Of a DNA stretch of 64,000 nt, positions 1-64,000 are shown one piece after another. The translations under genes and the position numbers were made by a program. Numbering within the stretch: position 1 is the first letter of the stretch; each line of letters opens with the position of its first letter. The DNA comes from Candidatus Persebacteraceae bacterium Df01 (GTDB lineage Bacteria > Pseudomonadota > Gammaproteobacteria > Tethybacterales > Persebacteraceae), in NCBI GenBank assembly GCA_030386295.1, contig JANQAO010000003.1, positions 174,114 to 238,113 on the forward strand, written 5' to 3'. The notes below the pieces were generated by a model. That model had not been told where the DNA came from. It ran no database searches and was given only the letters and a program-made list of their open reading frames with translations.

Positions 1-302
1 CGCCCCGCGGAAAATTCAGTGTCATATTCGGGGATACGGACAATTTCTTCCACCGGGCTGTATTGGTCATGAGATAACCCCAACAACCAATTAAGTGACA
101 CTCCCGCCCGTAAAGCTAATTCAGCCGCCTTATCTAATGCTGGCATAGTTCCCTTAGCCCAAGATCTAAGGCTATCTGGCGGCACCCCCCATGCGATAGA
201 ACACTTATTAATTGACCGACCAGCAATAACTTTTTTAAGATTTTCCTTAAAAGACTGCTTAAAATTGTAATTTGCGTGAGATTTCCCTGTATAATTATCC
301 AT
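1..302 (-). CDS. Phage repressor, HTH plus S24 peptidase-like (partial)
   Basis: This reads leftward from ATG at 302 and runs off the window, so only about the first 100 residues are visible. Residues about 15-75 form a CI/Mu-c-like helix-turn-helix region (motifs SINKCSIAWGVPPDSLRSWA and SLNWLLGLS). It is followed by a linker and VRIPEYDTEFSAG, the usual opening of the S24/LexA-like C-terminal domain of phage repressors. The divergent position facing the early operon fits an immunity repressor that controls the lytic promoter in the 35-base gap and its own synthesis. The missing part should be about 100-130 residues. Family call is good; the exact repressor subtype is inferred. Confidence 0.8.
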   Translation of the reverse strand, partial: MDNYTGKSHANYNFKQSFKENLKKVIAGRSINKCSIAWGVPPDSLRSWAKGTMPALDKAAELALRAGVSLNWLLGLSHDQYSPVEEIVRIPEYDTEFSAG

Positions 303-337
303 AACTACTCATAACATAGAACAACAAAAAATCATAA
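286..337 (+). promoter_or_regulatory. Candidate early promoter/operator between repressor and lytic operon
   Basis: Only 35 bases separate the divergent starts, so operators must lie here or inside the gene ends. A perfect TATAAT occurs at 290-295 on the plus strand, with a poor -35 (TTGTAA at 265-270, 19-base spacing). ATAAC is repeated at 301 and 311. There is no experimental support; the call rests on position and the -10 match. Confidence 0.35.
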
Positions 338-658
338 ATGACGCAACAACGCCTAACAGACAAAATAACAGAAACTAACAATATACTACAACTGCATATT
401 ATAGCGCATATTAAGATAATGGCAGAAGCTGCTGGCATATGCTGGGCAGATTGGGCAAGAACGAGAAAATTATCACCGGCGACGGTAAGGCAAGTGTTGA
501 CTGGAAGATCTAGCGGACGACGTGGTCATGCGCGCGAAGTAGTAGGAGAATTAAAGAATTTATCTCGGGAATTACGGCTGGATAGCGGCGCGATTACCAG
601 AGAATCACAGCTTGCTGCACACCGCCGCGCGGCAATGGCTCGGAGAGGGTCAGTTTGA
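338..658 (+). CDS. Small HTH DNA-binding protein, first early gene (Ner/Cro position)
   Basis: This 106-residue basic protein sits first in the early operon, where Mu encodes Ner. Residues about 25-75 carry a helix-turn-helix module (WADWARTRKLSPATVRQVL followed by GRSSGRRGHAREVV). The same module recurs in the proteins at 2574 and 2798 (three copies there). The C-terminal 30 residues are basic and unstructured-looking. The ATG at 338 has no clear ribosome site; an internal ATG at 420 is possible. A role as an early negative regulator is inferred from position only. Confidence 0.6.
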   Translation: MTQQRLTDKITETNNILQLHIIAHIKIMAEAAGICWADWARTRKLSPATVRQVLTGRSSGRRGHAREVVGELKNLSRELRLDSGAITRESQLAAHRRAAMARRGSV

Positions 659-879
659 TGGTTGATTACCGGTTGCCAGTGGGAGAATCCTACTCTCTCA
701 CTCCCACTGGCCGCGCGGCTATTTCGTATGGAGATAATCGCGCGTTATTATCAATGAATGCCCACAGCAGTGGTCCCTTTTTTGCTGCTGCTGGCCGCGC
801 GCTTGCTCCTAGCGGTGTCAGGCGCGCACTATTATCTCCTTGGATGCCGGTGGGGAAGCTCACCGGCACGTTGATGTAA
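658..879 (+). CDS. Small hypothetical protein over a hairpin-rich stretch (doubtful gene)
   Basis: This is a 73-residue frame. Its ATG overlaps the upstream stop (TGATG) and its TAA overlaps the next ATG (TAATG), which favours real translation. The protein has no recognisable domain and looks partly repetitive (TGRAAIS, AAGRALA). The DNA holds four inverted repeats, so base pairing rather than protein may be what is selected. I do not recognise a family. It could equally be a structured spacer that is translated only incidentally. Confidence 0.35.
   Translation: MVDYRLPVGESYSLTPTGRAAISYGDNRALLSMNAHSSGPFFAAAGRALAPSGVRRALLSPWMPVGKLTGTLM
676..710. repeat. Perfect 10-base inverted repeat
   Basis: CCAGTGGGAG at 676-685 is matched by CTCCCACTGG at 701-710 with a 15-base loop. 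It is followed at once by the palindrome GCCGCGCGGC (710-719). There is no T-tract, so it is not an intrinsic terminator. Confidence 0.85.
730..868. repeat. Nested inverted repeats
   Basis: GGAGATAAT at 730-738 pairs with ATTATCTCC at 831-839, and flanking GCGCG tracts extend the stem. Inside it CAGCAG (765-770) pairs with CTGCTG (785-790). Just outside, TGCCGGTG (845-852) pairs perfectly with CACCGGCA (861-868). Together with 676-719 this makes a strongly foldable 190-base segment in the early transcript. Confidence 0.65.
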
Positions 880-1232
880 TGGTTTTTATACGGATTAAAA
901 AAGGTGACCGATTAGCTACGCCGCAGAGCGTAGAAATATGGGAAGAGACGCGGCAAAAAATGATAAAAAAACACGAAAGCGTGAAGGCCGTCGCTGAGCG
1001 AATGGGAGTGGATATTAAATATCTACAGGCATTGGTAGCTAAGGCGCCAGCTCGCGTACAGAGAGGCACAATACGAGCCCAAATAGTAGAGCGCTTAGGT
1101 GCCAATATCGCGATAGTTGACACGATTGGCGGCCGCTATAAAAGCTATAGAAGCAAAAGTGACGACCCATTCTGGGATTTTGCTGCAAATCCCTTTATTA
1201 AGTTGATTCGGGATAGACAGGGCAGAACATGA
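879..1232 (+). CDS. Phage protein with degenerate HTH-like module
   Basis: This 117-residue basic protein starts at the ATG that overlaps the previous TAA (TAATG). Residues about 25-65 (VKAVAERMGVDIKYLQALV, then RGTIRAQIVERLGANI) look like a diverged helix-turn-helix related in layout to those at 338, 2574 and 2798. The C-terminus is rich in Arg, Lys and Trp. Its stop overlaps the helicase start by four bases (ATGA), so it is translationally coupled to the helicase and may act with it. I do not recognise a named family. Confidence 0.5.
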   Translation: MVFIRIKKGDRLATPQSVEIWEETRQKMIKKHESVKAVAERMGVDIKYLQALVAKAPARVQRGTIRAQIVERLGANIAIVDTIGGRYKSYRSKSDDPFWDFAANPFIKLIRDRQGRT

Positions 1233-2581
1233 GCAGCATAGCGCCACCTCATGCCGTAGACGCTGAACAGGCATTGCTTGGTTCGCTATTGCTGAATAAT
1301 AAATTGTTTGATGTAGTAGATCATCTGCGGGGTGAGCATTTTTATGACAAGCGCAACGCTGTCATATATGACACCCTCAAAAAGATGATAGCAGCGGGCG
1401 CGGTTGACCCGGTGCTATTGAGCAAACAGCTAGACGACGAAAAGAAGCTACGAGCGGCTGGTGGATCGGAATATATTGCAGATGTGGCTGATTGCGGTGC
1501 ATCCGCAGTCAATGTGGCAGCATATGTAGAGCTGGTCGCCGATATGGCACAGCGCCGGCAGGTAATTACCATATTATCCGAGGCACAGGCGGCTGCCTAT
1601 GCGCCCGGCGACGCAAAATCAAGCCAATTAATAGATGAGATAGAGCAGCGGCTATCCGAAGTGCAGAACGAATTTGCGCAACAGGGAACCGCGCTGCGTG
1701 ATGCGGGTGTAGTCGCTGGTCAACATCTCGACAAAATAACGGATATTATTGCTCGCGACGCATTTGAGGAGTTGATTGGCGTGCCGACAGGCATCAGCCG
1801 GCTCGACAAGATGACATCTGGCTTACACGGGGGCGATTTGATTATTGTGGCAGCACGTCCCGGTGCGGGTAAGACGGCATTCGCGCTGAACCTCGCGCGG
1901 CATGCTACAGCGACAGGCGGCGGCGCCGTGTTTTTTAGCTTGGAAATGAGTGCCGAATTATTGGCACGGCGGCTGGTTAGCCAAGACGGTGTGCCGCTGA
2001 GTGCATTGCGCACCGGTAAGGGCGCTGATGGTAAGCCGATAGATGGCGATATGATACGCGCCTTTGCCGAAGGTGTTGGCGCACTGGAGGGGCGCGGTGT
2101 ATGGATTGATGACCGCAGTGGCATCACTGTGCTGCAAGCGCGAGCGCAGGCGCGGCGAGTACGACGACTGCTAGCAGCCGAAAATAAAAAACTATCGTTA
2201 ATAGTAGTGGATTATTTACAGCTGATGGGTTCAACTATTGCTGGAGATAATCGTGCGCTAGAGGTGGCTGCTGTATCCCGCGGGCTAAAGGCCTTAGCGA
2301 AAGAATTGAATGTACCAGTGGTAGCACTGTCACAGCTCAACCGGGCGGTTGATGCGCGTGCGGACACTACACCGAGATTGACAGATCTACGCGAGAGCGG
2401 CGCGATTGAGCAGGATGCTGACCTTGTCTTACTGCTCAACGAGACGGACAAAAACTCAATGAATACGCAGACAGCAGCCGTTGATTTGATTGTAGCGAAA
2501 CAAAGAAACGGACCAATAGGCAAAGCCATGATGTCGTTTGAAAAAATGTTTAGCCGATTTAAGGAGAGAGCTGATGAATAA
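1229..2581 (+). CDS. dnaB: DnaB-family replicative helicase, phage-encoded
   Basis: This 450-residue protein has the usual DnaB length and layout. The N-terminal domain (HAVDAEQALLGSLLLNN, about residues 7-110) binds primase and assembles hexamers in the family. The RecA-like motor has Walker A ARPGAGKT with Lys215, Walker B LIVVDYLQL with Asp328, and the DnaB-type stretch DLRESGAIEQDADLVLLL. It would unwind DNA at a fork. Mu itself borrows host DnaB through PriA and DnaT/DnaC, so an own helicase in the early operon of a transposable phage is notable. It is coupled to the genes on both sides by overlaps. Confidence 0.92.
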   Translation: MSSIAPPHAVDAEQALLGSLLLNNKLFDVVDHLRGEHFYDKRNAVIYDTLKKMIAAGAVDPVLLSKQLDDEKKLRAAGGSEYIADVADCGASAVNVAAYVELVADMAQRRQVITILSEAQAAAYAPGDAKSSQLIDEIEQRLSEVQNEFAQQGTALRDAGVVAGQHLDKITDIIARDAFEELIGVPTGISRLDKMTSGLHGGDLIIVAARPGAGKTAFALNLARHATATGGGAVFFSLEMSAELLARRLVSQDGVPLSALRTGKGADGKPIDGDMIRAFAEGVGALEGRGVWIDDRSGITVLQARAQARRVRRLLAAENKKLSLIVVDYLQLMGSTIAGDNRALEVAAVSRGLKALAKELNVPVVALSQLNRAVDARADTTPRLTDLRESGAIEQDADLVLLLNETDKNSMNTQTAAVDLIVAKQRNGPIGKAMMSFEKMFSRFKERADE

Positions 2582-2801
2582 CCAAGAGAAAATCAATACC
2601 ATAATCAAAGCAAGCGGGCTGAGCTTAGAGGATTATGCGGTCAAGTATGGGCACGACCACCAGATACTGAGTGATTTAGTGGAGGGGCGCGTGAGCGGTG
2701 AGATCGGCGAACCAGCAGCGATGAGCGCCGAAATAAACCGGCGATTTATTGCGGAGAATGCGGCGGCAGACAGAAAACAACATGTAGTTGGGCTGCGATG
2801 A
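2574..2801 (+). CDS. Single-module HTH protein
   Basis: This is a 75-residue protein. The ATG at 2574 lies inside the helicase end and has a good ribosome site (AAGGAGAG at 2561-2568), which decides this start over longer readings. Nearly the whole protein is one module: INTIIKASGLSLEDYAVKYG, then a second helix and a GRVSGEIGEPAA tail. The same module occurs at 338 and three times in the next protein. DNA binding is inferred from the helix-turn-helix pattern. Its stop overlaps the next start (ATGA). Confidence 0.6.
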   Translation: MNNQEKINTIIKASGLSLEDYAVKYGHDHQILSDLVEGRVSGEIGEPAAMSAEINRRFIAENAAADRKQHVVGLR

Positions 2802-3544
2802 GCACCGCAGAGAAGATCAAAGACATTATTAACGCGAGTGGGATGAATACGCGATTGTATGCCGAGCGCAACGAATACAACTATCAAACACTGCGCAATA
2901 TTGTCAGCGGCAGAGTAAGCGGTCAGCATGGCGAGGCAGCTCGGGTAGTGTCTGCCATCTTAGGCAGGGTTGCACAAAAACCAAAAAGGAAGAACAAGAA
3001 TTTTGCACAAAACCTGAAAAAAATATCAGAAATAACCGACCATACAGACGTAACTTCGGCGGCGTTGATAACTAATGCAGTTAATAATAGCGGTCTCACC
3101 ATCAAGGAATACGCGACACGGCACGGATATCCATATCACACAGTTAGAAATTTAGTTTATGGGAAAACTTGTGGTAAGTTTGGGTTACCAGCAAAGATAG
3201 TAGCTAGTGTGATGTGTAAAGATACGCCACTAGCTAACGGCGTGTCTTTACACAGTAAGCACAAAAAATTAAATGTGCAGCTAGCACTTAAGGGGTATCA
3301 TTCTCTTACTGATTGGGCGAATAAGCACGGGTTCAATCACGACACAGTGCGAAGTGCTATACGGCGATATTGTGGTGCGCATGGTCGCTCACCACGTTAC
3401 AACAGCCAGACACCTAAAATATTAGCAGCACTCAGTAAGACGCTGGGCCAATCGTGTATGGGTCTTCAGGTGACCAACGAATTAGCGCATGCGCAGCCCT
3501 GGTTACGGCAACAAGCATACTGGAGGCAAAATGTCATTTGCTGA
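2798..3544 (+). CDS. Protein with three tandem HTH modules
   Basis: This 248-residue basic protein holds three copies of the phage's small HTH module, at about residues 5-57, 88-140 and 158-215. Each reads (I/L)..SG(L/M)...YA.R.(E/G)Y.Y.T(L/V)RN(I/V)V.G..(S/C)G..G.(P/A)A.(V/I)V. The third copy is the most diverged (SLTDWANKHGFNHDTVRSAI). Linkers are Lys/Asn rich. Three linked DNA-binding modules next to a helicase suggest binding to an array of sites, for instance an operator or replication/transposition enhancer; this is inference. The 14-base overlap with the next gene implies coupling. Confidence 0.6.
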   Translation: MSTAEKIKDIINASGMNTRLYAERNEYNYQTLRNIVSGRVSGQHGEAARVVSAILGRVAQKPKRKNKNFAQNLKKISEITDHTDVTSAALITNAVNNSGLTIKEYATRHGYPYHTVRNLVYGKTCGKFGLPAKIVASVMCKDTPLANGVSLHSKHKKLNVQLALKGYHSLTDWANKHGFNHDTVRSAIRRYCGAHGRSPRYNSQTPKILAALSKTLGQSCMGLQVTNELAHAQPWLRQQAYWRQNVIC

Positions 3545-4172
3545 TCGGACGGCGCGCGCCGCCGAACTCTGGGGGCAAGTGCAGTGTGATATGTATGCAC
3601 TGGGTGAGGAGCTGCAGTGGGTACACCAGCTACCAAAGGAACAACGGCAAGAGGCATGTAGCCAGATAGGTATTACTCCACAGATAGCGGCGCGGTACAG
3701 TGCATCATTTCTTGCGGTGCGGGATACAGGGTTGCCGCGAGATGCTGCTGCAGTATTAATAGGCATTGACCCCAACCGCATTGATGCGGTAATGAAAGTA
3801 GTTAAAAAACTCAATCATCAACCAACAGCAGATGACATAAGGAATATTGTCGCCGACAAACTAGCCGAATGGCAGATGGAAGCACACAATCAACGGCTCG
3901 CCCAACGCGCAAAAAATGAAGCCGAAAAGCAACGCAAAACGGCTGATATGGTTAATTTACTACCCGCAGCAAGTAAAAATATTGGCTGGCTCGCTGAATA
4001 TCTAGCGAGCATTGTGCGTGCGACTGACTTATTAACCGCGGCGTATGAGCTATTAAGCGGACCACATGAATTAACGGATGCCGAAAAAGAAACCATCCTC
4101 AGCACACGAGACAAGCTGCAGGCCGAGCATCGCACCTGGCGCGAAGTTATCCGACAAAAAACAAATGAATAG
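3531..4172 (+). CDS. Hypothetical early phage protein with coiled coil
   Basis: This 213-residue protein starts at the ATG at 3531, preceded by GGAGG. The N-terminal half (about 30-110) has a ParB/KorB-like helical rhythm (ITPQIAARYSASFLAVRDTG and LNHQPTADDIRNIVADKLA), but I cannot assign a family. Residues about 110-145 form a charged coiled coil (RLAQRAKNEAEKQRKTADM), followed by a helical C-terminus. It lies between the HTH proteins and the transposase and overlaps the next gene by eight bases. A DNA-binding or transpososome-accessory role is possible but not shown. Confidence 0.55.
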   Translation: MSFADRTARAAELWGQVQCDMYALGEELQWVHQLPKEQRQEACSQIGITPQIAARYSASFLAVRDTGLPRDAAAVLIGIDPNRIDAVMKVVKKLNHQPTADDIRNIVADKLAEWQMEAHNQRLAQRAKNEAEKQRKTADMVNLLPAASKNIGWLAEYLASIVRATDLLTAAYELLSGPHELTDAEKETILSTRDKLQAEHRTWREVIRQKTNE

Positions 4173-4374
4173 AAATCAGATAGTCGTGTGGCAGTATCGC
4201 GGGATGTTTTATCCCGTGTTTGAGGTGCGGAATAATGAATATGCGGTGCTACCGGAGGTTGCTTTTAATAATTATGCTGCTGCACATATGTACGGTGATA
4301 GCCGAAACATTGGCATCGACCGAAGCAAGGCGCTGATTTTAAATATGGAGTGCGCAGGCAAGATGCTGTCATGA
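4165..4374 (+). CDS. Small hypothetical early phage protein
   Basis: This is a 69-residue protein from ATG 4165, inside the end of the previous gene. The sequence suggests a small beta-rich fold (VVWQYRGMFYPVFEVRNNEY) followed by a helix. There is no family match that I recognise. Its TGA overlaps the transposase ATG (ATGA at 4371-4374), so it is likely co-translated with the transposase. Confidence 0.5.
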   Translation: MNRNQIVVWQYRGMFYPVFEVRNNEYAVLPEVAFNNYAAAHMYGDSRNIGIDRSKALILNMECAGKMLS

Positions 4375-6107
4375 CGGACACGCCGAATGTGATTAGTTGG
4401 CGTCTGTATTGGTCAGCACCGGAAGCGCGTCGCGACCAAGCGACCAAGCGATTAGCTATGGTGCGCCTAGCACAACGACAGTCGGTGCCGTATGCTGCAG
4501 ACTATTATGGTGTTGCATACCCCACATTGCGACGGTGGTGTGCGGTGGTGAATAATGCACCAACTGGTGCAGCACTGCCCTCTCTACTACCGCAAAATGG
4601 TAATGCGGGCAGGCCAGCAACAACAGCAGTCAACGAAAAAATATGGGACTATCTTAAGGCGGATTATCTGCGGCTAGAAGCCCCGTCGCTATCGGCGTGT
4701 ATTCGTCGCGCGAATAAGTATGCAGCGCGCAGAGAGCTATCACCGTTACCGAGCGAAGCAACCGTACGGAGGCGATTGACCGCTGAAATATCACCAAGTG
4801 CATTAGCGTTAGCGCGCGGAGGCGGCGAAGCCTTTGAAAAAACATATCCTTCGCAAACGCGTACGACTGCTGGGATGATGCCGCTGGATGCCGTCAACGG
4901 CGATGGTTTTAGGGTGAATGTGTTTGTGGAAACAGCAAGAAAAACTATCAAAAACAAAAATATCGTATGCCGCCCCGTACTGTGGGTGTGGCAGGATATT
5001 CGCACTCGAAAAATATTAGCGTGGCGGATCGCAGAGACCGAAAACGAGGAAATGATGCGGTTGAGTTTTGCTGATGTGTGCCGCCACCACGGCATACCCC
5101 AAAAAATATACCTAGATAATACACTCACCGCCGCCAACAAACGCATGACTGCGGGCGCACACATATCATCGGCAGCGCGGCGGCGACACACCGAGACAGA
5201 CGATGAGCCGCTGGGCGTATTCGCGCAGCTGGGGTGTGAAGTACACAATACGCGGCTAGTCGAACACGCGCGCACCATCAGTGGCAAGCGCAAGCGCGGC
5301 GGCGCCGGGCAAAGCAAACCCGTAGAACGATTTTTTGGCACGTTGGATGATGAGCTGTGTCGCCACCCGTCAATGGCGGGGTATTACACCGGGCGAAATG
5401 CGATGGTTAAGCCAGCGAATTATGATTCCGGTCGTAGTGGTGTGCCGTGGGAACAATTTGTTGCGCATTGCAACACGATAATCAACGAAATAAATGCACG
5501 TTGCAACCGTCATATTGAGGGCTTGCAACGAGGTGAGTCGGTTGATGATTTTTATGCGCGCGAGATTTCCAATGTAGCGGTCAGACTAGCGACAGAAGAA
5601 CAGCTGCGACTGCTATTGCGCCCGGCAGAAGTGGTGAAGGTGAGCGTGGATGGTACGATTACCCTACGCGCGGGACAGCTTGCAGGGGCGCGCAATAGAT
5701 ATTATGATGATGCGTTGTTGCGGATGGCTGGCAAGCGCGTCAGCGTTCGCTATGATCCACAACGCTTACACGAATCTGTGGCTGTATTTGATGTTGCTGG
5801 CGTCTTTGTGGCGGATGCAGTGTGTATGGTGCCGGCAGCATTCCAGAGCGCGAGCGCGGCAACCGCACACAATCGCGCACGGCAACAAGCACGGCGCGCT
5901 GCCGAAGAAGAATTGAACGCGCACAAGCGAGCAGCGCAAATAGTCAAGGCCGAAGCATATGCCAACCAAGACGGCGCAATCAATGCCAACCGGAAAAACA
6001 TAAAAATCATCCGCATAGTCAGCACCGGCAAGCACAAGGATAACCGAGAAGCTATCCGGCGCGGCAAGGATTTGCTTGCTCGTGCCGCCGCGGGAGACAA
6101 AAAATGA
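4371..6107 (+). CDS. MuA-like DDE transposase
   Basis: This 578-residue protein is close to MuA (663) in layout. The N-terminal part (about 1-130) carries winged-helix end-binding domains. The catalytic core shows all three acidic residues in MuA-like settings: Asp178 in AVNGDGFRVNVFVE (MuA NGDG, D269), Asp249 in IYLDNTLTAANK (D336) and Glu319 in QSKPVERFFGTLDDE (E392). GRNAMVKPANYDSG and LLRPAEVVKVSVDG match the beta-barrel region that follows in MuA. The C-terminal tail is Ala/Lys/Arg rich, as expected for the MuB/ClpX-interacting domain. It inserts and replicates the phage by strand transfer at the end repeats near 29104-29148. Confidence 0.95.
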   Translation: MTDTPNVISWRLYWSAPEARRDQATKRLAMVRLAQRQSVPYAADYYGVAYPTLRRWCAVVNNAPTGAALPSLLPQNGNAGRPATTAVNEKIWDYLKADYLRLEAPSLSACIRRANKYAARRELSPLPSEATVRRRLTAEISPSALALARGGGEAFEKTYPSQTRTTAGMMPLDAVNGDGFRVNVFVETARKTIKNKNIVCRPVLWVWQDIRTRKILAWRIAETENEEMMRLSFADVCRHHGIPQKIYLDNTLTAANKRMTAGAHISSAARRRHTETDDEPLGVFAQLGCEVHNTRLVEHARTISGKRKRGGAGQSKPVERFFGTLDDELCRHPSMAGYYTGRNAMVKPANYDSGRSGVPWEQFVAHCNTIINEINARCNRHIEGLQRGESVDDFYAREISNVAVRLATEEQLRLLLRPAEVVKVSVDGTITLRAGQLAGARNRYYDDALLRMAGKRVSVRYDPQRLHESVAVFDVAGVFVADAVCMVPAAFQSASAATAHNRARQQARRAAEEELNAHKRAAQIVKAEAYANQDGAINANRKNIKIIRIVSTGKHKDNREAIRRGKDLLARAAAGDKK

Positions 6108-6313
6108 AAACATCCCAACAACAAGCAATACTAAAAACACTAGAAGCTGGCGAGACATTAACGCCCCTAACCGCGCTCAATAAGTTCGGCTGTTTTCGGT
6201 TGGGCGCGCGCATATGTGAGTTGCGTGCGCAGGGACACAACATAACCACAGACAAACAACCAACCCAGAGTGGCGGTTATTTTGCCGAATATTCAATGAG
6301 AGGAATCAAATGA
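6104..6313 (+). CDS. Small HTH protein (HTH_39-type)
   Basis: This 69-residue protein sits between the transposase and the ATPase, overlapping both by four bases. The pattern QAILKTLEAGETLTPLTALN, then FGCFRLGARICELRAQGHNI, fits the short winged-helix family often seen in phages as helix-turn-helix domain 39. It probably binds DNA as an accessory or regulatory factor of transposition; the exact target is unknown. Confidence 0.7.
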   Translation: MKTSQQQAILKTLEAGETLTPLTALNKFGCFRLGARICELRAQGHNITTDKQPTQSGGYFAEYSMRGIK

Positions 6314-7254
6314 CTGAATCATCATTTCCGGCGGCAGCAGTCGCTACGATGATCGCAGTGCGAGCATTATTAACCGAAGGCTATATTAGCCAAGCTAAGC
6401 TAGCACGGCGCGCGGGCGTATCCGCCACAACGATATCACGAATGTTGGACGGCACCTACATCGGTGACGCGGTCAAACAAGCAGCAAAGCTAGAAAATGT
6501 GCTCAAGGCGCTAGATAACGAACACCAGCACGACATACCCATTGGCGAATATGTGTCGCTAACCGCCAGCAACCGAATTATTAATTGCTTGGCGTCGGCG
6601 CACGCTACCGGAGATATTACAGTGATATATGGGCACGCGGGGCTGTCGCGGACGACTAGTGCGCGCCACTACGCCAAGACTCATGCGCCGGTATTCATGG
6701 TAACGATGTCACCGTGTGTGACGACACCGTTTGCGGTACTGCGGCGGTTGGCATCGGCAATGGAATTGGGAGATGCTGCGACGACTGCCGCACGGCTTGA
6801 AGAAGAGATTGTGGTCAAACTGACTGATATTGGTGCATTATTGATTGTGGACGAGGCGCATCATCTGACGCCGATTTTGATAGACACCATCAGAATAATC
6901 CACGATGCGACGGGTTGCGGGTTGGCGTTGATTGGCAATGCGCCACTGTGGGGGCGGATTAGCACCGGTAGCCGCATGGGGCAATTGGTATCGCGCGCCG
7001 GCACGCCGCACAAAACGAATACTGCATCACCGGACGATGTCAAGCTGTTATTACACGCGTTAGTCCCAGAAGCAGAAGAAAAAATGGAAAAAGTAGCGGT
7101 TAATATTTCACGCCGCCCGGGTCGCTTGCGGGCGGTAACAAAAGCAATCAATATATGCCGCCGGGCAACACGTGACGGTAGCAAAATAACGGCAGAAATG
7201 CTGGGTGATGCCGATGCCGCAAGATCATCAGGAGGAGATGAAGATGCCGAATGA
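6310..7254 (+). CDS. MuB-like transposition target ATPase with altered Walker A
   Basis: This 314-residue protein matches MuB (312) in length and order: an N-terminal HTH (SQAKLARRAGVSATTISRML), an AAA+ ATPase core and a C-terminal helical domain. Walker B is intact (ALLIVDEAHHL, Asp181-Glu182) and a sensor-like GLALIGNAPLW follows. The P-loop reads GHAGLSRTT (108-116), against GNPGVGKTE in MuB, so both the Gly and the catalytic Lys are replaced (Ser113, Arg114). MuB binds target DNA as an ATP filament and activates MuA; here ATP binding or turnover may be changed or lost. It lies directly after the transposase as in Mu. Confidence 0.9.
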   Translation: MTESSFPAAAVATMIAVRALLTEGYISQAKLARRAGVSATTISRMLDGTYIGDAVKQAAKLENVLKALDNEHQHDIPIGEYVSLTASNRIINCLASAHATGDITVIYGHAGLSRTTSARHYAKTHAPVFMVTMSPCVTTPFAVLRRLASAMELGDAATTAARLEEEIVVKLTDIGALLIVDEAHHLTPILIDTIRIIHDATGCGLALIGNAPLWGRISTGSRMGQLVSRAGTPHKTNTASPDDVKLLLHALVPEAEEKMEKVAVNISRRPGRLRAVTKAINICRRATRDGSKITAEMLGDADAARSSGGDEDAE

Positions 7255-7330
7255 CATCATGATATGGGTATCTGCTGTCGTCTTTATGGTTTTCTTGTGG
7301 GCGATGTTGTTGATTGGTTTTTCATTTTGA
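7244..7330 (+). CDS. 28-residue single-span membrane peptide
   Basis: The ATG at 7244, six bases after a strong GGAGGAG (7231-7237), opens a 28-codon frame inside the end of the ATPase gene. It encodes one hydrophobic span (WVSAVVFMVFLWAMLLIG). It is followed two bases later by the next membrane-protein start. It may be a kil- or holin-like early peptide, since Mu places kil just after B; that role is inference. An alternative reading starts at 7264 in another frame and merges this stretch with the next gene. Confidence 0.45.
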   Translation: MPNDIMIWVSAVVFMVFLWAMLLIGFSF

Positions 7331-7332
7331 TT

Positions 7333-7533
7333 ATGTGGATTATAGGCATGACGATATGGTGCATAGTCATTCACGTGGCGTCGGCAGTCATGTATCAATA
7401 TCAACAAACAGCAAAAAAAAATCAAAGGGTTGGTGTGGTGTGTCTAGCGGTATCTTGGATTTCAGGCATCGGGGCGATAGCACTAACGTTTATAGGGTGG
7501 TTATTGCTTTTGTCGATGGAAAGGATGATATGA
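7333..7533 (+). CDS. Small two-span membrane protein
   Basis: This is a 66-residue protein from ATG 7333 (an in-frame ATG at 7264 would add 23 hydrophobic residues). It has two predicted membrane segments (MWIIGMTIWCIVIHVASAV and GIGAIALTFIGWLLLL) joined by a polar loop (YQYQQTAKKNQR). Its TGA overlaps the next ATG (ATGA). No family is recognised. With its neighbour it forms a short membrane-protein pair in the early region, possibly acting on the host envelope. Confidence 0.5.
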   Translation: MWIIGMTIWCIVIHVASAVMYQYQQTAKKNQRVGVVCLAVSWISGIGAIALTFIGWLLLLSMERMI

Positions 7534-7925
7534 ATAATACACGGAATTACTGGATTAAGCTGGCGCATGTACACCCACGCAGATTGGGTTGGAATGACGA
7601 CACCCGCCGCGGCATCATGCAGCAGCGATATGGTGTGGAGAGCACGGCAAAGTTACCACTGGATAAACTACGCGACTGGGTGAGCTACTTATATCACCAA
7701 GTCCAAAAAATACCGACCAAGAGTGAGAGCGATTTTGCTGCAAAACAAAAACAAATAGCGAAAATTCACGCTCAATGTAAAGCAATGAATCTGCCATTAT
7801 CCTATGCCAATACAATCGCCAAGAACCAACACGGGATTGATTATCTAGAGTGGCTATCGCCCGCACAACTCAGAGGGGTGATTGCGGCGTTAGCATACCA
7901 CCAGCAACGGAGGAAAAGAAAATGA
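7530..7925 (+). CDS. GemA/gp16 family protein
   Basis: This 131-residue protein starts at ATG 7530, which overlaps the preceding stop. The stretch IKLAHVHPRRLGWNDDTRRG followed by LPLDKLRDWVSYL matches the Mu gp16 (GemA, DUF1018) family, which reads roughly IKLIHVARRQLGLDDDTYR, then LD.VL..L. In Mu this region modulates host gene expression and DNA supercoiling; the exact biochemical role is unclear. The position after B and before gam agrees with Mu. Confidence 0.85.
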   Translation: MNNTRNYWIKLAHVHPRRLGWNDDTRRGIMQQRYGVESTAKLPLDKLRDWVSYLYHQVQKIPTKSESDFAAKQKQIAKIHAQCKAMNLPLSYANTIAKNQHGIDYLEWLSPAQLRGVIAALAYHQQRRKRK

Positions 7926-8419
7926 ATAATAAAAGATACCTCGCACTCATTATAGGGATGGCGACGTGTGCAGCGGTGACGGCGAGCGACCAGATTGTTA
8001 TCCCCGCTATATTGGTAAAGGACGGCGATACCATTCGCGCCGGTAGTGGATACGGCGCACATCATGTGCGCTTGTGTGCGATTGACACGCCAGAAAAAGA
8101 CCAACCACACGGGGCAGAAGCGACAGCAGCACTGGCCGCTATGCTATTGAGCGGTGACCCGCTACGGATAGTATTCACCGGCAGTGCAGCGTGGGGTCGA
8201 GTGAATGGGCTAATTATCGGCGACGATCCAAAATACATAAATCTGCAGATGGTCAAAGATGGGCATGCATGGGCAGCACGTGACATATATGCTGACGATT
8301 GCGGGCAATTACTACCGCCGGAAGTATTACAAGCGGCAGAAGACGAAGCACGCGCTGCCAAACGCGGTCTGTGGACATTACCCAACCCCATTAGGCCCAG
8401 TGAATGGCGTAAAAAGTAA
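7922..8419 (+). CDS. Secreted thermonuclease (SNase-like)
   Basis: This 165-residue protein has an N-terminal signal sequence (KRYLALIIGMATCAAVTA) and then one staphylococcal-nuclease domain. The expected catalytic residues are present: Asp in VKDGDTI, Arg/Asp/Glu in VRLCAIDTPEKD, and Arg in AWGRVNG. The tail EDEARAAKRGLW is also typical. It should hydrolyse DNA or RNA in the periplasm or outside, needing calcium. It overlaps gemA by four bases and precedes gam, so it is early. A nuclease cargo there is unusual for Mu-like phages; superinfection exclusion or nucleotide scavenging are guesses. Confidence 0.88.
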   Translation: MNNKRYLALIIGMATCAAVTASDQIVIPAILVKDGDTIRAGSGYGAHHVRLCAIDTPEKDQPHGAEATAALAAMLLSGDPLRIVFTGSAAWGRVNGLIIGDDPKYINLQMVKDGHAWAARDIYADDCGQLLPPEVLQAAEDEARAAKRGLWTLPNPIRPSEWRKK

Positions 8420-8440
8420 CCAACATAACAGGAGCAAAAC

Positions 8441-8968
8441 ATGAACCACGAACACCACATCAACCAATTAGCTGAAGCGCACAACCAGAATATTATTGCG
8501 CTAGCCACCCTCGGCAGTAAAATAGAAGCCGCCGAAGCCAAAGTGCGAGAAGCAAAAAAAACAGACTTAGATAAATTGCTGCGAGCAGAAATAGAAACCC
8601 GAGTGGCACTATATAACGCTATTGTGGATAGTGATCCATCGCTGTGGCAATCCAAAAAAACACGGTCAGTCGGCGCAATTAAATATGGTCTACAAAAAGA
8701 ACGTACGACAATCAACATCCCCGACGAAATCGCAACCATAGCTAAGTTACGCGAGATTTACGGGATTGACGCCAAGCGTTTTATTAACATCATTGAAAAA
8801 ATAAAAAAGACAGCAGTGCATGATTTACCTGACGATGAAGCTAAGTCAGCAGGTATCAAAGTACAGCTTGGTGACGAAAATGCCATTTTCGTAAAAACGA
8901 CTATTACCCTCCCCAATGTTATCAAGCAAATAATGGCTGATGGCTGGACTGACAGCGAAAATGCCTGA
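8441..8968 (+). CDS. gam: Gam-like host-nuclease inhibitor
   Basis: This 175-residue protein matches Mu Gam (174) in length and layout: a long N-terminal helical hairpin (EAAEAKVREAKKTDLDKLL), the beta segment KKTRSVGAIKYGLQ, and a C-terminal part KVQLGDENAIFVKTTITLP. Mu Gam is a Ku-like dimer that coats DNA ends and blocks exonucleases. The ATG at 8441 has a good AGGAG six bases before it. It overlaps the next gene by eight bases. Confidence 0.9.
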   Translation: MNHEHHINQLAEAHNQNIIALATLGSKIEAAEAKVREAKKTDLDKLLRAEIETRVALYNAIVDSDPSLWQSKKTRSVGAIKYGLQKERTTINIPDEIATIAKLREIYGIDAKRFINIIEKIKKTAVHDLPDDEAKSAGIKVQLGDENAIFVKTTITLPNVIKQIMADGWTDSENA

Positions 8969-9281
8969 TATTAAAGATAATATATTCTTGCGTGTGTTGA
9001 CCGACCATCTGTCGCCGCAGCAGGCATATGATGTATCTATCTACGTAGGCAAACAGATGGGCGGTGCGCGGTTCTGGGTATCGAGTCAAGGAGCATCGCA
9101 ATGCCCCACGGCGCAAAGGTTCATTAGAACACTACGGCGCGGGCTAATCCAGAACGGAATCCCACCCAAACTAACAGACCAGATAATTGCATCAATCAAT
9201 GCAGTGACCCCCATGATATATGTGCCGACTAGCGGGCTAGGCCCCGTTACGAACAGCACAGCTGGGCAGAGAGCAATATAA
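8961..9281 (+). CDS. Hypothetical protein in the Mor (middle regulator) position
   Basis: This is a 106-residue protein from ATG 8961. The pattern LSPQQAYDVSIYVGKQMGGA, then TAQRFIRTLRRGLIQNGIPP, recalls the Mor/C family, which has a conserved GG before a C-terminal helix-turn-helix, but the match is weak. It is the last gene of the early run and is followed by a 250-base gap with regulatory signals, just where Mu places Mor and C. I infer a possible transcription activator and would not insist on it. Confidence 0.45.
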   Translation: MPDIKDNIFLRVLTDHLSPQQAYDVSIYVGKQMGGARFWVSSQGASQCPTAQRFIRTLRRGLIQNGIPPKLTDQIIASINAVTPMIYVPTSGLGPVTNSTAGQRAI

Positions 9282-9532
9282 TATTGTGTACAACGACACC
9301 CAAGTATTTCCTTCCTGCAGCGAGAATTGTAGATATTCTTTTGACTTATTATTGATTTTTTAATAAAAAAAGAGAGAGAAAATGAAAATAGAAATTTTAT
9401 TGGGTGATATAAATATCTAATTTCTACTGCAATAAATTATGCAAAGTAATGGCATCTATCAGCTAATGATGCCGCGCCGTTACGACTAAGCTACGTAGCC
9501 GATTTCCGTAAAAAAAACACCATAATGGAAGC
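9282..9532 (+). promoter_or_regulatory. Early/late junction with promoter candidates
   Basis: There is no convincing gene in these 251 bases. TTGACT (9341-9346), a 17-base spacer and TAAAAA (9364-9369) form a weak sigma70-like promoter followed by A-rich DNA. A 12-codon frame at 9382 has a purine-rich leader but no other support. The last 42 bases before ATG 9533 carry the shared element described separately. Confidence 0.4.
9491..9532 (+). promoter_or_regulatory. Shared late-operon 5' element, copy 1
   Basis: CTACGTAGC begins exactly 42 bases before the ATG at 9533. The same nonamer, with an internal 8-base palindrome, begins exactly 42 bases before the ATG at 15653. Without gaps, 28 of the 42 bases agree, including CCG and A-rich blocks. 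It is probably a late promoter/operator plus 5' leader. Confidence 0.6.
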
Positions 9533-9943
9533 ATGAGATTTCCACAATTTACCGACTATGAGGCAAGCGAATGGATCGCGCGCCGACTAAAAGAAGAAAA
9601 AATAAATTCTGCAACCAAGCTGGATAGTGGCGATATCGCCGACTGGTCTACTAGCCAACATGTCGGTGAGGTCAGCTCAGCCACGTCAATGAAGCGAGTG
9701 TTGGGTGATGTTCGGATAGAAGCGATCGAGAATGACCGCATGCCGAATATTACCTTTTATCGCGGTGAAGGAGAGACAGAAGCCCAAGTGATAGCCGCAG
9801 CCAAACTAGCGGAAAAAGACTTAGCAATGGGGCGAGTGAGTGGAGGCTTTCCGTTCGTGATGGTGATTGTTGGATCGCACGAAGAGGGCTGTCGGCTGGC
9901 TACTGTTGCCGATGCTGAATCATTCACAGAGAGCGGAAAATGA
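9533..9943 (+). CDS. Hypothetical protein, first gene of late block 1
   Basis: This 136-residue acidic, mostly soluble-looking protein has a helical N-terminus (ASEWIARRLKEEKIN) and a helix in the second half (AQVIAAAKLAEKDLAMGR) before a hydrophobic strand (FPFVMVIVG). I recognise no family. Its stop overlaps the lipoprotein start (ATGA). As first gene after the shared 42-base element it should be made early in the late phase. Confidence 0.5.
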   Translation: MRFPQFTDYEASEWIARRLKEEKINSATKLDSGDIADWSTSQHVGEVSSATSMKRVLGDVRIEAIENDRMPNITFYRGEGETEAQVIAAAKLAEKDLAMGRVSGGFPFVMVIVGSHEEGCRLATVADAESFTESGK

Positions 9944-10257
9944 CAAAACTAACGTGTATGATGGGATTAACAATATTACTGAGTGGTTGCGCTATCACGC
10001 ATGATGGTGATGCGCTGAGTATTCCCGCTGATGTGCAAACCAATGCCGAAGCGCGTGCTGATTATTGCGCTAACCGCGCGCAATTCAAAAACCAAATGAC
10101 AATATTAGAAGCGCTTGCTAATGGTGTCGCTATACCAGCATCAGCAGTAGGCGTACCGGTTGGTGCGTTATTAGGCGTGGTTGGCAGCAGCAAGGTAGCA
10201 CTCAAGCCAGCGACCGAAGCCGCCGATACACTGTGCGCTGATGAATGGGCGGGGTAA
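9940..10257 (+). CDS. Predicted phage lipoprotein
   Basis: This 105-residue protein begins with a lipoprotein signal (LTCMMGLTILLSGC), giving a lipobox LSGC with Cys at residue 17. Three further Cys follow, and there is a hydrophobic, Gly/Ala/Val-rich segment (GVAIPASAVGVPVGALLGVV). It should be anchored in an envelope membrane. Lysis (spanin-type) or surface exclusion roles are possible. It overlaps genes on both sides. Confidence 0.6.
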   Translation: MTKLTCMMGLTILLSGCAITHDGDALSIPADVQTNAEARADYCANRAQFKNQMTILEALANGVAIPASAVGVPVGALLGVVGSSKVALKPATEAADTLCADEWAG

Positions 10258-10820
10258 TGGATGCGGCTATGCAATACGCATTCCCGGAGCATCCGCTCGT
10301 AATATCCATTAATCATGCCTCGCAAGATAAGGCATACATTAATCTGTATCCGTTTAATATTGTAATACCTGACATCGGCAAGATAACGCTGCCGGGGTTA
10401 TTCATCTCTGACGGGATGTCAATCCCTGATTTCGCCCAAATGAGCATTCAAGGGGAGGATGGAATAGTGGCAGGGCATATTCATGATATGTTGTATTCAC
10501 ATGGGTTTCCCGCGCGGCTGGCAGCAGAGTACCCTAATGCACCGACATGGACGCGCGAGCAAGCGGACCAAGCACTACTGGATTACATAAATCAACACTG
10601 CCCGGGAATCAGTAAAATTGAGTCGTGGATAGCGCAGCGTGCCGTGCAGATATTCGGCGAGAGATATTTCCAAGCACAAAAAAACGACATATGGCGTCGG
10701 CGAATAGCAGATAACCTCGGCGGCATATCGGGCAATGGTTGCGGCGTGGAGTACCCGCAACCATTGCCCGGAGATGTGTACAAAATCAGATACGGCAATA
10801 GATATAGAGGGCAAGGGTAA
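10257..10820 (+). CDS. DUF1353-like phage protein
   Basis: The start is ATG 10257, overlapping the previous TAA (TAATG); ATG 10245 is an alternative. The 187-residue protein has the DUF1353 signatures LPGLFISDGMSIP and GHIHDMLYSHG (family: SDG-S-P, then HD-LY). The molecular role of DUF1353 is unknown; it is common near phage lysis and tail genes. Near its 3' end the DNA contains a perfect 16-base inverted repeat that encodes NGCGVEYPQPLPG. Confidence 0.7.
   Translation: MDAAMQYAFPEHPLVISINHASQDKAYINLYPFNIVIPDIGKITLPGLFISDGMSIPDFAQMSIQGEDGIVAGHIHDMLYSHGFPARLAAEYPNAPTWTREQADQALLDYINQHCPGISKIESWIAQRAVQIFGERYFQAQKNDIWRRRIADNLGGISGNGCGVEYPQPLPGDVYKIRYGNRYRGQG
10729..10770. repeat. Perfect 16-base inverted repeat inside DUF1353 gene
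   Basis: CGGGCAATGGTTGCGG (10729-10744) and its exact complement CCGCAACCATTGCCCG (10755-10770) flank a 10-base loop. There is no T-tract after it, and it lies 50 bases before the stop codon. Confidence 0.9.
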
Positions 10821-11074
10821 TGGTCGAATGGACCGAAGCCGTAATAACTATATTAGTTGCCGTTGGTGCGGCAATTATTACGGTGGCAAAATTCATTTCA
10901 GGTGCCAAGCGGGCGGAGAGGTCTGCAATACGTGCGCACGAGCGCATTGACGAAATGGCTGAAAAAATTACCGAAACGCAAAAAGAAACACGCGAAGAAA
11001 TCAAAGCAAGCTTCACGCGTGTGCATAATCGGCTTGACCGCATGATGGAGCACATCAGCAATATTAAACAGTGA
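10820..11074 (+). CDS. Small membrane-anchored coiled-coil protein (Mu gp25-like)
   Basis: This 84-residue protein has one N-terminal span (AVITILVAVGAAIITVAKFI) followed by a charged coiled coil (EKITETQKETREEIK). Length, topology and position directly before the gp27-like protein resemble DUF2730 proteins of Mu-like phages (gp25 region). Function is unknown; a holin or spanin partner is an alternative. It is coupled to the gene before by TAATG. Confidence 0.6.
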   Translation: MVEWTEAVITILVAVGAAIITVAKFISGAKRAERSAIRAHERIDEMAEKITETQKETREEIKASFTRVHNRLDRMMEHISNIKQ

Positions 11075-11075
11075 C

Positions 11076-11597
11076 ATGGCCAAAGGTAGCATAGTAAGAA
11101 AAAAATTACCTGCTCATGTTCGCGAAGAACTTGAGAAACAGCTAGTTAAGCATGGATTCGCCGATTATACGGAGCTTGTTGAATGGCTTAAAAAAACACA
11201 CGGCTATACGATTAGTCGTGCTGCGCTCCACCGATTCGGACAGAAACTAGAAGAACGCATTAAAAAAATATCGGACATAACCGAAATAGCTAAGGCGCTA
11301 GGGCGTGCCTCTAACGATAACGAAGAAGAGTTAACCATAGCGACCAGCAGGTTAATATCCGCAGAGCTGTTTAATAATCTAATTAAAAATAAAGAATTAT
11401 CCACAGCCGAATTAAAAGAAGCCGCCCAAAGCATATCTGTTCTACTCCGCAGCAAGGTTGGGCTGCTAGATTACCAACGAAAAGTACAAAACAATATAAC
11501 CTCGGCACAAAACCAAGCAGAAAAACTTGTATCATCGGCGGGACTATCACCGGACAAGATAAAATTGTTGCGCGGCATAATTGCCGGTATTACTTGA
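11076..11597 (+). CDS. Mu gp27-like protein (DUF3486), likely small terminase
   Basis: This 173-residue protein begins IVRKKLPAHVREELEKQL and continues DYTELVEWLKKTHGYTISRA, the HTH-like opening of DUF3486. A helical body with an oligomer-like segment follows (LKEAAQSISVLLRSK). In Mu, gp27 lies before the large terminase and is taken to be the small, DNA-recognising subunit. Its stop overlaps the terminase ATG (TGATG), in line with joint production. Confidence 0.8.
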   Translation: MAKGSIVRKKLPAHVREELEKQLVKHGFADYTELVEWLKKTHGYTISRAALHRFGQKLEERIKKISDITEIAKALGRASNDNEEELTIATSRLISAELFNNLIKNKELSTAELKEAAQSISVLLRSKVGLLDYQRKVQNNITSAQNQAEKLVSSAGLSPDKIKLLRGIIAGIT

Positions 11598-13135
11598 TGG
11601 CTTTTTCCGCTCCCGCATACGAGCGCAGCTCTCCCATATCAGATATTCCGCTGCTGGCATATCAGCGCGTATATGAAGCACTTAAAAAAAAGAATCAAAT
11701 AATAGTATGGCTTAAGAGTCGGCGAATTGGCGCATCATGGGCTGATGCCGGGCTGGCAACGCTCAACATTGCCGCAGCGGGGACGGGCCATCATTACTAC
11801 CAAGCATATAACAAGGATATGACGCGCCAGTACATATCCGACGCAAAAAATTGGGCAAAAAAATTCCAAATCGCAATGGGCGATATTCAGATCAACGATG
11901 CCGACAAAGATAATCTGACGTTTGAGGTTCGGTGCGCAAGCGGTCGCCGCATCGAAGCACTCTCAGCTAATCCGGCAGCATTTCGGTCAAAAGGTGCCCC
12001 CGGGGATTCGTTCACTGTTGACGAATGTCGTGATATTGCTGGCTTTATCGACATACTAGAAGCTATAACGCCAGTCATCATATGGGGCTCGCATATATCA
12101 TTCATGTCATCAGCTGCGCGTGTGACACATCCATTTACAGAAGTCATTGCCGACATTCAGAGTGGAAAGAGAAAAGGATGGGCGCTACTCAAGACGACAT
12201 TCCTCGATGCAATGAAGGATGGGCTGTACCGCCGCATCTGCCAAATAAACAAAAAAAATTGGGCTGTGAAAGAAGAAGAAGGTTTTTATTATCGTGTTAT
12301 TGGCGAAGTAGAAAATCCAGCACAAGAGTTATTTTGTATCCCCGGAGAATCCAGTGGAGCATGGATGACGACAGCACTCATCGAAGCGCGGACTGATGCA
12401 GCACTACCGTTGTTACGCTGGGCAACGCCGGATGGCGTCTCTCCAACCGAGTTTACCTTTTGGCCGGAGCGCGCTCGCGAAGCAGAAATAAACCAGTTTT
12501 TTGTTTCGGTTGTGATGCCGGCACTGGTATCAGTGGGGCGCGAACAGCGGGGCTTTTTGGGTTGGGACTTTGGCCGCAGTGGCGACAAGTCCAGCATTGC
12601 GGTAATGTTTCTTATGCCGACTATGTTGCGGCGAGCGATTATTATTGAGTTGGCGGGGTGTCCATTTCGCCAGCAGGAGCAGCTGGGCAATCTCATGATT
12701 GAGTGGCTGGTTGATAATGGCGGCTTCGGTAGTGCGCAATGTGATGCGCGCGGCATTGGTAATCCTACATCAGAAGCACTACAACAGAAATGGGGTGAGA
12801 ACGCAATTGTCGCCAACCAAACAAGCGCGCGATGGTACGACAACAACATGCCACCGCTCAAACAAGCATTCGAGGATGGCGCGATTGCGATACCGCGGCA
12901 GGTAGACATAATCAACGATTTACGGTCGGTTGAGGTGATCAACGGAACACCCAAACCGCCGGACGGCCGAATAAAAGGCACGGACGGCATCCAGCGGCAC
13001 TGTGACTCGGCTGTTGCGCTGGCACTGGCTTATGCCGCAACGCGAAACGATGCCGGTGCATTGGAGTGGGAAGAGGTAATCCCGCACGACCCATTCCGTG
13101 AACAAATAATTGCCTATGGCAAGGGAGACGTATGA
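11597..13135 (+). CDS. Terminase large subunit, Mu gp28-like
   Basis: This 512-residue protein starts at ATG 11597. The ATPase domain has the deviant gp28-type P-loop KSRRIGASW (40-48) and a DE pair (FTVDECRDI). The C-terminal RNase H-like nuclease begins with FLGWDFGRSGDKSS (Asp324) and continues with QCDARGIGNP and HCDSAVALALA. It packages DNA by the headful mechanism and, in Mu, cuts outside the prophage ends. It overlaps the portal gene by four bases. Confidence 0.92.
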   Translation: MAFSAPAYERSSPISDIPLLAYQRVYEALKKKNQIIVWLKSRRIGASWADAGLATLNIAAAGTGHHYYQAYNKDMTRQYISDAKNWAKKFQIAMGDIQINDADKDNLTFEVRCASGRRIEALSANPAAFRSKGAPGDSFTVDECRDIAGFIDILEAITPVIIWGSHISFMSSAARVTHPFTEVIADIQSGKRKGWALLKTTFLDAMKDGLYRRICQINKKNWAVKEEEGFYYRVIGEVENPAQELFCIPGESSGAWMTTALIEARTDAALPLLRWATPDGVSPTEFTFWPERAREAEINQFFVSVVMPALVSVGREQRGFLGWDFGRSGDKSSIAVMFLMPTMLRRAIIIELAGCPFRQQEQLGNLMIEWLVDNGGFGSAQCDARGIGNPTSEALQQKWGENAIVANQTSARWYDNNMPPLKQAFEDGAIAIPRQVDIINDLRSVEVINGTPKPPDGRIKGTDGIQRHCDSAVALALAYAATRNDAGALEWEEVIPHDPFREQIIAYGKGDV

Positions 13136-14700
13136 TTAATTGGCTGATTAAGAATTTACCGGCGGGGCGCAGCAGCGAGGAATTAGTGCTGCCACAACCC
13201 ATGCCTAAAAAAGAAAATTTAACCGACGAACAAGCAACCATCAATAGCGACCCGTATTACGCACCGACGGCTGGAGTCATTGATATTGACGAACACGATG
13301 ACATTATTAAAAATCAATCTCCAACACAAAAGTTGAAAATATATCGTAAGTGTGAGCAAGATATACGCATAGCTAGTATGCTGGATATCCGCAAGCGAGG
13401 ATTACTCACCAATGGCTGGAGCGTAGTGCCAGGAGGAGATGCTCCGGCGGATATACGTGCCGCCAAATTGTGTGATAAATGGCTAGCTGGGATTGATGCC
13501 GAGACGCTATTTAACAACATGCTGGACAGCACGCTATATGGGTTGAGCGTGATTGAATTAATCTGGGCAACAGACGGAGGTCACTGGCTCCCGCGAGAAG
13601 CGCGTAGTAAGCCGCCATGGCGATTTGTTTTTGATACGCAATTTCGGTTGCGTGTGTTGACGTGGGCGGATACCTATTACGGTGACCCTACCCTCCCCGC
13701 TAAATTTTTGGTGACCGTCCGCGAACGCTCAAATGACAATCCATACGGCAAAGGGCTGGGTATCCGACTGTACTGGGCGCAGCTATTTCGCCGTTATTGT
13801 ATGCAGTTTTGGGCGCGGTATGGAGATAGGTTTGGTACGCCGTATGTCGTAGGAACGTACCCGGGCACAGCCAAGCAAAGCGAGCGAACATTATTCAGGC
13901 GGATGTTGGCTTCGTTGCGCCGAGACACGGCGTTAATGAAACAAGAAGGATTCCAAGTTGAATTTGCCAATGCGGGTAGCGGCGGGTCCGCCCAAACAGA
14001 TTTTTATAAAAACTGGAAAATGGCAATAGATGAAGATATTGCGGTGTGCGTGCTCGGCAATACACTAACCACAACGATGTCAGGGTCGTCTGGGTCACGT
14101 GCCGCCGGCGAAGTTCATGAGAGGGTGAGCCAAGCTGCCATGACTGAAGACGCGCACAGAATACAGACTGCACTACGCCGTCAGGCATTTAAGTGGATTA
14201 CACATTACAACATTGATGACAATGCCAAGGTGCCGATGCTGCACTTTGACATGCCGGCGTTGGGCGCGCAAATCCAACGGGCAGAACGCGATGCGATGTT
14301 ACTGGCGCAGGGCGTACGCCCCGCCAATCCAGAACAATACTACCGTGAGAGATTCGGGGTTCAGATTGACGGCAATTTCTATCATAAGAATTCCGATGAG
14401 ATGCCGACCACGCCAGAGCTAACGGCTAACTTTGCGGCAGAGGAATTAAACAATCGCCGCAACCAAGCAATAAAAATAATAAACGATATAGATGAGACGG
14501 CGACCGGCCATGCTGCTGAAGCATGGAAAGAATTACAGGCGTTTGCGCTCGAGCAGCTTGACGCCGCGCAAAATGCAGAAGAACTGGAAGCCATTATTGA
14601 TGCAGTTGCCAGTGCAGCAGGTAACACGCCGATGAGTGAGAAGCTAGAAGCGTTGATGGTGTCGGGGATGGCGGCAGGCGAGGTAGGCAAGGTAGATTGA
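13132..14700 (+). CDS. Portal protein, Mu gp29-like (DUF935)
   Basis: This 522-residue protein has the expected family length. Landmarks are KLKIYRKCEQDIRIASMLDI, RKRGLLTNGWSV, LDSTLYGLSVIELIW, the YGKGLGIRLYW segment and LGNTLTT near residue 310, all typical of the DUF935 portal family of Mu-like phages. The portal forms the ring through which DNA enters and to which the neck binds. AAGGGAG precedes the ATG, and the TGA overlaps the next ATG. Confidence 0.92.
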   Translation: MINWLIKNLPAGRSSEELVLPQPMPKKENLTDEQATINSDPYYAPTAGVIDIDEHDDIIKNQSPTQKLKIYRKCEQDIRIASMLDIRKRGLLTNGWSVVPGGDAPADIRAAKLCDKWLAGIDAETLFNNMLDSTLYGLSVIELIWATDGGHWLPREARSKPPWRFVFDTQFRLRVLTWADTYYGDPTLPAKFLVTVRERSNDNPYGKGLGIRLYWAQLFRRYCMQFWARYGDRFGTPYVVGTYPGTAKQSERTLFRRMLASLRRDTALMKQEGFQVEFANAGSGGSAQTDFYKNWKMAIDEDIAVCVLGNTLTTTMSGSSGSRAAGEVHERVSQAAMTEDAHRIQTALRRQAFKWITHYNIDDNAKVPMLHFDMPALGAQIQRAERDAMLLAQGVRPANPEQYYRERFGVQIDGNFYHKNSDEMPTTPELTANFAAEELNNRRNQAIKIINDIDETATGHAAEAWKELQAFALEQLDAAQNAEELEAIIDAVASAAGNTPMSEKLEALMVSGMAAGEVGKVD

Positions 14701-15044
14701 TGGACATAGTCCTCCCCACTGCTGCGTTGAGATATTTACGCGCGCGGGGGGTCAGTATTAACAGCGGTGAATTTAAGCGGAGGTATGGTCAGTTGCGCGA
14801 CGTAGCATTTACTGTTGCACAGGTATCAAAAATCAGCACACTAACCAAACTGAATGATAGTCTGATTGATGCCGCCGCCAAAGGCCAAGGATTTAATGAA
14901 TGGCGAGCCGGAATTCAGGTACAAGTAGCCGCCAGCAAGATACCCGCCATCATAAAAAAGCCCCCCACCAATATAAAAGATAAAAAATATCAGTGGGCAG
15001 AGTATATGGACACTCACAGCTGGGCAGGCTGCGATGGAACCTAA
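14700..15044 (+). CDS. MuF/gp30-like head morphogenesis protein, truncated
   Basis: Only 114 residues are encoded, against roughly 400 in Mu gp30. The N-terminal helical region is recognisable (FKRRYGQLRDVAFTVAQVSK and LNDSLIDAAAKGQGFNEW). After about residue 75 the sequence departs from the family and ends at a TAA directly abutting the gpG ATG. MuF proteins sit in the head near the portal. Loss of the C-terminal three quarters could disable virion assembly, unless the phage has a natural short form. Confidence 0.65.
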   Translation: MDIVLPTAALRYLRARGVSINSGEFKRRYGQLRDVAFTVAQVSKISTLTKLNDSLIDAAAKGQGFNEWRAGIQVQVAASKIPAIIKKPPTNIKDKKYQWAEYMDTHSWAGCDGT

Positions 15045-15500
15045 ATGACAATTAAGATAGACGATCGCGCGATTAAGAGCTATATCCGCGGGCTGAAAAA
15101 TATAATAACCGCCGACATGCTTGATACTATCGGACGCACAGTGCAGACGCGTGTCGTGCGAACATTTCTCAATGAGACCGATCCATACGGGCAGCGTTGG
15201 CAACCGCTCAAGCGGCCGCGGCGAAGACAAGGGCGAGCCAGCAGGACTGATAAGGTGCTGAGTGATACCGACACTCTGCGGCGTAGTATTAACTACGTCA
15301 TTAATGTCGCGCAGAAGAATGTTCGAATTGGTGCGGGTATGACCTATGTGCGACACCAGCATGGCACGCTGAGACGTAATCTCGTCGCTCGTCGCTTCAT
15401 GCCGATAATCAACAATACAGCAGCATTACCGGCTTCTTGGCAGCGGGCAATACAACAAGCAGCCGAGCGGTCATTAAAAAATAAAGTAATACCAAAATAA
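15045..15500 (+). CDS. Virion morphogenesis protein, Mu gpG-like
   Basis: This 151-residue protein matches the gpG/phage virion morphogenesis family: an N-terminal helix (IRGLKNIITADMLDTIGRTV), FLNETDPYGQRWQPL (family: DP-G--W--L), VLSDTDTLRRSI, and GAGMTYVRHQHGT. It probably acts in neck or tail completion. It ends late block 1; the next gene lies 152 bases on, after a regulatory gap. Confidence 0.85.
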   Translation: MTIKIDDRAIKSYIRGLKNIITADMLDTIGRTVQTRVVRTFLNETDPYGQRWQPLKRPRRRQGRASRTDKVLSDTDTLRRSINYVINVAQKNVRIGAGMTYVRHQHGTLRRNLVARRFMPIINNTAALPASWQRAIQQAAERSLKNKVIPK

Positions 15501-15610
15501 AACCACCAACAAAACCGTTGCAAGTGCGTTGCATTTTGCGCGCACCGCGATAAAAATCACTTTACGGGCGGTCGCGCTATCCACCACCCAAAAACACGAA
15601 ATAGACACCA

Positions 15611-15652
15611 CTACGTAGCGGAAAGCCGGTAAAGAAAAGGCAAAATACAACC
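15611..15652 (+). promoter_or_regulatory. Shared late-operon 5' element, copy 2
   Basis: CTACGTAGC starts 42 bases before ATG 15653, exactly as at 9491 before ATG 9533, with 28 of 42 positions identical. AAAAGG at 15635-15640 may serve as ribosome site. The 110 bases before it hold no gene; TTGCA is repeated near 15518 and 15530. Confidence 0.6.
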
Positions 15653-16624
15653 ATGGACGAATTGATATTTAGGAAAGAAATAATGCGCACCGGCACATTC
15701 AGTGATAGCGCTGGAGTAACGCATACATTTAATTCTGATTATCTGGATCAGATTCAAGCATCATACAACCCTGACGATCCAGCACCCGTTGTATTAGGGC
15801 ACCCAACAAACAATGATGCGCCCGCATTTGGCTGGGTGACGAAACTCAGTCGCACGGGCGATAGATTAGTAGCTACGATACGCGCGAATAGCGCTGAATT
15901 CATGGATTGGGTTCGTAATGGCCGCTACCCCAAGGTAAGCGTTAGCTTGCATCAGCGCGATAGCACATCTAATCCCACCCCGGGCAAACCTAACTTAAGA
16001 CACCTAGGCTTTTTGGGTGGAGCAAGTCCGGCAATACCCGGACTTGCTCCAGCTAACTTAAATGCTGAAGATGATTATATTACCGTCGATTTGACAGATA
16101 CAGAGACACCAATAAACACAGTGGTTGCCGATCAGTTCGCAGATCAGTTAGCCGTGATTAACGAGCGCAAAGCCGAGCTAGATTCTCAAGCGGCAGCACA
16201 GGCTGCACGCGAAGTCGAATTTGCGGCAAAACAAAACGAACTAGATGAGCGCGATACCGCCATTCGGGAAGCTGCGCGCAAAGAAGTCGTACATAAATGG
16301 ATCACAGAAGGCAAGCTGCCGCCCGCATTTGCAGACAAGGCACAAAAAATATATGCAGCCTTGCAAGAGCCGCAATCAGCTGACTTCTGCGAAGGATTAG
16401 CGGCAGACAATTTCGTTGCATTGATGGACGGGATGTCGAAGACAGGATTATTTTCGGTGCTGGAAGATACCCCCCCAGCACCACGGATGAGTGCTGACAC
16501 TGCCGGCAAACTCATAGCTAATTATGCAGCAGAAAACAACCTATCACTAAGCGAGGCGCAGCAGCAACTCGCATCAGAAAGAAAAATACCAGGAAAAATA
16601 CCAGGAGACATGACACATGAGTAA
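15653..16624 (+). CDS. Phage protease/scaffold protein, Mu gpI-like
   Basis: This 323-residue protein has an N-terminal protease region of the type EIMRTGTFSDSAGVTHTF, then SYNPDDPAPVVLGHP and DAPAFGWVTKL, found in capsid maturation proteases of transposable siphophages. Residues about 165-215 are a long coiled coil (QAAREVEFAAKQNELDERD), typical of the fused scaffold part. It shapes and matures the prohead. It overlaps the cement gene by eight bases. A perfect 14-base inverted repeat lies within it at 16018-16051. Confidence 0.85.
   Translation: MDELIFRKEIMRTGTFSDSAGVTHTFNSDYLDQIQASYNPDDPAPVVLGHPTNNDAPAFGWVTKLSRTGDRLVATIRANSAEFMDWVRNGRYPKVSVSLHQRDSTSNPTPGKPNLRHLGFLGGASPAIPGLAPANLNAEDDYITVDLTDTETPINTVVADQFADQLAVINERKAELDSQAAAQAAREVEFAAKQNELDERDTAIREAARKEVVHKWITEGKLPPAFADKAQKIYAALQEPQSADFCEGLAADNFVALMDGMSKTGLFSVLEDTPPAPRMSADTAGKLIANYAAENNLSLSEAQQQLASERKIPGKIPGDMTHE
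16018..16051. repeat. Perfect 14-base inverted repeat inside protease gene
   Basis: TGGAGCAAGTCCGG (16018-16031) is exactly complemented by CCGGACTTGCTCCA (16038-16051) with the 6-base loop CAATAC. No T-run follows on the coding strand. It falls at the change from protease domain to linker. Confidence 0.9.
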
Positions 16625-16970
16625 TCAAATATTAACCACATCACTAGAGGCGGCAGCGGACCTACCGGGTTGCTGCATTGTGCGGCCGACCGCCGACGGC
16701 ATTGTAAATCTAGCGACAGCCGGCAGTCATCTAAGCATCGGAATTACAGATAAGCGTGGTGGCAATAGCGGCGAACAAGTCGGCGTTATAGTCAGCGGCA
16801 TCGCGGAAGTAGAGGCATCAGCAACTATCGTACGCGGTGCGGCAATCACAGCGGCAGCCGACGGCAAGGGCGCGACAGCAGCCAGCGGTAATCGCGCTAT
16901 TGGTGTCGCACTGGAATCAGCATCAGCGGGCGAGACCGTGCGCGTGCTAATCGGCATACACACCGCTTAA
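16617..16970 (+). CDS. Capsid cement/decoration protein (DUF2190-like)
   Basis: This 117-residue protein is Gly/Ala/Val rich, with the small beta-barrel rhythm of capsid decoration proteins: LTTSLEAAADLPGCCIVRPT, SIGITDKRGGNSGEQVGVIV, RAIGVALESASAGETVRVLI. It lies between protease and major capsid protein, the usual place. It probably stabilises the expanded shell. A strong AAGGAGG follows its stop and serves the capsid gene. Confidence 0.78.
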   Translation: MSNQILTTSLEAAADLPGCCIVRPTADGIVNLATAGSHLSIGITDKRGGNSGEQVGVIVSGIAEVEASATIVRGAAITAAADGKGATAASGNRAIGVALESASAGETVRVLIGIHTA

Positions 16971-16982
16971 GGAGGATAAAAA

Positions 16983-17933
16983 ATGACAACACAAGCACAC
17001 CAACAGGATAATAGATTATCTCAATTAGCGATTGCGTATAGCAATATGCCCAATTCATTCATTGCCGAACAAGTGGCAATGAGAACGCCGGCAAACAAAT
17101 ACGGTCAATACCAAAAGTTTAGTGATGGTTCGTTTTTTCAGGCGGTCGAAACTAGGATGGCCTATGGTGCTCGCGCCCAAGAAATAGTGACGGCATCATC
17201 GCTAGAGGCGTTCTCATTAGATAGCCATGGAGTTGACGCGTTCATAGACCGCGCAGAAAATCGCCATGTCAGCGCGGATAGAGAGAGAATGAATCTCCTA
17301 GAAGACGCCGCGCTACAATCGGTACTCGCAACGATGAGGATCAACCACGAAGTAGAAGTTCGTGATGTCGTATTCGACACCACGAACTATGCATCAGCGT
17401 TGCAGTTCGCACTAGCCGGCGGTGATCAATTCGATAATGACGCGTCTGATCCAATTAAGACCATCACCAACGCAATTAAAGAGGCCATCGCCCGACCTAA
17501 TGTTGCAGTGTGCGGTATGAATGTAGCGCACGCGCTACGATCAAACCCTAATATTAATAAGGCAGTACACCGGACAAATGGAGATGCCGGCTACCAATCA
17601 CTGGATTCGATAGCCATGGTGTTGGGCCTAGATAAGATTATTGTCGGCGAAGCATGGGCAGCGACCAGCGATAATACAGCACCAACAAGCAGAATATGGG
17701 ACAGTGCTGATACGCTCGCATTGGTTCGCGTGGGCGTGCCGACTGATTTGCGTTGTGCCAATGCTGCGGCTTTCGCGGTGACGGCGACAGAACACGGCGG
17801 GATGATCGTGCGCAAGTGGAACGAAGATAATCGCGGACCAGAAGGTGGTACTGTTATCCGGCCGGTTGACTGTCGGAAGGTGATCCACCTAAGCGAGATT
17901 TCTGGTGCGATCATAACTAACTGTCTGACTTAA
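16983..17933 (+). CDS. Major capsid protein
   Basis: This 316-residue protein has the length and place expected of the major head subunit (Mu gpT/B3 type). It opens with RLSQLAIAYSNMPNSFIAEQ, has an E-loop-like segment (KFSDGSFFQAVETRMAYGAR), a long spine-helix region (RERMNLLEDAALQSVLATMR), and a C-terminal beta part (LALVRVGVPTDLRCANA). The very strong ribosome site AAGGAGG nine bases before ATG 16983 fits the most abundant virion protein. Confidence 0.85.
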   Translation: MTTQAHQQDNRLSQLAIAYSNMPNSFIAEQVAMRTPANKYGQYQKFSDGSFFQAVETRMAYGARAQEIVTASSLEAFSLDSHGVDAFIDRAENRHVSADRERMNLLEDAALQSVLATMRINHEVEVRDVVFDTTNYASALQFALAGGDQFDNDASDPIKTITNAIKEAIARPNVAVCGMNVAHALRSNPNINKAVHRTNGDAGYQSLDSIAMVLGLDKIIVGEAWAATSDNTAPTSRIWDSADTLALVRVGVPTDLRCANAAAFAVTATEHGGMIVRKWNEDNRGPEGGTVIRPVDCRKVIHLSEISGAIITNCLT

Positions 17934-17935
17934 TA

Positions 17936-18373
17936 GTGACGTATGCGTCGTTAGCCGATCTGACCGACCGGTATGGTGAGGCGGAGCTTATCCGCCTTAC
18001 CGACATTGAGGCCGTACGCAATAACGCCATCAATGAGACCGCAGTGACATCAGCGCTCACTGACGCATCCAACGAAATCAACGAATATGTAGGGCTGCGT
18101 AACCCAGCGCCACCAGCACTCATCACCATAGAATGCCGGATTGCTTATTATCTGCTCCAGCGGAATCTGCCGAATGAGGCAGCGCGGCTTGGGTACGAAG
18201 ACGCCATCCGTAGACTTAAAGACATTAGTGCGGGGCGGGCTGTATTGCCGCTGGCTGATGCCGAAGCAACAGCAGCAGAAACAGCAGCTGACAGCGAAGC
18301 AATTCCACTCGATGCGCGGAACGGTAGCGATAGCCTCGGCACATTCAACGATAGCGCAATGCGGGGATATTAA
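17936..18373 (+). CDS. Neck/head-completion protein, Mu gp36-like (DUF1320)
   Basis: This 145-residue protein starts at GTG 17936 (VTYASLADLTDRYGEAELIR), the conserved opening of DUF1320. It continues with ALTDASNEINEYVGLR and IAYYLLQRNLPNEAARLGYEDAIRRL. Structures of relatives place this fold at the head-tail connector. Two further stops follow the capsid TAA just before it. The stop overlaps the next ATG (TAATG). Confidence 0.85.
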   Translation: MTYASLADLTDRYGEAELIRLTDIEAVRNNAINETAVTSALTDASNEINEYVGLRNPAPPALITIECRIAYYLLQRNLPNEAARLGYEDAIRRLKDISAGRAVLPLADAEATAAETAADSEAIPLDARNGSDSLGTFNDSAMRGY

Positions 18374-18813
18374 TGGGAGCACTATCTATCATTCCGAGTA
18401 TTGCCGCAGTCGCCGCGCGATTACAAAGCCATGCCAGCACATCAGGCTATGATATTCGTGTTGGCATTGATCAGTTGTATGCTCCACTGCAAAAAGGCAT
18501 TGTGGTCATTAATGGCGAGACGAGTGCGGATGCACCAGCAACAATTGGTAACTATATTCAGACTGTACGCGTACAAGTTGCGTGTGTGATTATCGCGCCG
18601 AGCCACACCATACAAGGTGAAACTATAACCGAACTAGAGCGTGTGGCGGCTGATGTCCGTGAGGCACTGATTGGACACGTCCTAGATAACGCATTTACTG
18701 AGGTGATCTATGTTGGCGGCGGACGCCCGGAGACACCGATTGACAGCTTACCGTTTTCTATCACGCAAGAATTGTTTGGTTATACAGCCGAACTAAGGAG
18801 AATAAATGACTAA
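18373..18813 (+). CDS. Tail terminator/completion protein (Mu gp37-like)
   Basis: This 146-residue protein comes directly after the gp36-like gene. The layout (IIPSIAAVAARLQSHASTS, a strand-rich middle QTVRVQVACVII, a helix ELERVAADVREALIGHVL and a strand AFTEVIYVGGG) matches the alpha-beta fold of tail terminator proteins, including the gp37/DUF1834 family. It would cap the tail tube at the head-proximal end. The family call rests on pattern and order. Confidence 0.65.
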   Translation: MGALSIIPSIAAVAARLQSHASTSGYDIRVGIDQLYAPLQKGIVVINGETSADAPATIGNYIQTVRVQVACVIIAPSHTIQGETITELERVAADVREALIGHVLDNAFTEVIYVGGGRPETPIDSLPFSITQELFGYTAELRRIND

Positions 18814-19015
18814 CAAAAATAAAAAAATAAGACATTGGGCACAAACCAATATCTTTTGGGACGGAGCATTAATTAAAAAAGGCGAAGAAATCCCAGAAAA
18901 CAAAACCAAAAGCAAAGACTTTGAGCGACTGATAAAAGGCAAGAGTATCTGGTCGGATAAGGTGGCGGAAGAAAAAAAACCAGCAAGTAAACCTAGTATA
19001 GCTAGCGGAGTATAA
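18806..19015 (+). CDS. Small basic phage protein (Mu gp38 position)
   Basis: This is a 69-residue, Lys-rich protein. The N-terminal half (HWAQTNIFWDGALIKKGEEI) looks like a small beta hairpin, and the tail is low complexity (EEKKPASKPS). Mu-like phages often have a tiny gene here (gp38, DUF2635). No function is known. The ATG at 18806 lies inside the end of the terminator gene, and AAGGAG precedes it. Confidence 0.55.
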   Translation: MTNKNKKIRHWAQTNIFWDGALIKKGEEIPENKTKSKDFERLIKGKSIWSDKVAEEKKPASKPSIASGV

Positions 19016-19017
19016 CG

Positions 19018-19962
19018 ATGTTAAAATCCAACAATAGTATTATCCTCGCCAAGGTCGAGACGACATCAGGGACGGATGCTATCCCTACAGGCGCAGCGAA
19101 TGCAATACAAGTAAGCAATATAGAGCACACGCCCATTGCCAGTGATACGGTTGATTTGCCGCGGAATACGGGATACTTCGGGCACGGGCCGCAACTATTA
19201 ATTAATAAACGCGTGACTATTGCGTTTGACGTGGAGGTATCCGCAGCGGGTGCAGCCGATACGGTACCAGCATGGGCACCGTTATTGCGTGGGTGTTTGT
19301 TTAACGAGACCGTTACTGTCGGCACATCGGTGTCATGGTCGCCTATCACCAACAACGCCGAAACACTGACGATATATGTATATAGAGATGGCGTTGTGCA
19401 GAAGCTAGTCGGCTGTCAAGGAACATTTACGCTGACATTATCTGCGGGTGGTGCTCCATCATTCAGATACACATTCACTGGTTCTTATGCTGGGCCGAGT
19501 GACGAAGCCAATCCAACAGCAGCGCTATCGGCATTCCGTACGCCGCTTGCTGTTGATTTCACTAATGCAACATTAGCGATACACGGTTACGATGTTGTAT
19601 GTAATGAATTTAGTATTGACATAGCCAATGCGGTGACATCTACCGACATTATCGGCAGCAATGACATTGTTATTAGCGAGCGAGCGCCGGTGGGCTCGGC
19701 AACAATAGACTATACCACCGTAGCGGATAAGAATTGGATTGATATTGCACGAGCGGCGACTGGTGGACCACTGGCATTTGTTTTAGGTGAGTCGGACGGT
19801 TCGGGTGGGCGCACTGCCGGCACAATATTCAAAGTTGATTGCCCCAATATCAGCCTCGGCGCACCGACATTCGGTGACCGCGATGGTATCTTGACGGCAA
19901 CTATTCCGTTGCGGTTAGTGCCAGATGCCGGCAATGACGAAATCATAATCACAACACAATAA
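19018..19962 (+). CDS. Tail tube protein, siphovirus type
   Basis: This 314-residue beta-rich protein has LKSNNSIILAKVETTSGTDA at the start and repeated strands such as VTIAFDVEVSAAG and GTFTLTLSAGGAPSFRYTF, typical of tail tube subunits with an Ig-like extra domain in B3/D3112-like phages. The position before the frameshifted chaperone pair and tape measure supports it. With no sheath gene nearby, it argues for a flexible non-contractile tail. Confidence 0.78.
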   Translation: MLKSNNSIILAKVETTSGTDAIPTGAANAIQVSNIEHTPIASDTVDLPRNTGYFGHGPQLLINKRVTIAFDVEVSAAGAADTVPAWAPLLRGCLFNETVTVGTSVSWSPITNNAETLTIYVYRDGVVQKLVGCQGTFTLTLSAGGAPSFRYTFTGSYAGPSDEANPTAALSAFRTPLAVDFTNATLAIHGYDVVCNEFSIDIANAVTSTDIIGSNDIVISERAPVGSATIDYTTVADKNWIDIARAATGGPLAFVLGESDGSGGRTAGTIFKVDCPNISLGAPTFGDRDGILTATIPLRLVPDAGNDEIIITTQ

Positions 19963-20225
19963 TGACAATACGCACCTCAGCAACGGTAACACTAACAGGT
20001 TCATGGACAAACCTCGGTGCTGGTCCTATATTTGGGAACACCAACGGGCACAATAAGGGATTCCTAGAGCTTGGGTATAGCGACGGTTCTACGGCACCAA
20101 CAGTGGGGATTCCGGTGGGGGATGATTTTGCCGTCGTGTCATCACGCACAGAGAATACATGGCTGCGCACAACTACTGGGGCAAGTATTGAGTTTCGTTA
20201 CTATGCATATGAGAATACGCAGTAA
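19962..20225 (+). CDS. Small structural-looking phage protein
   Basis: This 87-residue beta-rich, Thr/Gly-rich protein begins TIRTSATVTLTGSWTNLGAG. It has no named family that I recognise. It is coupled by TAATG to the tail tube gene, and its own end overlaps the next start, so it is part of the tail transcription unit. It may be a tail decoration or tube-associated domain. Confidence 0.5.
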   Translation: MTIRTSATVTLTGSWTNLGAGPIFGNTNGHNKGFLELGYSDGSTAPTVGIPVGDDFAVVSSRTENTWLRTTTGASIEFRYYAYENTQ

Positions 20226-20829
20226 GCGATTTGATTATTGGGTGGGATATTATCCGCGTCACAATAACGTATGCCGTATTCACGTTGGTTTTGGCGGTGG
20301 TGGCAGTAGCGGCGGCAGCGGACAGACTGCCGAACAAGTAAACTCAGCTATTACGGAGGCCCTGGCGCAAATACCGCAGCCGATGTTGCCGAATGCCGTC
20401 TCTGCTTCGGGCCCAGCCAAGCGGGGCTTGGGCGGCACAGGCACGTCAGTATTTCTGACTTTTCCGCCAGATCAATCTACAAGCAGCGATGCTGCCATAA
20501 CTGGCACAGGCGATGAAGTAACCAATAACCCAGCAGGGGCTTACTCTATCAGGCTGAACGCTTTTCTCGATGAGCGCAACTCAAGCGGTAATCCAAGAAA
20601 AAATATTGAGACTAGACTATATAAAACCACCACACGCCTCTCTGAATATGATAGTCAATCGTGTTACCTTCGGGTAGTAGCTATTGATGGTCGCCTAGGC
20701 GCAAATTATCAAATAAATCTTGATGCTGGTGACACAATAAAATTTCAAGCCTATGTAATCCAGGCGCAAACATCAACCAATGTAAATCTTAAACAAAGGT
20801 ATTTACGGGTTGATAGATTTGCCTTGTGA
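20209..20829 (+). CDS. Virion-associated protein with Gly-rich linker (hypothetical)
   Basis: This is a 206-residue protein from ATG 20209 (ATG 20203 also possible). A short N-terminal part is followed by the linker GGGGSSGGSGQT, a helix (AEQVNSAITEALAQIPQP) and a beta-rich domain of about 140 residues (NAFLDERNSSG; VVAIDGRLGANYQINLDAGD). The linker and jelly-roll-like end suggest a surface fibre or decoration. No family is recognised. Base composition resembles its neighbours. Confidence 0.5.
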   Translation: MRIRSKRFDYWVGYYPRHNNVCRIHVGFGGGGSSGGSGQTAEQVNSAITEALAQIPQPMLPNAVSASGPAKRGLGGTGTSVFLTFPPDQSTSSDAAITGTGDEVTNNPAGAYSIRLNAFLDERNSSGNPRKNIETRLYKTTTRLSEYDSQSCYLRVVAIDGRLGANYQINLDAGDTIKFQAYVIQAQTSTNVNLKQRYLRVDRFAL

Positions 20830-20848
20830 TGAAAAAATTAAACGAATA

Positions 20849-21331
20849 ATGATAATAGAGCTAGTTAGGTTCTATACGGATGGTTCCTGCACCGCGGGGG
20901 CGCTATATTGTCAAGATAAGCAGCTGTGTTATGTGCTCGAAGACAGAATGCGCAATAAAAAAATAAATGATATTACTGCCATACCAATCGGGGAATATCC
21001 CATTACCCTACACACGGCGGGGGGATTTCATGAACGATATAAAAAAAAATATCCCGAACACAAAGGCATGTTGCTGCTCAACAACATCCCTAATTTTAAG
21101 TGGGTACTAATCCACATCGGCAACACAATAGATGATACCAGCGGCTGCCTACTCGTCGGCAATGAATTACGCCTAGGCGAAAAAACAAACTGTAGAGTAG
21201 TACACAGCACAGTGGCCTATCGTGCTATTTATCCTCATCTTGCCGCTGCGGCGGCTTCTGAAGAAGGGCTGACAATAAAAGTAATAAATGGCTGTCCATT
21301 TGATTTTGGCGGCATTCCGGCCGCCGCATAA
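20849..21331 (+). CDS. DUF5675-like protein
   Basis: This is a 160-residue protein from ATG 20849. IIELVRFYTDGSCTAGALYC, LCYVLEDRMRNKK, TAIPIGEYPITL and WVLIHIGNTIDDTSGCLLVG fit DUF5675, a family common in phages whose members keep a His in an H-GN context and a Cys near it. That active-site-like pair suggests an enzyme, possibly acting on cell wall. No other endolysin candidate is visible, so this could fill that role; that is inference. Confidence 0.65.
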   Translation: MIIELVRFYTDGSCTAGALYCQDKQLCYVLEDRMRNKKINDITAIPIGEYPITLHTAGGFHERYKKKYPEHKGMLLLNNIPNFKWVLIHIGNTIDDTSGCLLVGNELRLGEKTNCRVVHSTVAYRAIYPHLAAAAASEEGLTIKVINGCPFDFGGIPAAA

Positions 21332-21342
21332 CAGGAGCAAAA

Positions 21343-21747
21343 ATGATACTCATTCAAAAAGATTTACAGGTCAGTTGGCCGGTTACCGTAAGCGTTGCCG
21401 CTGATGGCGGTGTGGTGACTGAACACGTTACTACGATGATATTGCGCGCGCTAAATAAAAAATCCCGAAACAAAATGCACCAAACACTGGATGAATCACG
21501 AGCATTAACTATTCGCTCATCGGCACAAGCAAAACAAAAAATAGAGGACGTGCTAGACCAAATATGCGTGGATAATGTATTGGGGTGGGATGATGTGCAG
21601 GACGCAGATGGGAAAAAAATATCCTTCAGCGAAAAAAACTTACTGGCGGCTATGGATGCCATGCCGGCGCTACGTGATGCTATTGTTCAATCGCTGGCAG
21701 ACATAACGCTGGGAAAGCCCGCCGCCAGCACCTCAGACAATATATAG
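21343..21747 (+). CDS. Tail assembly chaperone (lambda gpG analogue)
   Basis: This 134-residue protein has AGGAG before ATG 21343. It lies directly upstream of the tape measure with a second short gene between, the standard place of the tail assembly chaperone. A heptamer G GGA AAG at 21711-21717, in the correct reading phase, allows a -1 slip into the frame of the next gene. The normal product ends LGKPAASTSDNI. Such proteins bind the tape measure while the tube assembles and are absent from the virion. Confidence 0.75.
   Translation: MILIQKDLQVSWPVTVSVAADGGVVTEHVTTMILRALNKKSRNKMHQTLDESRALTIRSSAQAKQKIEDVLDQICVDNVLGWDDVQDADGKKISFSEKNLLAAMDAMPALRDAIVQSLADITLGKPAASTSDNI
21711..21717 (+). promoter_or_regulatory. 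Programmed -1 frameshift site GGGAAAG
   Basis: The zero frame reads CTG GGA AAG CCC, so the heptamer has the X XXY YYZ form. The -1 frame is open into the next gene. The same heptamer is used by lambda G/GT. The stop of the upstream frame is 28 bases further on. Confidence 0.75.
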
Positions 21748-22109
21748 AGTGGGCAGATGGCGAGATGAAAGCCAAAAGCGAAAACGGCAAGAAAAATCTC
21801 GCCGCCGCCGCCGCCGCATTTGGCTTAGCGATGGCAGCAGAACCTCCCCCACAAAAATCATTCAAGCTGTGGCGCGGCGTGGTGCGCAGTGTATCGATAT
21901 TTAATCAACTGCCCGATTCGGTGTGGCGGCATTACTTCCCGCCGATGGGCGGTAACGTGCTATTGCTGGGGCTTGATTGGGCGGCGGTTGCGGCGTTGTT
22001 GTCGTTGCGTTGTCCGCGCATTGCGGGGACAAAAATGACAACACTATTAGATGACCTGACAGCAATGGAAGCGGTGACCGTCAGCATCCGCAACAGAGTA
22101 AGAAAATGA
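21717..22109 (+). CDS. Frameshift extension of tail chaperone (lambda T analogue)
   Basis: Reading in the -1 frame from the slip at GGGAAAG continues ARRQHLRQYIEWADGEMK and on to 22109 without a stop, adding about 130 residues. A free start at ATG 21765 exists but has no ribosome site (GCAGATGGCGAG precedes it), so the fusion is the likelier product. The extension has an Ala-rich stretch (NLAAAAAAFGLAMAA) and a hydrophobic C-terminal half. It would bind the tail tube, as the T domain does in lambda. Confidence 0.72.
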   Translation, partial: ARRQHLRQYIEWADGEMKAKSENGKKNLAAAAAAFGLAMAAEPPPQKSFKLWRGVVRSVSIFNQLPDSVWRHYFPPMGGNVLLLGLDWAAVAALLSLRCPRIAGTKMTTLLDDLTAMEAVTVSIRNRVRK

Positions 22110-25054
22110 CGTTAACTGTACCTATTACCATTAACGCCGATACGGGCGACCTCGATGCAGCACTCAAAAAAGTAACCAACCAATTAACTGGGCTGGGTAG
22201 CGCGGCGCAAAAATCATCTGCCAAACTCACTACGCTCACCGGGCGGTTGAGTGGCAACGCTAAAGCAACAACAATAGCAGCGACCGCCAACAAAGGATAT
22301 GCCGTTGCATCCCGTGGTGCGGCCTCGGCAACGAGCCGAGCAACCGCCCAACTCACCAAGGCCAACGTAGTAACAAATCAATTTAGCGGCGGCATGAGCG
22401 CCGCTACACAAAGCCTTATTGCTTTTTCTGCTTCTTATGTTGGAGTGCGACAGGCCGTATCCGCACTAAACGACCTCGGCAACATACGAAATCGACTATC
22501 GCTAGTGACAGATAGCACCCGCGAATTAATAGACATACAACAACAATTATTTGATATATCGTTGAAAACTCGTAGTTCGTTCGTATCCACTGGTGAGCTA
22601 TACGGGCGCGTAGCGCTATCAACAGATGAGCTCGGACGAAGCCAGAAGGAATTATTAGAGATCGTAGAGATTACCGCCAAAGCAGTAGCCATATCCGGCG
22701 CGACAGCGGAGAGTGCTGCTGGCGGATTAGTTCAGTTTGCACAAGGGTTAGCAAGTAACCGACTGCAAGGCGATGAGCTGCGGTCAGTTTTGGAGAGTTT
22801 GCCGGGGTTATTTGCTACGCTACAGCGCGGGCTGAACGTCAATCGCAGCCAACTAAGACAGCTGGCTGAAGAAGGTAAGCTGACGGCGGAAGTGATTATC
22901 AACGCGATACTATCGCAGAACGAAGCCGTTAGTGAACAATTCAGCAGGCTAGCACCGACCATATCTCAGGGATGGCAACAGATCAGCACTGGTGTATTAC
23001 GCTATGTGTCGGCGATGAATGATGCAAGCGCCGCATCAAAAGGACTGAACAAAGCCATGGAAAACTTAGGTCAGAATTTTGAGGGCGTGGCCGGTGCGCT
23101 AGCGATTATTGTTGGTTCTGGTGAATTGATTTTGGTGGGGCGGTATGCGTCACAAGCAGCGAAAGCATTGGGTACACTCACGGTTGCCGCGGCAACAGCA
23201 GCGGTAGCGGCAACAGGACTAAAACTAGCGGTTGGCGGATTGGTTGGCGTTGCCGTAGTTGGCTCAATTCATGGAATGTTAAAAGCAATAGATACATTGA
23301 AGAATGGGACAGTCGGCGCGACACTCGAGGTCACGAAGTTAGATACTTTTATTAGCAACTTGGGTAAGGCGGGAGCCAACAACGTAGACGCACTACAAAC
23401 AAAAATTACCGAACTCGAAAAACGAATAGCATCAATCCGCCGCACTTTTGGGGAGCTTAATAATAAGGAGCTGGTAAACGACACAATAGATGAACTCACG
23501 AATCAACTCAAGACACTTCGCGGAGCATTATCAGCAGCCAAAAAAGGACTAGCGTCAGACGGGAGTGTTATACCCGAGCAAGAAACAAGGAAAGCACCTA
23601 CCGATGAAGCAACCGCAAAAAAAACAGCAGATGCATTATTGCAAATTACCACTGGATTTGAGCGTGACAGGATTGCGTTGATTACCGATAGCTTTGCTCG
23701 TCAGCGAGCGCAAGCACTGGCAGCATTTGACGACAGGATAAAGCAAATTAAACAACTGGAAGTGGGCGAAGCAAAACTAGCGGAATTACGGGGTACAGCA
23801 GCAGGGTTACGCGACCAAGCTATCAGCCAGATTAATGCAGCGGAGTTGCGCGCGAATGTAGATGCGCAGGCAGCAGAATTTAAACGCGAAAAACAAGCCA
23901 GAGAAGATTATTACAACGCAGTCAAAACTAATGTAGACAATCTAGCAGACGACTATCGCCAAGACGAACAAAACCGTAAAGAATATGTTAATGGCGTGCG
24001 TAATAATACCGATGCGCTGGTGGAGCAATTCCGCCGTGAGCAGGATGTCACACTCGACATTGAGCAGCGGCGGGCAAAATTTCGCAAGGAGCGAGCAGAC
24101 GCACTCAGTCAACGCGATATTTTTGGCGGCTTTGACGCTGGCGATGAGCTGGGGGTGCAAGCGGATATCGACTTCGCGACCATCAGCCGCGACCAGACAC
24201 TCAACGACATTGACCAGCAGCAAGGCGTAGGCGAAATCACACCCGAACAAGGGTTTGAGCTGCGCGAATTAGCACAAGAAGAATGGCGGCTAGCGCTAGA
24301 GAACATACAAGACCAGACAGCGACAGCAGCAGAAGAATTGCGGGATACGCTGGCCGGTGCTTTTGTCGTTGACGTCAGCAGCTTAGGTACCCTAGAAGGT
24401 GCGGTGGAGTCATTACGCGCACCAATCCAAGGATTGTCTCAGGTAGCACTCGAAGGAGGTAGCGCATTGGAGACATACGCTAAGGGATATATTGCCGCCG
24501 TCGCTAAAAAGATAGCCGCCGCATCACTAGAGTTAGCGGCGGTAGCTACATTAGATTTGATCGCACAATCTTTTGGAGTCAAGCCTGGCACAGTGCTGCG
24601 TGCCTACTATGGCGATATGGCAGTTGATGCAGTTACCGGCGGTAACAGCAGTCCACAGTCAACGTCTGCAGGTCCACCAGCTCGGGCATATCACTCCGGC
24701 GGTGTGGTCGGACACCATACTGGGACTGAGCGACATGTGCCGCCGGGAACATTCGCTAATGCGCGGCGGTTTCATAACGGTGGCCTAGCTGGCGACGAAG
24801 TGCCAGCAATACTACAGACGGGCGAACGCGTGCTCAGCAGAGATGAGGCGCGCAATTACAGCAGACCGACGAACGTCATTATTAATATGGTTAACAATGG
24901 GGAAGCAGCTAATGTATCAGCGACTGCAACGCAACGCGATACTGGCGAAGGCGACGAAGTAATAGTGGACATTGTCGTTCAAAGCATAGCCGAGGGTGGA
25001 CCAGTAGCTAAAAGCATCAGCCAGCAATTCGGGCTGACCGCAACACCAGTCTAA
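22106..25054 (+). CDS. Tail tape measure protein
   Basis: This 982-residue protein is the longest in the prophage. Residues about 60-300 match the tape-measure N-terminal domain (NIRNRLSLVTDSTRELIDIQ; STGELYGRVALSTDELG; LQGDELRSVLESLPGLFATL). Two hydrophobic stretches follow (ALAIIVGSGELILVG; AAATAAVAATGLKLAVGGLV), then coiled coil. About residues 585-660 contain three 25-residue repeats. The C-terminus has a His/Gly-rich segment (YHSGGVVGHHTGTERHVPPG) and FHNGGLAGDEVPAILQTGER. By the usual rule of about 0.15 nm per residue the tail would be near 150 nm. Confidence 0.93.
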   Translation: MTLTVPITINADTGDLDAALKKVTNQLTGLGSAAQKSSAKLTTLTGRLSGNAKATTIAATANKGYAVASRGAASATSRATAQLTKANVVTNQFSGGMSAATQSLIAFSASYVGVRQAVSALNDLGNIRNRLSLVTDSTRELIDIQQQLFDISLKTRSSFVSTGELYGRVALSTDELGRSQKELLEIVEITAKAVAISGATAESAAGGLVQFAQGLASNRLQGDELRSVLESLPGLFATLQRGLNVNRSQLRQLAEEGKLTAEVIINAILSQNEAVSEQFSRLAPTISQGWQQISTGVLRYVSAMNDASAASKGLNKAMENLGQNFEGVAGALAIIVGSGELILVGRYASQAAKALGTLTVAAATAAVAATGLKLAVGGLVGVAVVGSIHGMLKAIDTLKNGTVGATLEVTKLDTFISNLGKAGANNVDALQTKITELEKRIASIRRTFGELNNKELVNDTIDELTNQLKTLRGALSAAKKGLASDGSVIPEQETRKAPTDEATAKKTADALLQITTGFERDRIALITDSFARQRAQALAAFDDRIKQIKQLEVGEAKLAELRGTAAGLRDQAISQINAAELRANVDAQAAEFKREKQAREDYYNAVKTNVDNLADDYRQDEQNRKEYVNGVRNNTDALVEQFRREQDVTLDIEQRRAKFRKERADALSQRDIFGGFDAGDELGVQADIDFATISRDQTLNDIDQQQGVGEITPEQGFELRELAQEEWRLALENIQDQTATAAEELRDTLAGAFVVDVSSLGTLEGAVESLRAPIQGLSQVALEGGSALETYAKGYIAAVAKKIAAASLELAAVATLDLIAQSFGVKPGTVLRAYYGDMAVDAVTGGNSSPQSTSAGPPARAYHSGGVVGHHTGTERHVPPGTFANARRFHNGGLAGDEVPAILQTGERVLSRDEARNYSRPTNVIINMVNNGEAANVSATATQRDTGEGDEVIVDIVVQSIAEGGPVAKSISQQFGLTATPV
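23858..24082 (+). repeat. Three 25-codon tandem repeats in the tape measure gene
   Basis: The units begin VDAQAAEFKREKQAREDYYN, VDNLADDYRQDEQNRKEYVN and TDALVEQFRREQD. Units 1 and 2 share spacing and character at most positions; unit 3 decays after its middle. All are heptad-like coiled coil. Confidence 0.6.
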
Positions 25055-25527
25055 TGCGCGAGATATCACTAGCATCTACTGCCGCATGGAATCGGATGGA
25101 CGTATCCGACCCGCCATTATTGTTGGTCACGCTGAGTGCGCCTGATTATCAGTATGGAGATCCTATAAGATATGTGCCGGATGTACTCAGCATTGACTCG
25201 AACGGTAATACGTATTCTGCTTTTGCGCTGCAAATTGGACTACCTACTGATGCAGCGGTGCCACGAGCAACGCTCACACTAGGCAACGTCGATAAACAGA
25301 TTATGCCGAACATAATGGATGGATCATTGCGCGGTGCAGTAATTAAGCTGGAGGTCATCCGGCGCAGCGAACCCGATGTTGTAGAAGCGGAGATTGATTT
25401 GATTGCCGATAGCATACGCGCAGAAGATGACCGGATTGTCTGTAGGCTGGTGAATGGAGCTGAATTGGGTGCGGCGGCCGTCCGCATTAACTACAATAAT
25501 AATACAGCTCCAGGACTCTTCGAATGA
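25054..25527 (+). CDS. Minor tail protein, DUF1833 family
   Basis: This 157-residue protein has DPPLLLVTLSAPDYQYGDPI, FALQIGLPTDAAVPRATLTL and GNVDKQIMPNIMDGS, the landmarks of DUF1833 (family: lP-d---a-l-idNVd). It is the counterpart of lambda L/M-type proteins that link the tape measure to the tip. It is coupled at both ends (TAATG before, ATGA after) in the tail-tip gene set. Confidence 0.8.
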   Translation: MREISLASTAAWNRMDVSDPPLLLVTLSAPDYQYGDPIRYVPDVLSIDSNGNTYSAFALQIGLPTDAAVPRATLTLGNVDKQIMPNIMDGSLRGAVIKLEVIRRSEPDVVEAEIDLIADSIRAEDDRIVCRLVNGAELGAAAVRINYNNNTAPGLFE

Positions 25528-26435
25528 AGTGGGCAAATAAATATCTAAGACGACGGCCACTAAGCTGTGCGCATCTAGTGGCGGACGTATTGCGGGAGGA
25601 ATGGGGTGTGGACATCCCCCTACCGACACCGCACGGTACTGAAGCACAACGGCTATTTAAAGTGCATTTTCCTTGTGCCACGGAAGAGTGTATTAATCCG
25701 ACCGACGGCGACATTGTTGTATTCGCTCGAGGACGAGCGAAGCACATTGGTATCGTAGTCATGCGGGGCGGGGTGCCCTATGTATTACACGGTGGCGGCG
25801 GCGGACAATTTGTGACGGCGGTGGAGTCGGTGTCGCGAGTGGCACAGCGAATGCGCCTCGAAGGGTATCGGCGATTAGTGCGCGATCCAGCAGGAGCGCT
25901 AAAAGATAATGGACTGGTAGCAGCAGAACCCACATCTATTTTTCTTGTTTTTGCCGCTGCGGCGGCGGTATCGGTGGGAGCAACACTACTCGCTGGGTTA
26001 TTCTCGCCTAGTGTATCGGAGTTTAATTCAGAGTCAGAAACGACAGCCAGCAACACCTACAGCCTGTCCGGCGGCAGCAACAAGATACGTGCTTACGAAC
26101 CGCTACCGCTGATATTCGGGAGGGTGCGAGTGTATGCTGATTATGCTGCTATGCCGTATGTGTACTATGATAAAGATGGCGAGCAGCATATCGCCGCCAT
26201 CTATAACTTCGGATATGGCGATTTACGCGGCGTAAAATATCAACTTGGTGATACGGACATTACTGAGATACAGAGCTTAGTTATTGATAATATTAGTGGG
26301 ACACTAGTAGCAGATGAAGACAGAGGAGATTTAGGTGGGAGTTATTTTATTAGAACCAGAGAATTGTTGGGTATTAGAGGTGAGGCTACCGGAAGAAAAT
26401 TAAGGCACTCTATAGCAGATCGTGGGGGGAGGTAA
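25524..26435 (+). CDS. NlpC/P60 peptidase fused to J-like N-terminal part
   Basis: This is a 303-residue protein. Residues about 1-120 are an NlpC/P60 domain with Cys in RPLSCAHLVADVLREEWG and His in AKHIGIVV, so it can cut peptidoglycan stem peptides. Residues about 138-158 are hydrophobic (SIFLVFAAAAAVSVGATLLA), as in lambda I-type proteins. The rest (LPLIFGRVRVYADY; AIYNFGYGDLRGVKYQLGDT) looks like the start of a J-type tip protein. The frame stops at a G6 tract, and the next gene continues with the remainder of J. Confidence 0.78.
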   Translation: MKWANKYLRRRPLSCAHLVADVLREEWGVDIPLPTPHGTEAQRLFKVHFPCATEECINPTDGDIVVFARGRAKHIGIVVMRGGVPYVLHGGGGGQFVTAVESVSRVAQRMRLEGYRRLVRDPAGALKDNGLVAAEPTSIFLVFAAAAAVSVGATLLAGLFSPSVSEFNSESETTASNTYSLSGGSNKIRAYEPLPLIFGRVRVYADYAAMPYVYYDKDGEQHIAAIYNFGYGDLRGVKYQLGDTDITEIQSLVIDNISGTLVADEDRGDLGGSYFIRTRELLGIRGEATGRKLRHSIADRGGR

Positions 26436-26436
26436 A

Positions 26437-28218
26437 ATGGGTTCGATTACTTGTAGTATTACGGTTAGAGAAGATGGCGAAACCATTACGTTAGTTACAC
26501 CATATATCAGTGGTGCATGCACACTAAAAATATATGGCCACGCGATCATCAGGGTACGGGTAGCCGACGGGGTGTGGACGAGCTACGGGACAGAATCAAA
26601 AAAGGTACGCTATGCTATCCAAAGCGGGGAACTAGACAGAGAAAGGGAACTAGCAGGAGAAAGATGCGCGAGAAGCTACTACGCAGAAACAGTGGATAAT
26701 ACATTTAATGGGACGCTTGATTTGACTTCACTAGTAACGACACGAACCATATTAGAAATAGAAATAACGGCAGTCACTAATGTAACCGCGGAACTGACAG
26801 CAGCCAAACACCACTCATTGGGGGTCGACGAAGTACACCACAATGTATTAACACTAGATGGCGCGGTCATCACTAAGTCAGTCGGGAAGGATGGATCGGA
26901 ACTCGTACGCACACTGAACGGAGAAAACATAACTGCCGTAGCAATAGATATTGAAGCGCAGTTGTATCAGCTGTCTAGTTCGTCCGAAGCGTCATTAACC
27001 GCTACATTATCGGTAATACTAGTCAACGAAGATGGCGACGAATATAATTTCAGTGATTATGTGACCGATGTGCCGCCGGGGTTATCATTCAGCGGGAGCA
27101 GGCTCACACTAACTAATGGTTCACGTGAGACAATGCGAAGAACAATACAAACGGACATAGCGCTCAACAATGGACTAACCACCAATACAACAATCAAAAT
27201 CACACGAATAACATCCGAGCCGACCAGCAGCACACAATTTGCTAAGATTAATATACCTCGGTTGCGAGCCTTCCGTAGCGCCAATACAAATTACGAAAAC
27301 CAAAACCGAGTGCAAATGAGCGCACAAGCAAGCGAGACGCTGAACGGGCGGATTGAGCGGTTTAACGCTATTGTTGACGCCCGCATACCGACATGGGATG
27401 CTACCGCCGAAGCGTGGGCGACAACAAAAACAGTTTCATCTAATCCAGCGGCAGCAATGCGCTACTTCATGATCGGCGAAAAAGATAATAATAATGAATT
27501 ACTGTGGGGGGTGGGACTAGAGACAGATCAGCTCGATGATGCAGCACTCGGTGCATGGTACGAATTTTGCGAGCTGGAAGAGCTGGAATTTAATGCGGTC
27601 ATAGATACGCGAAGGCGCGTTGACCAAGTGATTGAGTTCATTGCCGCTGCCGGTCATGGTTTCGTGTCATGGGCGACTGGACGGTTTTCGGTGTTGCCTG
27701 ATTACCCGCACGCCGGGACAGAAAACACACGTTGGGCAGCAATAACCCCAGTTGCAGCGATAACAGATGATGATATCGTTAGCCGCAATAATTCGTCAAC
27801 AATGAGATACGACACAACACTACGGCAGAAATATGGCGGCGTTGAGGTGGTGTACCGTAATTCGGCTGATGGATACCAGCAAGAGACAATCCGCCACCGA
27901 CTAGAAGGACAACCAAACCACCTACCGCTCAAGCGCGTTGATTTATTTGGCGTCACTACTACAGCAGTGGCAGAGAGAGAAGCCGAATTACGTGCACGGT
28001 GGCTCATCCACCGGAGTGCGAAACTTACGTGGCGGATGAGTGCGCTCAATATGCACCTAACCGTAGGCGACATAGTTACCATAACCAGCGATTTTTTCGG
28101 AGACGAGACTAGTCGGCAATTCAAATTAACAGCGATAACCAACACGAGCGATACAGAGATATCACTGGAAGCAATCAAAGATGATGCTAACTCATTTAGT
28201 GCGGCGGTGACAGTTTGA
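26437..28218 (+). CDS. J-like tail tip/host specificity protein (C-terminal part)
   Basis: This is a 593-residue protein. GGGGGGAGG lies just before ATG 26437, which comes one base after the preceding stop, so reinitiation is plausible. The N-terminal third is beta-rich; the C-terminal half has the J/phage-tail-tip pattern (VDQVIEFIAAAGHGFVSWAT; FSVLPDYPH; QKYGGVEVVYRNSADG; RWLIHRSAKLTWRMSALNMH). It would form the central tip that binds the receptor. Shifting one base in the G tract would fuse it to the previous gene. Confidence 0.78.
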   Translation: MGSITCSITVREDGETITLVTPYISGACTLKIYGHAIIRVRVADGVWTSYGTESKKVRYAIQSGELDRERELAGERCARSYYAETVDNTFNGTLDLTSLVTTRTILEIEITAVTNVTAELTAAKHHSLGVDEVHHNVLTLDGAVITKSVGKDGSELVRTLNGENITAVAIDIEAQLYQLSSSSEASLTATLSVILVNEDGDEYNFSDYVTDVPPGLSFSGSRLTLTNGSRETMRRTIQTDIALNNGLTTNTTIKITRITSEPTSSTQFAKINIPRLRAFRSANTNYENQNRVQMSAQASETLNGRIERFNAIVDARIPTWDATAEAWATTKTVSSNPAAAMRYFMIGEKDNNNELLWGVGLETDQLDDAALGAWYEFCELEELEFNAVIDTRRRVDQVIEFIAAAGHGFVSWATGRFSVLPDYPHAGTENTRWAAITPVAAITDDDIVSRNNSSTMRYDTTLRQKYGGVEVVYRNSADGYQQETIRHRLEGQPNHLPLKRVDLFGVTTTAVAEREAELRARWLIHRSAKLTWRMSALNMHLTVGDIVTITSDFFGDETSRQFKLTAITNTSDTEISLEAIKDDANSFSAAVTV

Positions 28219-29012
28219 TGGCTACCTTTCCATCATATGCGACAGCAGCCAGAGAATCGTCAACGGCACAAAGACGAACGGATACCGGAGTCAAGACGGT
28301 TCAATTCAATTCCAGCGCAATCCAAACAATCCAATCAGCGCACCACCAAACCATCATCGAGAACATAACGCTGTTGCTGACCAGCGCGGAATACTTGAGT
28401 CTAAGAGTTTGGGTAGACATAGACATTGCCAGGATAGGGTCATTTGATTACACACCCGTTGGACGGACAAGTACAGTAACGGCTACATTGGTTGGTGGTG
28501 GGGCGACGAATGTTCAGCCAGTGGACCGAGGGCTGGTGCGCTGGCGCGTGGGATTAGCTATCCGGTGGACGGAAAAACCACCAGAACCAATATATGATGA
28601 GACAGGGTTCAGGCCTATTGACTTAGTGGGGGTACCGGACGTGGGCGAAGCCGGTACTGTATATGGTGTGCGAAGCATCGAAAGCGGCGTGAGTGCCGGC
28701 ACATTACCATCCAATGTAATTGTGGTTGTTGGCGATGTCAATTACACCATCTGCGAAATTGACGAAGGAGAAGCTGGCGTTAATATTGGTTTCTGTACGC
28801 CTGAGACAGTAGATTTCCCCAGGATAAGACCTACTACCGATTTACTATTCACATTCATTAATCCTGATGGTGAAGCCACCTCACTACTGTCGGCGGATAC
28901 CGACTCAACAATAACAGAGCTACAGTGGCCAGGAGCCACAATTGGTTGGGGGACTGATGCTGTCGGCCAAGACTACACCCTCAGAATATACCTAGCAGCC
29001 GATTTTCAGTAA
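28218..29012 (+). CDS. Tail tip/fibre-like protein (hypothetical)
   Basis: This is a 264-residue protein from ATG 28218, overlapping the J-like stop by one base. It is beta-rich with no clear domain (ITLLLTSAEYLSLRVWVDI; SNVIVVVGDVNYTICEIDEG; LQWPGATIGWGTDAVGQDYT). As last gene before the phage end, after the tip protein, it is probably a fibre or receptor-binding accessory. I recognise no family. Confidence 0.55.
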   Translation: MATFPSYATAARESSTAQRRTDTGVKTVQFNSSAIQTIQSAHHQTIIENITLLLTSAEYLSLRVWVDIDIARIGSFDYTPVGRTSTVTATLVGGGATNVQPVDRGLVRWRVGLAIRWTEKPPEPIYDETGFRPIDLVGVPDVGEAGTVYGVRSIESGVSAGTLPSNVIVVVGDVNYTICEIDEGEAGVNIGFCTPETVDFPRIRPTTDLLFTFINPDGEATSLLSADTDSTITELQWPGATIGWGTDAVGQDYTLRIYLAADFQ

Positions 29013-29148
29013 GCTAACCCGAACAACATAGTAATTAAGCTAATTACTACCACCTTGCAACGGCCATTTTAGGCTATTGCAATAATCTATAATGAGTGTT
29101 ACCGCTCAATAATTTGGAAAATTAGCTCAATAATTTTGGTGTTTTACA
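29013..29148 (+). other. Prophage right end (attR region) with transposase-site repeats
   Basis: There is no gene. GCTCAATAATTT occurs at 29104 and again at 29125, so two 21-base units abut, like R2 and R1 of Mu. The second runs to the terminal TTTTACA. A third CAATAAT lies at 29080. The terminal dinucleotide is CA at 29147-29148 (TG on the other strand). GTAATTA and TAATTAC form a 7-base inverted repeat at about 29030-29046. The first five host bases, ACCGC (29149-29153), should be duplicated at the left end. Confidence 0.75.
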
Positions 29149-29456
29149 ACCGCGCACAAAACAACCGCATTGGATATTCAATCCGTTTTCGGCGATAGCT
29201 CGAAACACGCGCAATCCGGTGACAGGGTCATTACGCGACAACACAATAATTTCCACCCGTTTTTCCCCGTGGTTATTCATTGCCAGTAGTTTTTTTGCTA
29301 GCAAAAAGCCACGCCTGGCTTGGCTACGCGCTCTAATCGATCCAGTTGTGTTTGAACATAGGCTTCTTCGCCGTGCAATTTGAAAATTTCATTTTCCTCT
29401 TCAAAATCAAACAAGGCGCGTGATGATACGGCAACGGTTAACAGTGGCATTGTCAT
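29149..29456 (-). pseudogene. 5'-nucleotidase (PF06189 type), cut by the prophage and frameshifted
   Basis: Reading leftward from ATG 29456 gives LLTVAVSSRALFDFEEENEI, matching the conserved start of cytosolic 5'-nucleotidases (VAVSSRALFDLEEEN). One T missing from a T tract at 29303-29307 breaks the frame. The other frame resumes LAKKLLAMNN, VEIIVLSRNDPVTGLRVFRA and NGLNIQCGCFVRG (family: EVILLSRNSPDTGLRV). Similarity ends exactly at 29149, where phage DNA begins. The enzyme dephosphorylates nucleoside monophosphates; here it must be dead. The C-terminal two thirds should lie left of the window. Confidence 0.85.
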
Positions 29457-29531
29457 GTACGCATTATAAATGCCAGCTCCGCTTCACTTTTTAGGCGATC
29501 TTTGTGACCGAATTTATAAGTGCTTTTATAC

Positions 29532-30965
29532 TTATAATGCCTTACTCTTCTTATTTGCCAATTGTCTTAGCAGTTCAAAAGTCCACGCGGCGCCAAAGCC
29601 TGTTTCTGGTCCCGGTGCTGCTCCCAAGCCTCCTTTGCAGGAAGATGCCGACAAATCTAAATGCAGCCACGGAGGTGTCCCTTCTATGAATTCACGCAAA
29701 AACAACGCCGCTAATATGTGATCGGCATCGCCCTCTTCAGCGCATTGTTTAATATCGGCAATATTGCTTTTGAGTTTGTCTTTGTAATCTGTTGGTAGCG
29801 GGAATACGCATAGCCGCTCGCCACTTGCCGTTGCTGCTTCTACAGCGCGCTGTCGCCAGCCATCATCCACGGCAAATGCGCCACTCATGCGGGTTCCTAG
29901 TGCCGTTACCATGGTGCCAGTGAGCGTTGCAAAAGATACCACCGCATCAAAAGCCGGTTTAACTCGCGTTGCTAAGGTCAGGGTGTCTGCTAGGAGCATC
30001 CGTCCTTCGGCATCGCTATGTACAATTTCTATACGCTTGCCGTTCATTGCTGTCACTACCTCATCAGGGCAATAAGCAGCCGGCCCAATGCCGTTGTCGG
30101 CAAGCACCAAAAAGGCCTCTACTGATACCGGCAGACGATTTTGTGCTGCCGCTAATACTGCTGCTAATGCCACCGCAGCACCGGCCATGTCGCCTTTCAT
30201 CCCACGCATATAGCGTGCAGGTTTCACGTTTACTCCACCACTGTCATAACAGACACCTTTGCCAACAAGTGCTACGCGAGGCGCATTTTTGACGGTATAA
30301 CTCAACCGAACAACACACGGGGGTGCTACCGATGCCCGTCCTACCGCCAATATAGCGCCTGCCTTTAGTGTTTTTAATTTTTTATGGTCAATCAATTGTG
30401 TACGCACGCCATGACGACGTGCTAACGTGATTGCGCTGCGGGCAAAGGCAGGAACGGTCAACACATTGGGAGGAAGTCGACATAATCCTCGCGCTAATGT
30501 GTTAGCCGCTGCTGCTACCACGGCAATATTTGCGGTTTGTTGTGCGCAGCCAGCAAACATTAGACGACGGCATTTTCCTTTGTCACCAGGCAAATCGGAA
30601 GCCGCAATCAGTGTGGCGTAAATAGCACTATAAGCAGCACTCATAACGCGAATATCCACCGCCACTGATTTTGCCAGTAATGGCGTTAACAGCTTACGTA
30701 AACATTCCAGCTGTTCAAAAACGCTGTCTTGTTCCGACCATAATAGCCTTACAATCGCCGTACCATCTTCCAACGTGAGCGGTGGCAAGCCTTTATCGTG
30801 ACCACGTTTTTTTGCTACGGCGTTAAATAAGCCGGCAAAAGGTGCTGACGATTTGTCGTTAATAATTTGTAGCACAGCATCATAGCGTCGGTACTCGTTT
30901 TCGGCAAGTACAGCACGCCGCACCCGCCATACCGGAGTATCGCCGAGCTGCGACAAAATGCTCAT
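29532..30965 (-). CDS. pepA: Leucyl aminopeptidase (M17)
   Basis: This 477-residue protein has an N-terminal regulatory/DNA-binding-type domain and a C-terminal two-metal peptidase. Active-site stretches are VGKGVCYDSGG (Lys, Asp), YMRGMKGDMAGAA (Lys, Asp) and SDAEGRMLLADTL (Asp, Glu, Arg). It removes N-terminal residues from peptides during turnover. The ATG overlaps the greA stop (ATGA), placing it in a car-gre-pep operon. The usual partner holC does not follow; the broken 5'-nucleotidase does. Confidence 0.93.
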   Translation of the reverse strand: MSILSQLGDTPVWRVRRAVLAENEYRRYDAVLQIINDKSSAPFAGLFNAVAKKRGHDKGLPPLTLEDGTAIVRLLWSEQDSVFEQLECLRKLLTPLLAKSVAVDIRVMSAAYSAIYATLIAASDLPGDKGKCRRLMFAGCAQQTANIAVVAAAANTLARGLCRLPPNVLTVPAFARSAITLARRHGVRTQLIDHKKLKTLKAGAILAVGRASVAPPCVVRLSYTVKNAPRVALVGKGVCYDSGGVNVKPARYMRGMKGDMAGAAVALAAVLAAAQNRLPVSVEAFLVLADNGIGPAAYCPDEVVTAMNGKRIEIVHSDAEGRMLLADTLTLATRVKPAFDAVVSFATLTGTMVTALGTRMSGAFAVDDGWRQRAVEAATASGERLCVFPLPTDYKDKLKSNIADIKQCAEEGDADHILAALFLREFIEGTPPWLHLDLSASSCKGGLGAAPGPETGFGAAWTFELLRQLANKKSKAL

Positions 30966-31432
30966 TCGTAAGCAATAGCCACAATTGCGTATTCTTGCAC
31001 CCCGCCGGGCGTTTGAGCTACTACACTGTCACCGGCGTACTTGCCCAGCAACGCTCGCCCGATAGGAGATGGAGCAGATAATAAACCTTGTTCCAAATCC
31101 GCTTCATATTCGCTCACCAACCGGTATTTTATGGTTTTTCCCTCACCGTCTTGCAACGTCACATATGAGCCAAAAATACAACGCCCATCGGCGCCCACTG
31201 CCATCGGATCAATTACCTGAGCGCCACTGAGAACAGAGTCCAGCTCTTTGATGCGTGCTTCTATAAGTCCTTGTTTTTCTTTGGCTGAATGATATTCGGC
31301 ATTTTCTGACAAATCACCATGCGCTCGTGCCTCGGCAATAGCTTTAATAATAGCCGGTCGCTCAGTGTTTTTGAGCTTATCCAACTCGCCTTGCAATTTT
31401 ATTTTGCCTTCTTTGGTGATGGGTACACTCAT
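30962..31432 (-). CDS. greA: Transcription elongation factor GreA
   Basis: This 156-residue protein has the normal length. The ATG at 31432 with AGGAG before it is preferred over longer readings. The N-terminal coiled coil (EGKIKLQGELDKLKNTERPA; ARAHGDLSENAEYHSAKEKQ) carries the DLSENAEY tip that enters the polymerase channel and helps cleave backtracked RNA. The C-terminal FKBP-like domain ends LLSAPSPIGRALLGKYAGD. It lies two bases after carB, as in many proteobacteria. Confidence 0.95.
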   Translation of the reverse strand: MSVPITKEGKIKLQGELDKLKNTERPAIIKAIAEARAHGDLSENAEYHSAKEKQGLIEARIKELDSVLSGAQVIDPMAVGADGRCIFGSYVTLQDGEGKTIKYRLVSEYEADLEQGLLSAPSPIGRALLGKYAGDSVVAQTPGGVQEYAIVAIAYE

Positions 31433-31434
31433 TA

Positions 31435-34400
31435 TTAGTCTCCTTTGTAATGCCACTCTTGCAAAGTGCGCGGTTGCGGCGCCCCATGCGCCCGCGAGAT
31501 ACCTTGCGCAGCTGCGGCTACGCCAGCAATGGTTGTAAAGTATATCACCCTACCCGCTAACGCGGCGCGGCGAATGGAAAAAGAATCGGCGCGGCTTTCA
31601 GCAGAATTACTTTCCGTATTAATCACCATTTGAGTCTGTCCGCTGACAATGCTGTCTACAATATGCGGACGTCCTTCCTTAACTTTATTTATGTCGGTAG
31701 TAGAAACACCGTGTGCCATAAAATAAGCTGCCGTGCCGCGCGTGGCGATGATATCAAAACCGTGTTGCTGAAATTGTGCAGCCAAATCTACCGCCGCCGC
31801 TTTGTCTTCATCGCGAACACTAAAACATACTGCACCATTTTTAGGTGCTGCCTGTATTGCTTCTTGAGCATAAAAAAATGCGGCGGCAAAATCATGACTA
31901 ATACCCATTGATTCGCCAGTAGATTTCATTTCTGGTCCGAGTAATACGTCGACATCGGGAAATTTATTAAATGGAAATACCGCCTCTTTAACCGCATAAT
32001 AGTTTAGTGGCGGCAGTTCACTTACACCCTGCTCAGCCAGTGTGATGCCGGCCATAGCTTTAGCGGCAATTTTAGCAATCGGTAGTCCCGAAGCTTTAGA
32101 AACAAACGGCGTAGTTCTTGAAGCACGAGGGTTAACTTCCAACACGTAAATATCATCGCCACGAATGGCAAATTGCACATTCATCAATCCAATCACACCC
32201 AATGCTTTTGCCAGTAATCGCGTTTGCCGGCGCAATTCTTCTACTATCTCATTGCTCAGTGAGTACGGCGGTAGTGAGCACGCAGAATCACCAGAATGAA
32301 CGCCAGCACGTTCAATATGTTCCATTACCCCTGCTACTAAACAATTACCTTCACTATCGGCAACGGCGTCTACATCTACCTCAATTGCATTATCTAAAAA
32401 TTTATCCAGCAAAATATCGCCACCCAGCATCTCGGTGGCAATTTCTTTGCGAAAGTAAGTGCGCAAATCTCGTTCATCGTACACCAAACGCATAGACCTA
32501 CCGCCTAGAACATAACTGGGACGCACCACCAACGGATAGCCCACGCGAGTAGCAGCGGTCAATGCTTGCTTTTCCTCTTTTTGGAAAGCTACGGAATCAA
32601 GCCGGTCTCCTCCAGCGCTATGGATAGAAAAATGTACGATGTCATTTTCTGTTTGGCGCAGTTCACAACGGTGTAACAACTGTTTAAATTGTTCACGCGA
32701 TTCAGCGTGGGCAATGGCTTCCACGGACGTACCAATAATCGGCGCCCCCGCATCTTGTAGCGCCTGCGCGATAGACAGTGGCGTTTGTCCACCAAATTGA
32801 ACAATCACGCCAATTGGTTTTTCTCGATGGATGACAGCAAGCACTTCTTCCGCCGTCAGCGGTTCAAAAAATAGTCGGTCAGAAGTGTCATAGTCGGTGG
32901 ACACCGTTTCCGGATTGCAATTAATCATGATGGTTTCAAAGCCCGCCTCTTTGAGCGCAAGCACACCGTGAACGCAACAATAATCAAATTCAATGCCTTG
33001 ACCAATACGATTGGGACCACTACCTAAAATAACAATTTTTTTGTTGTCAGTGGGATTGAGCTCGCACTCCGTTTCATAGGTAGAATATAAATAAGCAGTG
33101 TCGGTCGGAAACTCACCAGCACAAGTGTCAATGCGTTTAAACACTGGTCGTACATTCAGTTCTTCGCGGTGGTGGCGTACGGCAAGCTCATCAGCACCAA
33201 TCAACGTAGCAATGCGTGCATCAGCAAAACCCTGCCGCTTCCATTCCAATAGTATTTGGCGGGGAATATCAGTCACGTTGTTTTCTGCATAATCATGCCG
33301 CATGCTGGTTTCGGTGTTTATTAATTCTTCAATTTGCTCCAAAAACCAAGGGTCAATTTTGCACAATGCGTGAATTTCTTCTACAGAAAAGCCAAGGCGA
33401 AAAGCATCTGCTAACCAAAATAATCGCTCCGAATTGGGTTTGGACAATTGCTCCTTAACTTTCTCGCGTTCATGCACCAATTCTGGCTTTCGTGTTTCTT
33501 CTTCCTCACGGGTTGTCGTATTCAGCCGGCGTACTCCGTCTAATTCAATTTTTGATGACAAACCGCAGGCTCCAGTTTCTAGTCCACGCAAAGCTTTTTG
33601 TAATGATTCGGAAAAAGTACGTCCAATGGCCATCACCTCACCTACCGATTTCATTTGCGTAGTGAGAAAATCCGGTGTTGGTGGAAATTTGGCAAAATCA
33701 AATCGCGGAATTTTCGTGACAATATAATCAATGGAAGGTTCAAATGACGCTGGTGTACCTCCGGTAATGTCATTGCTAACTTCGTCCAATGTATAACCAA
33801 TAGCTAGTTTGGTGGCAACTTTAGCAATGGGAAAGCCAGTAGCTTTGGATGCTAGCGCCGATGAGCGTGAGACTCGCGGATTCATCTCAATCACTACCAT
33901 GTCACCGTTGACGGGATTAATCGCAAACTGTACGTTAGCGCCGCCGGTGTCCACACCTATTTTGCGCAATACGGCAATGGAGGTGTTGCGCATGCGCTGA
34001 TATTCTTTGTCGGTCAGAGTTTGTGCCGGCGCCACAGTGACGGAATCACCAGTGTGTACCCCCATTGGATCCACGTTTTCAATAGAACAAATGATAATGC
34101 AATTGTCGGCAGAGTCTCGCACTACTTCCATTTCAAATTCTTTCCAGCCAATGAGTGAACGTTCCATGAGAATTGATCCATTGGGCGATTCAGAAATTCC
34201 GCGTGCCGCCAGTGCCTCAAATTCTTGCCGGTTAAAAGCAATGCCGCCGCCACTGCCGCCGAGTGTGAATGACGGTCGCACAATTACTGGAAAACCAATA
34301 GTTTCTAGTGCCGCATTGGCCTCAAGCAAATCGCGTGCAACCAATGATGGCGCGCACTGTAATCCGATGGTTTCCATCGCTTGTTTGAAGGCACTACGGT

Positions 34401-34785
34401 CTTCGGCATCAAATATACTCTTGGGGTTAGCACCAATTAATCGTGGTGCTCCTGGTTCATCAAAAACGCCGCGGCGATGCAATTCCATAGCACAATTAAG
34501 CGCCGTTTGCCCACCCATTGTCGGCAATACGGCATCTACTTTTTCGCGCCGCATCACTGCTAGTGCCGTATCGGCGTTAACCGGTTCCACATAGGTGGCA
34601 TCCGCCATATCGGGATCGGTCATAATTGTCGCCGGATTGGAATTCAGCAACACCACGCGAATACCTTCTTCTCGTAACGCCCGGCAGGCCTGAGTTCCTG
34701 AATAATCAAATTCACAGGCTTGACCGATGACGATAGGTCCCGCCCCCAGCACTAAAACGCTGTTAATATCCTCGCGCTTAGGCAT
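31435..34785 (-). CDS. carB: Carbamoyl-phosphate synthase, large subunit
   Basis: This 1116-residue protein is slightly longer than the usual 1070. It has two homologous ATP-grasp halves: the first starts [20 protein letters not shown], the second [20 protein letters not shown]. The MGS-like allosteric domain ends it. It makes carbamoyl phosphate from bicarbonate, ATP and ammonia passed from CarA, for pyrimidine and arginine synthesis. It overlaps carA by eight bases. Confidence 0.97.
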
Positions 34786-35911
34786 GTTTGCCCATTAGTT
34801 GCATAAAATTATCAAACAAAAAATCGGCGTCATGCGGTCCCGGATTTGCTTCTGGATGCCCCTGAAAAGTGATAACTGGTGGTGCCTCACACGCTAATCC
34901 CTGTAAAGAACCGTCAAACAACGACACATAGGTAACCCGAGCTGAAGCCGGCAGTGATTTAGCGTCTACAGCAAAACCATGATTTTGGCTGGTGATTAAC
35001 ACTCGCCCGTGTGTCGTGTCTCGCACTGGATGGTTGGCGCCATGGTGACCAAATTTCATTTTTATTGTTTTCCCTCCCAAAGCAACAGCGAGAATTTGAT
35101 GCCCTAAACAGATACCCAGTAACGGCATATTTTGGTTGAGTAAGGCGCGCGCCAGTTTTATTGCTGCCTCACAGGGTTCTGGGTCACCTGGTCCATTAGA
35201 AAACACTACGCCGTCGGGTCGCTGTGCTAACACCGCAGCGACGTCTGATTCATAAGGCATGACAGTGAGTTGGCAGCCGCGTGCTGCCAAGTGCCTCAAA
35301 ATAGCGCTTTTAGTGCCACAATCCAATATCACAACACGCTTGCCGCCACCACCGCCGCCAACATAGTCATTATGTGCTGCCCGCCACAAACCTTCTTCCC
35401 AAGTGTTTGAGCGTGAGCTGCCAGCTTCACTGGCGAGCATGACGCCTTGTAACCCAGCAAAGGCGCGGGCTGCTGCTAGCGCCTCAGTTTGAACCGCTTC
35501 GCTCTTTCCCGGTGCAATACTGGCGGAAATCGCACCGCCATTGCGCAATTTGCGAGTGATGGCGCGAGTATCAATATCTTCAATCGCGGTGATGCGCTTG
35601 TCGCATAAAAAACCAGGTAGTGATTGCACAGCACGCCAGTTACTGTGGTGGCGAGTGATGCGGCGGGCAATAATTCCAGCAACAAAAGCTTGCGGAGACT
35701 CATCATCTAGCGGAGTAACGCCAGTGTTACCAATATGGGGATGGGTGAAATTGACTAATTGCCGATGGTAAGAAGGGTCGGTGATAATTTCCTGATAACC
35801 GGTTATTGCAGTATTAAAGACCGCTTCGCCAACGACGATACCGCTGTGTCCAACTAACCGTCCGGTAAATACGTCACCGTCGGCAAAGGTTAATATGGCG
35901 TTGTGGGTCAT
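34778..35911 (-). CDS. carA: Carbamoyl-phosphate synthase, small (glutaminase) subunit
   Basis: This 377-residue protein is of normal length. The start chosen is ATG 35911 ([20 protein letters not shown]). The C-terminal class I glutamine amidotransferase has the nucleophile Cys in [17 protein letters not shown] and [10 protein letters not shown] near the end. No ribosome site is visible: a T8 run and five bases come just before the ATG. The leader has a -10 match and a terminator-like hairpin. Confidence 0.96.
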
Positions 35912-35916
35912 TAGGC

Positions 35917-35964
35917 AAAAAAAACAGCGCCGCGCCGGTGGCGTGTCGCTGGATGTCAATTATA
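35917..35964 (-). promoter_or_regulatory. carA promoter candidate and attenuator-like hairpin
   Basis: On the minus strand TATAAT spans 35964-35959. It is followed at once by CAGCG, an inner CGCC-ACC-GGCG stem, CGCTG, and eight T (35924-35917), then five bases and the carA ATG. This is the form of an intrinsic terminator placed at the very start of the transcript. Pyrimidine-dependent control is a reasonable guess. The -35 region is poor. Confidence 0.5.
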
Positions 35965-36235
35965 CCTCGTCACCGAACGATCCCGTGGTACGCCGGCGAA
36001 TATTTTTTGTGCTAACGTGTTTGCCATATTTTGAATATTTATGGCAGCAAAAAAAGAAGGTTGCAGATCTCAAAACTTCGTTTTATAGTTATCAATGAAA
36101 ATTATTTTTCGGGGATGCAGTTATTTTTTGTCGTTATTTCAATGAATTAAATAAATATTATTGTTTTTTTATCAATTAAAATGTGTCCCTGTTATTAACC
36201 CTTGTTATATTTATTTTTATAAAGTTGTTGGTAAA
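35965..36235. other. AT-rich intergenic stretch
   Basis: No gene or clear terminator is seen. The DNA is strongly AT-rich (for example 36146-36240) compared with neighbouring genes. It separates the end of the glutamine-synthetase-like gene from the carA promoter, both leftward. Confidence 0.5.
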
Positions 36236-37573
36236 TTAAATATCCAACAAAAACTTCCGCTCCCACGCAGTCACCACATGTTTGTAATTTTCCAGTTCAG
36301 TGCGTTTGCAAGCGACATAAATGTCTACAAAGCGATTGCCCAATTTCTCACGCAGCATTTTTGATTTTTGCATATTTTCCAGTGCCTGTTCTAGCGTTAA
36401 TGGAATACCGCGTTTCATGTCCCACGTTGCGCTAGTAACCATTGCAGCCAACGGCAATTTTTGTTTGATACCGACAAAACCAGCCAGTAGTGATGCCGCT
36501 ATTGCCAAATAAGGATTGGCGTCGGAGCCACTAATGCGATTTTCCACTCGCATGGACTCGACTTCGCCAATGTCAGGCACCCGTAAACCTACAGTGCGGT
36601 TGTTTACCCCCCAGTGGTTGTTGTTGCTTTGCCATGGTACGTTGATTCGGCGATATGAATTGATATTAGGAATAAGCATCGCAGCAATGTCGGGCAGATA
36701 ACGCTGCAATCCGCCAATATAATGCTTAAACATCGTACTCATCGTTCCGTGACTGGAAGCAAAAAGATTGTGACCGCCGGTGCGTGATACAACACTTTGA
36801 TGAATATGCATAGAACTACCCGGCTGCCCTTCCACCGGTTTGGCCATAAAAGTAGCCGCCATGTTATGGCGCACCGCCGCTTCGCGCACACAACGCTTGA
36901 ACATAAGCACTTGGTCAGCCAATTCTAATGCATCGCCGTGTTTGAAATTAATTTCAAACTGTGCAACGCCTTCTTCGTGTGTCAACGTATCTACTGCTAA
37001 CTCCTGCGCTTCGGCAAAACGATAAATATCGTTAATAATCGGCTCAAATTCGTTAAGCGCGTCAATGTTAAATGGTTGTCGCGAAAACTCGGGACGACCA
37101 GTTCGACCAACCGGCGGCGTCAGCGGATTATCTGGATTGTTGTCGCGGGTTGCTAAGTAAAATTCCAGCTCTGGTGCCACAATGGGTTGCCAGCCTTCAC
37201 GGTGAAAAAAGCGAATAACTTTTTTTAGCACACTCCGTGGTGCATAGCGAATAAGGCTACCTTTTCTGCTCACACAATCGCAAATGATTTGTCCAGTTGG
37301 CTCATCTGCCCATGGTACGACAAAACAACCTTCTGGGTCGGGACGCAACTCCATGTCACCATCAGCTTCGTCCATCAAGTCGTCTTGTTCTCCCCAGTCG
37401 CCGGTTAATGTTTGTGCAAGCGCTGATTCGGGCATGCGCACAGATGATTGAATGAATTTCTCACACGGGATGATTTTGCCGCGCATTATCCCGCTTAAAT
37501 CAGGCACAAAAATTTCCACTTCAGTGATATTGTGCTCTTTCAACCAATGCACTAGTGTTTTATTAAGCGTCAT
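36236..37573 (-). CDS. Glutamine synthetase family protein (gamma-glutamylpolyamine synthetase-like)
   Basis: This is a 445-residue protein from ATG 37573. N-terminal EVEIFVPDLSGIMRGKIIP is the PuuA-type version of the beta-grasp. The catalytic barrel has PIVAPELEFYL, THEEGVAQFEINFKHGDAL, GSSMHIHQSV, VPWQSNNNHWGVNNRTVGLR and ESMRVENRISGSDANPYLAIA. Typical GlnA adenylylation features are not seen. PuuA-like enzymes join glutamate to putrescine or other amines. No other polyamine catabolic gene is adjacent, so the true substrate is open. Confidence 0.85.
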   Translation of the reverse strand: MTLNKTLVHWLKEHNITEVEIFVPDLSGIMRGKIIPCEKFIQSSVRMPESALAQTLTGDWGEQDDLMDEADGDMELRPDPEGCFVVPWADEPTGQIICDCVSRKGSLIRYAPRSVLKKVIRFFHREGWQPIVAPELEFYLATRDNNPDNPLTPPVGRTGRPEFSRQPFNIDALNEFEPIINDIYRFAEAQELAVDTLTHEEGVAQFEINFKHGDALELADQVLMFKRCVREAAVRHNMAATFMAKPVEGQPGSSMHIHQSVVSRTGGHNLFASSHGTMSTMFKHYIGGLQRYLPDIAAMLIPNINSYRRINVPWQSNNNHWGVNNRTVGLRVPDIGEVESMRVENRISGSDANPYLAIAASLLAGFVGIKQKLPLAAMVTSATWDMKRGIPLTLEQALENMQKSKMLREKLGNRFVDIYVACKRTELENYKHVVTAWERKFLLDI

Positions 37574-37649
37574 ACAGGTATTATCCAATGTTTCCGATTT
37601 TAACAAAATTATGTAAAGATAAAGAATACGAAAATACAGTGAAAAAAAT

Positions 37650-37958
37650 ATGAAAAAAAGTATAGGACAAGAAACCGAACAAATATTAACAACGAAATAT
37701 CGTCTAACCGGTAGCGTTCAAAACGTGGGCTTTCGCTATTTTTTGGCGCAAAAGGCAAAACAGTTATCTGTGTGCGGCTGGGGTAAAAACGAAAATGATG
37801 GCAGTCTTATTGTATTGTTTTCAGGTGAAAGAGAGGCTGTGCGGAAGATGTTGGAGTGTGCACAAAATGGTCCTCCAAGTGCTGTTGTCTCCAATTTTGT
37901 TGAGCTCATAGTTGAAGACGGTGATATCCCGAATGAAAATAACTTTGAGCAACGCTAG
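37650..37958 (+). CDS. Acylphosphatase
   Basis: This is a 102-residue protein. GSVQNVGFRYFLAQKAKQLS contains the catalytic Arg, and VCGWGKNENDGSLIVLFSG the catalytic Asn, both standard for the family. It hydrolyses acyl phosphates. The usual family ending (-RY/-RF) is less clear (NNFEQR). It stands alone on the plus strand, divergent from the glutamine-synthetase-like gene, with 76 bases between. Confidence 0.9.
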   Translation: MKKSIGQETEQILTTKYRLTGSVQNVGFRYFLAQKAKQLSVCGWGKNENDGSLIVLFSGEREAVRKMLECAQNGPPSAVVSNFVELIVEDGDIPNENNFEQR

Positions 37959-37979
37959 TATCAATTACTGATAATCAGG

Positions 37980-38381
37980 CTTTTCCGCATTAGTAATTGT
38001 TGATCTCCATAGCCGGCTTTTAATCAGCAGGTTTTTATTAGCGTCTTGAACGTGCCAGATGATTTTTATCACTCCTGACACGGATGAGTAACTTGACAGC
38101 GTTTGCGGCGCAAGTCCAAATCATGAAACAGCCGCCCATCAGAAAAATGTACCGGCGTGTAGTGTGGCTGATGCAACACATAGATATAACGCTGACTAGA
38201 AAAAAATGTTGCTTGTCGGCAAACAGTGAGCCTTCTTTAAATAGTCCAAGTTTTCGTCGGCGCAGTTTTTGTCAAAACACGCCTCCCTAGAAAAAAATAA
38301 TTTTTGTTGTCTTAAAAAATCCGTAATGTGACGGTGAATAATCCAGCGTCCGCCTAAAAAATTACGTAGATCATTAATCAC
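37980..38381 (-). pseudogene. DUF6314-like protein, decayed
   Basis: From GTG 38381 (overlapping the bioY stop) the frame reads INDLRNFLGGRWIIHRHITD and ENLDYLK. After a one-base slip near 38236 another frame reads EGSLFADKQHFF. After a second slip at an A7/T7 tract (38200-38206) the third reads QRYIYVLHQPHYTPVHFSDG and RLFHDLDLRRKRCQVTHPC. A last piece gives IIWHVQDANKNLLIKSRLWR. The order matches my memory of DUF6314 (G-W--R-I-D; VRF-DGR-FHDLD; W-V--V-GP-K). Function of the family is unknown. It is clearly non-functional here. Confidence 0.6.
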
Positions 38382-38982
38382 CGCGCGACTGAAAACGCCG
38401 TGCCATTTTAGCGGCAACTGGAAGCGAAAGTGCGGCCAACGCCAGTTTAAGAATATCTCCGGGAATGAACGGAAACAGCCCCAATTGCAATATAGGTTTG
38501 TCCCAGCCGATCACAGTGCCCAGCCAAAGCAAACCCGGCACATAAATTGCCACATGACCGACGAACATCACTAACGCAACGAAGTAAACAGTTCGATCTA
38601 AACCTCGCTCGGCTAACCGACCACAAATACCTGCTGCCAAAACAAAACCAATCAAATAGCCACCAGTACCGCTAAGCATATAAGCCAAACCAATGCCTTT
38701 TTCTGGCGAGCCTGCAAAAACCGGTAACCCGACAGCTCCTTCAGCCAAATACAGTAACACCGTCGCCACGCCCAATCGAGAACCGTAAGCCATCCCTAAC
38801 AACATTACTATCATTGTTTGCATCGTGACTGGAATCGGGTAAAAAGGTACCTGAACTTTTGCCGATACGGTAAGCAATAAACTTCCCGTTAGAGCAAGTA
38901 TCGCCGCCCTGCTATAAGATGATGTGGAAACTTCTGGCCAAAGCAGTTGTGCGATTGTAAGATGTGATTTTCGTGTATTCAT
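38374..38982 (-). CDS. bioY: Biotin transporter BioY
   Basis: This is a 202-residue membrane protein with about six spans. Landmarks are VPFYPIPVTMQTMIVMLLGM, RLGVATVLLYLAEGAVGLPV and LSGTGGYLIGFVLAAGICGR, all conserved in BioY, the substrate-binding S component of the biotin ECF transporter. No BioM/BioN genes are beside it, so it may work alone or with shared energising subunits. It suggests dependence on outside biotin. Confidence 0.93.
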   Translation of the reverse strand: MNTRKSHLTIAQLLWPEVSTSSYSRAAILALTGSLLLTVSAKVQVPFYPIPVTMQTMIVMLLGMAYGSRLGVATVLLYLAEGAVGLPVFAGSPEKGIGLAYMLSGTGGYLIGFVLAAGICGRLAERGLDRTVYFVALVMFVGHVAIYVPGLLWLGTVIGWDKPILQLGLFPFIPGDILKLALAALSLPVAAKMARRFQSRGD

Positions 38983-39089
38983 TTATTTCTTCCCAAGAAA
39001 AATAGTACGCAATTGAGATGGAAAAATTATAGCATGATGGCTTGTGCCACGATTACCGCTACCGACACAACACATTGCTACGTATGGGG

Positions 39090-40130
39090 TTAATGTGAGC
39101 GATTTGCTCGCACCGTTTCCACGACGGCAGTGACACATTCTGGTGGCGTGCTTTTATCCACCCCATGTCCCAAATTAAAAATATGCCCAGAACTGTCACC
39201 ATAATCAGCTAAAACACGAGCTGCTGCTGCTGCCGCAATATCGGGCGTGCCGAGCAATGCTGCCGGCTCTAAATTTCCTTGAATCGCTACTTTACCGCCT
39301 ATCATACGCCGCGCCATGCGCAAAGACGTTTGCCAGTCTACGCCCACGGCATCGCAACCGCAAGCGGCAAGGGCTGGTAACATCAAGCCACAACGACGAC
39401 CAAATACGATAATTGGAGCATCACTTTTTTCTTTGACTAAGGAAACAACGTGGCGGATATAGGAAAGAGAAAAATCTTCGTATTCGTCACCGCCTAGCAG
39501 ACCACCCCAGCTATCAAAAATCATCACCGCTTGGCAGCCGGCATCAATTTGTGCACAGAGCAATTCAGCGGTGGAAATGGTATTAATTTCCAGCACCCGC
39601 CGTAATAAATCAGGGCGGGAAAAGCGCATTTGGCGGGTGCGCCAAAAGTTGCCACCAGAACCGTCTATCATGTAACACGCCAGCGTAAAAGGTGATCCGC
39701 AAAATCCGATTAATGGTGTTTCAGCGGGTAACGTTTGCCGCGTAAGCACACTAGCATCCATGACATAACGCAATTCTTCCAGTGATGCTGGGCGCAATTT
39801 TTGAATGGCTTCTTCCGTCTGTAATGGCTGACTAAACCGCGGTCCTTCGCCTTCGGAAAAAAACAATCCCAGTCCCATGGCATCCGGAATGGTGAGGATA
39901 TCGGAAAACAAAATCGCAGCATCAAAGCCAAACCGACGAATTGGTTGTAGAGTAATTTCGCTGGCAATTTGCGGGTTTTTTGCCATCGCCAAAAAACCGC
40001 CTGCTTCCTTGCGAATAGCGCGGTACTCGGGTAGATAACGTCCCGCCTGTCGCATCAACCAAATTGGTGGACGCGGCACGGGCTGCTGCCGCAACGCGCG
40101 AAAAAGTAATGTATCTTTCCAATTGTTCAT
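39090..40130 (-). CDS. hemE: Uroporphyrinogen decarboxylase
   Basis: This is a 346-residue protein. PPIWLMRQAGRYLPEYRAIR is the substrate-binding signature; DAAILFSDILTIPDAMGLGL, GFCGSPFTLACYMI, IFDSWGG and GHIFNLGHGV follow in order. It turns uroporphyrinogen III into coproporphyrinogen III in haem synthesis. The start lies 37 bases from the divergent fabI start, so the two promoters must be interleaved. Confidence 0.96.
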   Translation of the reverse strand: MNNWKDTLLFRALRQQPVPRPPIWLMRQAGRYLPEYRAIRKEAGGFLAMAKNPQIASEITLQPIRRFGFDAAILFSDILTIPDAMGLGLFFSEGEGPRFSQPLQTEEAIQKLRPASLEELRYVMDASVLTRQTLPAETPLIGFCGSPFTLACYMIDGSGGNFWRTRQMRFSRPDLLRRVLEINTISTAELLCAQIDAGCQAVMIFDSWGGLLGGDEYEDFSLSYIRHVVSLVKEKSDAPIIVFGRRCGLMLPALAACGCDAVGVDWQTSLRMARRMIGGKVAIQGNLEPAALLGTPDIAAAAAARVLADYGDSSGHIFNLGHGVDKSTPPECVTAVVETVRANRSH

Positions 40131-40167
40131 GCTAATAGTGGATTATACTTGCCATATAATTCCCTTT

Positions 40168-40971
40168 ATGCTTTCTCTAACCGACAAAAAAATATTGATT
40201 ACCGGAGTGCGCAATCGGCGATCGCTGGCTTATTTCATCGCGGCCCGTGCCGCTGCCGAAGGTGCACAGTTGGTTTTTGCCGTACAGCCTGACAATCGCG
40301 GTGATGATAATAAAGCCGCAGCTTTGGTTGCCACAGATTTTAATAATGCTCCCGCTTTGTTTTGCGATGCTGGCGACGATGACAGCGTTACTGCCACTGT
40401 CAACAGTGCCTCTGAAATTTTGGGTGGGCTGGACGGACTTGTGCACGCCATCGCTTTTGCGCGCCGAGAAACCATCGCTGGTGCTTATCAAGATAGTATT
40501 GACCGCGCCTCCTTTACCGAAGCCTTGGATATTAGTGCTTACACGCTCACCGCATTTGCCAAAGCGGCTCTACCTCATTTTGGCGATGGTGGCTCACTGG
40601 TCACGCTAAGCTACTTAGGCGCCGAGCGAGCATTGCCAAACTACAATGTCATGGGAGTAGCGAAAGCTGCGCTAGAGGCTAGTGTGCGCTATTTGGCGCT
40701 GGGCTTGGGTGCTAATAATGTGCGGGTAAACGCCGTTTCAGCCGGACCAGTTAAAACCCTGTCGGCCGCTGGCATTGACGGCTTTGGCAAAATTCTTAAA
40801 CAAGTGGAGAAACAGGCACCACTCAAGCGTAATGTTAGTGCTGAAGAAATCGCAAATGCAGCCGTTTTTTTGTTGTCAGAACAAGCTGCTGCTATTACCG
40901 GTGAAGTGCTACATGTAGATGCCGGTTTTCATATTACTGCCGGATTTGAATTTGAAGAAGAAAATAAATAG
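40168..40971 (+). CDS. fabI: Enoyl-ACP reductase, FabI type
   Basis: This is a 267-residue protein from ATG 40168. KKILITGVRNRRSLAYFIA is the FabI nucleotide loop. LVTLSYLGAERALPNYNVMG then VAKAALEASVRYLALGLG carries the catalytic Tyr and Lys, and VNAVSAGPVKTLSAAGI is the conserved tail. It carries out the last reduction of fatty-acid elongation with NAD(P)H and is the usual triclosan target. The frame could be read from 40123, but that start overlaps hemE and lacks similarity. Confidence 0.95.
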   Translation: MLSLTDKKILITGVRNRRSLAYFIAARAAAEGAQLVFAVQPDNRGDDNKAAALVATDFNNAPALFCDAGDDDSVTATVNSASEILGGLDGLVHAIAFARRETIAGAYQDSIDRASFTEALDISAYTLTAFAKAALPHFGDGGSLVTLSYLGAERALPNYNVMGVAKAALEASVRYLALGLGANNVRVNAVSAGPVKTLSAAGIDGFGKILKQVEKQAPLKRNVSAEEIANAAVFLLSEQAAAITGEVLHVDAGFHITAGFEFEEENK

Positions 40972-41000
40972 CGGACGCCTACACTTAAAGGCAAAATTAC

Positions 41001-42974
41001 TTATTGTCGCTGTAATTCTGGCACATCAAAAAACACATCGTAGCGACCAGAAAGCGATTCCAAATATGCAGCACCACCAACTCCAGCTTGTGGTGGATTA
41101 AGCAATTGGTCAACAACTTCAAAATCTTCTTCTTGCGGTTCATTCTCTATAACGTTATTAATACGAAAAATGCGCACATAGTTGGCGGCGGCAACAAAGG
41201 CGTATGATGGCATTCCACCACTTAAATCGGCAATAAAAATCTGATTTACTGCGTCATCATCAATTTCTTCAGCTATCTTTAAAACCTCCTCACCAGCTTC
41301 ATGGGAAGTGCTATCTTCCGTTTTGCCAGTACCATCATTATTAGAATCGCCACCACCACCGGTCGCCGATTTAGTGCCTTCATCGCTCGCATCCTTACTG
41401 GTTTTCTCTGCATCAGTAGTTTCATCGGTGAGACTGAGTGTGTAAGGTCCACGCCAAAGCAATTCTGCTGGCAAATCATATTCGCCACGGCTTTCTTTGT
41501 CTGCTTGTATCATTGTAATTTTTTGCCGAGCGCGCAAAATGCCCAAAATTTCATCGCCTACTTCCGCCAGCGATTTAACGCGTCCCTCTTGATACCGCAG
41601 CACGCGCGCTATTAGGTATAAATTATCATTAACAGCCACGGCAGGGCTAGCCTCACCACTAGTAAGAACTTCTTCTACAAATATTTGATCTAATAAGTTT
41701 TCATCAGTAAATGGAGAAGGATTGCTCTTTACTCCACGAGCAATGGTGGTAACTGTTTGTACGGAACTTCTCGCCGCCACCGCCACTGACAACAACGAAC
41801 CGACATTCAAATAAGAAATATCTTGAAGACGGTCAATTTCATTCAAAAAATCATTTTCTGCCGCAAAACGCCGCGCAATTTTTTCTACATCCTCGCGCAC
41901 TACTTCCAACGGTGGTACGGTGGCAGAAGACGATCCCATTTTTAAGATACTAAACCCATCATCTAGTACTACGGGAGCACTGACTTCGTTAGCAGATAGC
42001 GTGAATAGCACCGTTTCCATAGCTTCCGGTAAGTCACCCCGTACAACCACGCCTAAATCGCCGCCATTAATGGCACTGCCGGTATCATCGGAATATTTCG
42101 CCGCTAAAGCGGCAAAATTATCGGGCGATTGTTTTGCTTCAGTAGCGACTTCGGTAGCACGTTGAGAAGCTTCTTCATCAGTGCCAGAAATATAAATGTG
42201 ACTGGCGGTGCGCTGTTCGTCAGCATTTTGTTTTTCAACAAACTCTTCGTACGCTAACTCAACATCTTCATCATCAGGAACATACTCGGCAGCAAAATCA
42301 TCCAAAGAAATCAATACATACTCAAAATCTGCCTCTTCTTGTATTTGGTATTCATCGCGATTGGCATTGTAATAACGAGCAATATTTTGCTCATCAATAT
42401 TAAACGCCGTGGTGAGTTTAAGGGTTGCTTCTTCAACAATCCGATTTTGCCGGCGAAAAGCGGCGAGCTCTTCTTCTATCGGTATTACCGAAAAAGGATC
42501 CATCGCGCGTAACAATGGGCGCCGGTTGAGCGAAATACGAACTTGGTTTTGCAACCGTCGGACATCACTGACATAATCATTAAGAAGTGCTAAGGAAAAA
42601 TTTCCATCTTCGTCTTGAAAATCTTCCATTTGGCGAATTTCTTCAGCTACTGCCTCATCTGGAGCATATAGTTTTTTGTCGTCCGCAGAAGCGCGCATGA
42701 GATACTCTGATAATAGGCGGTTTTGTGTTTCCGACAATATTTGTTGAGACAAATCGTCAGGAATTTCCTCTAAATCGTAATTTTGCCGGTAATATTCTTC
42801 CAATCTTTGGTATGTGTTAAAAAATTCCCCGCGTGAAATTTCTAATGAGCCAACACCACCTATTACGGAATCTAAGCCACCAATCAGTGAGCCGCCAGCG
42901 AACATCAGCGGCAGTGAAGAAACAACAATCAACAATCGTCGTAAAGAAGGAAATCGGCGAAAGAAAGAAAACAT
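41001..42974 (-). CDS. ppiD: Periplasmic folding chaperone, PpiD-like
   Basis: This 657-residue protein has one N-terminal membrane anchor (LRRLLIVVSSLPLMFAGGSL), a SurA-N-like helical region and a parvulin-type domain at about residues 255-360 (ASHIYISGTDEEA; FAALAAKYSDDTGSAINGGD; VSAPVVLDDGFSILKM). A low-complexity acidic/Gly stretch lies at about 520-560 (TGGGGDSNNDGTG). PpiD helps outer-membrane proteins leave the Sec channel. It is next to hupB, as in many proteobacteria, with tRNA-Asp between. Confidence 0.88.
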   Translation of the reverse strand: MFSFFRRFPSLRRLLIVVSSLPLMFAGGSLIGGLDSVIGGVGSLEISRGEFFNTYQRLEEYYRQNYDLEEIPDDLSQQILSETQNRLLSEYLMRASADDKKLYAPDEAVAEEIRQMEDFQDEDGNFSLALLNDYVSDVRRLQNQVRISLNRRPLLRAMDPFSVIPIEEELAAFRRQNRIVEEATLKLTTAFNIDEQNIARYYNANRDEYQIQEEADFEYVLISLDDFAAEYVPDDEDVELAYEEFVEKQNADEQRTASHIYISGTDEEASQRATEVATEAKQSPDNFAALAAKYSDDTGSAINGGDLGVVVRGDLPEAMETVLFTLSANEVSAPVVLDDGFSILKMGSSSATVPPLEVVREDVEKIARRFAAENDFLNEIDRLQDISYLNVGSLLSVAVAARSSVQTVTTIARGVKSNPSPFTDENLLDQIFVEEVLTSGEASPAVAVNDNLYLIARVLRYQEGRVKSLAEVGDEILGILRARQKITMIQADKESRGEYDLPAELLWRGPYTLSLTDETTDAEKTSKDASDEGTKSATGGGGDSNNDGTGKTEDSTSHEAGEEVLKIAEEIDDDAVNQIFIADLSGGMPSYAFVAAANYVRIFRINNVIENEPQEEDFEVVDQLLNPPQAGVGGAAYLESLSGRYDVFFDVPELQRQ

Positions 42975-43021
42975 TATAAAAAATGAATTAGTGTTACTGC
43001 GCGATTTCTGTATTGAAAATA

Positions 43022-43098
43022 TGGCGGAGTGGACGGGATTCGAACCCGCGACCCCCGGCGTGACAGGCCGATATTCTAACCATCTGAACTACCACTCC
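43022..43098 (-). tRNA. tRNA-Asp (GTC)
   Basis: The 77-base gene reads leftward. Acceptor arms are GGAGTGG and CCACTCC, with discriminator G and an encoded CCA (43024-43022). The anticodon stem GGCCT(GTC)A places GUC in the loop, and the T arm is GCGGGTTCGAATCCCGT. It closely resembles proteobacterial tRNA-Asp. Confidence 0.96.
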
Positions 43099-43157
43099 GC
43101 GTTTATGAATCTCGACCGTGCTTTTTACAGCGTCGGACGAAATACAAATTATATTTA

Positions 43158-43433
43158 TTACTTATTAACTGTGTCCTTAAGAGTTTTTCCGGGACGAAAA
43201 CGCGGTGCTATCGAAGCTTTAATTTTCAGCTCTTCGCCGGTCTGCGGATTGCGCCCTTTACGTGCTTTACGTTTTTGCACGTCAAAAGTACCGAAGCCAA
43301 CGATTGCTACAGGTTTCTTTTTGCGCAAAGAAGTGCTGATAAGGTCAATAAACGCGCTTAATGCTCGTCCGGCATCAGCTTTGCTAAGCCCCGCATCCGT
43401 GGCTATTTTTTCAATGATTTCACTTTTGTTCAT
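43158..43433 (-). CDS. hupB: Histone-like protein HU
   Basis: This is a 91-residue protein from ATG 43433 with AAAGGAGAG before it. NKSEIIEKIATDAGLSKADA, GFGTFDVQKRKARKGRNPQT and FRPGKTLKDTVNK are the HU signatures, including the DNA-embracing arm. It bends and compacts DNA. Notably, HU is also a Mu transposition cofactor, so the host supplies it to the resident prophage. Confidence 0.96.
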   Translation of the reverse strand: MNKSEIIEKIATDAGLSKADAGRALSAFIDLISTSLRKKKPVAIVGFGTFDVQKRKARKGRNPQTGEELKIKASIAPRFRPGKTLKDTVNK

Positions 43434-43556
43434 AAGTCTCTCCTTTGAGTGGTAGATAAATAAATACCGTATCATGCGGCATGTAGGTGATTATATTATT
43501 AAAAATCTATACAAACCACAGCTATTGTGCGTGATTTGGATAAAAAAATTAAATAA

Positions 43557-44948
43557 TCACAATAAAAATATCGCACCTAGACTAAGAAAAACAAAAAACC
43601 CTAGTGTATCCACTACGCTAGTAAGCACTACTGAGGCACCTAAGGCTGGGTCTTTACCAATTCTTTTCATCAATAGTGGGAAGAAAAATCCGGTAACTGC
43701 GGCAGCAAAGAAAGAAAATATCATTGCCACTACTAATACCAACGCCAAATCCAGCCGCTCATACAGCAAATACGCAAAACAACCGACTAATCCGCCCCAC
43801 ACCAAACCATTAATAAGACTTAGCGCTATTTCGCCCCACACGACGGCGCGCCAATTAGTTCGATCAATCTGCTCCAGTGCTAATGCCCGGACAGTAAGTG
43901 TTGCTGTTTGATTGCCCACATTGCCACTCATGCCAGCAACAATCGGCATGAGCGATGCCAGTGCCACGACATTGACAATTGTTGACTCAAACAGCCCCAC
44001 CACACGTGAGATAAAAAAAGCGGCCACTAAATTAACCAGCAGCCAACGCCAACGATTCGTAAAACGGCGCGGTAATGAAGCAAACAAATCTTCCTCTTCC
44101 GTCACGCCAGCGCTATTGAGCAACCCCAACTCGCGATTTTTTTGTAGATGATCCAAAATTTCATCAATAGTCAATCGCCCTACAATCTGATGTGTGTCAG
44201 TAAGCACCGGTGCGGAAATCAGATCATAACGCTCAAAAGCGCTAGCTGCTTTTTCAATACTTTCTTCGGTACGAAAAAAATGTAAATCTTCCGTTACCAT
44301 AATTTCACGTGCCAATGACGTTGGTGGATACAGTAGTAACCGCTTGAGCGGCAGTACGCCAACCAACCGCGAAAGGGTATCCACAACAAACAACTTGTCA
44401 CAGTGGCTGGGAAGTTCACCTCGCTTGCGTAATCGGTTACATAAATCGTCAACCGTATCTGTCTCATCTGCGATAACAGAATCAAAACCCATTAGCGCAC
44501 CAACTGTGTCATCGGCAAAAGCCAAACTGGTGCGCAGTTCAATATTGTTGACCAAGCCAGCTCGTCTGATAAGACGACCGCTCAACTCTGGACTGATATC
44601 ACGCAATAGACTGGCGACATCATCCCCCGTCATTTGCTGCATTAATTCAGCAGTTTGTTCCTCAGGAATTTGAGGAAGCAAATCTTGCAGAACTCGTTCC
44701 GATAATTCCAATAGCACATCGCTTTTAAGCGTCATTGGTAGACGCTCCCACAAAGTCAACCGTTCATTGCGCGGGATTGTCTCCATCACGTCGGCAATAT
44801 CCGCCTCGTGCACGGCGGACAACATGCTGTCTAACCGTTGACTACTATCATTATTTTCGACGTCACGCAGCTGCTCTAACAACAGAAGCAGTTGTCGCTT
44901 AGGCTTAGGTGCGGAAAGTGTGGAGGAAGAAGTTTGCATTGATGACAT
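43557..44948 (-). CDS. mgtE: Magnesium transporter MgtE
   Basis: This is a 463-residue protein (ATG 44948; 44939 possible). An N-terminal superhelical MgtE_N domain (VHEADIADVMETIPRNERLT; MTGDDVASLLRDISPELSGR) is followed by two CBS domains (about 145-265; MVTEDLHFFRTEESIEKAAS). Five membrane spans follow, with SLMPIVAGMSGNVGNQTATL and LALEQI in the pore region. It is a magnesium-gated channel. It is divergent from rpsF. Confidence 0.93.
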   Translation of the reverse strand: MSSMQTSSSTLSAPKPKRQLLLLLEQLRDVENNDSSQRLDSMLSAVHEADIADVMETIPRNERLTLWERLPMTLKSDVLLELSERVLQDLLPQIPEEQTAELMQQMTGDDVASLLRDISPELSGRLIRRAGLVNNIELRTSLAFADDTVGALMGFDSVIADETDTVDDLCNRLRKRGELPSHCDKLFVVDTLSRLVGVLPLKRLLLYPPTSLAREIMVTEDLHFFRTEESIEKAASAFERYDLISAPVLTDTHQIVGRLTIDEILDHLQKNRELGLLNSAGVTEEEDLFASLPRRFTNRWRWLLVNLVAAFFISRVVGLFESTIVNVVALASLMPIVAGMSGNVGNQTATLTVRALALEQIDRTNWRAVVWGEIALSLINGLVWGGLVGCFAYLLYERLDLALVLVVAMIFSFFAAAVTGFFFPLLMKRIGKDPALGASVVLTSVVDTLGFFVFLSLGAIFLL

Positions 44949-45042
44949 AAAAAAATATATAATTTTAATTCTACGCTTCTTGCCGCTTGCACATAATTTT
45001 TGTCGTAGGCGGCCATAACTCAGACCGAAAGGAGCCAAATAG

Positions 45043-45549
45043 ATGCGCCATTACGAAATTGTCGCCGTTGTACACCCCGATCAACAGGGGCGGATGTCGG
45101 CAATGATTGATTTATACAAAAAAATTGTCGTTGACGGCGGCGGCACTCTTCATCGCTTTGAAGACTGGGGACGCCGTTCGCTATCCTATCCTATCCAAAG
45201 CCAACACAAAGCGCAATATCTTTTGATGAATATTGAGTGTGATGGCAGCACATTAGAAAAACTACGAGAAACTTTTCGTTTTAGTGATTCTATTTTGCGT
45301 TCTTTGGTGATACGAAGAGAAGAAGCCGTCACTGAGCCGTCTCCCATGATGAAGGCACTTGACAGTAAAGAAAACAACAAAAATGGCAAAGGAAGCGGAG
45401 ATGGCAGACAGGAAAATAATGTCTCCGGTGATAAATTCAGCAAGCCTGATGCTCAGGGAAGCGACTCGCCGGTTCACTCTTCTGCCGAATCACAAAAATC
45501 AAATCAACCCGAAGATTCGATTCCTCCAGAAAAAGGAACTAAATCATGA
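45043..45549 (+). CDS. rpsF: Ribosomal protein bS6 with long C-terminal tail
   Basis: This is a 168-residue protein. The first 100 residues are bS6 ([39 protein letters not shown]). The next 65 are a polar, low-complexity tail ([31 protein letters not shown]) much longer than the Glu tail of the E. coli protein. A good ribosome site (AAAGGAG) precedes the start. It is the first gene of a six-gene ribosomal/pyrH run. Confidence 0.95.
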
Positions 45550-45848
45550 GCCGTACCTTTCAGAATCGTCCCTTTCGCAAACGTAAAAAAACCGCTCAGT
45601 CCATGCAACGAGCGATGTTTCGAAAACCTCCGTCATGCCCTTTGTTATCGGCAGGCATCACTCAAGTTGACTACAAAGACATTGATTTGCTTTCTCGTCA
45701 CATTACCGAAGAAGCGCGCATCCAACCGTCTGCTTACAGCAATGTCTGCGCAAAAATGCAGCGCCAACTCAAACGAGCGATTAAGCAGGCACGCTTTCTA
45801 TCTTTGCTACCCTATTCACGCTCACACACCTTGAGGCGCGACAAATGA
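45546..45848 (+). CDS. rpsR: Ribosomal protein bS18
   Basis: This 100-residue protein is somewhat longer than the usual 75. The core is [20 protein letters not shown], then [20 protein letters not shown] and [10 protein letters not shown]. It binds bS6 on the 30S platform. It overlaps rpsF and rplI by four bases (ATGA) on each side. No priB gene lies between rpsF and rpsR. Confidence 0.95.
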
Positions 45849-46324
45849 ACATTATTTTATTAGAAAGCGTTACCGGTCTTGGTATGTTGGGTGATATTGC
45901 TAATGTGCGCCCTGGCTATGCTCGCAATTATTTACTTCCACAAGGCAAAGCCGAACGTGCCACCAAAGAAGCTATTGCTACATTTGAAAGCCGTCGTAGT
46001 GAGTTAGAGAAACGCCAGGCTAACCTCGCTTCGGCAATGAAAACTGCAGGCAATGCCTTAAATCGCTATCTACTCCAAATGACTGCCCGTGCTGGCCCGG
46101 ATGGAAATTTGTACGGTTCTATCACTGCCGCCGCCATTGCTACTCAGTTGAACGCGCAAAAAATTGCCGAAAATATTGAAATTCGGCGTGGCCAAATCAC
46201 ACTTCCGAATGGCAACCTTAAAGAAATTGGCAATCACGAAATTACCGTAACTTTACATCCAGATGTCGTTGCTAATATTACTGTGTCGGTACTTGCCGGC
46301 AGTGCCGACGGGAAAAACGAATGA
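45845..46324 (+). CDS. rplI: Ribosomal protein bL9
   Basis: This is a 159-residue protein. [20 protein letters not shown] and RPGYARNYLLPQGKAERAT form the N-terminal rRNA-binding domain; a long helix (FESRRSELEKRQANLASAMK) joins it to the C-terminal domain (GNLYGSITAAAIATQLN). Overlaps of four bases tie it to rpsR and rpsB. Confidence 0.96.
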   Translation: MNIILLESVTGLGMLGDIANVRPGYARNYLLPQGKAERATKEAIATFESRRSELEKRQANLASAMKTAGNALNRYLLQMTARAGPDGNLYGSITAAAIATQLNAQKIAENIEIRRGQITLPNGNLKEIGNHEITVTLHPDVVANITVSVLAGSADGKNE

Positions 46325-47070
46325 ACACATCCATCCGAGAACTCATGTTGGCGGGCGGGCACTTTGGCCATCGCACCCGCTTTTGGAACCCAAAAATGGC
46401 GCCTTACATTTACGGCACTTATTACCAAACTCACATTATCAATTTAGATCACACATTATCAGGGTTGGAAAAGGCCAGTGAATTCTTTGGTTCGGTGTCT
46501 TTAGATGGTGGGACTATTTTGTATGTGTGTGCTAAACCAGTAGGCAGCGAAGCTATCATGACACAAGCGCGTGCCGCTAGTATGCCTTATATGTCACAAC
46601 GTTGGCTTGGTGGTATGCTGACCAATTTTAAAACTACTCTTAAATCAGTTGAGCGTCTAAAAAGTGTGGAAGCCGATATTGAAAGTGGTATATTAAAAAC
46701 GCTTACTAAAAAGGAAGGTATCCAATTGTTGTCTACGAAAGACAAACTGGAAAAATCTATCGGTGGTGTGCGTGAAATGAATGAACTGCCTGACGCACTG
46801 TTTATTATTGATGCCGGCTGGCACAAAGGAGCTGTACGTGAGGCTAACTTACTTGGTATTCCTGTGGTGTCAGTAGTAGATACTAATCACTCGCCAGAAG
46901 GTGTTGATTATGTTATTCCCGGCAATGACGACTCAAGGCAAGCTGTAGAAATATACGCTCGTTTGATGTCCGAAGCTATTATCGCCGGACGCGAAGAACG
47001 CACTCGCCAAGTTGCTATAGCCGCAGCGTCTGGAAATGAATCACCTATGGTAGAGGCAAACAACCGATGA
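46321..47070 (+). CDS. rpsB: Ribosomal protein uS2
   Basis: This is a 249-residue protein. IRELMLAGGHFGHRTRFWNP, KMAPYIYGTYYQTHIINLD and PYMSQRWLGGMLTNFKTTL are conserved uS2 stretches, and DALFIIDAGWHKGAVREANL with GIPVVSVVDTNHSPEGVDYV completes the fold. It starts within the end of rplI (ATGA), so no separate promoter region exists here, unlike the usual independent rpsB-tsf operon. Confidence 0.96.
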   Translation: MNTSIRELMLAGGHFGHRTRFWNPKMAPYIYGTYYQTHIINLDHTLSGLEKASEFFGSVSLDGGTILYVCAKPVGSEAIMTQARAASMPYMSQRWLGGMLTNFKTTLKSVERLKSVEADIESGILKTLTKKEGIQLLSTKDKLEKSIGGVREMNELPDALFIIDAGWHKGAVREANLLGIPVVSVVDTNHSPEGVDYVIPGNDDSRQAVEIYARLMSEAIIAGREERTRQVAIAAASGNESPMVEANNR

Positions 47071-47879
47071 CAATTACCGCCTCTATGGTCAAAAATTTGC
47101 GCGAAACTACTGGGCTCGGCATGATGGAATGCAAAAAAGCATTGACGGAGTGCGACGGTGATTTTGATAAAGCGACAGATTTGCTACGAGTTAGAAGCGG
47201 TGCCAAGGCAGAACGAGTTTCTGGTAGAACAGCGGCCGAAGGGCGTATTGCGGTATCTGTTGGCAATGGTATTGCTGCGCTGGCAGAAGTTAACTGCGAA
47301 ACTGATTTTGTCGCCCGCGATGATGATTTTCGTGCTTTCTGTCAGCAATTGGCTGACGCAGCAGCAGCGGGAAATAACGTAGAAAAATTGATTCTAGCTG
47401 ATGACCGTGACGCAGATACGGCACGGCAAGAGCTAATTATGAAAATTGGCGAAAACGTAATTATTGGTCGCGTTGCCACTCTACCTATTAGCGAATCTGT
47501 CGCCCATTATTTGCATACTGGTGACAAAATTGCCGCGATGCTAACTTATGAAGGTGGCAATGCAGCAGCAGCTACTGCTCGCGACATCTGCATGCATATC
47601 GCCGCCATGCGTCCGAAGTATTTAAGCCCTGACGATGTGCCATCAGCCGACGTAGAGAAAGAGCGCACTATTTTTATTGCTCAGGCTGCCGAATCCGGCA
47701 AGCCACCAGAAGTAGCTCAAAAAATAGTTGAAGGAAAATTAAATAAACATTTTTCTGAACTTACGCTACTCAAACAATCGTTTGTCAAAGATGGTGATAA
47801 AACCGTACAACAAGTTTTAGATGAGGCTGGCATACACGCCTCTGGTTTTCGTTTGTTGGCAGTAGGTAGCGACTCTTAA
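47067..47879 (+). CDS. tsf: Elongation factor Ts
   Basis: This is a 270-residue protein. ITASMVKNLRETTGLGMMEC, KKALTECDGDFDKATDLLR, AALAEVNCETDFVARDDDFR and LLKQSFVKDGDKTVQQVL are the family signatures; TDFVA contains the residues that reach into EF-Tu. It exchanges GDP for GTP on EF-Tu. It overlaps rpsB by four bases. Confidence 0.97.
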   Translation: MTITASMVKNLRETTGLGMMECKKALTECDGDFDKATDLLRVRSGAKAERVSGRTAAEGRIAVSVGNGIAALAEVNCETDFVARDDDFRAFCQQLADAAAAGNNVEKLILADDRDADTARQELIMKIGENVIIGRVATLPISESVAHYLHTGDKIAAMLTYEGGNAAAATARDICMHIAAMRPKYLSPDDVPSADVEKERTIFIAQAAESGKPPEVAQKIVEGKLNKHFSELTLLKQSFVKDGDKTVQQVLDEAGIHASGFRLLAVGSDS

Positions 47880-47885
47880 TATTTC

Positions 47886-48608
47886 ATGAGGAATGCCGCC
47901 GATTATCGCCGCATTCTTCTAAAAATTAGTGGAGAGGCGTTAAACGGCGGTTCCAATTTTTGCTTTAATTCCCAAGTACTCAGCTATTTAGCCGACGAAG
48001 TTGCTGCCGCACTTGCGATGAAAAAGCAGGTAGCAATAGTTGTCGGTGGCGGCAATATTGTGCGCGGTGAAATGTTGTCATCAGACATGGGTGTGGATAG
48101 AGTAACCGCTGATTACATGGGCATGTTAGCAACTGTTATCAATGGCAAAGCACTACAGTCAGCACTTAACGCTGCCGGCATAGACACCCGCTTACAGTCA
48201 GCACTTAACATGGAACAAGTCGTAGCACCCTATATTCGAGAAAAAGCGGTACGACATTTAGAAAATGGGCAAGTCGTAATTTTTGCAGGTGGCACCGGCA
48301 ATCCATTTTTTTCCACTGACACAGCAGCGGCGTTACGTGCTTCCGAAATTGGTGCAAATGCCCTGCTCAAAGCAACAAACGTAGACGGCGTATACTCCAG
48401 CGATCCAGCAAAAAACGCCGATGCCAAGCGCTACGATACTTTACCAATGAACGACGCCATTAACCAGCAATTACGAGTGATGGATGCTACGGCACTAGCG
48501 TTATGCCGCGAAAGAAAACTGCCAGTACACGTGTTCAAGCTTACTACTCCCGGCACGTTAGCCGCCATTCTTAAAGGCCAGGATGAAGGAACTTTACTGA
48601 CTTGTTAA
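47886..48608 (+). CDS. pyrH: UMP kinase
   Basis: This is a 240-residue protein. RILLKISGEALNGGSNFCF, QVAIVVGGGNIVRGEMLSS, ADYMGMLATVINGKALQSAL and VVIFAGGTGNPFFSTDTAAA match bacterial PyrH; LKATNVDGVYSSDPAKN binds UMP. It makes UDP for RNA, DNA and wall precursors. It lies six bases after tsf. The usual next gene, frr, is missing; a cation efflux gene follows. Confidence 0.97.
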   Translation: MRNAADYRRILLKISGEALNGGSNFCFNSQVLSYLADEVAAALAMKKQVAIVVGGGNIVRGEMLSSDMGVDRVTADYMGMLATVINGKALQSALNAAGIDTRLQSALNMEQVVAPYIREKAVRHLENGQVVIFAGGTGNPFFSTDTAAALRASEIGANALLKATNVDGVYSSDPAKNADAKRYDTLPMNDAINQQLRVMDATALALCRERKLPVHVFKLTTPGTLAAILKGQDEGTLLTC

Positions 48609-48651
48609 CAATTTTTTTTCGTCCGTTACGGCTTTCCACAACAACAATCGC

Positions 48652-49617
48652 GTGCCAGCACAGAAAAAATTAACCCACAACGATTTTTCCTCAGGCACGC
48701 ACAATACGCGCCGCACTCGCGATTTATTTTTTGCTATGTACCTGTCGCTAGCGGCAGGCGCACTGATATTCGCCATTAAAATACATGCTTATTACATTAC
48801 CAATTCGGCAGCGATTTTGTCCGATGCAGCTGAATCGGTTGTTCATTTACTTGCTGTTGGTTTTGCTGCATACAGCTTGTGGCTTTCACAAAAACCTGCA
48901 GATCGCGGGCATTTATACGGTCACGACCGCATAAACTTTTTTTCCGCTGGATTTGAGGGGGCGATGATTATTATTGCTGCCTTGTTTATCTTTTACGAAT
49001 CATTAAAAAAATTGTTGTACGGTGGAAGCATCACGCACATTGAATATGGTGCTGGCTATATCGCTTTAGCGGCGCTCATAAATGGTGGACTGGGATTATT
49101 TATTTTGCGCCGAGGACAACGCTTGCACTCTATCGTTCTAGAAGCTAATGGGCGGCACGTGTTGACGGATTGTTTTACAAGTATTGGTGTTTTGGTCGGA
49201 CTGTTACTCACAAAAACCACTGGATGGTTGCTATTTGATCCGCTACTAGCGCTTGTTATCGCACTACATATTTTGTGGTCAGGCGCCGGATTAATTCGCC
49301 GTTCGGTGGGCGGGTTGATGGATAGCGCCGACCCTCAGGTAGATGTTACGCTACGCCAGATTTTGGGTACGGAAACGCAAAAACATGGTATTTCCTATCA
49401 TTTTTTGCGCCATCGAAATGCCGGAAACCGCCTTATCATTGACTTTCATTTGCAATTTGACAACACCACAGTCATCGCCGTCGCCCACCGCCAAGCGACA
49501 GAAATAGAGCAAGAAATTTGTCGCGCTTTTGATATGCCTGCCGAAGTCACGAGTCACTTTGAGCCGGTAGATGGTCACGATGAGGCGCACAAACCGCCAC
49601 AAACGCAGCCAAAGTAA
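48652..49617 (+). CDS. Cation diffusion facilitator (FieF/YiiP-like)
   Basis: This is a 321-residue protein. The chosen start is GTG 48652; no ATG lies before the first span. Six spans are seen, with a metal site AAILSDAAESVVHLLAVGF (D-x-x-E rather than the commoner D-x-x-x-D) and GRHVLTDCFTSIGVLVG (H-x-x-x-D). GHLYGHDRINFFSAG is typical. The C-terminal domain has His-rich strands (SYHFLRHRNAG; LIIDFHLQFD). It exports zinc, iron or another divalent ion; which one cannot be told. Confidence 0.88.
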   Translation: MPAQKKLTHNDFSSGTHNTRRTRDLFFAMYLSLAAGALIFAIKIHAYYITNSAAILSDAAESVVHLLAVGFAAYSLWLSQKPADRGHLYGHDRINFFSAGFEGAMIIIAALFIFYESLKKLLYGGSITHIEYGAGYIALAALINGGLGLFILRRGQRLHSIVLEANGRHVLTDCFTSIGVLVGLLLTKTTGWLLFDPLLALVIALHILWSGAGLIRRSVGGLMDSADPQVDVTLRQILGTETQKHGISYHFLRHRNAGNRLIIDFHLQFDNTTVIAVAHRQATEIEQEICRAFDMPAEVTSHFEPVDGHDEAHKPPQTQPK

Positions 49618-49663
49618 GTACATAAAGCTTTTAGGGCAAGTTAAATATTAATCAGATACGATT

Positions 49664-50857
49664 TTAAGCCAAGGCGTTTCCGATTCTTTCTACCGCCTGC
49701 TCCAATAAATTATCCGCTGTAGCAAAAGAAAGTCTAAAGCAATTTTCGCAACCAAACGCCGAACCTGGCACCATTGCGACACCCGCATTTTCTAGTAAAT
49801 AATCACAAAATGCTAAATCCGTCTGCGCACTAATGCGCCCTGCCTCATACAATTTAGTAATGGCGGCTTCGGCGCTAGCAAAGGCGTAAAAAGCTCCTTC
49901 TATAGGTGGAAAATCCACACAGTCGATAGCATTAAGTTTTTCACTAACCATACTCCGTCGGCGCGCAAAGGCTTCCAACATCGGTTCCACGCAATCGGTA
50001 CCGGCCTCAATCGCCGCTTGCGCAGCCGCTTGAGCGATGGAGCACGGATTAGAAGTTCCTTGCGATTGAATTTTTGTCATTGCCTTAATGAGGTATTCGG
50101 GACCAGCAGCATAACCAATTCGCCAGCCAGTCATGGCATAAGCTTTGGACACGCCATTAATGATAACCGTGCGGCCAGCCAAGTCTGGACAAGCGTTTAG
50201 AATATTGTGAAAAGGACGTCCTTCATAGCGAATATGTTCATAAATATCATCGCTGGCGATAACGACATCTGGAAAATCACGTAATACCGCACCCAAGGCA
50301 GCTAGTTCTACCTTATCGTAAAGCACACCGGAAGGGTTGGAAGGACTATTGAGCAGGAGCATTTTAGTCTTATTATTAAGAACGGAAGCAAGCTGCTGCG
50401 GTGTGATTTTTGTATGCGGCGAGTCGGAAGAAATGGCAACCGGCGTGGCATCTGCCAAAAGTGCCATGTCAGGATACGACACCCAATACGGAGCAAAGAA
50501 AACCGCTTCATCTCCAGTATTCAGCACTGCCATCATTAGGTTATAAATGCTTTGTTTTGCGCCAGTGGAAACAATGATTTGTGATGGAGCGTAATCAAGT
50601 GTATTTTCTCGCCGAAACTTTTCGGACACTACCGACTTGAGTTCTGAAATACCGCCGACAGCTGTGTATTTGGTTGCGCCAGCTTGCATAGCGGCAATAG
50701 CGGCATCTTTAATATGTTGTGGTGTGTCAAAATCGGGTTCGCCGGAACCAAGATTGATAACATCGCGTCCGGCAGCTTTCATCTCTTGCGCCTTGGTGGA
50801 AATGGCAATGGTGGGAGAAGGTTTAATACGGTCGGCACGCCGAGCAAGGTGAATCAT
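49664..50857 (-). CDS. aspC: Class I aminotransferase, aspartate aminotransferase-like
   Basis: This is a 397-residue PLP enzyme of the type Ib aspartate aminotransferase subgroup. DVINLGSGEPDFDTPQHIKD, STGAKQSIYNLMMAVL, LLLNSPSNPSGVLYDKVEL, IASDDIYEHIRYEG and INGVSKAYAMTGWRIGYAAG (PLP-binding Lys) are in order, with FRLSFATAD near the end. It should move amino groups between aspartate or related amino acids and 2-oxoglutarate. Some members also accept prephenate or alanine. Confidence 0.92.
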   Translation of the reverse strand: MIHLARRADRIKPSPTIAISTKAQEMKAAGRDVINLGSGEPDFDTPQHIKDAAIAAMQAGATKYTAVGGISELKSVVSEKFRRENTLDYAPSQIIVSTGAKQSIYNLMMAVLNTGDEAVFFAPYWVSYPDMALLADATPVAISSDSPHTKITPQQLASVLNNKTKMLLLNSPSNPSGVLYDKVELAALGAVLRDFPDVVIASDDIYEHIRYEGRPFHNILNACPDLAGRTVIINGVSKAYAMTGWRIGYAAGPEYLIKAMTKIQSQGTSNPCSIAQAAAQAAIEAGTDCVEPMLEAFARRRSMVSEKLNAIDCVDFPPIEGAFYAFASAEAAITKLYEAGRISAQTDLAFCDYLLENAGVAMVPGSAFGCENCFRLSFATADNLLEQAVERIGNALA

Positions 50858-50923
50858 AAAGGCTCCTTTTTTACAATTTTTCCGGTACTTATCTGTTTAG
50901 ACTTTCATTAAACTAGCAGAAGG

Positions 50924-51799
50924 TTACAGTGCTAACTGCAATAATTTCCCAATTTCCGCTGGATTTTTTGTAACTTTAATACCGCATTCTTCCATAACGG
51001 CAATTTTTTCAGCTGCACCACCTTCGCCGCCAGAGATAATCGCTCCAGCATGTCCCATGCGTTTTCCCGATGGTGCGGTAACACCGGCAATAAAACCGAC
51101 TATCGGCTTACTCATGTTGTCACGTGCCCAACGAGCAGCATTTTCTTCATCACTGCCACCTATTTCACCGACCATAATTACAGCCTCGGTTTCTGCATCT
51201 TGTTCAAACAATTCCAACACATCGCGGTGTTTTAATCCATTGACAGGGTCGCCGCCGATGCCCACACAAGTAGTTTGTCCTAAGCCCAACTGGGTAACTT
51301 GATGCACGGCTTCGTAGGTGAGAGTGCCGGAGCGTGAGACAATACCGATAGTTCCTTTTTTGTGAATGTAGCCAGGCATAATGCCGATTTTTAGTTCATT
51401 TGGCGTGATGACACCTGGACAGTTTGGCCCCACCAGCAGCGTTTTTTTTCCTTGCATGTTGTCACGTACCCGAACCATGTCGCGCACTGGAATACCTTCA
51501 GTAATACAAATCACTAAATCCAGTTCCGCGCTGACAGCTTCGTCAATAGCGGCGGCGGCAAATTTGGGTGGGACATAAATCACCGATACGGTGGCATCGG
51601 TAGCGTCTTTAGCTTCGGCGACCGTGTTGTAAACAGGCACGCCTTCAAAAGATTCACCACCTTTTCCAGGCGTAACTCCTGCCACATAGCAGGCTTCACC
51701 ATTAGCGTAACGGCGTCCGTGGTAAGTATGAAAGCGTCCGGTTTTACCAGTGATGCCTTGCGTGATAACGCGGGTATTTTTATTGATTAATATGGACAT
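50924..51799 (-). CDS. sucD: Succinyl-CoA synthetase, alpha subunit
   Basis: This is a 291-residue protein. [60 protein letters not shown] and [18 protein letters not shown] are conserved. [17 protein letters not shown] contains the His that is phosphorylated in the cycle. With SucC it converts succinyl-CoA to succinate, making ATP or GTP. It lies 53 bases after sucC. Confidence 0.97.
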
Positions 51800-51852
51800 G
51801 GAGATTAAACATGGCTAACTAATAATTTCATTTGACAAAACGTTCTCAATAT

Positions 51853-53013
51853 TCATGCTGCGGCAGCCACGGCTTTTTGTGCCGCATCTGCCATGTCGCT
51901 GGCGGTGGTAATGGCCAAACCGGACTCGGCTAGAATTTTTTTGCCTTGTTCCACGTTGGTGCCTTCTAGCCGCACTACTAACGGTACTGCTATTTCCATT
52001 TCACGTGCGGCAGCTACAACGCCTTCTGCAATAATGTCGCAACGCATGATACCACCAAAAATATTAATTAAAATTGCACGAATACCTGGATTGACAAGCA
52101 TGAGCTTGAATGCTTCCGCCACTTTTTCTTTGTCGGCGCCACCGCCGACATCCAAGAAATTTGCCGGTTCACCGCCACAGAGTTTAATAATGTCCATCGT
52201 TGCCATGGCGAGACCGGCGCCATTAACCATACAACCGATATTACCTTCCAATGAAATATAAGACAAATCATGCTTGGCCGCTTGCACTTCCATAGCGTCT
52301 TCTTCGTTTGGATCGTGTAAGGCGGCAATATTTGGCTGGCGAAATAGCGCATTGTCATCAAAATTCATTTTGCCATCTAATGCCAACAAACCGCCGTCGT
52401 CGGTAACGACCAGCGGGTTAATTTCAATCAATGAAGCATCCGTTTCTTCATAGAGACGATATAACTTTTCCATTAGCGATACAGCCTCATTTAATGCCGA
52501 CGCCGGTACGCCAATATCGGTGGCAATTTTCCGAGCCGCCGTGCTGTCCAGCCCATGCTTTGGGTTAATCCACAACTTGCGAATTTTTTCAGGTGTGCGA
52601 GCGGCAACCTCTTCTATATCCATACCACCTTCAGAAGAGGCCATTAGTGCCACTTGCTGCTTGGCACGGTCAGTAACCAGCCCCATATAAAGCTCAGCTG
52701 CAATGTTAGCACCTTCCTCAATCAGTAACCGTCTAACCGGTGTTCCCGCCGCGCCGGTTTGGTGCGTAACCAATGTCATACCGAGAATGGATTCAGCATA
52801 TGCTTCGGCTTCTTCTCGCGTTTGCGCTACTTTAACGCCACCGCCCTTGCCTCGCCCACCAGCATGAATTTGCGCTTTAATTACCCATACGGTAGAGTTT
52901 AAATTACAAATAGCTTCCCGTGCCTCATCCAAGCTAAAGCAAGCTTTTCCCTTGGGTGTTGTTATGCCGTAATGAGCAAAAATTTCTTTAGCTTGGTGTT
53001 CGTGTATTTTCAT
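51853..53013 (-). CDS. sucC: Succinyl-CoA synthetase, beta subunit
   Basis: This is a 386-residue ATP-grasp protein. [60 protein letters not shown] and [20 protein letters not shown] are the family signatures, and [16 protein letters not shown] follows. Its ATG overlaps the stop of the decayed DM13 gene upstream (ATGA), so it was once translationally coupled to it and is now last but one in a leftward run. Confidence 0.97.
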
Positions 53014-53516
53014 GTGTTGTGGACAGGCAAATCAGCTGACGCAATGTATTGATTAAAACTTTCGCACCAAATGGTCACCGAGCGCGCCTTGCATAGGTGA
53101 CAGCATCTATTTCATAAACTTGAGAACTAGTAGAATTATTTACTTTAGCGATTTTAACACGTTCGTTATCTGCATAAAAATTTTGTTCGTCTTTGATGTC
53201 AGCACGACTGTTCAGATAACCAAAAATTCGGTCCCGCTCCTACTTTAAAGTCGTCTTGCATCTCTAGCAAAACCATACCGCCCTCTACTTGATAAATGCG
53301 AACGCCGCCGCGTCCCCACGTCCCAGATGAGCACTGTCCTGTCCGGCAGAATCTTCACGAAAACGAATATCGCTAATAACGGTAAGGATGCTATCTGACA
53401 CAGTTTCATTTACTTCCGGCGGTGGGAAAAGAAAAGGAAAAACAATGAGCATACCGCCGGCACCGGCTACACCACCCAGCATTGCACCCAATAAAAACCG
53501 ATAATCAACTTTCTCA
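53010..53516 (-). pseudogene. DM13-domain protein, decayed
   Basis: From ATG 53516 an N-terminal membrane segment can be followed by shifting frame (GAMLGGVAGAGGMLIVFPFL). Then, in different frames, come GVRIYQVEGGMVLLEMQDDF, KVGAGPNFWLSE, NSTSSQVYEIDAVTYARR and [19 protein letters not shown]. The order GP-F-v-L, SQvYe-pa, SVtIWC--F---is-A-L is that of DM13 domains. At least four frame shifts are needed, so the gene is dead. The last frame ends in a TGA overlapping sucC ATG. DM13 proteins are thought to act in electron transfer or adhesion. Confidence 0.75.
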
Positions 53517-53521
53517 TTGGA

Positions 53522-54595
53522 TTACCAATCGGAAAAATTATTTTCTTCGGGTCTACTAATTGTTAGCATATCGTTAGCCGTTGCCGATGACCATTTCCAG
53601 TGTGCTGGTTCCACCACATACCCCATATCCACCGAAAGGTTTTCAATATTGGTTTTATGGCGCATGAGCCCATCCATATTGCTGACCTTTTCTATCAAGG
53701 TTTTATCGTGCCAAAAACCTTCATTAACAATCAGCTTTTGATTTTCCTCACTTTCAGTGCGCTTGATATTTTCGTGCATTAACTGGTAAGAGTGAGAACG
53801 AAGGTAATTTATGAAAAATTTTGCGTTATAAACTTTCATAAGCAGATGTGCCGCGCTAGGCAAAAAAGCATAAGCGTATAGTACCGGCGGATATTCTTGT
53901 CGTAATAAGGCACCGTTTAGTACTTCGGCAAGTGCTTTCCAACGAATGCCCCGACCTCCGGCTAAATTGTATTCCAAGCGGCTTTTCATCACCACATAAT
54001 ATACGCCCGGTGGCGTCGCTTTCTCTTCCTCATCGTCAACCACTACTTTACTTAATCTGTCTTGCACTTTCTGCAGATGTTTCCACGATAACGTGTCTTC
54101 AGAAATCAATAATTGACGCAATTCGGATTCAGTTTCATCATCTAAAGCTGTTTTAAAAAGTGAAAGTATTTGTGGCACCCACGATAGGGTTACCCGTCTT
54201 GAGCGACGTTCCTCGTTGGCAACATAATGCAGACAAATGCCCATATAGTAAAAAAAGTCGGGAAAACTGACATTTTCCGCCATTTGCTCAATGCTCATAT
54301 TCGCCATGATGCTGGATATTGCGTGCTCATGACGGACGCTCCATTCAGGAATTGTTGCTTCAATGGGCATGGAGCCGTATTTGCCTTTCATGGCTGTCAG
54401 ACCGGAAGGCCAACGTGCATTGAGTACCCACTTCTCTGTGCCTGGTAACACACCACTCGCTATTTCTCGCAAGGCGTAGCGCATAGCGACGTGGGAGCAC
54501 ACGGGGCAATATAAGTTGGCACACCAATTTTTTTTTGTCGCAATCTTAGAGAGTACGACGATTGGGTTAATTTCGGAATTGTTTTCTATTGTCAT
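53522..54595 (-). CDS. Protein with degenerate REP-transposase-like C-terminal domain
   Basis: This is a 357-residue protein from ATG 54595, which overlaps the reductase stop (TAATG). The N-terminal part has a possible zinc motif (WCANLYCPVCSHVAMRYAL) and no known domain. Residues about 241-341 follow the REP-associated tyrosine transposase plan: AYAFLPSAAHLLMKVYN (family: aYvvMPNHvHLLl), GFWHDKTLIEKV, GYVVEPAHWKWSSATAN (family: glv--p-dW-wSSa). The HUH pair is reduced to one His, so strand-transfer activity is doubtful. A domesticated protein is the best guess. Confidence 0.5.
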   Translation of the reverse strand: MTIENNSEINPIVVLSKIATKKNWCANLYCPVCSHVAMRYALREIASGVLPGTEKWVLNARWPSGLTAMKGKYGSMPIEATIPEWSVRHEHAISSIMANMSIEQMAENVSFPDFFYYMGICLHYVANEERRSRRVTLSWVPQILSLFKTALDDETESELRQLLISEDTLSWKHLQKVQDRLSKVVVDDEEEKATPPGVYYVVMKSRLEYNLAGGRGIRWKALAEVLNGALLRQEYPPVLYAYAFLPSAAHLLMKVYNAKFFINYLRSHSYQLMHENIKRTESEENQKLIVNEGFWHDKTLIEKVSNMDGLMRHKTNIENLSVDMGYVVEPAHWKWSSATANDMLTISRPEENNFSDW

Positions 54596-55338
54596 TACCA
54601 ATAATTCTCCACTGTAATATGACCGGGATTGCGGCGGCGGTTTCTTTCAAAACCCATTTGCTGCAAGGTAGTTGAGGTGTCTTTTACCATCTGCGGATTG
54701 CCGCAAATCATAAATTGCGTGTCGGTAGGTGAAATGTCTAACCCAGTCCGAGACTGTAGGATACCAGATTCAAGTGCGGTTGGAATACGACCAGATAAAG
54801 CATCAAGATAAGATTCCCTGCTAACAAAGGGCACAAATCGCAACCGACCATTGCTACTTTCAACTAAATTTTGAATTTCATCACCATAAGATAAATCGGC
54901 AGTGTGGCGCACTGCATGCACCAGCACCAATTGTTCAAATCGCTGCCAAACTTTTGGGTTTTTAAGAATGGACAAAAAAGGTCCTACTGCGGTACCAGTA
55001 CAAAGCATCCACAATTGTTTAGCATCGGGAACTTCGGACAGCACCAAATAACCATTGGGCTTGTCAGCAATATAAATATCATCACCACTGTTGAGGGTCG
55101 ACAGACGGCTAGATAACGGTCCTTCGGGTACTACCGCATAATAAAACTCATGCCGCAATTCAGTCGGTGAATTAACAAAAGAATAGGGTCGCATAATAAT
55201 TTTGTCATCAACCTTGAGTCCAATACGACCAAACTGACCGGGTTCAAACGTGACAAAATCTGCCTTAATATAAATGGAATGCAAAATTTCCGTCCATCGC
55301 TTTTTTCCTACAACTTTTGCAATCTTGGGTTCCGCCAT
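54595..55338 (-). CDS. fpr: Ferredoxin/flavodoxin-NADP reductase
   Basis: This is a 247-residue protein. IIMRPYSFVNSPTE binds FAD (RPYS), CTGTAVGPFLSILK is the NADP-binding GTG--PF motif, and FMICGNPQMVKDT with the ending HITVENYW is typical of the Fpr subfamily. It passes electrons between NADPH and ferredoxin or flavodoxin, for Fe-S cluster supply and stress defence. AAAGGAGAG precedes the ATG. Confidence 0.94.
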   Translation of the reverse strand: MAEPKIAKVVGKKRWTEILHSIYIKADFVTFEPGQFGRIGLKVDDKIIMRPYSFVNSPTELRHEFYYAVVPEGPLSSRLSTLNSGDDIYIADKPNGYLVLSEVPDAKQLWMLCTGTAVGPFLSILKNPKVWQRFEQLVLVHAVRHTADLSYGDEIQNLVESSNGRLRFVPFVSRESYLDALSGRIPTALESGILQSRTGLDISPTDTQFMICGNPQMVKDTSTTLQQMGFERNRRRNPGHITVENYW

Positions 55339-55390
55339 ATCTCTCCTTTATCAATATTTGATTCTAACACCGTTTGTTTAATGGACACTG

Positions 55391-56533
55391 TCAGTTTTTT
55401 GAGAGTAAGAGACCTTGTACGGTTTTTTCATAAATAGTGGCAAGCTGACGGACTTCTTCTATACCTACGCGCTCATTGGGAGCATGAATAGTTTCATTGC
55501 GAGGACCGAATTCAACCAGTTCGCGGCAGATAGTCCGCAAGAAACGCCCATCGGATGTGCCTCCACCGGTGGAAAGTGCTGGTCGTCTGCCAGTAACCTT
55601 ATCAATCTCCTCTTGCAACGCGTGTACCAATACGCTGTCGGTAGCAGTAAAAAATGGTTCTGCACTGTGTTCCCAATCACAGGTCCAATTCTTTCCGGTG
55701 GTTTGGGTCAGGGATGATTCCAGTGTTTGTTGCAACTGCGCTGGATCATCCGCAGGCGCGTAGCGAAAATTAATCGTTGCTGTCGCCGATGCGGGCGTTA
55801 TATTATTCGCACCGGCTCCACTTTTTAGTGAGACCACTTGAAAACCAGTGGACGGCGCAGAGCTTGCTTCCGCTGTCAAACAAGGCGGCCAGTTCTGCCG
55901 CATTGTTTCCAATGCATTGATAAGCTGGTGATTGGGATTGTCACCGCGGTGGGGATAAGCTACATGCGTTTGCTGTCCATGTACGATGATACGGGCGGTT
56001 AATGAACCACGCCGACCGGTTTTAATGGTGTCACCAAAAAATTCCTCGCAAGTAGGTTCGCCAACGATGGCATAGTCAATGCACTCTTCGTTATTTTTCT
56101 GCCACCATTCCACCACATGGCGAGTGCCATGCAATGCCGGTCCTTCTTCATCTGAAGTCAACAATATGGCGATGCCGTTAATACCTTGTTGCCGCAGGCG
56201 AGTCGCCGCACACAGCATTGCCGCCACACCGGCTTTCATATCTGCTGCACCGCGACCATAAATATAACCATCTCGCTCTTCGGCAATGAATGGAGCACTA
56301 TGCCACGCCGTTTCATCGCCCGGTGGCACCACGTCTATGTGACCAGCTAAAAGCGCACGCGGGCAAGCGTTATCCGTCGCCCACAGATTATCCACTTCAC
56401 CCGCAGGCAACCGTTGTACGGTGAAACCGGCTTTACTCAGTAATTCTTGTGCTAAATCTAGCGCGCCAGCTTGTACCGGGGTGATTGATTGGCAATTGAT
56501 AAGTGATTTAAGCAAAGCAATAACGTCAATCAT
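55391..56533 (-). CDS. dapE: Succinyl-diaminopimelate desuccinylase
   Basis: This is a 380-residue M20 metallohydrolase. LLAGHIDVVPPGDETAW (metal His, Asp), YIYGRGAADMKAGVAAMLCA (bridging Asp), ILLTSDEEGPALHGTRHVV (catalytic Glu pair) and FGPRNETIHAPNERVGIEEV (metal His) are present. It forms LL-diaminopimelate for lysine and peptidoglycan. It overlaps ispF by eight bases. Confidence 0.95.
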   Translation of the reverse strand: MIDVIALLKSLINCQSITPVQAGALDLAQELLSKAGFTVQRLPAGEVDNLWATDNACPRALLAGHIDVVPPGDETAWHSAPFIAEERDGYIYGRGAADMKAGVAAMLCAATRLRQQGINGIAILLTSDEEGPALHGTRHVVEWWQKNNEECIDYAIVGEPTCEEFFGDTIKTGRRGSLTARIIVHGQQTHVAYPHRGDNPNHQLINALETMRQNWPPCLTAEASSAPSTGFQVVSLKSGAGANNITPASATATINFRYAPADDPAQLQQTLESSLTQTTGKNWTCDWEHSAEPFFTATDSVLVHALQEEIDKVTGRRPALSTGGGTSDGRFLRTICRELVEFGPRNETIHAPNERVGIEEVRQLATIYEKTVQGLLLSKN

Positions 56534-57008
56534 CTGTTACTTCCACTAATGCTACGGCAAAAGCAGCGATTCCTTCTTCGCGGCCGACAAAACCCAACTT
56601 TTCGGTTGTTGTTGCTTTAACGCTAACTTGTGATAATTTAATATTCATAGCATCAGCTAACCGCTCACGCATGGCACAAGCATATGGGGCGAGTTTAGGG
56701 TACTGTAACGCCACGCTAACATCTACATTAACCACGTATCCGCCTGCTTCTCGCAGCGTATTGACGGTTTGTGTCAGCAACGTTAAGCTGTCAGCATCTT
56801 TATGAGCGTTGTCACTATCTGGAAAGTGGACGCCAATGTCGCCAAGTCCCAGTGTACCTAATAAAGCATCACAAATGGCGTGTGTTAGCACATCAGCGTC
56901 TGAATGACCAGTCAGTCCGTGGGAATGGGCGATTTCCACACCGCCTAACACCAGCCGCCGCCCGACGGCAAAAGCATGAACGTCAAAGCCACAGCCAACA
57001 CGAATCAT
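56526..57008 (-). CDS. ispF: 2-C-methyl-D-erythritol 2,4-cyclodiphosphate synthase
   Basis: This is a 160-residue protein. IRVGCGFDVHAFAVGRRLVL (metal Asp, His), LTGHSDADVLTHAICDALLG, IGVHFPDSD and VSVKATTTEKLGFVGREEGI are all conserved. It carries out the fifth step of the MEP isoprenoid pathway. It overlaps ispD by four bases. Confidence 0.97.
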   Translation of the reverse strand: MIRVGCGFDVHAFAVGRRLVLGGVEIAHSHGLTGHSDADVLTHAICDALLGTLGLGDIGVHFPDSDNAHKDADSLTLLTQTVNTLREAGGYVVNVDVSVALQYPKLAPYACAMRERLADAMNIKLSQVSVKATTTEKLGFVGREEGIAAFAVALVEVTDD

Positions 57009-57667
57009 TCCCTTGCTGCCAATATTGCCGATGCCAAAATAAAATCCTCGGCACGAGTGATTTTAATATTAGTTGTTTCGCCTTCCACCAGTAAGGGTGC
57101 ATGACCAGCCAACTCCATCGCTTGCGCTTCATCATCTCCCTCACCCGCCAGTGCCAATGCCTTACGCAAGGGCTCAACGCGAAACATTTGTGGTGTTTGC
57201 GCTAGCCATTTATCATCGCGCGGCAAAGTCTGCTGTGTTCTACTACCATCAGTTTGTTTGAGGCAGTCAACCATTGGACACGCCAATAAACCGCCCACAG
57301 TATCAGTACTTGCGTGGTCCAATAAACGAGTTAGTGCCGCATCACTAAGGCAAGGACGGGCAGCATCATGCACTAAAACCCAATCATCATCATCCATGCC
57401 GCACAATCCATTTTGTACCGACTCTCGCCGTGTGCGCCCGCCAACAGAAAGCGGAAGCACTTTTTTAGGCAACCCAACCAAACAAGCCGCGGCTGTCTCC
57501 GCCATATCTGCCGCGATTACCACCCGCACCATATCAATCCGAGAATTACGCAAAAAAGGCTGGACACTATGCCAAAGCACTGAATGACCACACAATTCAA
57601 TAAATTGTTTGGGCGAACCTGACCGCGAGCCTTTACCGGCGGCGACAATAACAGCGAAAAAAGCCAT
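57005..57667 (-). CDS. ispD: 2-C-methyl-D-erythritol 4-phosphate cytidylyltransferase
   Basis: This is a 220-residue protein. FFAVIVAAGKGSRSGSPKQF is the CTP-binding loop, and GGRTRRESVQNGL and VLVHDAARPCLSDAALTRLL follow, with NIKITRAEDFILA at the end. It joins CTP to MEP in the step before IspE. The ispD-ispF pair is the usual arrangement. Confidence 0.96.
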   Translation of the reverse strand: MAFFAVIVAAGKGSRSGSPKQFIELCGHSVLWHSVQPFLRNSRIDMVRVVIAADMAETAAACLVGLPKKVLPLSVGGRTRRESVQNGLCGMDDDDWVLVHDAARPCLSDAALTRLLDHASTDTVGGLLACPMVDCLKQTDGSRTQQTLPRDDKWLAQTPQMFRVEPLRKALALAGEGDDEAQAMELAGHAPLLVEGETTNIKITRAEDFILASAILAARE

Positions 57668-57706
57668 GCAGCGATTATAAAATTCCTGCCGCCGCGCGCC
57701 ACTAAT

Positions 57707-59230
57707 TTAATGGCGGAAATGGCGGCGTCCTGTGAACACCATAGCAATGCCAGCATTATCGGCAGCCGTAATTACTTCAGCATCACGCTTACTGCCACCA
57801 GGCTGGATGACAGCACTCACACCGGCTTCAATCAATTCATCCAACCCGTCGGCAAAAGGAAAAAAAGCATCGGATGCTGCGACACTATTTTCTAGCTTTA
57901 GACCGGCATCTGCGGCTTTCCGACAAGCAATTCTTGCGCTATCCACACGGCTCATTTGACCGGCACCAATACCCAACGTAGCTTCCTTTTTTGCCACTAC
58001 GATGGCATTGGACTTCACAATGGCCGCCACACGCCAAGCAAAATCTAAGTCTCGCCATTCAACTTCGGTAGGGGCACGGCGAGTGACAATTTGAGATGAT
58101 GCCTCGGGCGCCATCTGGTCTGGCTGTTGTGCTAAAAACAGTCCACCCAAACTGCGCCAAACGTTATGTATACCGATACAGTCAGGAGGCATGAGTAACA
58201 CCCGCAGGCGATCAGAATGAGCAGCAAATTCTTGCTTGGCTTCAGCGGTAAATTGAGGTGCTAGAACGACCTCAAAAAAACCTTCAGTAAGTGCTTGTGC
58301 CGTGTCACCGTCCACTTCTCGGTTAAGTGCTACTACACCGCCGTAGGCTGATACCGGATCGCAGCGCCGCGCCATATAAAAAGCCTGTCGCACGTTATCC
58401 GCAATTGCAGCACCACAGGGATTATTGTGCTTGACAATAACTGCCGCCGGCTCCGCCATCATTCCGACCAGTTCACTCGCCGCCTGTGCGTCCAACAAAT
58501 TGTTGTACGACAGCGTTTTACCGTGCAACTGCGTGTAACCGCCACTTTCACCAAAACGCTCGTAGCAAGCTGCGGCTTGGTGTGGATTTTCGCCATAATT
58601 TAATTCCATTTTTTTGTGTAAGTGTAAAAAATGATGTGACGAAAAATCACTGTCTGCACAGAAATAATTAGCAATAGCAGCATCTAAATGTGCCACCGTA
58701 ACAAAAGCTTTAGAGGCCAACATGCGTGTCAATTCAGAGGAGATTTTTCCATCTCCACGTTCCATTTCGCCGATGAAAGTACGATAATCTTGAGGGTCAG
58801 TTAGTACCGCCGTATGGGCATGATTTTTCGCTGCCGCCCGCACCATGGACGGACCACCAATGTCAATATTTTCTATAATCGCTGCAGCATCGCCGCTTGC
58901 TACCACTCGTTCAAATGGGTAAAAATTAACTACGACTAAGTTAAATTTGGGTAAGTTGCGTTCTTCCAGTGCTTGGCAATGAGCAGGATTGGCGGCATCG
59001 GCCAAAATACCGGCATGCACATGCGGATGCAAAGTTTTGACGCGTCCATCCAACATATCAGAAAAACCAGTGAGATCGGAAATATCGGTAACTTCAGAGC
59101 CGACCTCGCGCAAGGCAGCAGCGGTACCGCCAGTCGAATATATACGCACACGCCGCTTAATCAAGGCAGCGGCAAGTTCGGCAAGGCCTGTTTTGTCGGC
59201 AACGCTAATTAGGGCGTTTTGAATGTTCAT
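57707..59230 (-). CDS. purH: Bifunctional AICAR transformylase/IMP cyclohydrolase
   Basis: This is a 507-residue protein from ATG 59230. The N-terminal MGS-like cyclohydrolase begins [20 protein letters not shown] and has [14 protein letters not shown]. The transformylase has [32 protein letters not shown] (catalytic Lys-His) and [18 protein letters not shown]. It ends in [19 protein letters not shown]. It carries out the last two steps of IMP synthesis. It is followed by purH's usual partner fis 13 bases upstream of the start. Confidence 0.97.
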
Positions 59231-59242
59231 CAAAGTTTTAGG

Positions 59243-59494
59243 TTAGATAGCGGTTTCAATACCTTTTTTGCGCAACAAGGTAGTTCGGCTGATACCTAAC
59301 ATCTTGGCTGCCTTAGAGCGGTTACCATCATAATGATTAAGCGCAAAACTAATCAATTCCTCTTCCACTGTTGACATGACAAGACGGTGCAGATGGTGAC
59401 ATTGCTGACCGTTGAGGTTGCTAATGTATTCGGAAAGAGTTTCTGACAGGCTGTCGGTAAATCGTCGGTGCAGGGTATTGTTAGGAAATGGCAT
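59243..59494 (-). CDS. fis: Fis-family DNA-binding protein
   Basis: This is an 83-residue protein. The C-terminal helix-turn-helix (HYDGNRSKAAKMLGISRTTL) is the Fis/NtrC-C signature; the N-terminal part is shorter than the E. coli protein (98). The last residues (LRKKGIETAI) differ slightly from the canonical RKKL(KKYG) ending. Gene order fis-purH matches beta/gammaproteobacteria. Fis bends DNA and adjusts rRNA and growth genes. Confidence 0.9.
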   Translation of the reverse strand: MPFPNNTLHRRFTDSLSETLSEYISNLNGQQCHHLHRLVMSTVEEELISFALNHYDGNRSKAAKMLGISRTTLLRKKGIETAI

Positions 59495-59966
59495 GGAAGT
59501 GGCGATTGATAAAAAAGCTTATTCTAATCCTTAATGCCAGATTGTTACGCAAAAAGCATCATTGTTTAGCGATGACCACAGGGTTATTATTACATATTTG
59601 CAAACAATAGGCTGTCATTAATTATTGGTTATACAATTATTTAAATGCAATTATTAATAAATTAAATTTGAACAAATGGTGTTTAGTATGTTTCTCTACG
59701 AATTGAAAAATTCACTTTTTGAAATCAAATATATAATTCCCTAATGGGTAAGTGCGGACAATATAACCATAGTTTTGAATTAACGAAATTAGTTGCTTAA
59801 ATTATTTGCCCATTCCCCCTCTCCACCTTGATAGCTTAAATTTGGCATCACTTATAAATGCGAAGCGTTACAATGAAATTTAACCTAGTACTGGTATTTA
59901 TTTATCCACTTTATGTGCAGCTGTTTTAACTGTCACTATTTCCGTACTGAGCCATCTTTTTAACAA
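59495..59966. other. AT-rich intergenic region, no gene seen
   Basis: These 472 bases between divergent fis and the EamA gene are strongly AT-rich and hold no convincing frame or gene relic on either strand. TATATAATT at about 59731 and TAATAATAA on the minus strand near 59590 are -10-like, but such matches are expected by chance here. The dusB gene that often precedes fis is absent. Confidence 0.5.
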
Positions 59967-60848
59967 ATGAGTGCTACGCCGAGCAATAATCTACCTATCG
60001 CCTTAGGGCTAATGATAATAGGCGTAGTACTTGTGGCTTCTATGGATGTCGCTGCCAAAATACTTACTACCGAGTTACCATTAGCACAGGTGGTGTGGGC
60101 ACGTTTTTGTTTCCACGTCTTATGGCTGACGCCAGCAGTATGGTGGACGGCAAGGAGGCGTGACCAGCGCGCCAATATACATTTTTTTAGAGGGCACACC
60201 CTGCGCGGCGGTATGTTGTTTGCGGCAACGATGTGTTACTTTACCGCCATCCGTGACAATCCCATTCCTGACACCATTGCCGTATTTTTTATAGAACCTA
60301 TTATTGTCATGTTTTTAGCTGCCGCATTTTTAGGCGAACCGCTGCAGTTACGGCGGCTACTGGCAGCAATAGTTGCCTTTACTGGCGTCCTCGTTATTTT
60401 GCGCCCCGGTAGCAATGTATATTCGCCAACCATTTTATTTGCTTTACTAGCAGCGCTCTGTTTTGCCGGTTACATCGTTTGCACGCGAGCATCTTCAATC
60501 AAAGAATCACCTCTCATTGTCGCTTGGGGAACAGGATTTACCGGATTGATATGCTCCGCTCCGTTTTGCTTTATCGTTTGGACGTCGCCAAGCGGGCACG
60601 AATGGCTACTCATGTTTTTGCTCGGCGCGCTAGCAGCGGGAGGGCATTTGGGCATTACCGCCGCTTGCCGTTTTGCGAATGCTTCTTTGGTTGCACTGTT
60701 TCATTATTCGGAAATCATTGCTGCCACCATCTTAAGCTACCTAGTTTTTAGCTACACTCCTGATCGTTGGTTATGGGTAGGTTCTGCCCTCATCGTTGGG
60801 GCCAAAATTATTGTGACTATTTTGGAAATACGTGAAAAACGCCACTAA
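59967..60848 (+). CDS. EamA/DMT-family transporter
   Basis: This is a 293-residue membrane protein with ten spans in two EamA repeats (LPIALGLMIIGVVLVASMDV at the start; second repeat from about residue 150, TILFALLAALCFAGYIVCTR). YFTAIRDNPIPDTIAVFFIE and EPLQLRRLLAAIVAFTGVLV are typical. It exports a small metabolite such as an amino acid or purine; the substrate cannot be read. Confidence 0.9.
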   Translation: MSATPSNNLPIALGLMIIGVVLVASMDVAAKILTTELPLAQVVWARFCFHVLWLTPAVWWTARRRDQRANIHFFRGHTLRGGMLFAATMCYFTAIRDNPIPDTIAVFFIEPIIVMFLAAAFLGEPLQLRRLLAAIVAFTGVLVILRPGSNVYSPTILFALLAALCFAGYIVCTRASSIKESPLIVAWGTGFTGLICSAPFCFIVWTSPSGHEWLLMFLLGALAAGGHLGITAACRFANASLVALFHYSEIIAATILSYLVFSYTPDRWLWVGSALIVGAKIIVTILEIREKRH

Positions 60849-60912
60849 TTCATTGCCGAATAATTTTTAAGTCGCAAATTACGTTGACTACCTAGTTTTC
60901 ATTCCCAGAAAC

Positions 60913-60951
60913 AAAAAAAAGCGCTTGACCAAACTGGAAAAGCACTTTTTT
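60913..60951 (-). terminator. Intrinsic terminator of sodB (possibly bidirectional)
   Basis: A-rich arm AAAAAAAAGCGCTT (60913-60926) and AAAGCACTTTTTT (60938-60950) flank a 12-base loop. The hairpin is complete on the minus strand (GTGCTT with AAGCGC, one G-T pair) and is followed by eight T. It lies 20 bases after the sodB stop; on the plus strand it is weaker. Confidence 0.75.
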
Positions 60952-60971
60952 ATAATTTTGAATTGTTAGGA

Positions 60972-61595
60972 TTATTTCTCTTTATCCATCGCCGCCTCAA
61001 AGCGTTTGCTGGCACTCTGCCAATCGGCAATTTTCCAAAAATCGGCAATATAGTCGGGACGGCGGTTTTGATGTTTCAAATAGTAAGCATGTTCCCACAC
61101 ATCCAACGCCAATACAGGGATGCCGCGACAGGATTCGCTAACTTCGTCCATCAACGGGTTATCTTGATTGGGTGTGGATACCACCTTAAGCTTACGTTCT
61201 TGCACAATCAACCAAGCAAAGCCAGAACCAAATCGACTTATACCGGCGGCAGTTATTTCTTTGCGTAGCCCATCGGCACCACCAAACGAGCGGTCAATTT
61301 CTCCAGCCAATGCACCAACCGGATCACCACCGCCATCAGGTGACATTGAAGACCAATAAATATTGTGATTGTAATTGCCGCCTGCATTATTGCGAGCAAT
61401 AGACCCTAGTGTGGAAATACCACTTAGCAAACGTTCAATACTCATCAGCGACGCTTCGCTACCATTCAGTGCTTCCGACATTTTGTCAAAATAAGCACGA
61501 TGGTGTTTGCTGTAGTGAATTTTCATCGTCTTCGCATCAATATGCGGTTCAAGCGCGTCATAATCATATGGAAGGTCAGCGAATTGGAATCCCAT
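60972..61595 (-). CDS. sodB: Superoxide dismutase, Fe/Mn type
   Basis: This is a 207-residue protein. Metal ligands are His in MKIHYSKHHRAYFDKM, His in NYNHNIYWSSM, and Asp and His in LDVWEHAYYLKHQNRRPDYI. The residue context (AGGNYNHNIYW, GSGFAWLIV) does not settle Fe or Mn. It removes superoxide in the cytosol. A strong AAAGGAGAAA precedes the ATG, and an intrinsic terminator follows the gene. Confidence 0.96.
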   Translation of the reverse strand: MGFQFADLPYDYDALEPHIDAKTMKIHYSKHHRAYFDKMSEALNGSEASLMSIERLLSGISTLGSIARNNAGGNYNHNIYWSSMSPDGGGDPVGALAGEIDRSFGGADGLRKEITAAGISRFGSGFAWLIVQERKLKVVSTPNQDNPLMDEVSESCRGIPVLALDVWEHAYYLKHQNRRPDYIADFWKIADWQSASKRFEAAMDKEK

Positions 61596-61680
61596 AGTTT
61601 TTCTCCTTTGCGTATAGTATTTTGACTTATATTCTCAAATGATTATAGCATAGGGTATTTTTGCCGATACAATCGCCGCT

Positions 61681-62610
61681 GTGCAGATTATTCGTCATCA
61701 CCGATTACCGGTTAACCGCCCTTTGGCGTTGACTATTGGAAATTTTGATGGAGTCCATTTGGGCCATCAAATACTAATTCGTCAATTGCGACAGGAAGCA
61801 CAAACGCGCGGTTGGGATAGTGCGGCAATGACTTTTGAACCGCATCCGGTGACCGTGCTAGCCGGAAAACCGGCACACCGTATTGAGGGAGTAAGGAAAA
61901 AAATTCAACAGCTGGCTGCTACCGGTTTAGAAATACTCTATTTACCACGATTTAACAAACGTTTTGCTAGTCAAAGTGCTAAAGAATTCACCTCATTTTT
62001 GTTTACCCAGCTGGCAGTACGCCATCTTGTAGTAGGTGAGGATTTTCGCTTCGGTCAAGGTCGGCAAGGCGATGTGACAATGCTAAAAAAAGCAGCAGCA
62101 GCACACGGAGCAACGGTGTTAGGCGCAGAATTATTGTGGTCAGGCGACGCACCGATCAGTAGTGGACGTATTCGGGAATACTTACGAGCCGGCAATTTTA
62201 TTGCAGCAGCGCAATTGTTGGGACGCGAATGGGTACTGGACGGACGAGTGGTGCGCGGTGAAGGCATTGGCCGCCGGTTAGGTTTTCCTACTGCTAATTT
62301 GCGGCTGAATTTTGTACCGGTATGCTCCGGTATTTTTGCTGGTGATACGGTTATTGACGGCGTCCGCTATCCGGCGGCGGTTAGCATCGGCAACAATCCG
62401 ACAGTGCAAAATAGCTCACTGGTTCGCGCCGAAGCACATGTGCTTGATTTTGATGGTAATCTTTATCGTCGTCGACTCACCGTGCAACTGTTTGAAAAAC
62501 TGCGTGATGAGGAAAAATATAATAATCTAGAGCAATTGCGCGCAGCGATTGCCGATGATGTAAAAACCGTGCGGCAGCGGTTTGACCACCGCACAAAAGC
62601 AGGCTATTAG
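61681..62610 (+). CDS. ribF: Bifunctional riboflavin kinase/FAD synthetase
   Basis: This is a 309-residue protein with a GTG start at 61681. LALTIGNFDGVHLGHQILIR is the nucleotidyltransferase motif; VVGEDFRFGQGRQGD and ISSGRIREYLRAGNF follow. The kinase domain has VVRGEGIGRRLGFPTANLRL and SIGNNPTV. It turns riboflavin into FMN and FAD. The GTG may lower expression. Confidence 0.95.
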   Translation: MQIIRHHRLPVNRPLALTIGNFDGVHLGHQILIRQLRQEAQTRGWDSAAMTFEPHPVTVLAGKPAHRIEGVRKKIQQLAATGLEILYLPRFNKRFASQSAKEFTSFLFTQLAVRHLVVGEDFRFGQGRQGDVTMLKKAAAAHGATVLGAELLWSGDAPISSGRIREYLRAGNFIAAAQLLGREWVLDGRVVRGEGIGRRLGFPTANLRLNFVPVCSGIFAGDTVIDGVRYPAAVSIGNNPTVQNSSLVRAEAHVLDFDGNLYRRRLTVQLFEKLRDEEKYNNLEQLRAAIADDVKTVRQRFDHRTKAGY

Positions 62611-62615
62611 ATTGA

Positions 62616-62990
62616 TTAAATAATGAGAATGGCCGCCGCAGCTCTGCCGTCGCCGTGCAACACTTGATAAGTACGACAGGCGGCAGATAGCGACATAACT
62701 TCCAGTGCCATACCCTGTTTGGCAAATGGAATTAGCCATTCACGTCGCATAGACGTTGATTGAGTGCATCCACCAAGCAAAAATAACTCCACTGCACCGC
62801 TCAAGCAGATAGCGTTTTGCAAATGACTTTCGCTAAGCAATTCAATATTGTTTGGTAAATCGGCATTAACAATACCGTTTGGCGTAAGCAGTAAACTATT
62901 TTTATAAGATACACCATCAATAACTACAAAATTATCTCCGCAAGCGTTGATAGCATGCGTAAGTGGCGTTTCATTAGGCTGTATTTTCAT
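62616..62990 (-). CDS. Mth938-like (DUF498/NDUFAF3-type) protein
   Basis: This is a 124-residue protein from ATG 62990. VIDGVSYKNSLLLTPNGIVN, AVELFLLGGCTQ and LEVMSLSAACRTYQVLHGDG follow the PF04430 pattern (G---f--sl-l-p-G; e-lllGtG; evM-t--AcRTyN-L--egR). The Trp and second Gly seen in many members are changed. Human NDUFAF3 helps build complex I; the bacterial role is not settled. It is convergent with ribF, five bases between stops. Confidence 0.85.
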   Translation of the reverse strand: MKIQPNETPLTHAINACGDNFVVIDGVSYKNSLLLTPNGIVNADLPNNIELLSESHLQNAICLSGAVELFLLGGCTQSTSMRREWLIPFAKQGMALEVMSLSAACRTYQVLHGDGRAAAAILII

Positions 62991-63060
62991 ATGATAAAAG
63001 GCTTTGGAGCAATATTGATATTCTAGTCGGATATAATAACAAGCTTTCATTAAATTTGTA

Positions 63061-64000
63061 ATGCTTACTTCTTTCTTCGCACCAGCTTCCCAACCACCAC
63101 TTGGAATCGTTATTGTCGGCGCCGGAACGGTTGGCGGCAGCGTACTTGACGTATTGCGTGAAAACGCTCAAACCATTAGCGCGCGCAGCGGGCGAAATAT
63201 TGTGGTGCGTGCCGTCGTTGTACGTAACATAGAAAAAGCTCGAACCCGCCTACACCCTGATATGGCAGGATTACTAACCGATGATTGGCAGGCGGCAGTG
63301 CAACGACCAGACGCCGAAGTGCTTTTAGAATTGATGGGAGGAGAAAGTACTGCAAAAGAATGTATTCAAGCGGCACTGACCGCTGGCAAGTCGGTGGTAA
63401 CCGCTAACAAAGCGCTTTTGGCAACGTGCGGGGATGTCATTTTTGACGCTGCTCACGCTGCTGGCAAACCAGTGGCATACGAAGCAGCCGTCGCCGGTTG
63501 TATTCCAATTATTAAAACGCTGAGGGAGGCACTAGCCGGCGATACGGTACACGAAGTGGCCGGCATTATCAATGGCACTTCTAATTACATTCTCACCGCC
63601 ATGGAAAAAGACGGTGTAACCTTTGCCGATGCGCTGGAAGCAACGCAAAAAATGGGTTATGCCGAGTCTGACCCTTCTTTAGATATTGACGGCGGGGATG
63701 CAGCGCACAAAATTTTACTTATCGCACGACTGGCATTTGGGGCTCATGCGACTATGAATGATGTTCCCGTTGTTGGTGTGCGAGACTTTAAATTACGAGA
63801 CATTCGTTATGCAGCACAATTTGGTTTTTGTGTGAAATTGTTGGCACAGGCCGTGCGCCGTGACAACGGTATTGAATTATCAGTACAGCCAACTTTAGTG
63901 CCATGTACTCATCCTATCGCTTCTGTAGATGGAGCAATGAATGCCATTTTAGTACGCTCTGCCTATGCTGGCGAAACCCTATATTACGGTGCTGGCGCTG
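63061..64000 (+). CDS. hom: Homoserine dehydrogenase (partial, runs off window)
   Basis: The first 313 residues are visible from ATG 63061. PPLGIVIVGAGTVGGSVLDV is the NAD(P)-binding fold, KSVVTANKALLATCGDVIFD and AYEAAVAGCIPIIKTLREAL the next landmarks, and VAGIINGTSNYILTAM with GYAESDPSLDIDGGDAAHKI is the family signature. It reduces aspartate semialdehyde to homoserine for threonine and methionine. The C-terminal ACT domain, if present, lies outside. It is divergent from the Mth938-like gene, with 70 bases between. Confidence 0.95.
   Translation, partial: MLTSFFAPASQPPLGIVIVGAGTVGGSVLDVLRENAQTISARSGRNIVVRAVVVRNIEKARTRLHPDMAGLLTDDWQAAVQRPDAEVLLELMGGESTAKECIQAALTAGKSVVTANKALLATCGDVIFDAAHAAGKPVAYEAAVAGCIPIIKTLREALAGDTVHEVAGIINGTSNYILTAMEKDGVTFADALEATQKMGYAESDPSLDIDGGDAAHKILLIARLAFGAHATMNDVPVVGVRDFKLRDIRYAAQFGFCVKLLAQAVRRDNGIELSVQPTLVPCTHPIASVDGAMNAILVRSAYAGETLYYGAGA

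Follow-up and report, generated by a model that had tools for sequence, protein, structure and literature searches.

Our analysis indicates that two 42-bp blocks, each running up to the first start codon of a late operon, are probably matched, activator-dependent late promoters of a Mu-like prophage, equivalent to Plys and PI of phage Mu and giving leaderless starts. The parts of this reading differ in strength. That the blocks form a late-promoter pair is highly likely, a leaderless start at both ATGs is quite probable, and binding of the shared box by a phage activator is somewhat probable.

Results

The prophage and its late operons

The window, i.e. the whole 64,000-nucleotide stretch of DNA analyzed, contains most of a Mu-like (transposable) prophage of roughly 30 kb. 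One prophage end, TGTTAACCACCAGAATTAATGAG, lies at contig position 173181, which is 933 bases before the window, and its inverted match lies at window position 29148. The genes and operons are listed below by window position.

4350: transposase
6310: MuB
7850: endonuclease
8441: Gam
8940-9281, + strand: last early gene, after Gam and where Mor usually lies; candidate for the late activator on the grounds of its position alone
9533-15500, + strand: late operon 1, with ORF 9533-9943, genes at 9940, 10245 and 10820, a gp27-like gene (11076), terminase large subunit (11594), portal (13132), a gene at 14697 and a tail-completion/G-like gene (15045-15500)
15653-29012, + strand: late operon 2, with the head maturation protease (15653-16624), a gene at 16617, major capsid (16983), tail tube (19018), tape measure (22106) and tail genes up to 28215-29012

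The late genes after ORF 8940-9281 all run in one direction, and just two sizeable gaps precede operons in this region, 9282-9532 and 15501-15652. Each of these gaps holds one copy of the box described below; therefore, the pair heads all of the late genes, 9533-15500 and 15653-29012. The proposal in the preliminary description that a shared signal splits the late genes into two units is supported by the positional analogy with Plys and PI of Mu and by the twin gaps of other phages.

The prophage ends are of the Mu-like type TGTT...TACA, ~30.1 kb apart. In place of a simple 5-bp target duplication, the two sides carry copies of a 718-bp stretch of host DNA in direct orientation, with 99.6% identity (contig C3:172463-173180 and 203263-203979, the right copy being window 29150-29866). 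The repeat covers the 3' portion of a leucyl aminopeptidase gene and some of the gene next to it. It would be explained if two prophage copies, integrated on sister chromosomes at sites 718 bp apart, had recombined. The same genome has a second Mu-like element of a different kind, outside the window at ~32000-50000 of contig C3 (L035-L036); it carries a transposase (37% identity), MuB, Gam, GemA and a Mu/D3112-type portal, and lacks a protease of the type found in the window prophage. The first gap also contains, upstream of the putative late promoter, a 12-codon ORF at 9381-9419 (MKIEILLGDINI) with a purine-rich run before its ATG.

Two matched blocks anchored to start codons

The predicted promoter parts are as follows.

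9490-9499, + strand: box 1, GCTACGTAGC, a perfect palindrome of 10 bp; predicted to be where the activator of late promoter 1, the counterpart of Plys, binds; centred at -38.5 from the predicted start
9521-9526, + strand: -10-like hexamer CATAAT, ending 6 nt before ATG 9533; predicted transcript start 9533 (within 1-2 nt)
15611-15619, + strand: box 2, CTACGTAGC; predicted to be where the activator of late promoter 2, the counterpart of PI, binds
15641-15646, + strand: -10-like hexamer CAAAAT, a weak -10 match, ending 6 nt before ATG 15653; predicted transcript start 15653

The sequence CTACGTAGC starts exactly 42 bases 5' of both ATG 9533 and ATG 15653, and the two 42-mers share 28 of 42 positions without gaps. 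The preliminary description had called them an identical 5' element; its coordinates and its count of 28/42 were right, whereas exact identity is limited to the first 9 bases. The core CTACGTAG occurs three times in the window (0.41 expected), the third copy being at 9041 within ORF 8940-9281, and an additional genomic copy sits within a host gene. Across contig C3 and 60 kb of contig C2, only these two sites carry the exact box 42 nt before an ATG; the one further exact match is the palindrome at 9490-9499 read on the opposite strand, 43 nt upstream of a fortuitous ATG.

In shuffled sequences the corresponding score had a mean of 14.2 (sd 2.8), placing 28/42 at p ~5e-5, and the 33 bases outside the 9-mer reached p ~0.003 on their own. 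The edges of the similarity are sharp: the 42 bases 5' of the box agree at 8/42 positions and the 42 bases after the ATG at 13/42, both at the chance level of the shuffles. We also compared the sequences upstream of all 1,029 ATG-started ORFs of the 456-kb contig, anchored at the start codon (~529,000 pairs). Apart from six pairs that are true duplications, 28/42 was the top score; the runner-up pairs scored 27 and 26, and both are AT-rich. Plain local alignment of the two gaps gave no significance by itself, so the strength of the match comes from the equal distance to the start codon. The box match, the sharp limits and the anchoring to the ATG together indicate that a real element extends from the box to the start codon.

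No Shine-Dalgarno sequence was found at the usual distance before either ATG. This is weak evidence when taken alone, since many genes of this phage lack one. Neither gap was found to contain promoter-like sites or a sigma70 hexamer pair, and no consensus -35 element is present. A -10 hexamer ending 6 nt before each ATG, together with the missing Shine-Dalgarno sequence, leads us to predict that the transcript begins at the ATG. We also looked for a 16-bp dyad of two half-sites; no convincing one is present in both gaps. A hint of a Mor-type dyad centred at -44 (TTACG-N9-CGTAG) was seen in gap 1 only, and was not adopted since gap 2 has no counterpart.

Twin elements in other transposable phages

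Hand-listed gaps were compared in 11 other transposable phages. In 10 of them, the pre-protease gap shares sequence with a late-operon gap, each phage having a sequence of its own. The best or tied-best pair was formed by a gap near the start of the late region and the pre-protease gap in Mu, B3, RcapMu, RcWaterboi, RR1-B, YPCBV-1, D3112 and phiSHP3. For MuM16-1 and AFS-2018a, the strong partner of the pre-protease gap lies deeper in the late region. No shared gap element was seen in KP12, the remaining phage of the 11. A wider, automatic survey covered 77 loci and detected twins in about half; several of the other loci did not extend far enough to include both gaps. The twins are mostly 7-8.5 kb apart and mostly inverted repeats, e.g. 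ACCGGACATAGGTCCGG.

In several transposable phages of Alphaproteobacteria, L086, L148, L152, L158, L058, L085 and L094, the twin inverted repeat is followed by a T run (CCGGAACCGAGTTCCGGTCATTTTCTTTTT; CCCCCGGACCTGTGTCCGGGGGTTTTGC). A terminator role is therefore possible in these alphaproteobacterial phages, where the twin element may be an activator site and the terminator of the upstream operon at once. Phage B3 (L056) has three copies of the ATTTTCG-N7-CGAAAAGC type, in the gaps before the holin, protease and tape measure genes, suggesting that it has three late promoters.

Close relatives of the window phage were not found among the phages searched by DNA, among viral contigs searched with the protease and activator proteins or the full promoter pattern, or in the genomes of relatives; a portal search returned relatives at 24-36% only. 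The preliminary description had proposed a search for the element in related phages. The places of the twin elements are kept there but the sequence is not, and no close relative was found in which to follow it.

Promoter geometry

Inverted repeats from 54 sequences, which are partly non-independent since they include some near-identical alphaproteobacterial phages, were aligned at the dyad centre. An A at +33 from the centre is conserved in 67% of them and corresponds to the -11 A of the -10 box, which places the dyad near -43.5. The start codons of these relatives fall into two classes by distance from the dyad centre. In class 1, which holds most of them, the start codon lies 58-74 nt from the centre, mostly with a Shine-Dalgarno sequence. 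In class 2, it lies 43-46 nt from the centre, there is no Shine-Dalgarno sequence, and the -10 box ends 6-7 nt before the ATG. The members of class 2 are listed below.

L040: protease promoter
L041: protease and late-operon promoters
L042: protease and late-operon promoters
L043: protease promoter
B3: protease promoter
TJ1: protease promoter
L104: protease and late-operon promoters

L039 has a different box, and at both of its promoters the end of the -10 lies 5-7 nt upstream of the ATG; with it, class 2 comprises 12 promoters in 8 phages. We predict that these promoters yield leaderless mRNAs. The window pair fits this class: both sites lack a Shine-Dalgarno sequence at the usual distance, and their -10-like hexamers end 6 nt from the ATG. 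Its box departs from those of the relatives, being a compact, contiguous palindrome centred at -38.5 as against -43.5, about half a helical turn off.

The host itself shows the same arrangement. Among 169 gap-preceded host genes, with the first ATG of each ORF taken as the start codon, 15 have a near-consensus -10 hexamer 6-7 nt before the ATG (~3.4 expected). The leaderless geometry is thus seen in ~9% of these genes, beside a normal Shine-Dalgarno peak. In the literature that we searched, leaderless late mRNAs were not described for any Mu-like phage, which does not prove their absence.

The candidate activator

ORF 8940-9281 gave no significant match to Mor/C in Pfam, PHROGs, our own Mor HMM, HHalign, a PDB sequence search or Foldseek (HMM E ~0.1; HHalign probability <1%). 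Its best Smith-Waterman score was reached by 30% of shuffles, no HTH could be recognized, and its AF2 model is of low confidence (pLDDT 57). The only hint is a short GGxRxW..Q likeness (GGARFWVSSQ / GGTRVWIPEQ) between this ORF and the Mor protein of L039, and shuffles match as well 30% of the time. The activator could be a diverged ORF 8940-9281 or another regulator; we propose only tentatively that this ORF product in particular binds the box.

Discussion

In the mechanism that we favor, a dimer of the phage activator would bind the palindrome CTACGTAG(C), immediately 5' of the place where a -35 element is missing, and host sigma70 RNA polymerase would use the -10 box CATAAT or CAAAAT. Transcription would start at the A of the ATG, giving a leaderless mRNA for the first gene of each late operon. 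Activator binding to the palindrome is preferred because a self-complementary site of 8-10 bp without a loop has the character of a DNA dimer site and not of an RNA hairpin, and because the box directly precedes the position of the absent -35. The equal spacing to the ATG would then be explained by promoter geometry and not by a shared ribosome-binding site.

The same spacing and the A-rich blocks would also suit a common 5' leader, in which transcription begins upstream of CTACGTAGC and the 42 bases form an untranslated leader that assists translation. A-rich leaders are able to work without a Shine-Dalgarno sequence. We regard this explanation as unlikely, because neither gap has promoter-like sites, nothing is shared upstream of the box although a common promoter should be, and both sites lack a Shine-Dalgarno sequence at the usual distance and have the -10 hexamer at the leaderless position. 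Moreover, the shared element in the Mu-like relatives is a promoter, not a leader. The preliminary description had proposed a shared promoter, leader and ribosome site; the late-promoter signal is retained by analogy with Mu Plys/PI and the twin gaps, while the leader and ribosome site are not, given that both ATGs lack a Shine-Dalgarno sequence and have a -10-like hexamer ending 6 nt upstream.

The start codons themselves bear on another explanation, that the promoters are leadered with normal Mor geometry and the starts mis-called. Transcripts would then run from ~9538 and ~15658, 43.5 nt after the box centre, and the protease would start at ATG 15683. This ATG has a good Shine-Dalgarno sequence (TAGGAAAGAAATAATG) and is 72 nt from the start of the box, as is usual for relatives with a leader, and TACAAC occupies the matching -10 place in gap 2. 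However, gap 1 has TGGAAG, which is no -10, at that place, the first 52 codons of ORF 9533-9943 offer no usable alternative start, and the N-termini of homologous proteases align upstream of 15683 (upstream of residue 11), favoring 15653. Both ATGs thus look like true starts, and we consider mis-called starts improbable. A likeness due to chance or base composition, or a site for a factor with no part in late transcription (a repressor or a host factor), would accord with the shortness of CTACGTAG, its third copy inside a gene and the non-significant local alignment. This is very improbable given the shuffle result, the top rank among the ~529,000 anchored pairs, and a position exactly where transposable phages carry twin elements.

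The paired late promoters that we favor can be compared with known systems. The C-dependent late promoters of Mu include Plys and PI, which have a common 10-bp match (PMC4461284); we recovered this match from the Mu sequence. Plys and PI resemble the window pair in their places on the gene map, at the beginning of the late region and directly before the head maturation protease gene, in a short common sequence and a -10 without a recognizable -35. In contrast, the box is different, the window centre is at ~-38.5, and the window start is predicted to be leaderless whereas Mu has a short leader. Furthermore, no equivalent of PP or Pmom was found in the window phage, and its activator is not recognizable as C/Mor. 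At Pm of Mu, a 16-bp Mor element centred at -43.5 replaces the -35 and the -10 is kept (PMC4390567), an arrangement like that predicted for the window promoters. The Mor element has two 5-bp arms and a 6-bp spacer, while the window box is a contiguous 8-10 bp palindrome in a different phase. Pseudomonas phage B3, Curvibacter phage TJ1 and the prophages or contigs L039-L043 and L104 are alike in having a pre-protease -10 that ends 5-7 nt before the ATG and no Shine-Dalgarno sequence; their boxes are unrelated, and their dyad centre is mostly 43-46 nt before the ATG.

This study extends the logic of the Mu late promoters to distant transposable phages by position alone. It also provides a rule: comparing the gap at the start of the late operon with the gap before the protease reads off the late-activator site of a phage. 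There may be a subclass of transposable phages with leaderless late operons, to which the window phage would add a compact palindromic box and an activator outside the detectable Mor/C family, although we advance this with reserve. If the leaderless reading is true, the mRNAs from which a class of Mu-like phages translates its virion genes have no leader.

Follow-up and report, generated by a model that had tools for sequence, protein, structure and literature searches.

Whether two overlapping reading frames, the second at -1 and immediately 5' of a phage tape measure gene, are two separate genes or a single gene yielding two products by ribosomal frameshifting is the question raised by this locus. 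It lies in a window of 64,000 nucleotides (the whole stretch of DNA analysed) in which several Mu-like markers are encoded nearby, including a Mu transposase (DDE_2, 2.4e-41), a MuB-type ATPase (Phage-MuB_C, 1.1e-05), Phage_Mu_Gp27 (2.8e-33) and Portal_Mu (4.2e-83). The phage is thus, as judged from its gene content, Mu-like, and the prophage combines a long-tail tape measure module with a G/GT-type gene pair. ORF1, the heptamer, the extension and the tape measure and tail tube genes are all on the forward strand. ORF1 (21343-21747), in the zero frame, would encode a G-like tail assembly chaperone of 134 residues, and the -1 frame contains a T-like extension (21717-22109) of 130 residues past the slip plus the stop. 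The next gene (22106-25054) encodes a tape measure protein of 982 residues (PF20155 TMP_3, 1.4e-51), while a tail tube protein (PF18906 Phage_tube_2, 2.1e-18) is encoded upstream (19018-19962). A DUF5675 gene (PF18925, 1.5e-27) at 20849-21331 separates the tail tube region from the chaperone, and an 87-residue frame (19962-20225) overlaps a longer frame (20071-20829) in another register. ORF1 weakly resembles annotated tail assembly chaperones (PHROG 313, tail assembly chaperone, 3e-06; PHROG 569, 5.3e-05), and the extension matches PHROG 680 (1.7e-07), i.e., both halves match PHROG tail-chaperone/pre-tape-measure profiles. Neither half has an above-cut-off match in Pfam. Of ten aligned fusions, all matched PHROG 680 and nine matched PHROG 569, and a profile of these ten found no relative by sequence in the PDB.

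The two frames of the window are connected by a heptamer with the phase expected of a -1 slip site. In the frame starting at 21343, the codons at this point are CTG GGA AAG, which places G GGA AAG at 21711-21717. The final upstream stop in the -1 frame is a TGA at 21675, after which this frame is open until the stop ending at 22109, right through the 114-codon ATG frame (21765-22109) of the two-gene reading. Both frames are open at 21678-21747, and a slip is confined to this region, which ends with the ORF1 stop (21745-21747), 27 nt past the heptamer. ORF1 and the extension contain no other stops. The heptamer at 21711 is the sole in-phase XXXYYYZ within the usable ORF1 overlap, and the 64 kb contain three copies of GGGAAAG (at 21711 and 33829 on the forward strand and at 35504 on the reverse strand). 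When joined, ORF1 and the extension make up 255 residues, with LGK-ARRQ as the junction. These readings bear out the initial annotation, which had proposed the phase of the heptamer, the open -1 frame, the junction and a fusion of about 255 residues; its statement that phage lambda G/GT uses the identical heptamer is equally correct, and the phase is the same (NC_001416).

How much weight this heptamer can bear was assessed by recoding ORF1 randomly with synonymous codons (20,000 draws) and scoring in-phase heptamers in the usable overlap. An XXXYYYZ motif was present in 7.8% of recodings, one of 12 shifty heptamers, from a list compiled from general knowledge, in 4.4%, and GGGAAAG itself in 0.7%. 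By itself, the heptamer is moderately unlikely to have arisen by chance, and hence it is suggestive, short of proof. Because chance alone is only moderately unlikely, it is the retention of a -1 site by relatives that settles the case for frameshifting.

Such relatives are distant. The query P0001 found no close relatives in the genome contig and viral contig collections and matched only its own genome across 56 related genomes, the tape measure query found none in the viral contig collection, and the extension used as query gave one weak, partial phage match. Distant relatives were gathered by family and profile searches in which the heptamer was not used. Among 369 genomes of the class, PHROG 680 was found in nine and PHROG 313 in four, the latter including the own genome; an alignment of the post-slip extension, used as a profile against 398 genomes of the phylum, had matches in 30 (own genome included); and phage S-CBS1 was found by tblastn. 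Further searches with the extension profile yielded no additional loci. In total, 45 distinct loci were read, each with a related extension or chaperone: L007-L015 (nine, from PHROG 680), S-CBS1 (L006), L055 and L056 (from the PHROG 313 search), L062-L088 (27, from the extension profile) and L098-L103 (six). Repeats were excluded (L057 and L061, which are the window; L059 and L060, which are L014 and L009; L058, which is L015; and L091-L097, places already read), and one extension-profile match, G558:C26:258867-259031, falls inside L099. A remnant in the window's own genome (L002/L005) was left out.

A recognised in-phase -1 heptamer joins the chaperone frame to the extension in 44 of these 45 loci, which are not independent because they include near-copies (L076/L098/L099, L077/L078 and L069/L071). 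The heptamers are AAAAAAC (30), GGGAAAC (12), AAAAAAG (1) and TTTTTTG (1). In a subset of 38 loci, these numbers are 26, 10, 1 and 1, with 30 heptamers abutting the stop, four at 3-9 nt and four further off; in a subset of six, there are four AAAAAAC and two GGGAAAC, with five abutting the stop and one at 3 nt. Within the final 75 nt or less of the overlap in the 38 loci, XXXYYYZ motifs number 40 in the slip phase, as against 14 and 1 in the other phases. The single exception is L008, where an extension-type frame starting at an ATG of its own precedes a likely tape measure start and no chaperone partner is present on that strand. The initial annotation had proposed conservation of the heptamer as a check, and relatives with both frames but without the heptamer as a refutation. 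Not one of the 44 relatives that have both frames shows the letters GGGAAAG, which literally is the refuting case, but not in substance, since all 44 carry another recognised in-phase heptamer, and what is conserved is the site rather than its letters. The need for a -1 slip has therefore been kept across a highly diverged chaperone family, in which the slippery letters vary, as does the spacing between heptamer and stop.

The relatives also bear on how ribosomes enter the second frame. Directly past the slip, they share a conserved stretch, LxxAARxWA (LIxAARxWA), the Trp of which hardly varies across the ten aligned sequences, a set too diverged for pattern scans. Its counterpart in the window, LRQYIEWADG, lies five codons past the slip and precedes the ATG at 21765, which is itself 16 codons past the slip. 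Were the second frame a separate gene, re-initiated at this ATG after the ORF1 stop, which ends 17 nt upstream, with the heptamer incidental, its protein would be devoid of the conserved Trp stretch, which argues against separate initiation, as does the in-phase -1 heptamer kept in 44 of 45 relatives. In favour of separate genes, the extension of L008 apparently stands alone with an ATG of its own, and the pairing of the ATG region with the anti-Shine-Dalgarno sequence (-5.1 kcal/mol) is no worse than the median of -4.0 for 13 prophage gene starts, a comparison in which the entry at 20852 is invalid (set at ATA). On balance, we consider two separate genes very improbable. The absence of a ribosome site at the ATG, which had been put forward as an argument for the fusion, is weakly supported: the best pairing, a 9-mer ending 10 nt from the ATG, is imperfect and equalled by 18.9% of 1000 random positions, and the tape measure start itself reaches only -2.4. 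The conserved Trp stretch is better evidence for a fusion than a missing ribosome site. Together with the conserved -1 site, it supports one gene with two products.

Two further explanations are far less credible still. If a single gene had been broken by an accidental frameshift, through decay or a sequencing error, both halves should be found in one frame in relatives, which is the case in 0 of 44; instead, the two-frame layout recurs in these 44 with the same direction of shift, and ORF1 and the extension show no further stops. Despite the existence in the same genome of a second copy of the stretch that has decayed, an accident of this kind is extremely improbable. It is just as hard to believe that the working slip site is not GGGAAAG but the in-phase A AAA AAC at 21633-21639, a type of heptamer common in relatives. 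Because of the -1-frame TGA at 21675, the product of a slip there would end 12 codons on and cannot reach the extension, and this heptamer is well upstream of the junction used in relatives.

We therefore regard it as very probable that this Mu-like prophage carries here a tail assembly chaperone gene of the lambda G/GT type, with a minority -1 slip on G GGA AAG; the grounds are the phase, both open frames, homology, the order of the genes, the -1 site conserved in relatives and the single tRNA-Lys found. We infer the following course of slippage, its frequency and what each product would do. Most ribosomes would read ORF1 to the stop at 21745-21747 and produce the 134-residue chaperone, while a minority would slip one base back on G GGA AAG, with tRNA-Gly moving from GGA to GGG and tRNA-Lys(UUU) from AAG to AAA, and continue to 22109 to produce the 255-residue fusion. 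If the products act as in lambda, the first domain would bind the tape measure protein, the extension would recruit tail tube subunits, and both products would depart before tail completion; in lambda, according to the available part of PMC5009743, the products bind the tape measure and the tail tube and do not occur in the virion. In the host genome, which is 98.3% complete, there are 40 Rfam tRNA matches; typing by ARAGORN showed a single tRNA-Lys (anticodon UUU), and a CUU species was not seen among the tRNAs typed, so AAG is probably read by tRNA-Lys(UUU). The situation would then be that of Escherichia coli, for which the same part of PMC5009743 terms G_GGA_AAG highly shift-prone. In stretches beginning directly after the heptamer, no significant downstream hairpin was detected (z -0.66 to -1.53), and in the 93-nt fold (z -1.53) the main stem starts approximately 35-40 nt downstream.

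The fusion had initially been taken for the main product, which is wrong by comparison with lambda, where the unshifted protein exceeds the fusion approximately 30:1 (gpG:gpGT; available part of PMC5009743). In an HK97-like chaperone cluster, experiments on two frameshift genes gave 6 and 7% (part of PMC3711429 at hand). Because of these values, the fusion would be expected to be a minor product here as well. The reading of the prophage is thereby corrected to one gene with two products, of which the long one is minor, rather than two genes.

Comparison with known systems makes this locus an ordinary, well-supported addition to the lambda-type frameshifted tail chaperones. Lambda G/GT (NC_001416) shares the place before the tape measure gene in addition to the heptamer and its phase. 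The phage in the window is Mu-like and not lambdoid, the stop follows the heptamer by 15 nt in lambda G and by 27 nt in the window, and DUF5675 and other frames are interposed between the tube gene and the chaperone in the window. In lactococcal phage TP901-1 (gpG/gpT), likened here by description, a slippery GGGAAAG is needed for gpT, as stated in the accessible part of PMC4493119. Synechococcus phage S-CBS1 gp13/gp14 (HM480106) is a homologous chaperone (27% identity, E 1e-5) with a -1 extension followed by the tape measure, but its heptamer is A AAA AAC, immediately before the stop. In HM480106, gp13 and gp14 are deposited as two hypothetical/phage proteins, although a -1 shift on the A AAA AAC located at the stop of gp13 connects them, and the gene preceding the chaperone comes directly after a tube-like gene. 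As in the window, a -1 frameshift is predicted in the tail chaperone genes of Acinetobacter phage Loki (PMC5313236), Burkholderia phage KL1 (PMC3483164) and Caulobacter phage phiCbK (PMC3556154), whose heptamers, in the passages available from these papers, are AAAAAAC or GGGAAAC, unlike in the window, with the Loki and KL1 sites right at the stop.

The placement of the slip site differs within the family. XXXAAAC sites, present in 42 of the 44 relatives, are located where a conserved helix-like stretch begins, and 35 of the 42 directly abut the ORF1 stop; five of the others lie 3-9 nt from it and two lie further (27 and 54 nt). In the abutting sites, the C of the heptamer and the first two bases of the stop encode the first residue of the extension (Leu), and because the stop directly follows 35 of 42 XXXAAAC sites, slippage and termination may be in competition. 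For the three loci with heptamers ending in G (the window, L081 and L056), the conserved stretch follows the slip by about five or six codons, and the stop lies 18 and 48 nt away in the two relatives and 27 nt away in the window, a displacement also seen in lambda (15 nt). On a tree of 45 rows with many long branches, in which 10 of 42 inner branches are strongly supported, the neighbour of the window is L084 (AAAAAAC plus stop), in a join with support of 89/91 that is outside the strongly supported branches. The tree sets the three G-ending sites apart, which needs three changes, though they may share one origin. A family with two designs, in which the window is a natural switch from a stop-coupled (L084-like) to a lambda-like site, is a tentative and rather doubtful reading, and the two-design pattern, with three examples, is a lead only. 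Stop-abutting AAC sites are in print as single cases, such as Loki (PMC5313236) and KL1 (PMC3483164), and our literature search found single cases and no family-wide account in the portions of papers available. Stop-abutting and displaced designs could be used for asking whether termination stimulates slippage.

A decayed copy of the DUF5675-ORF1 stretch is present in the same genome (the L002/L005 remnant; G000:C2, approximately 141.8-142.5 kb, minus strand), with 71% identity across 727 aligned positions and similarity ending just past the heptamer. It retains GGGAAAG, its ORF1 has five stops, and its -1 frame meets a TAG four codons past the heptamer; the mechanism is neither supported nor refuted by this copy. 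Near it is a frame that we take, by eye, to be tryptophan synthase beta-like.
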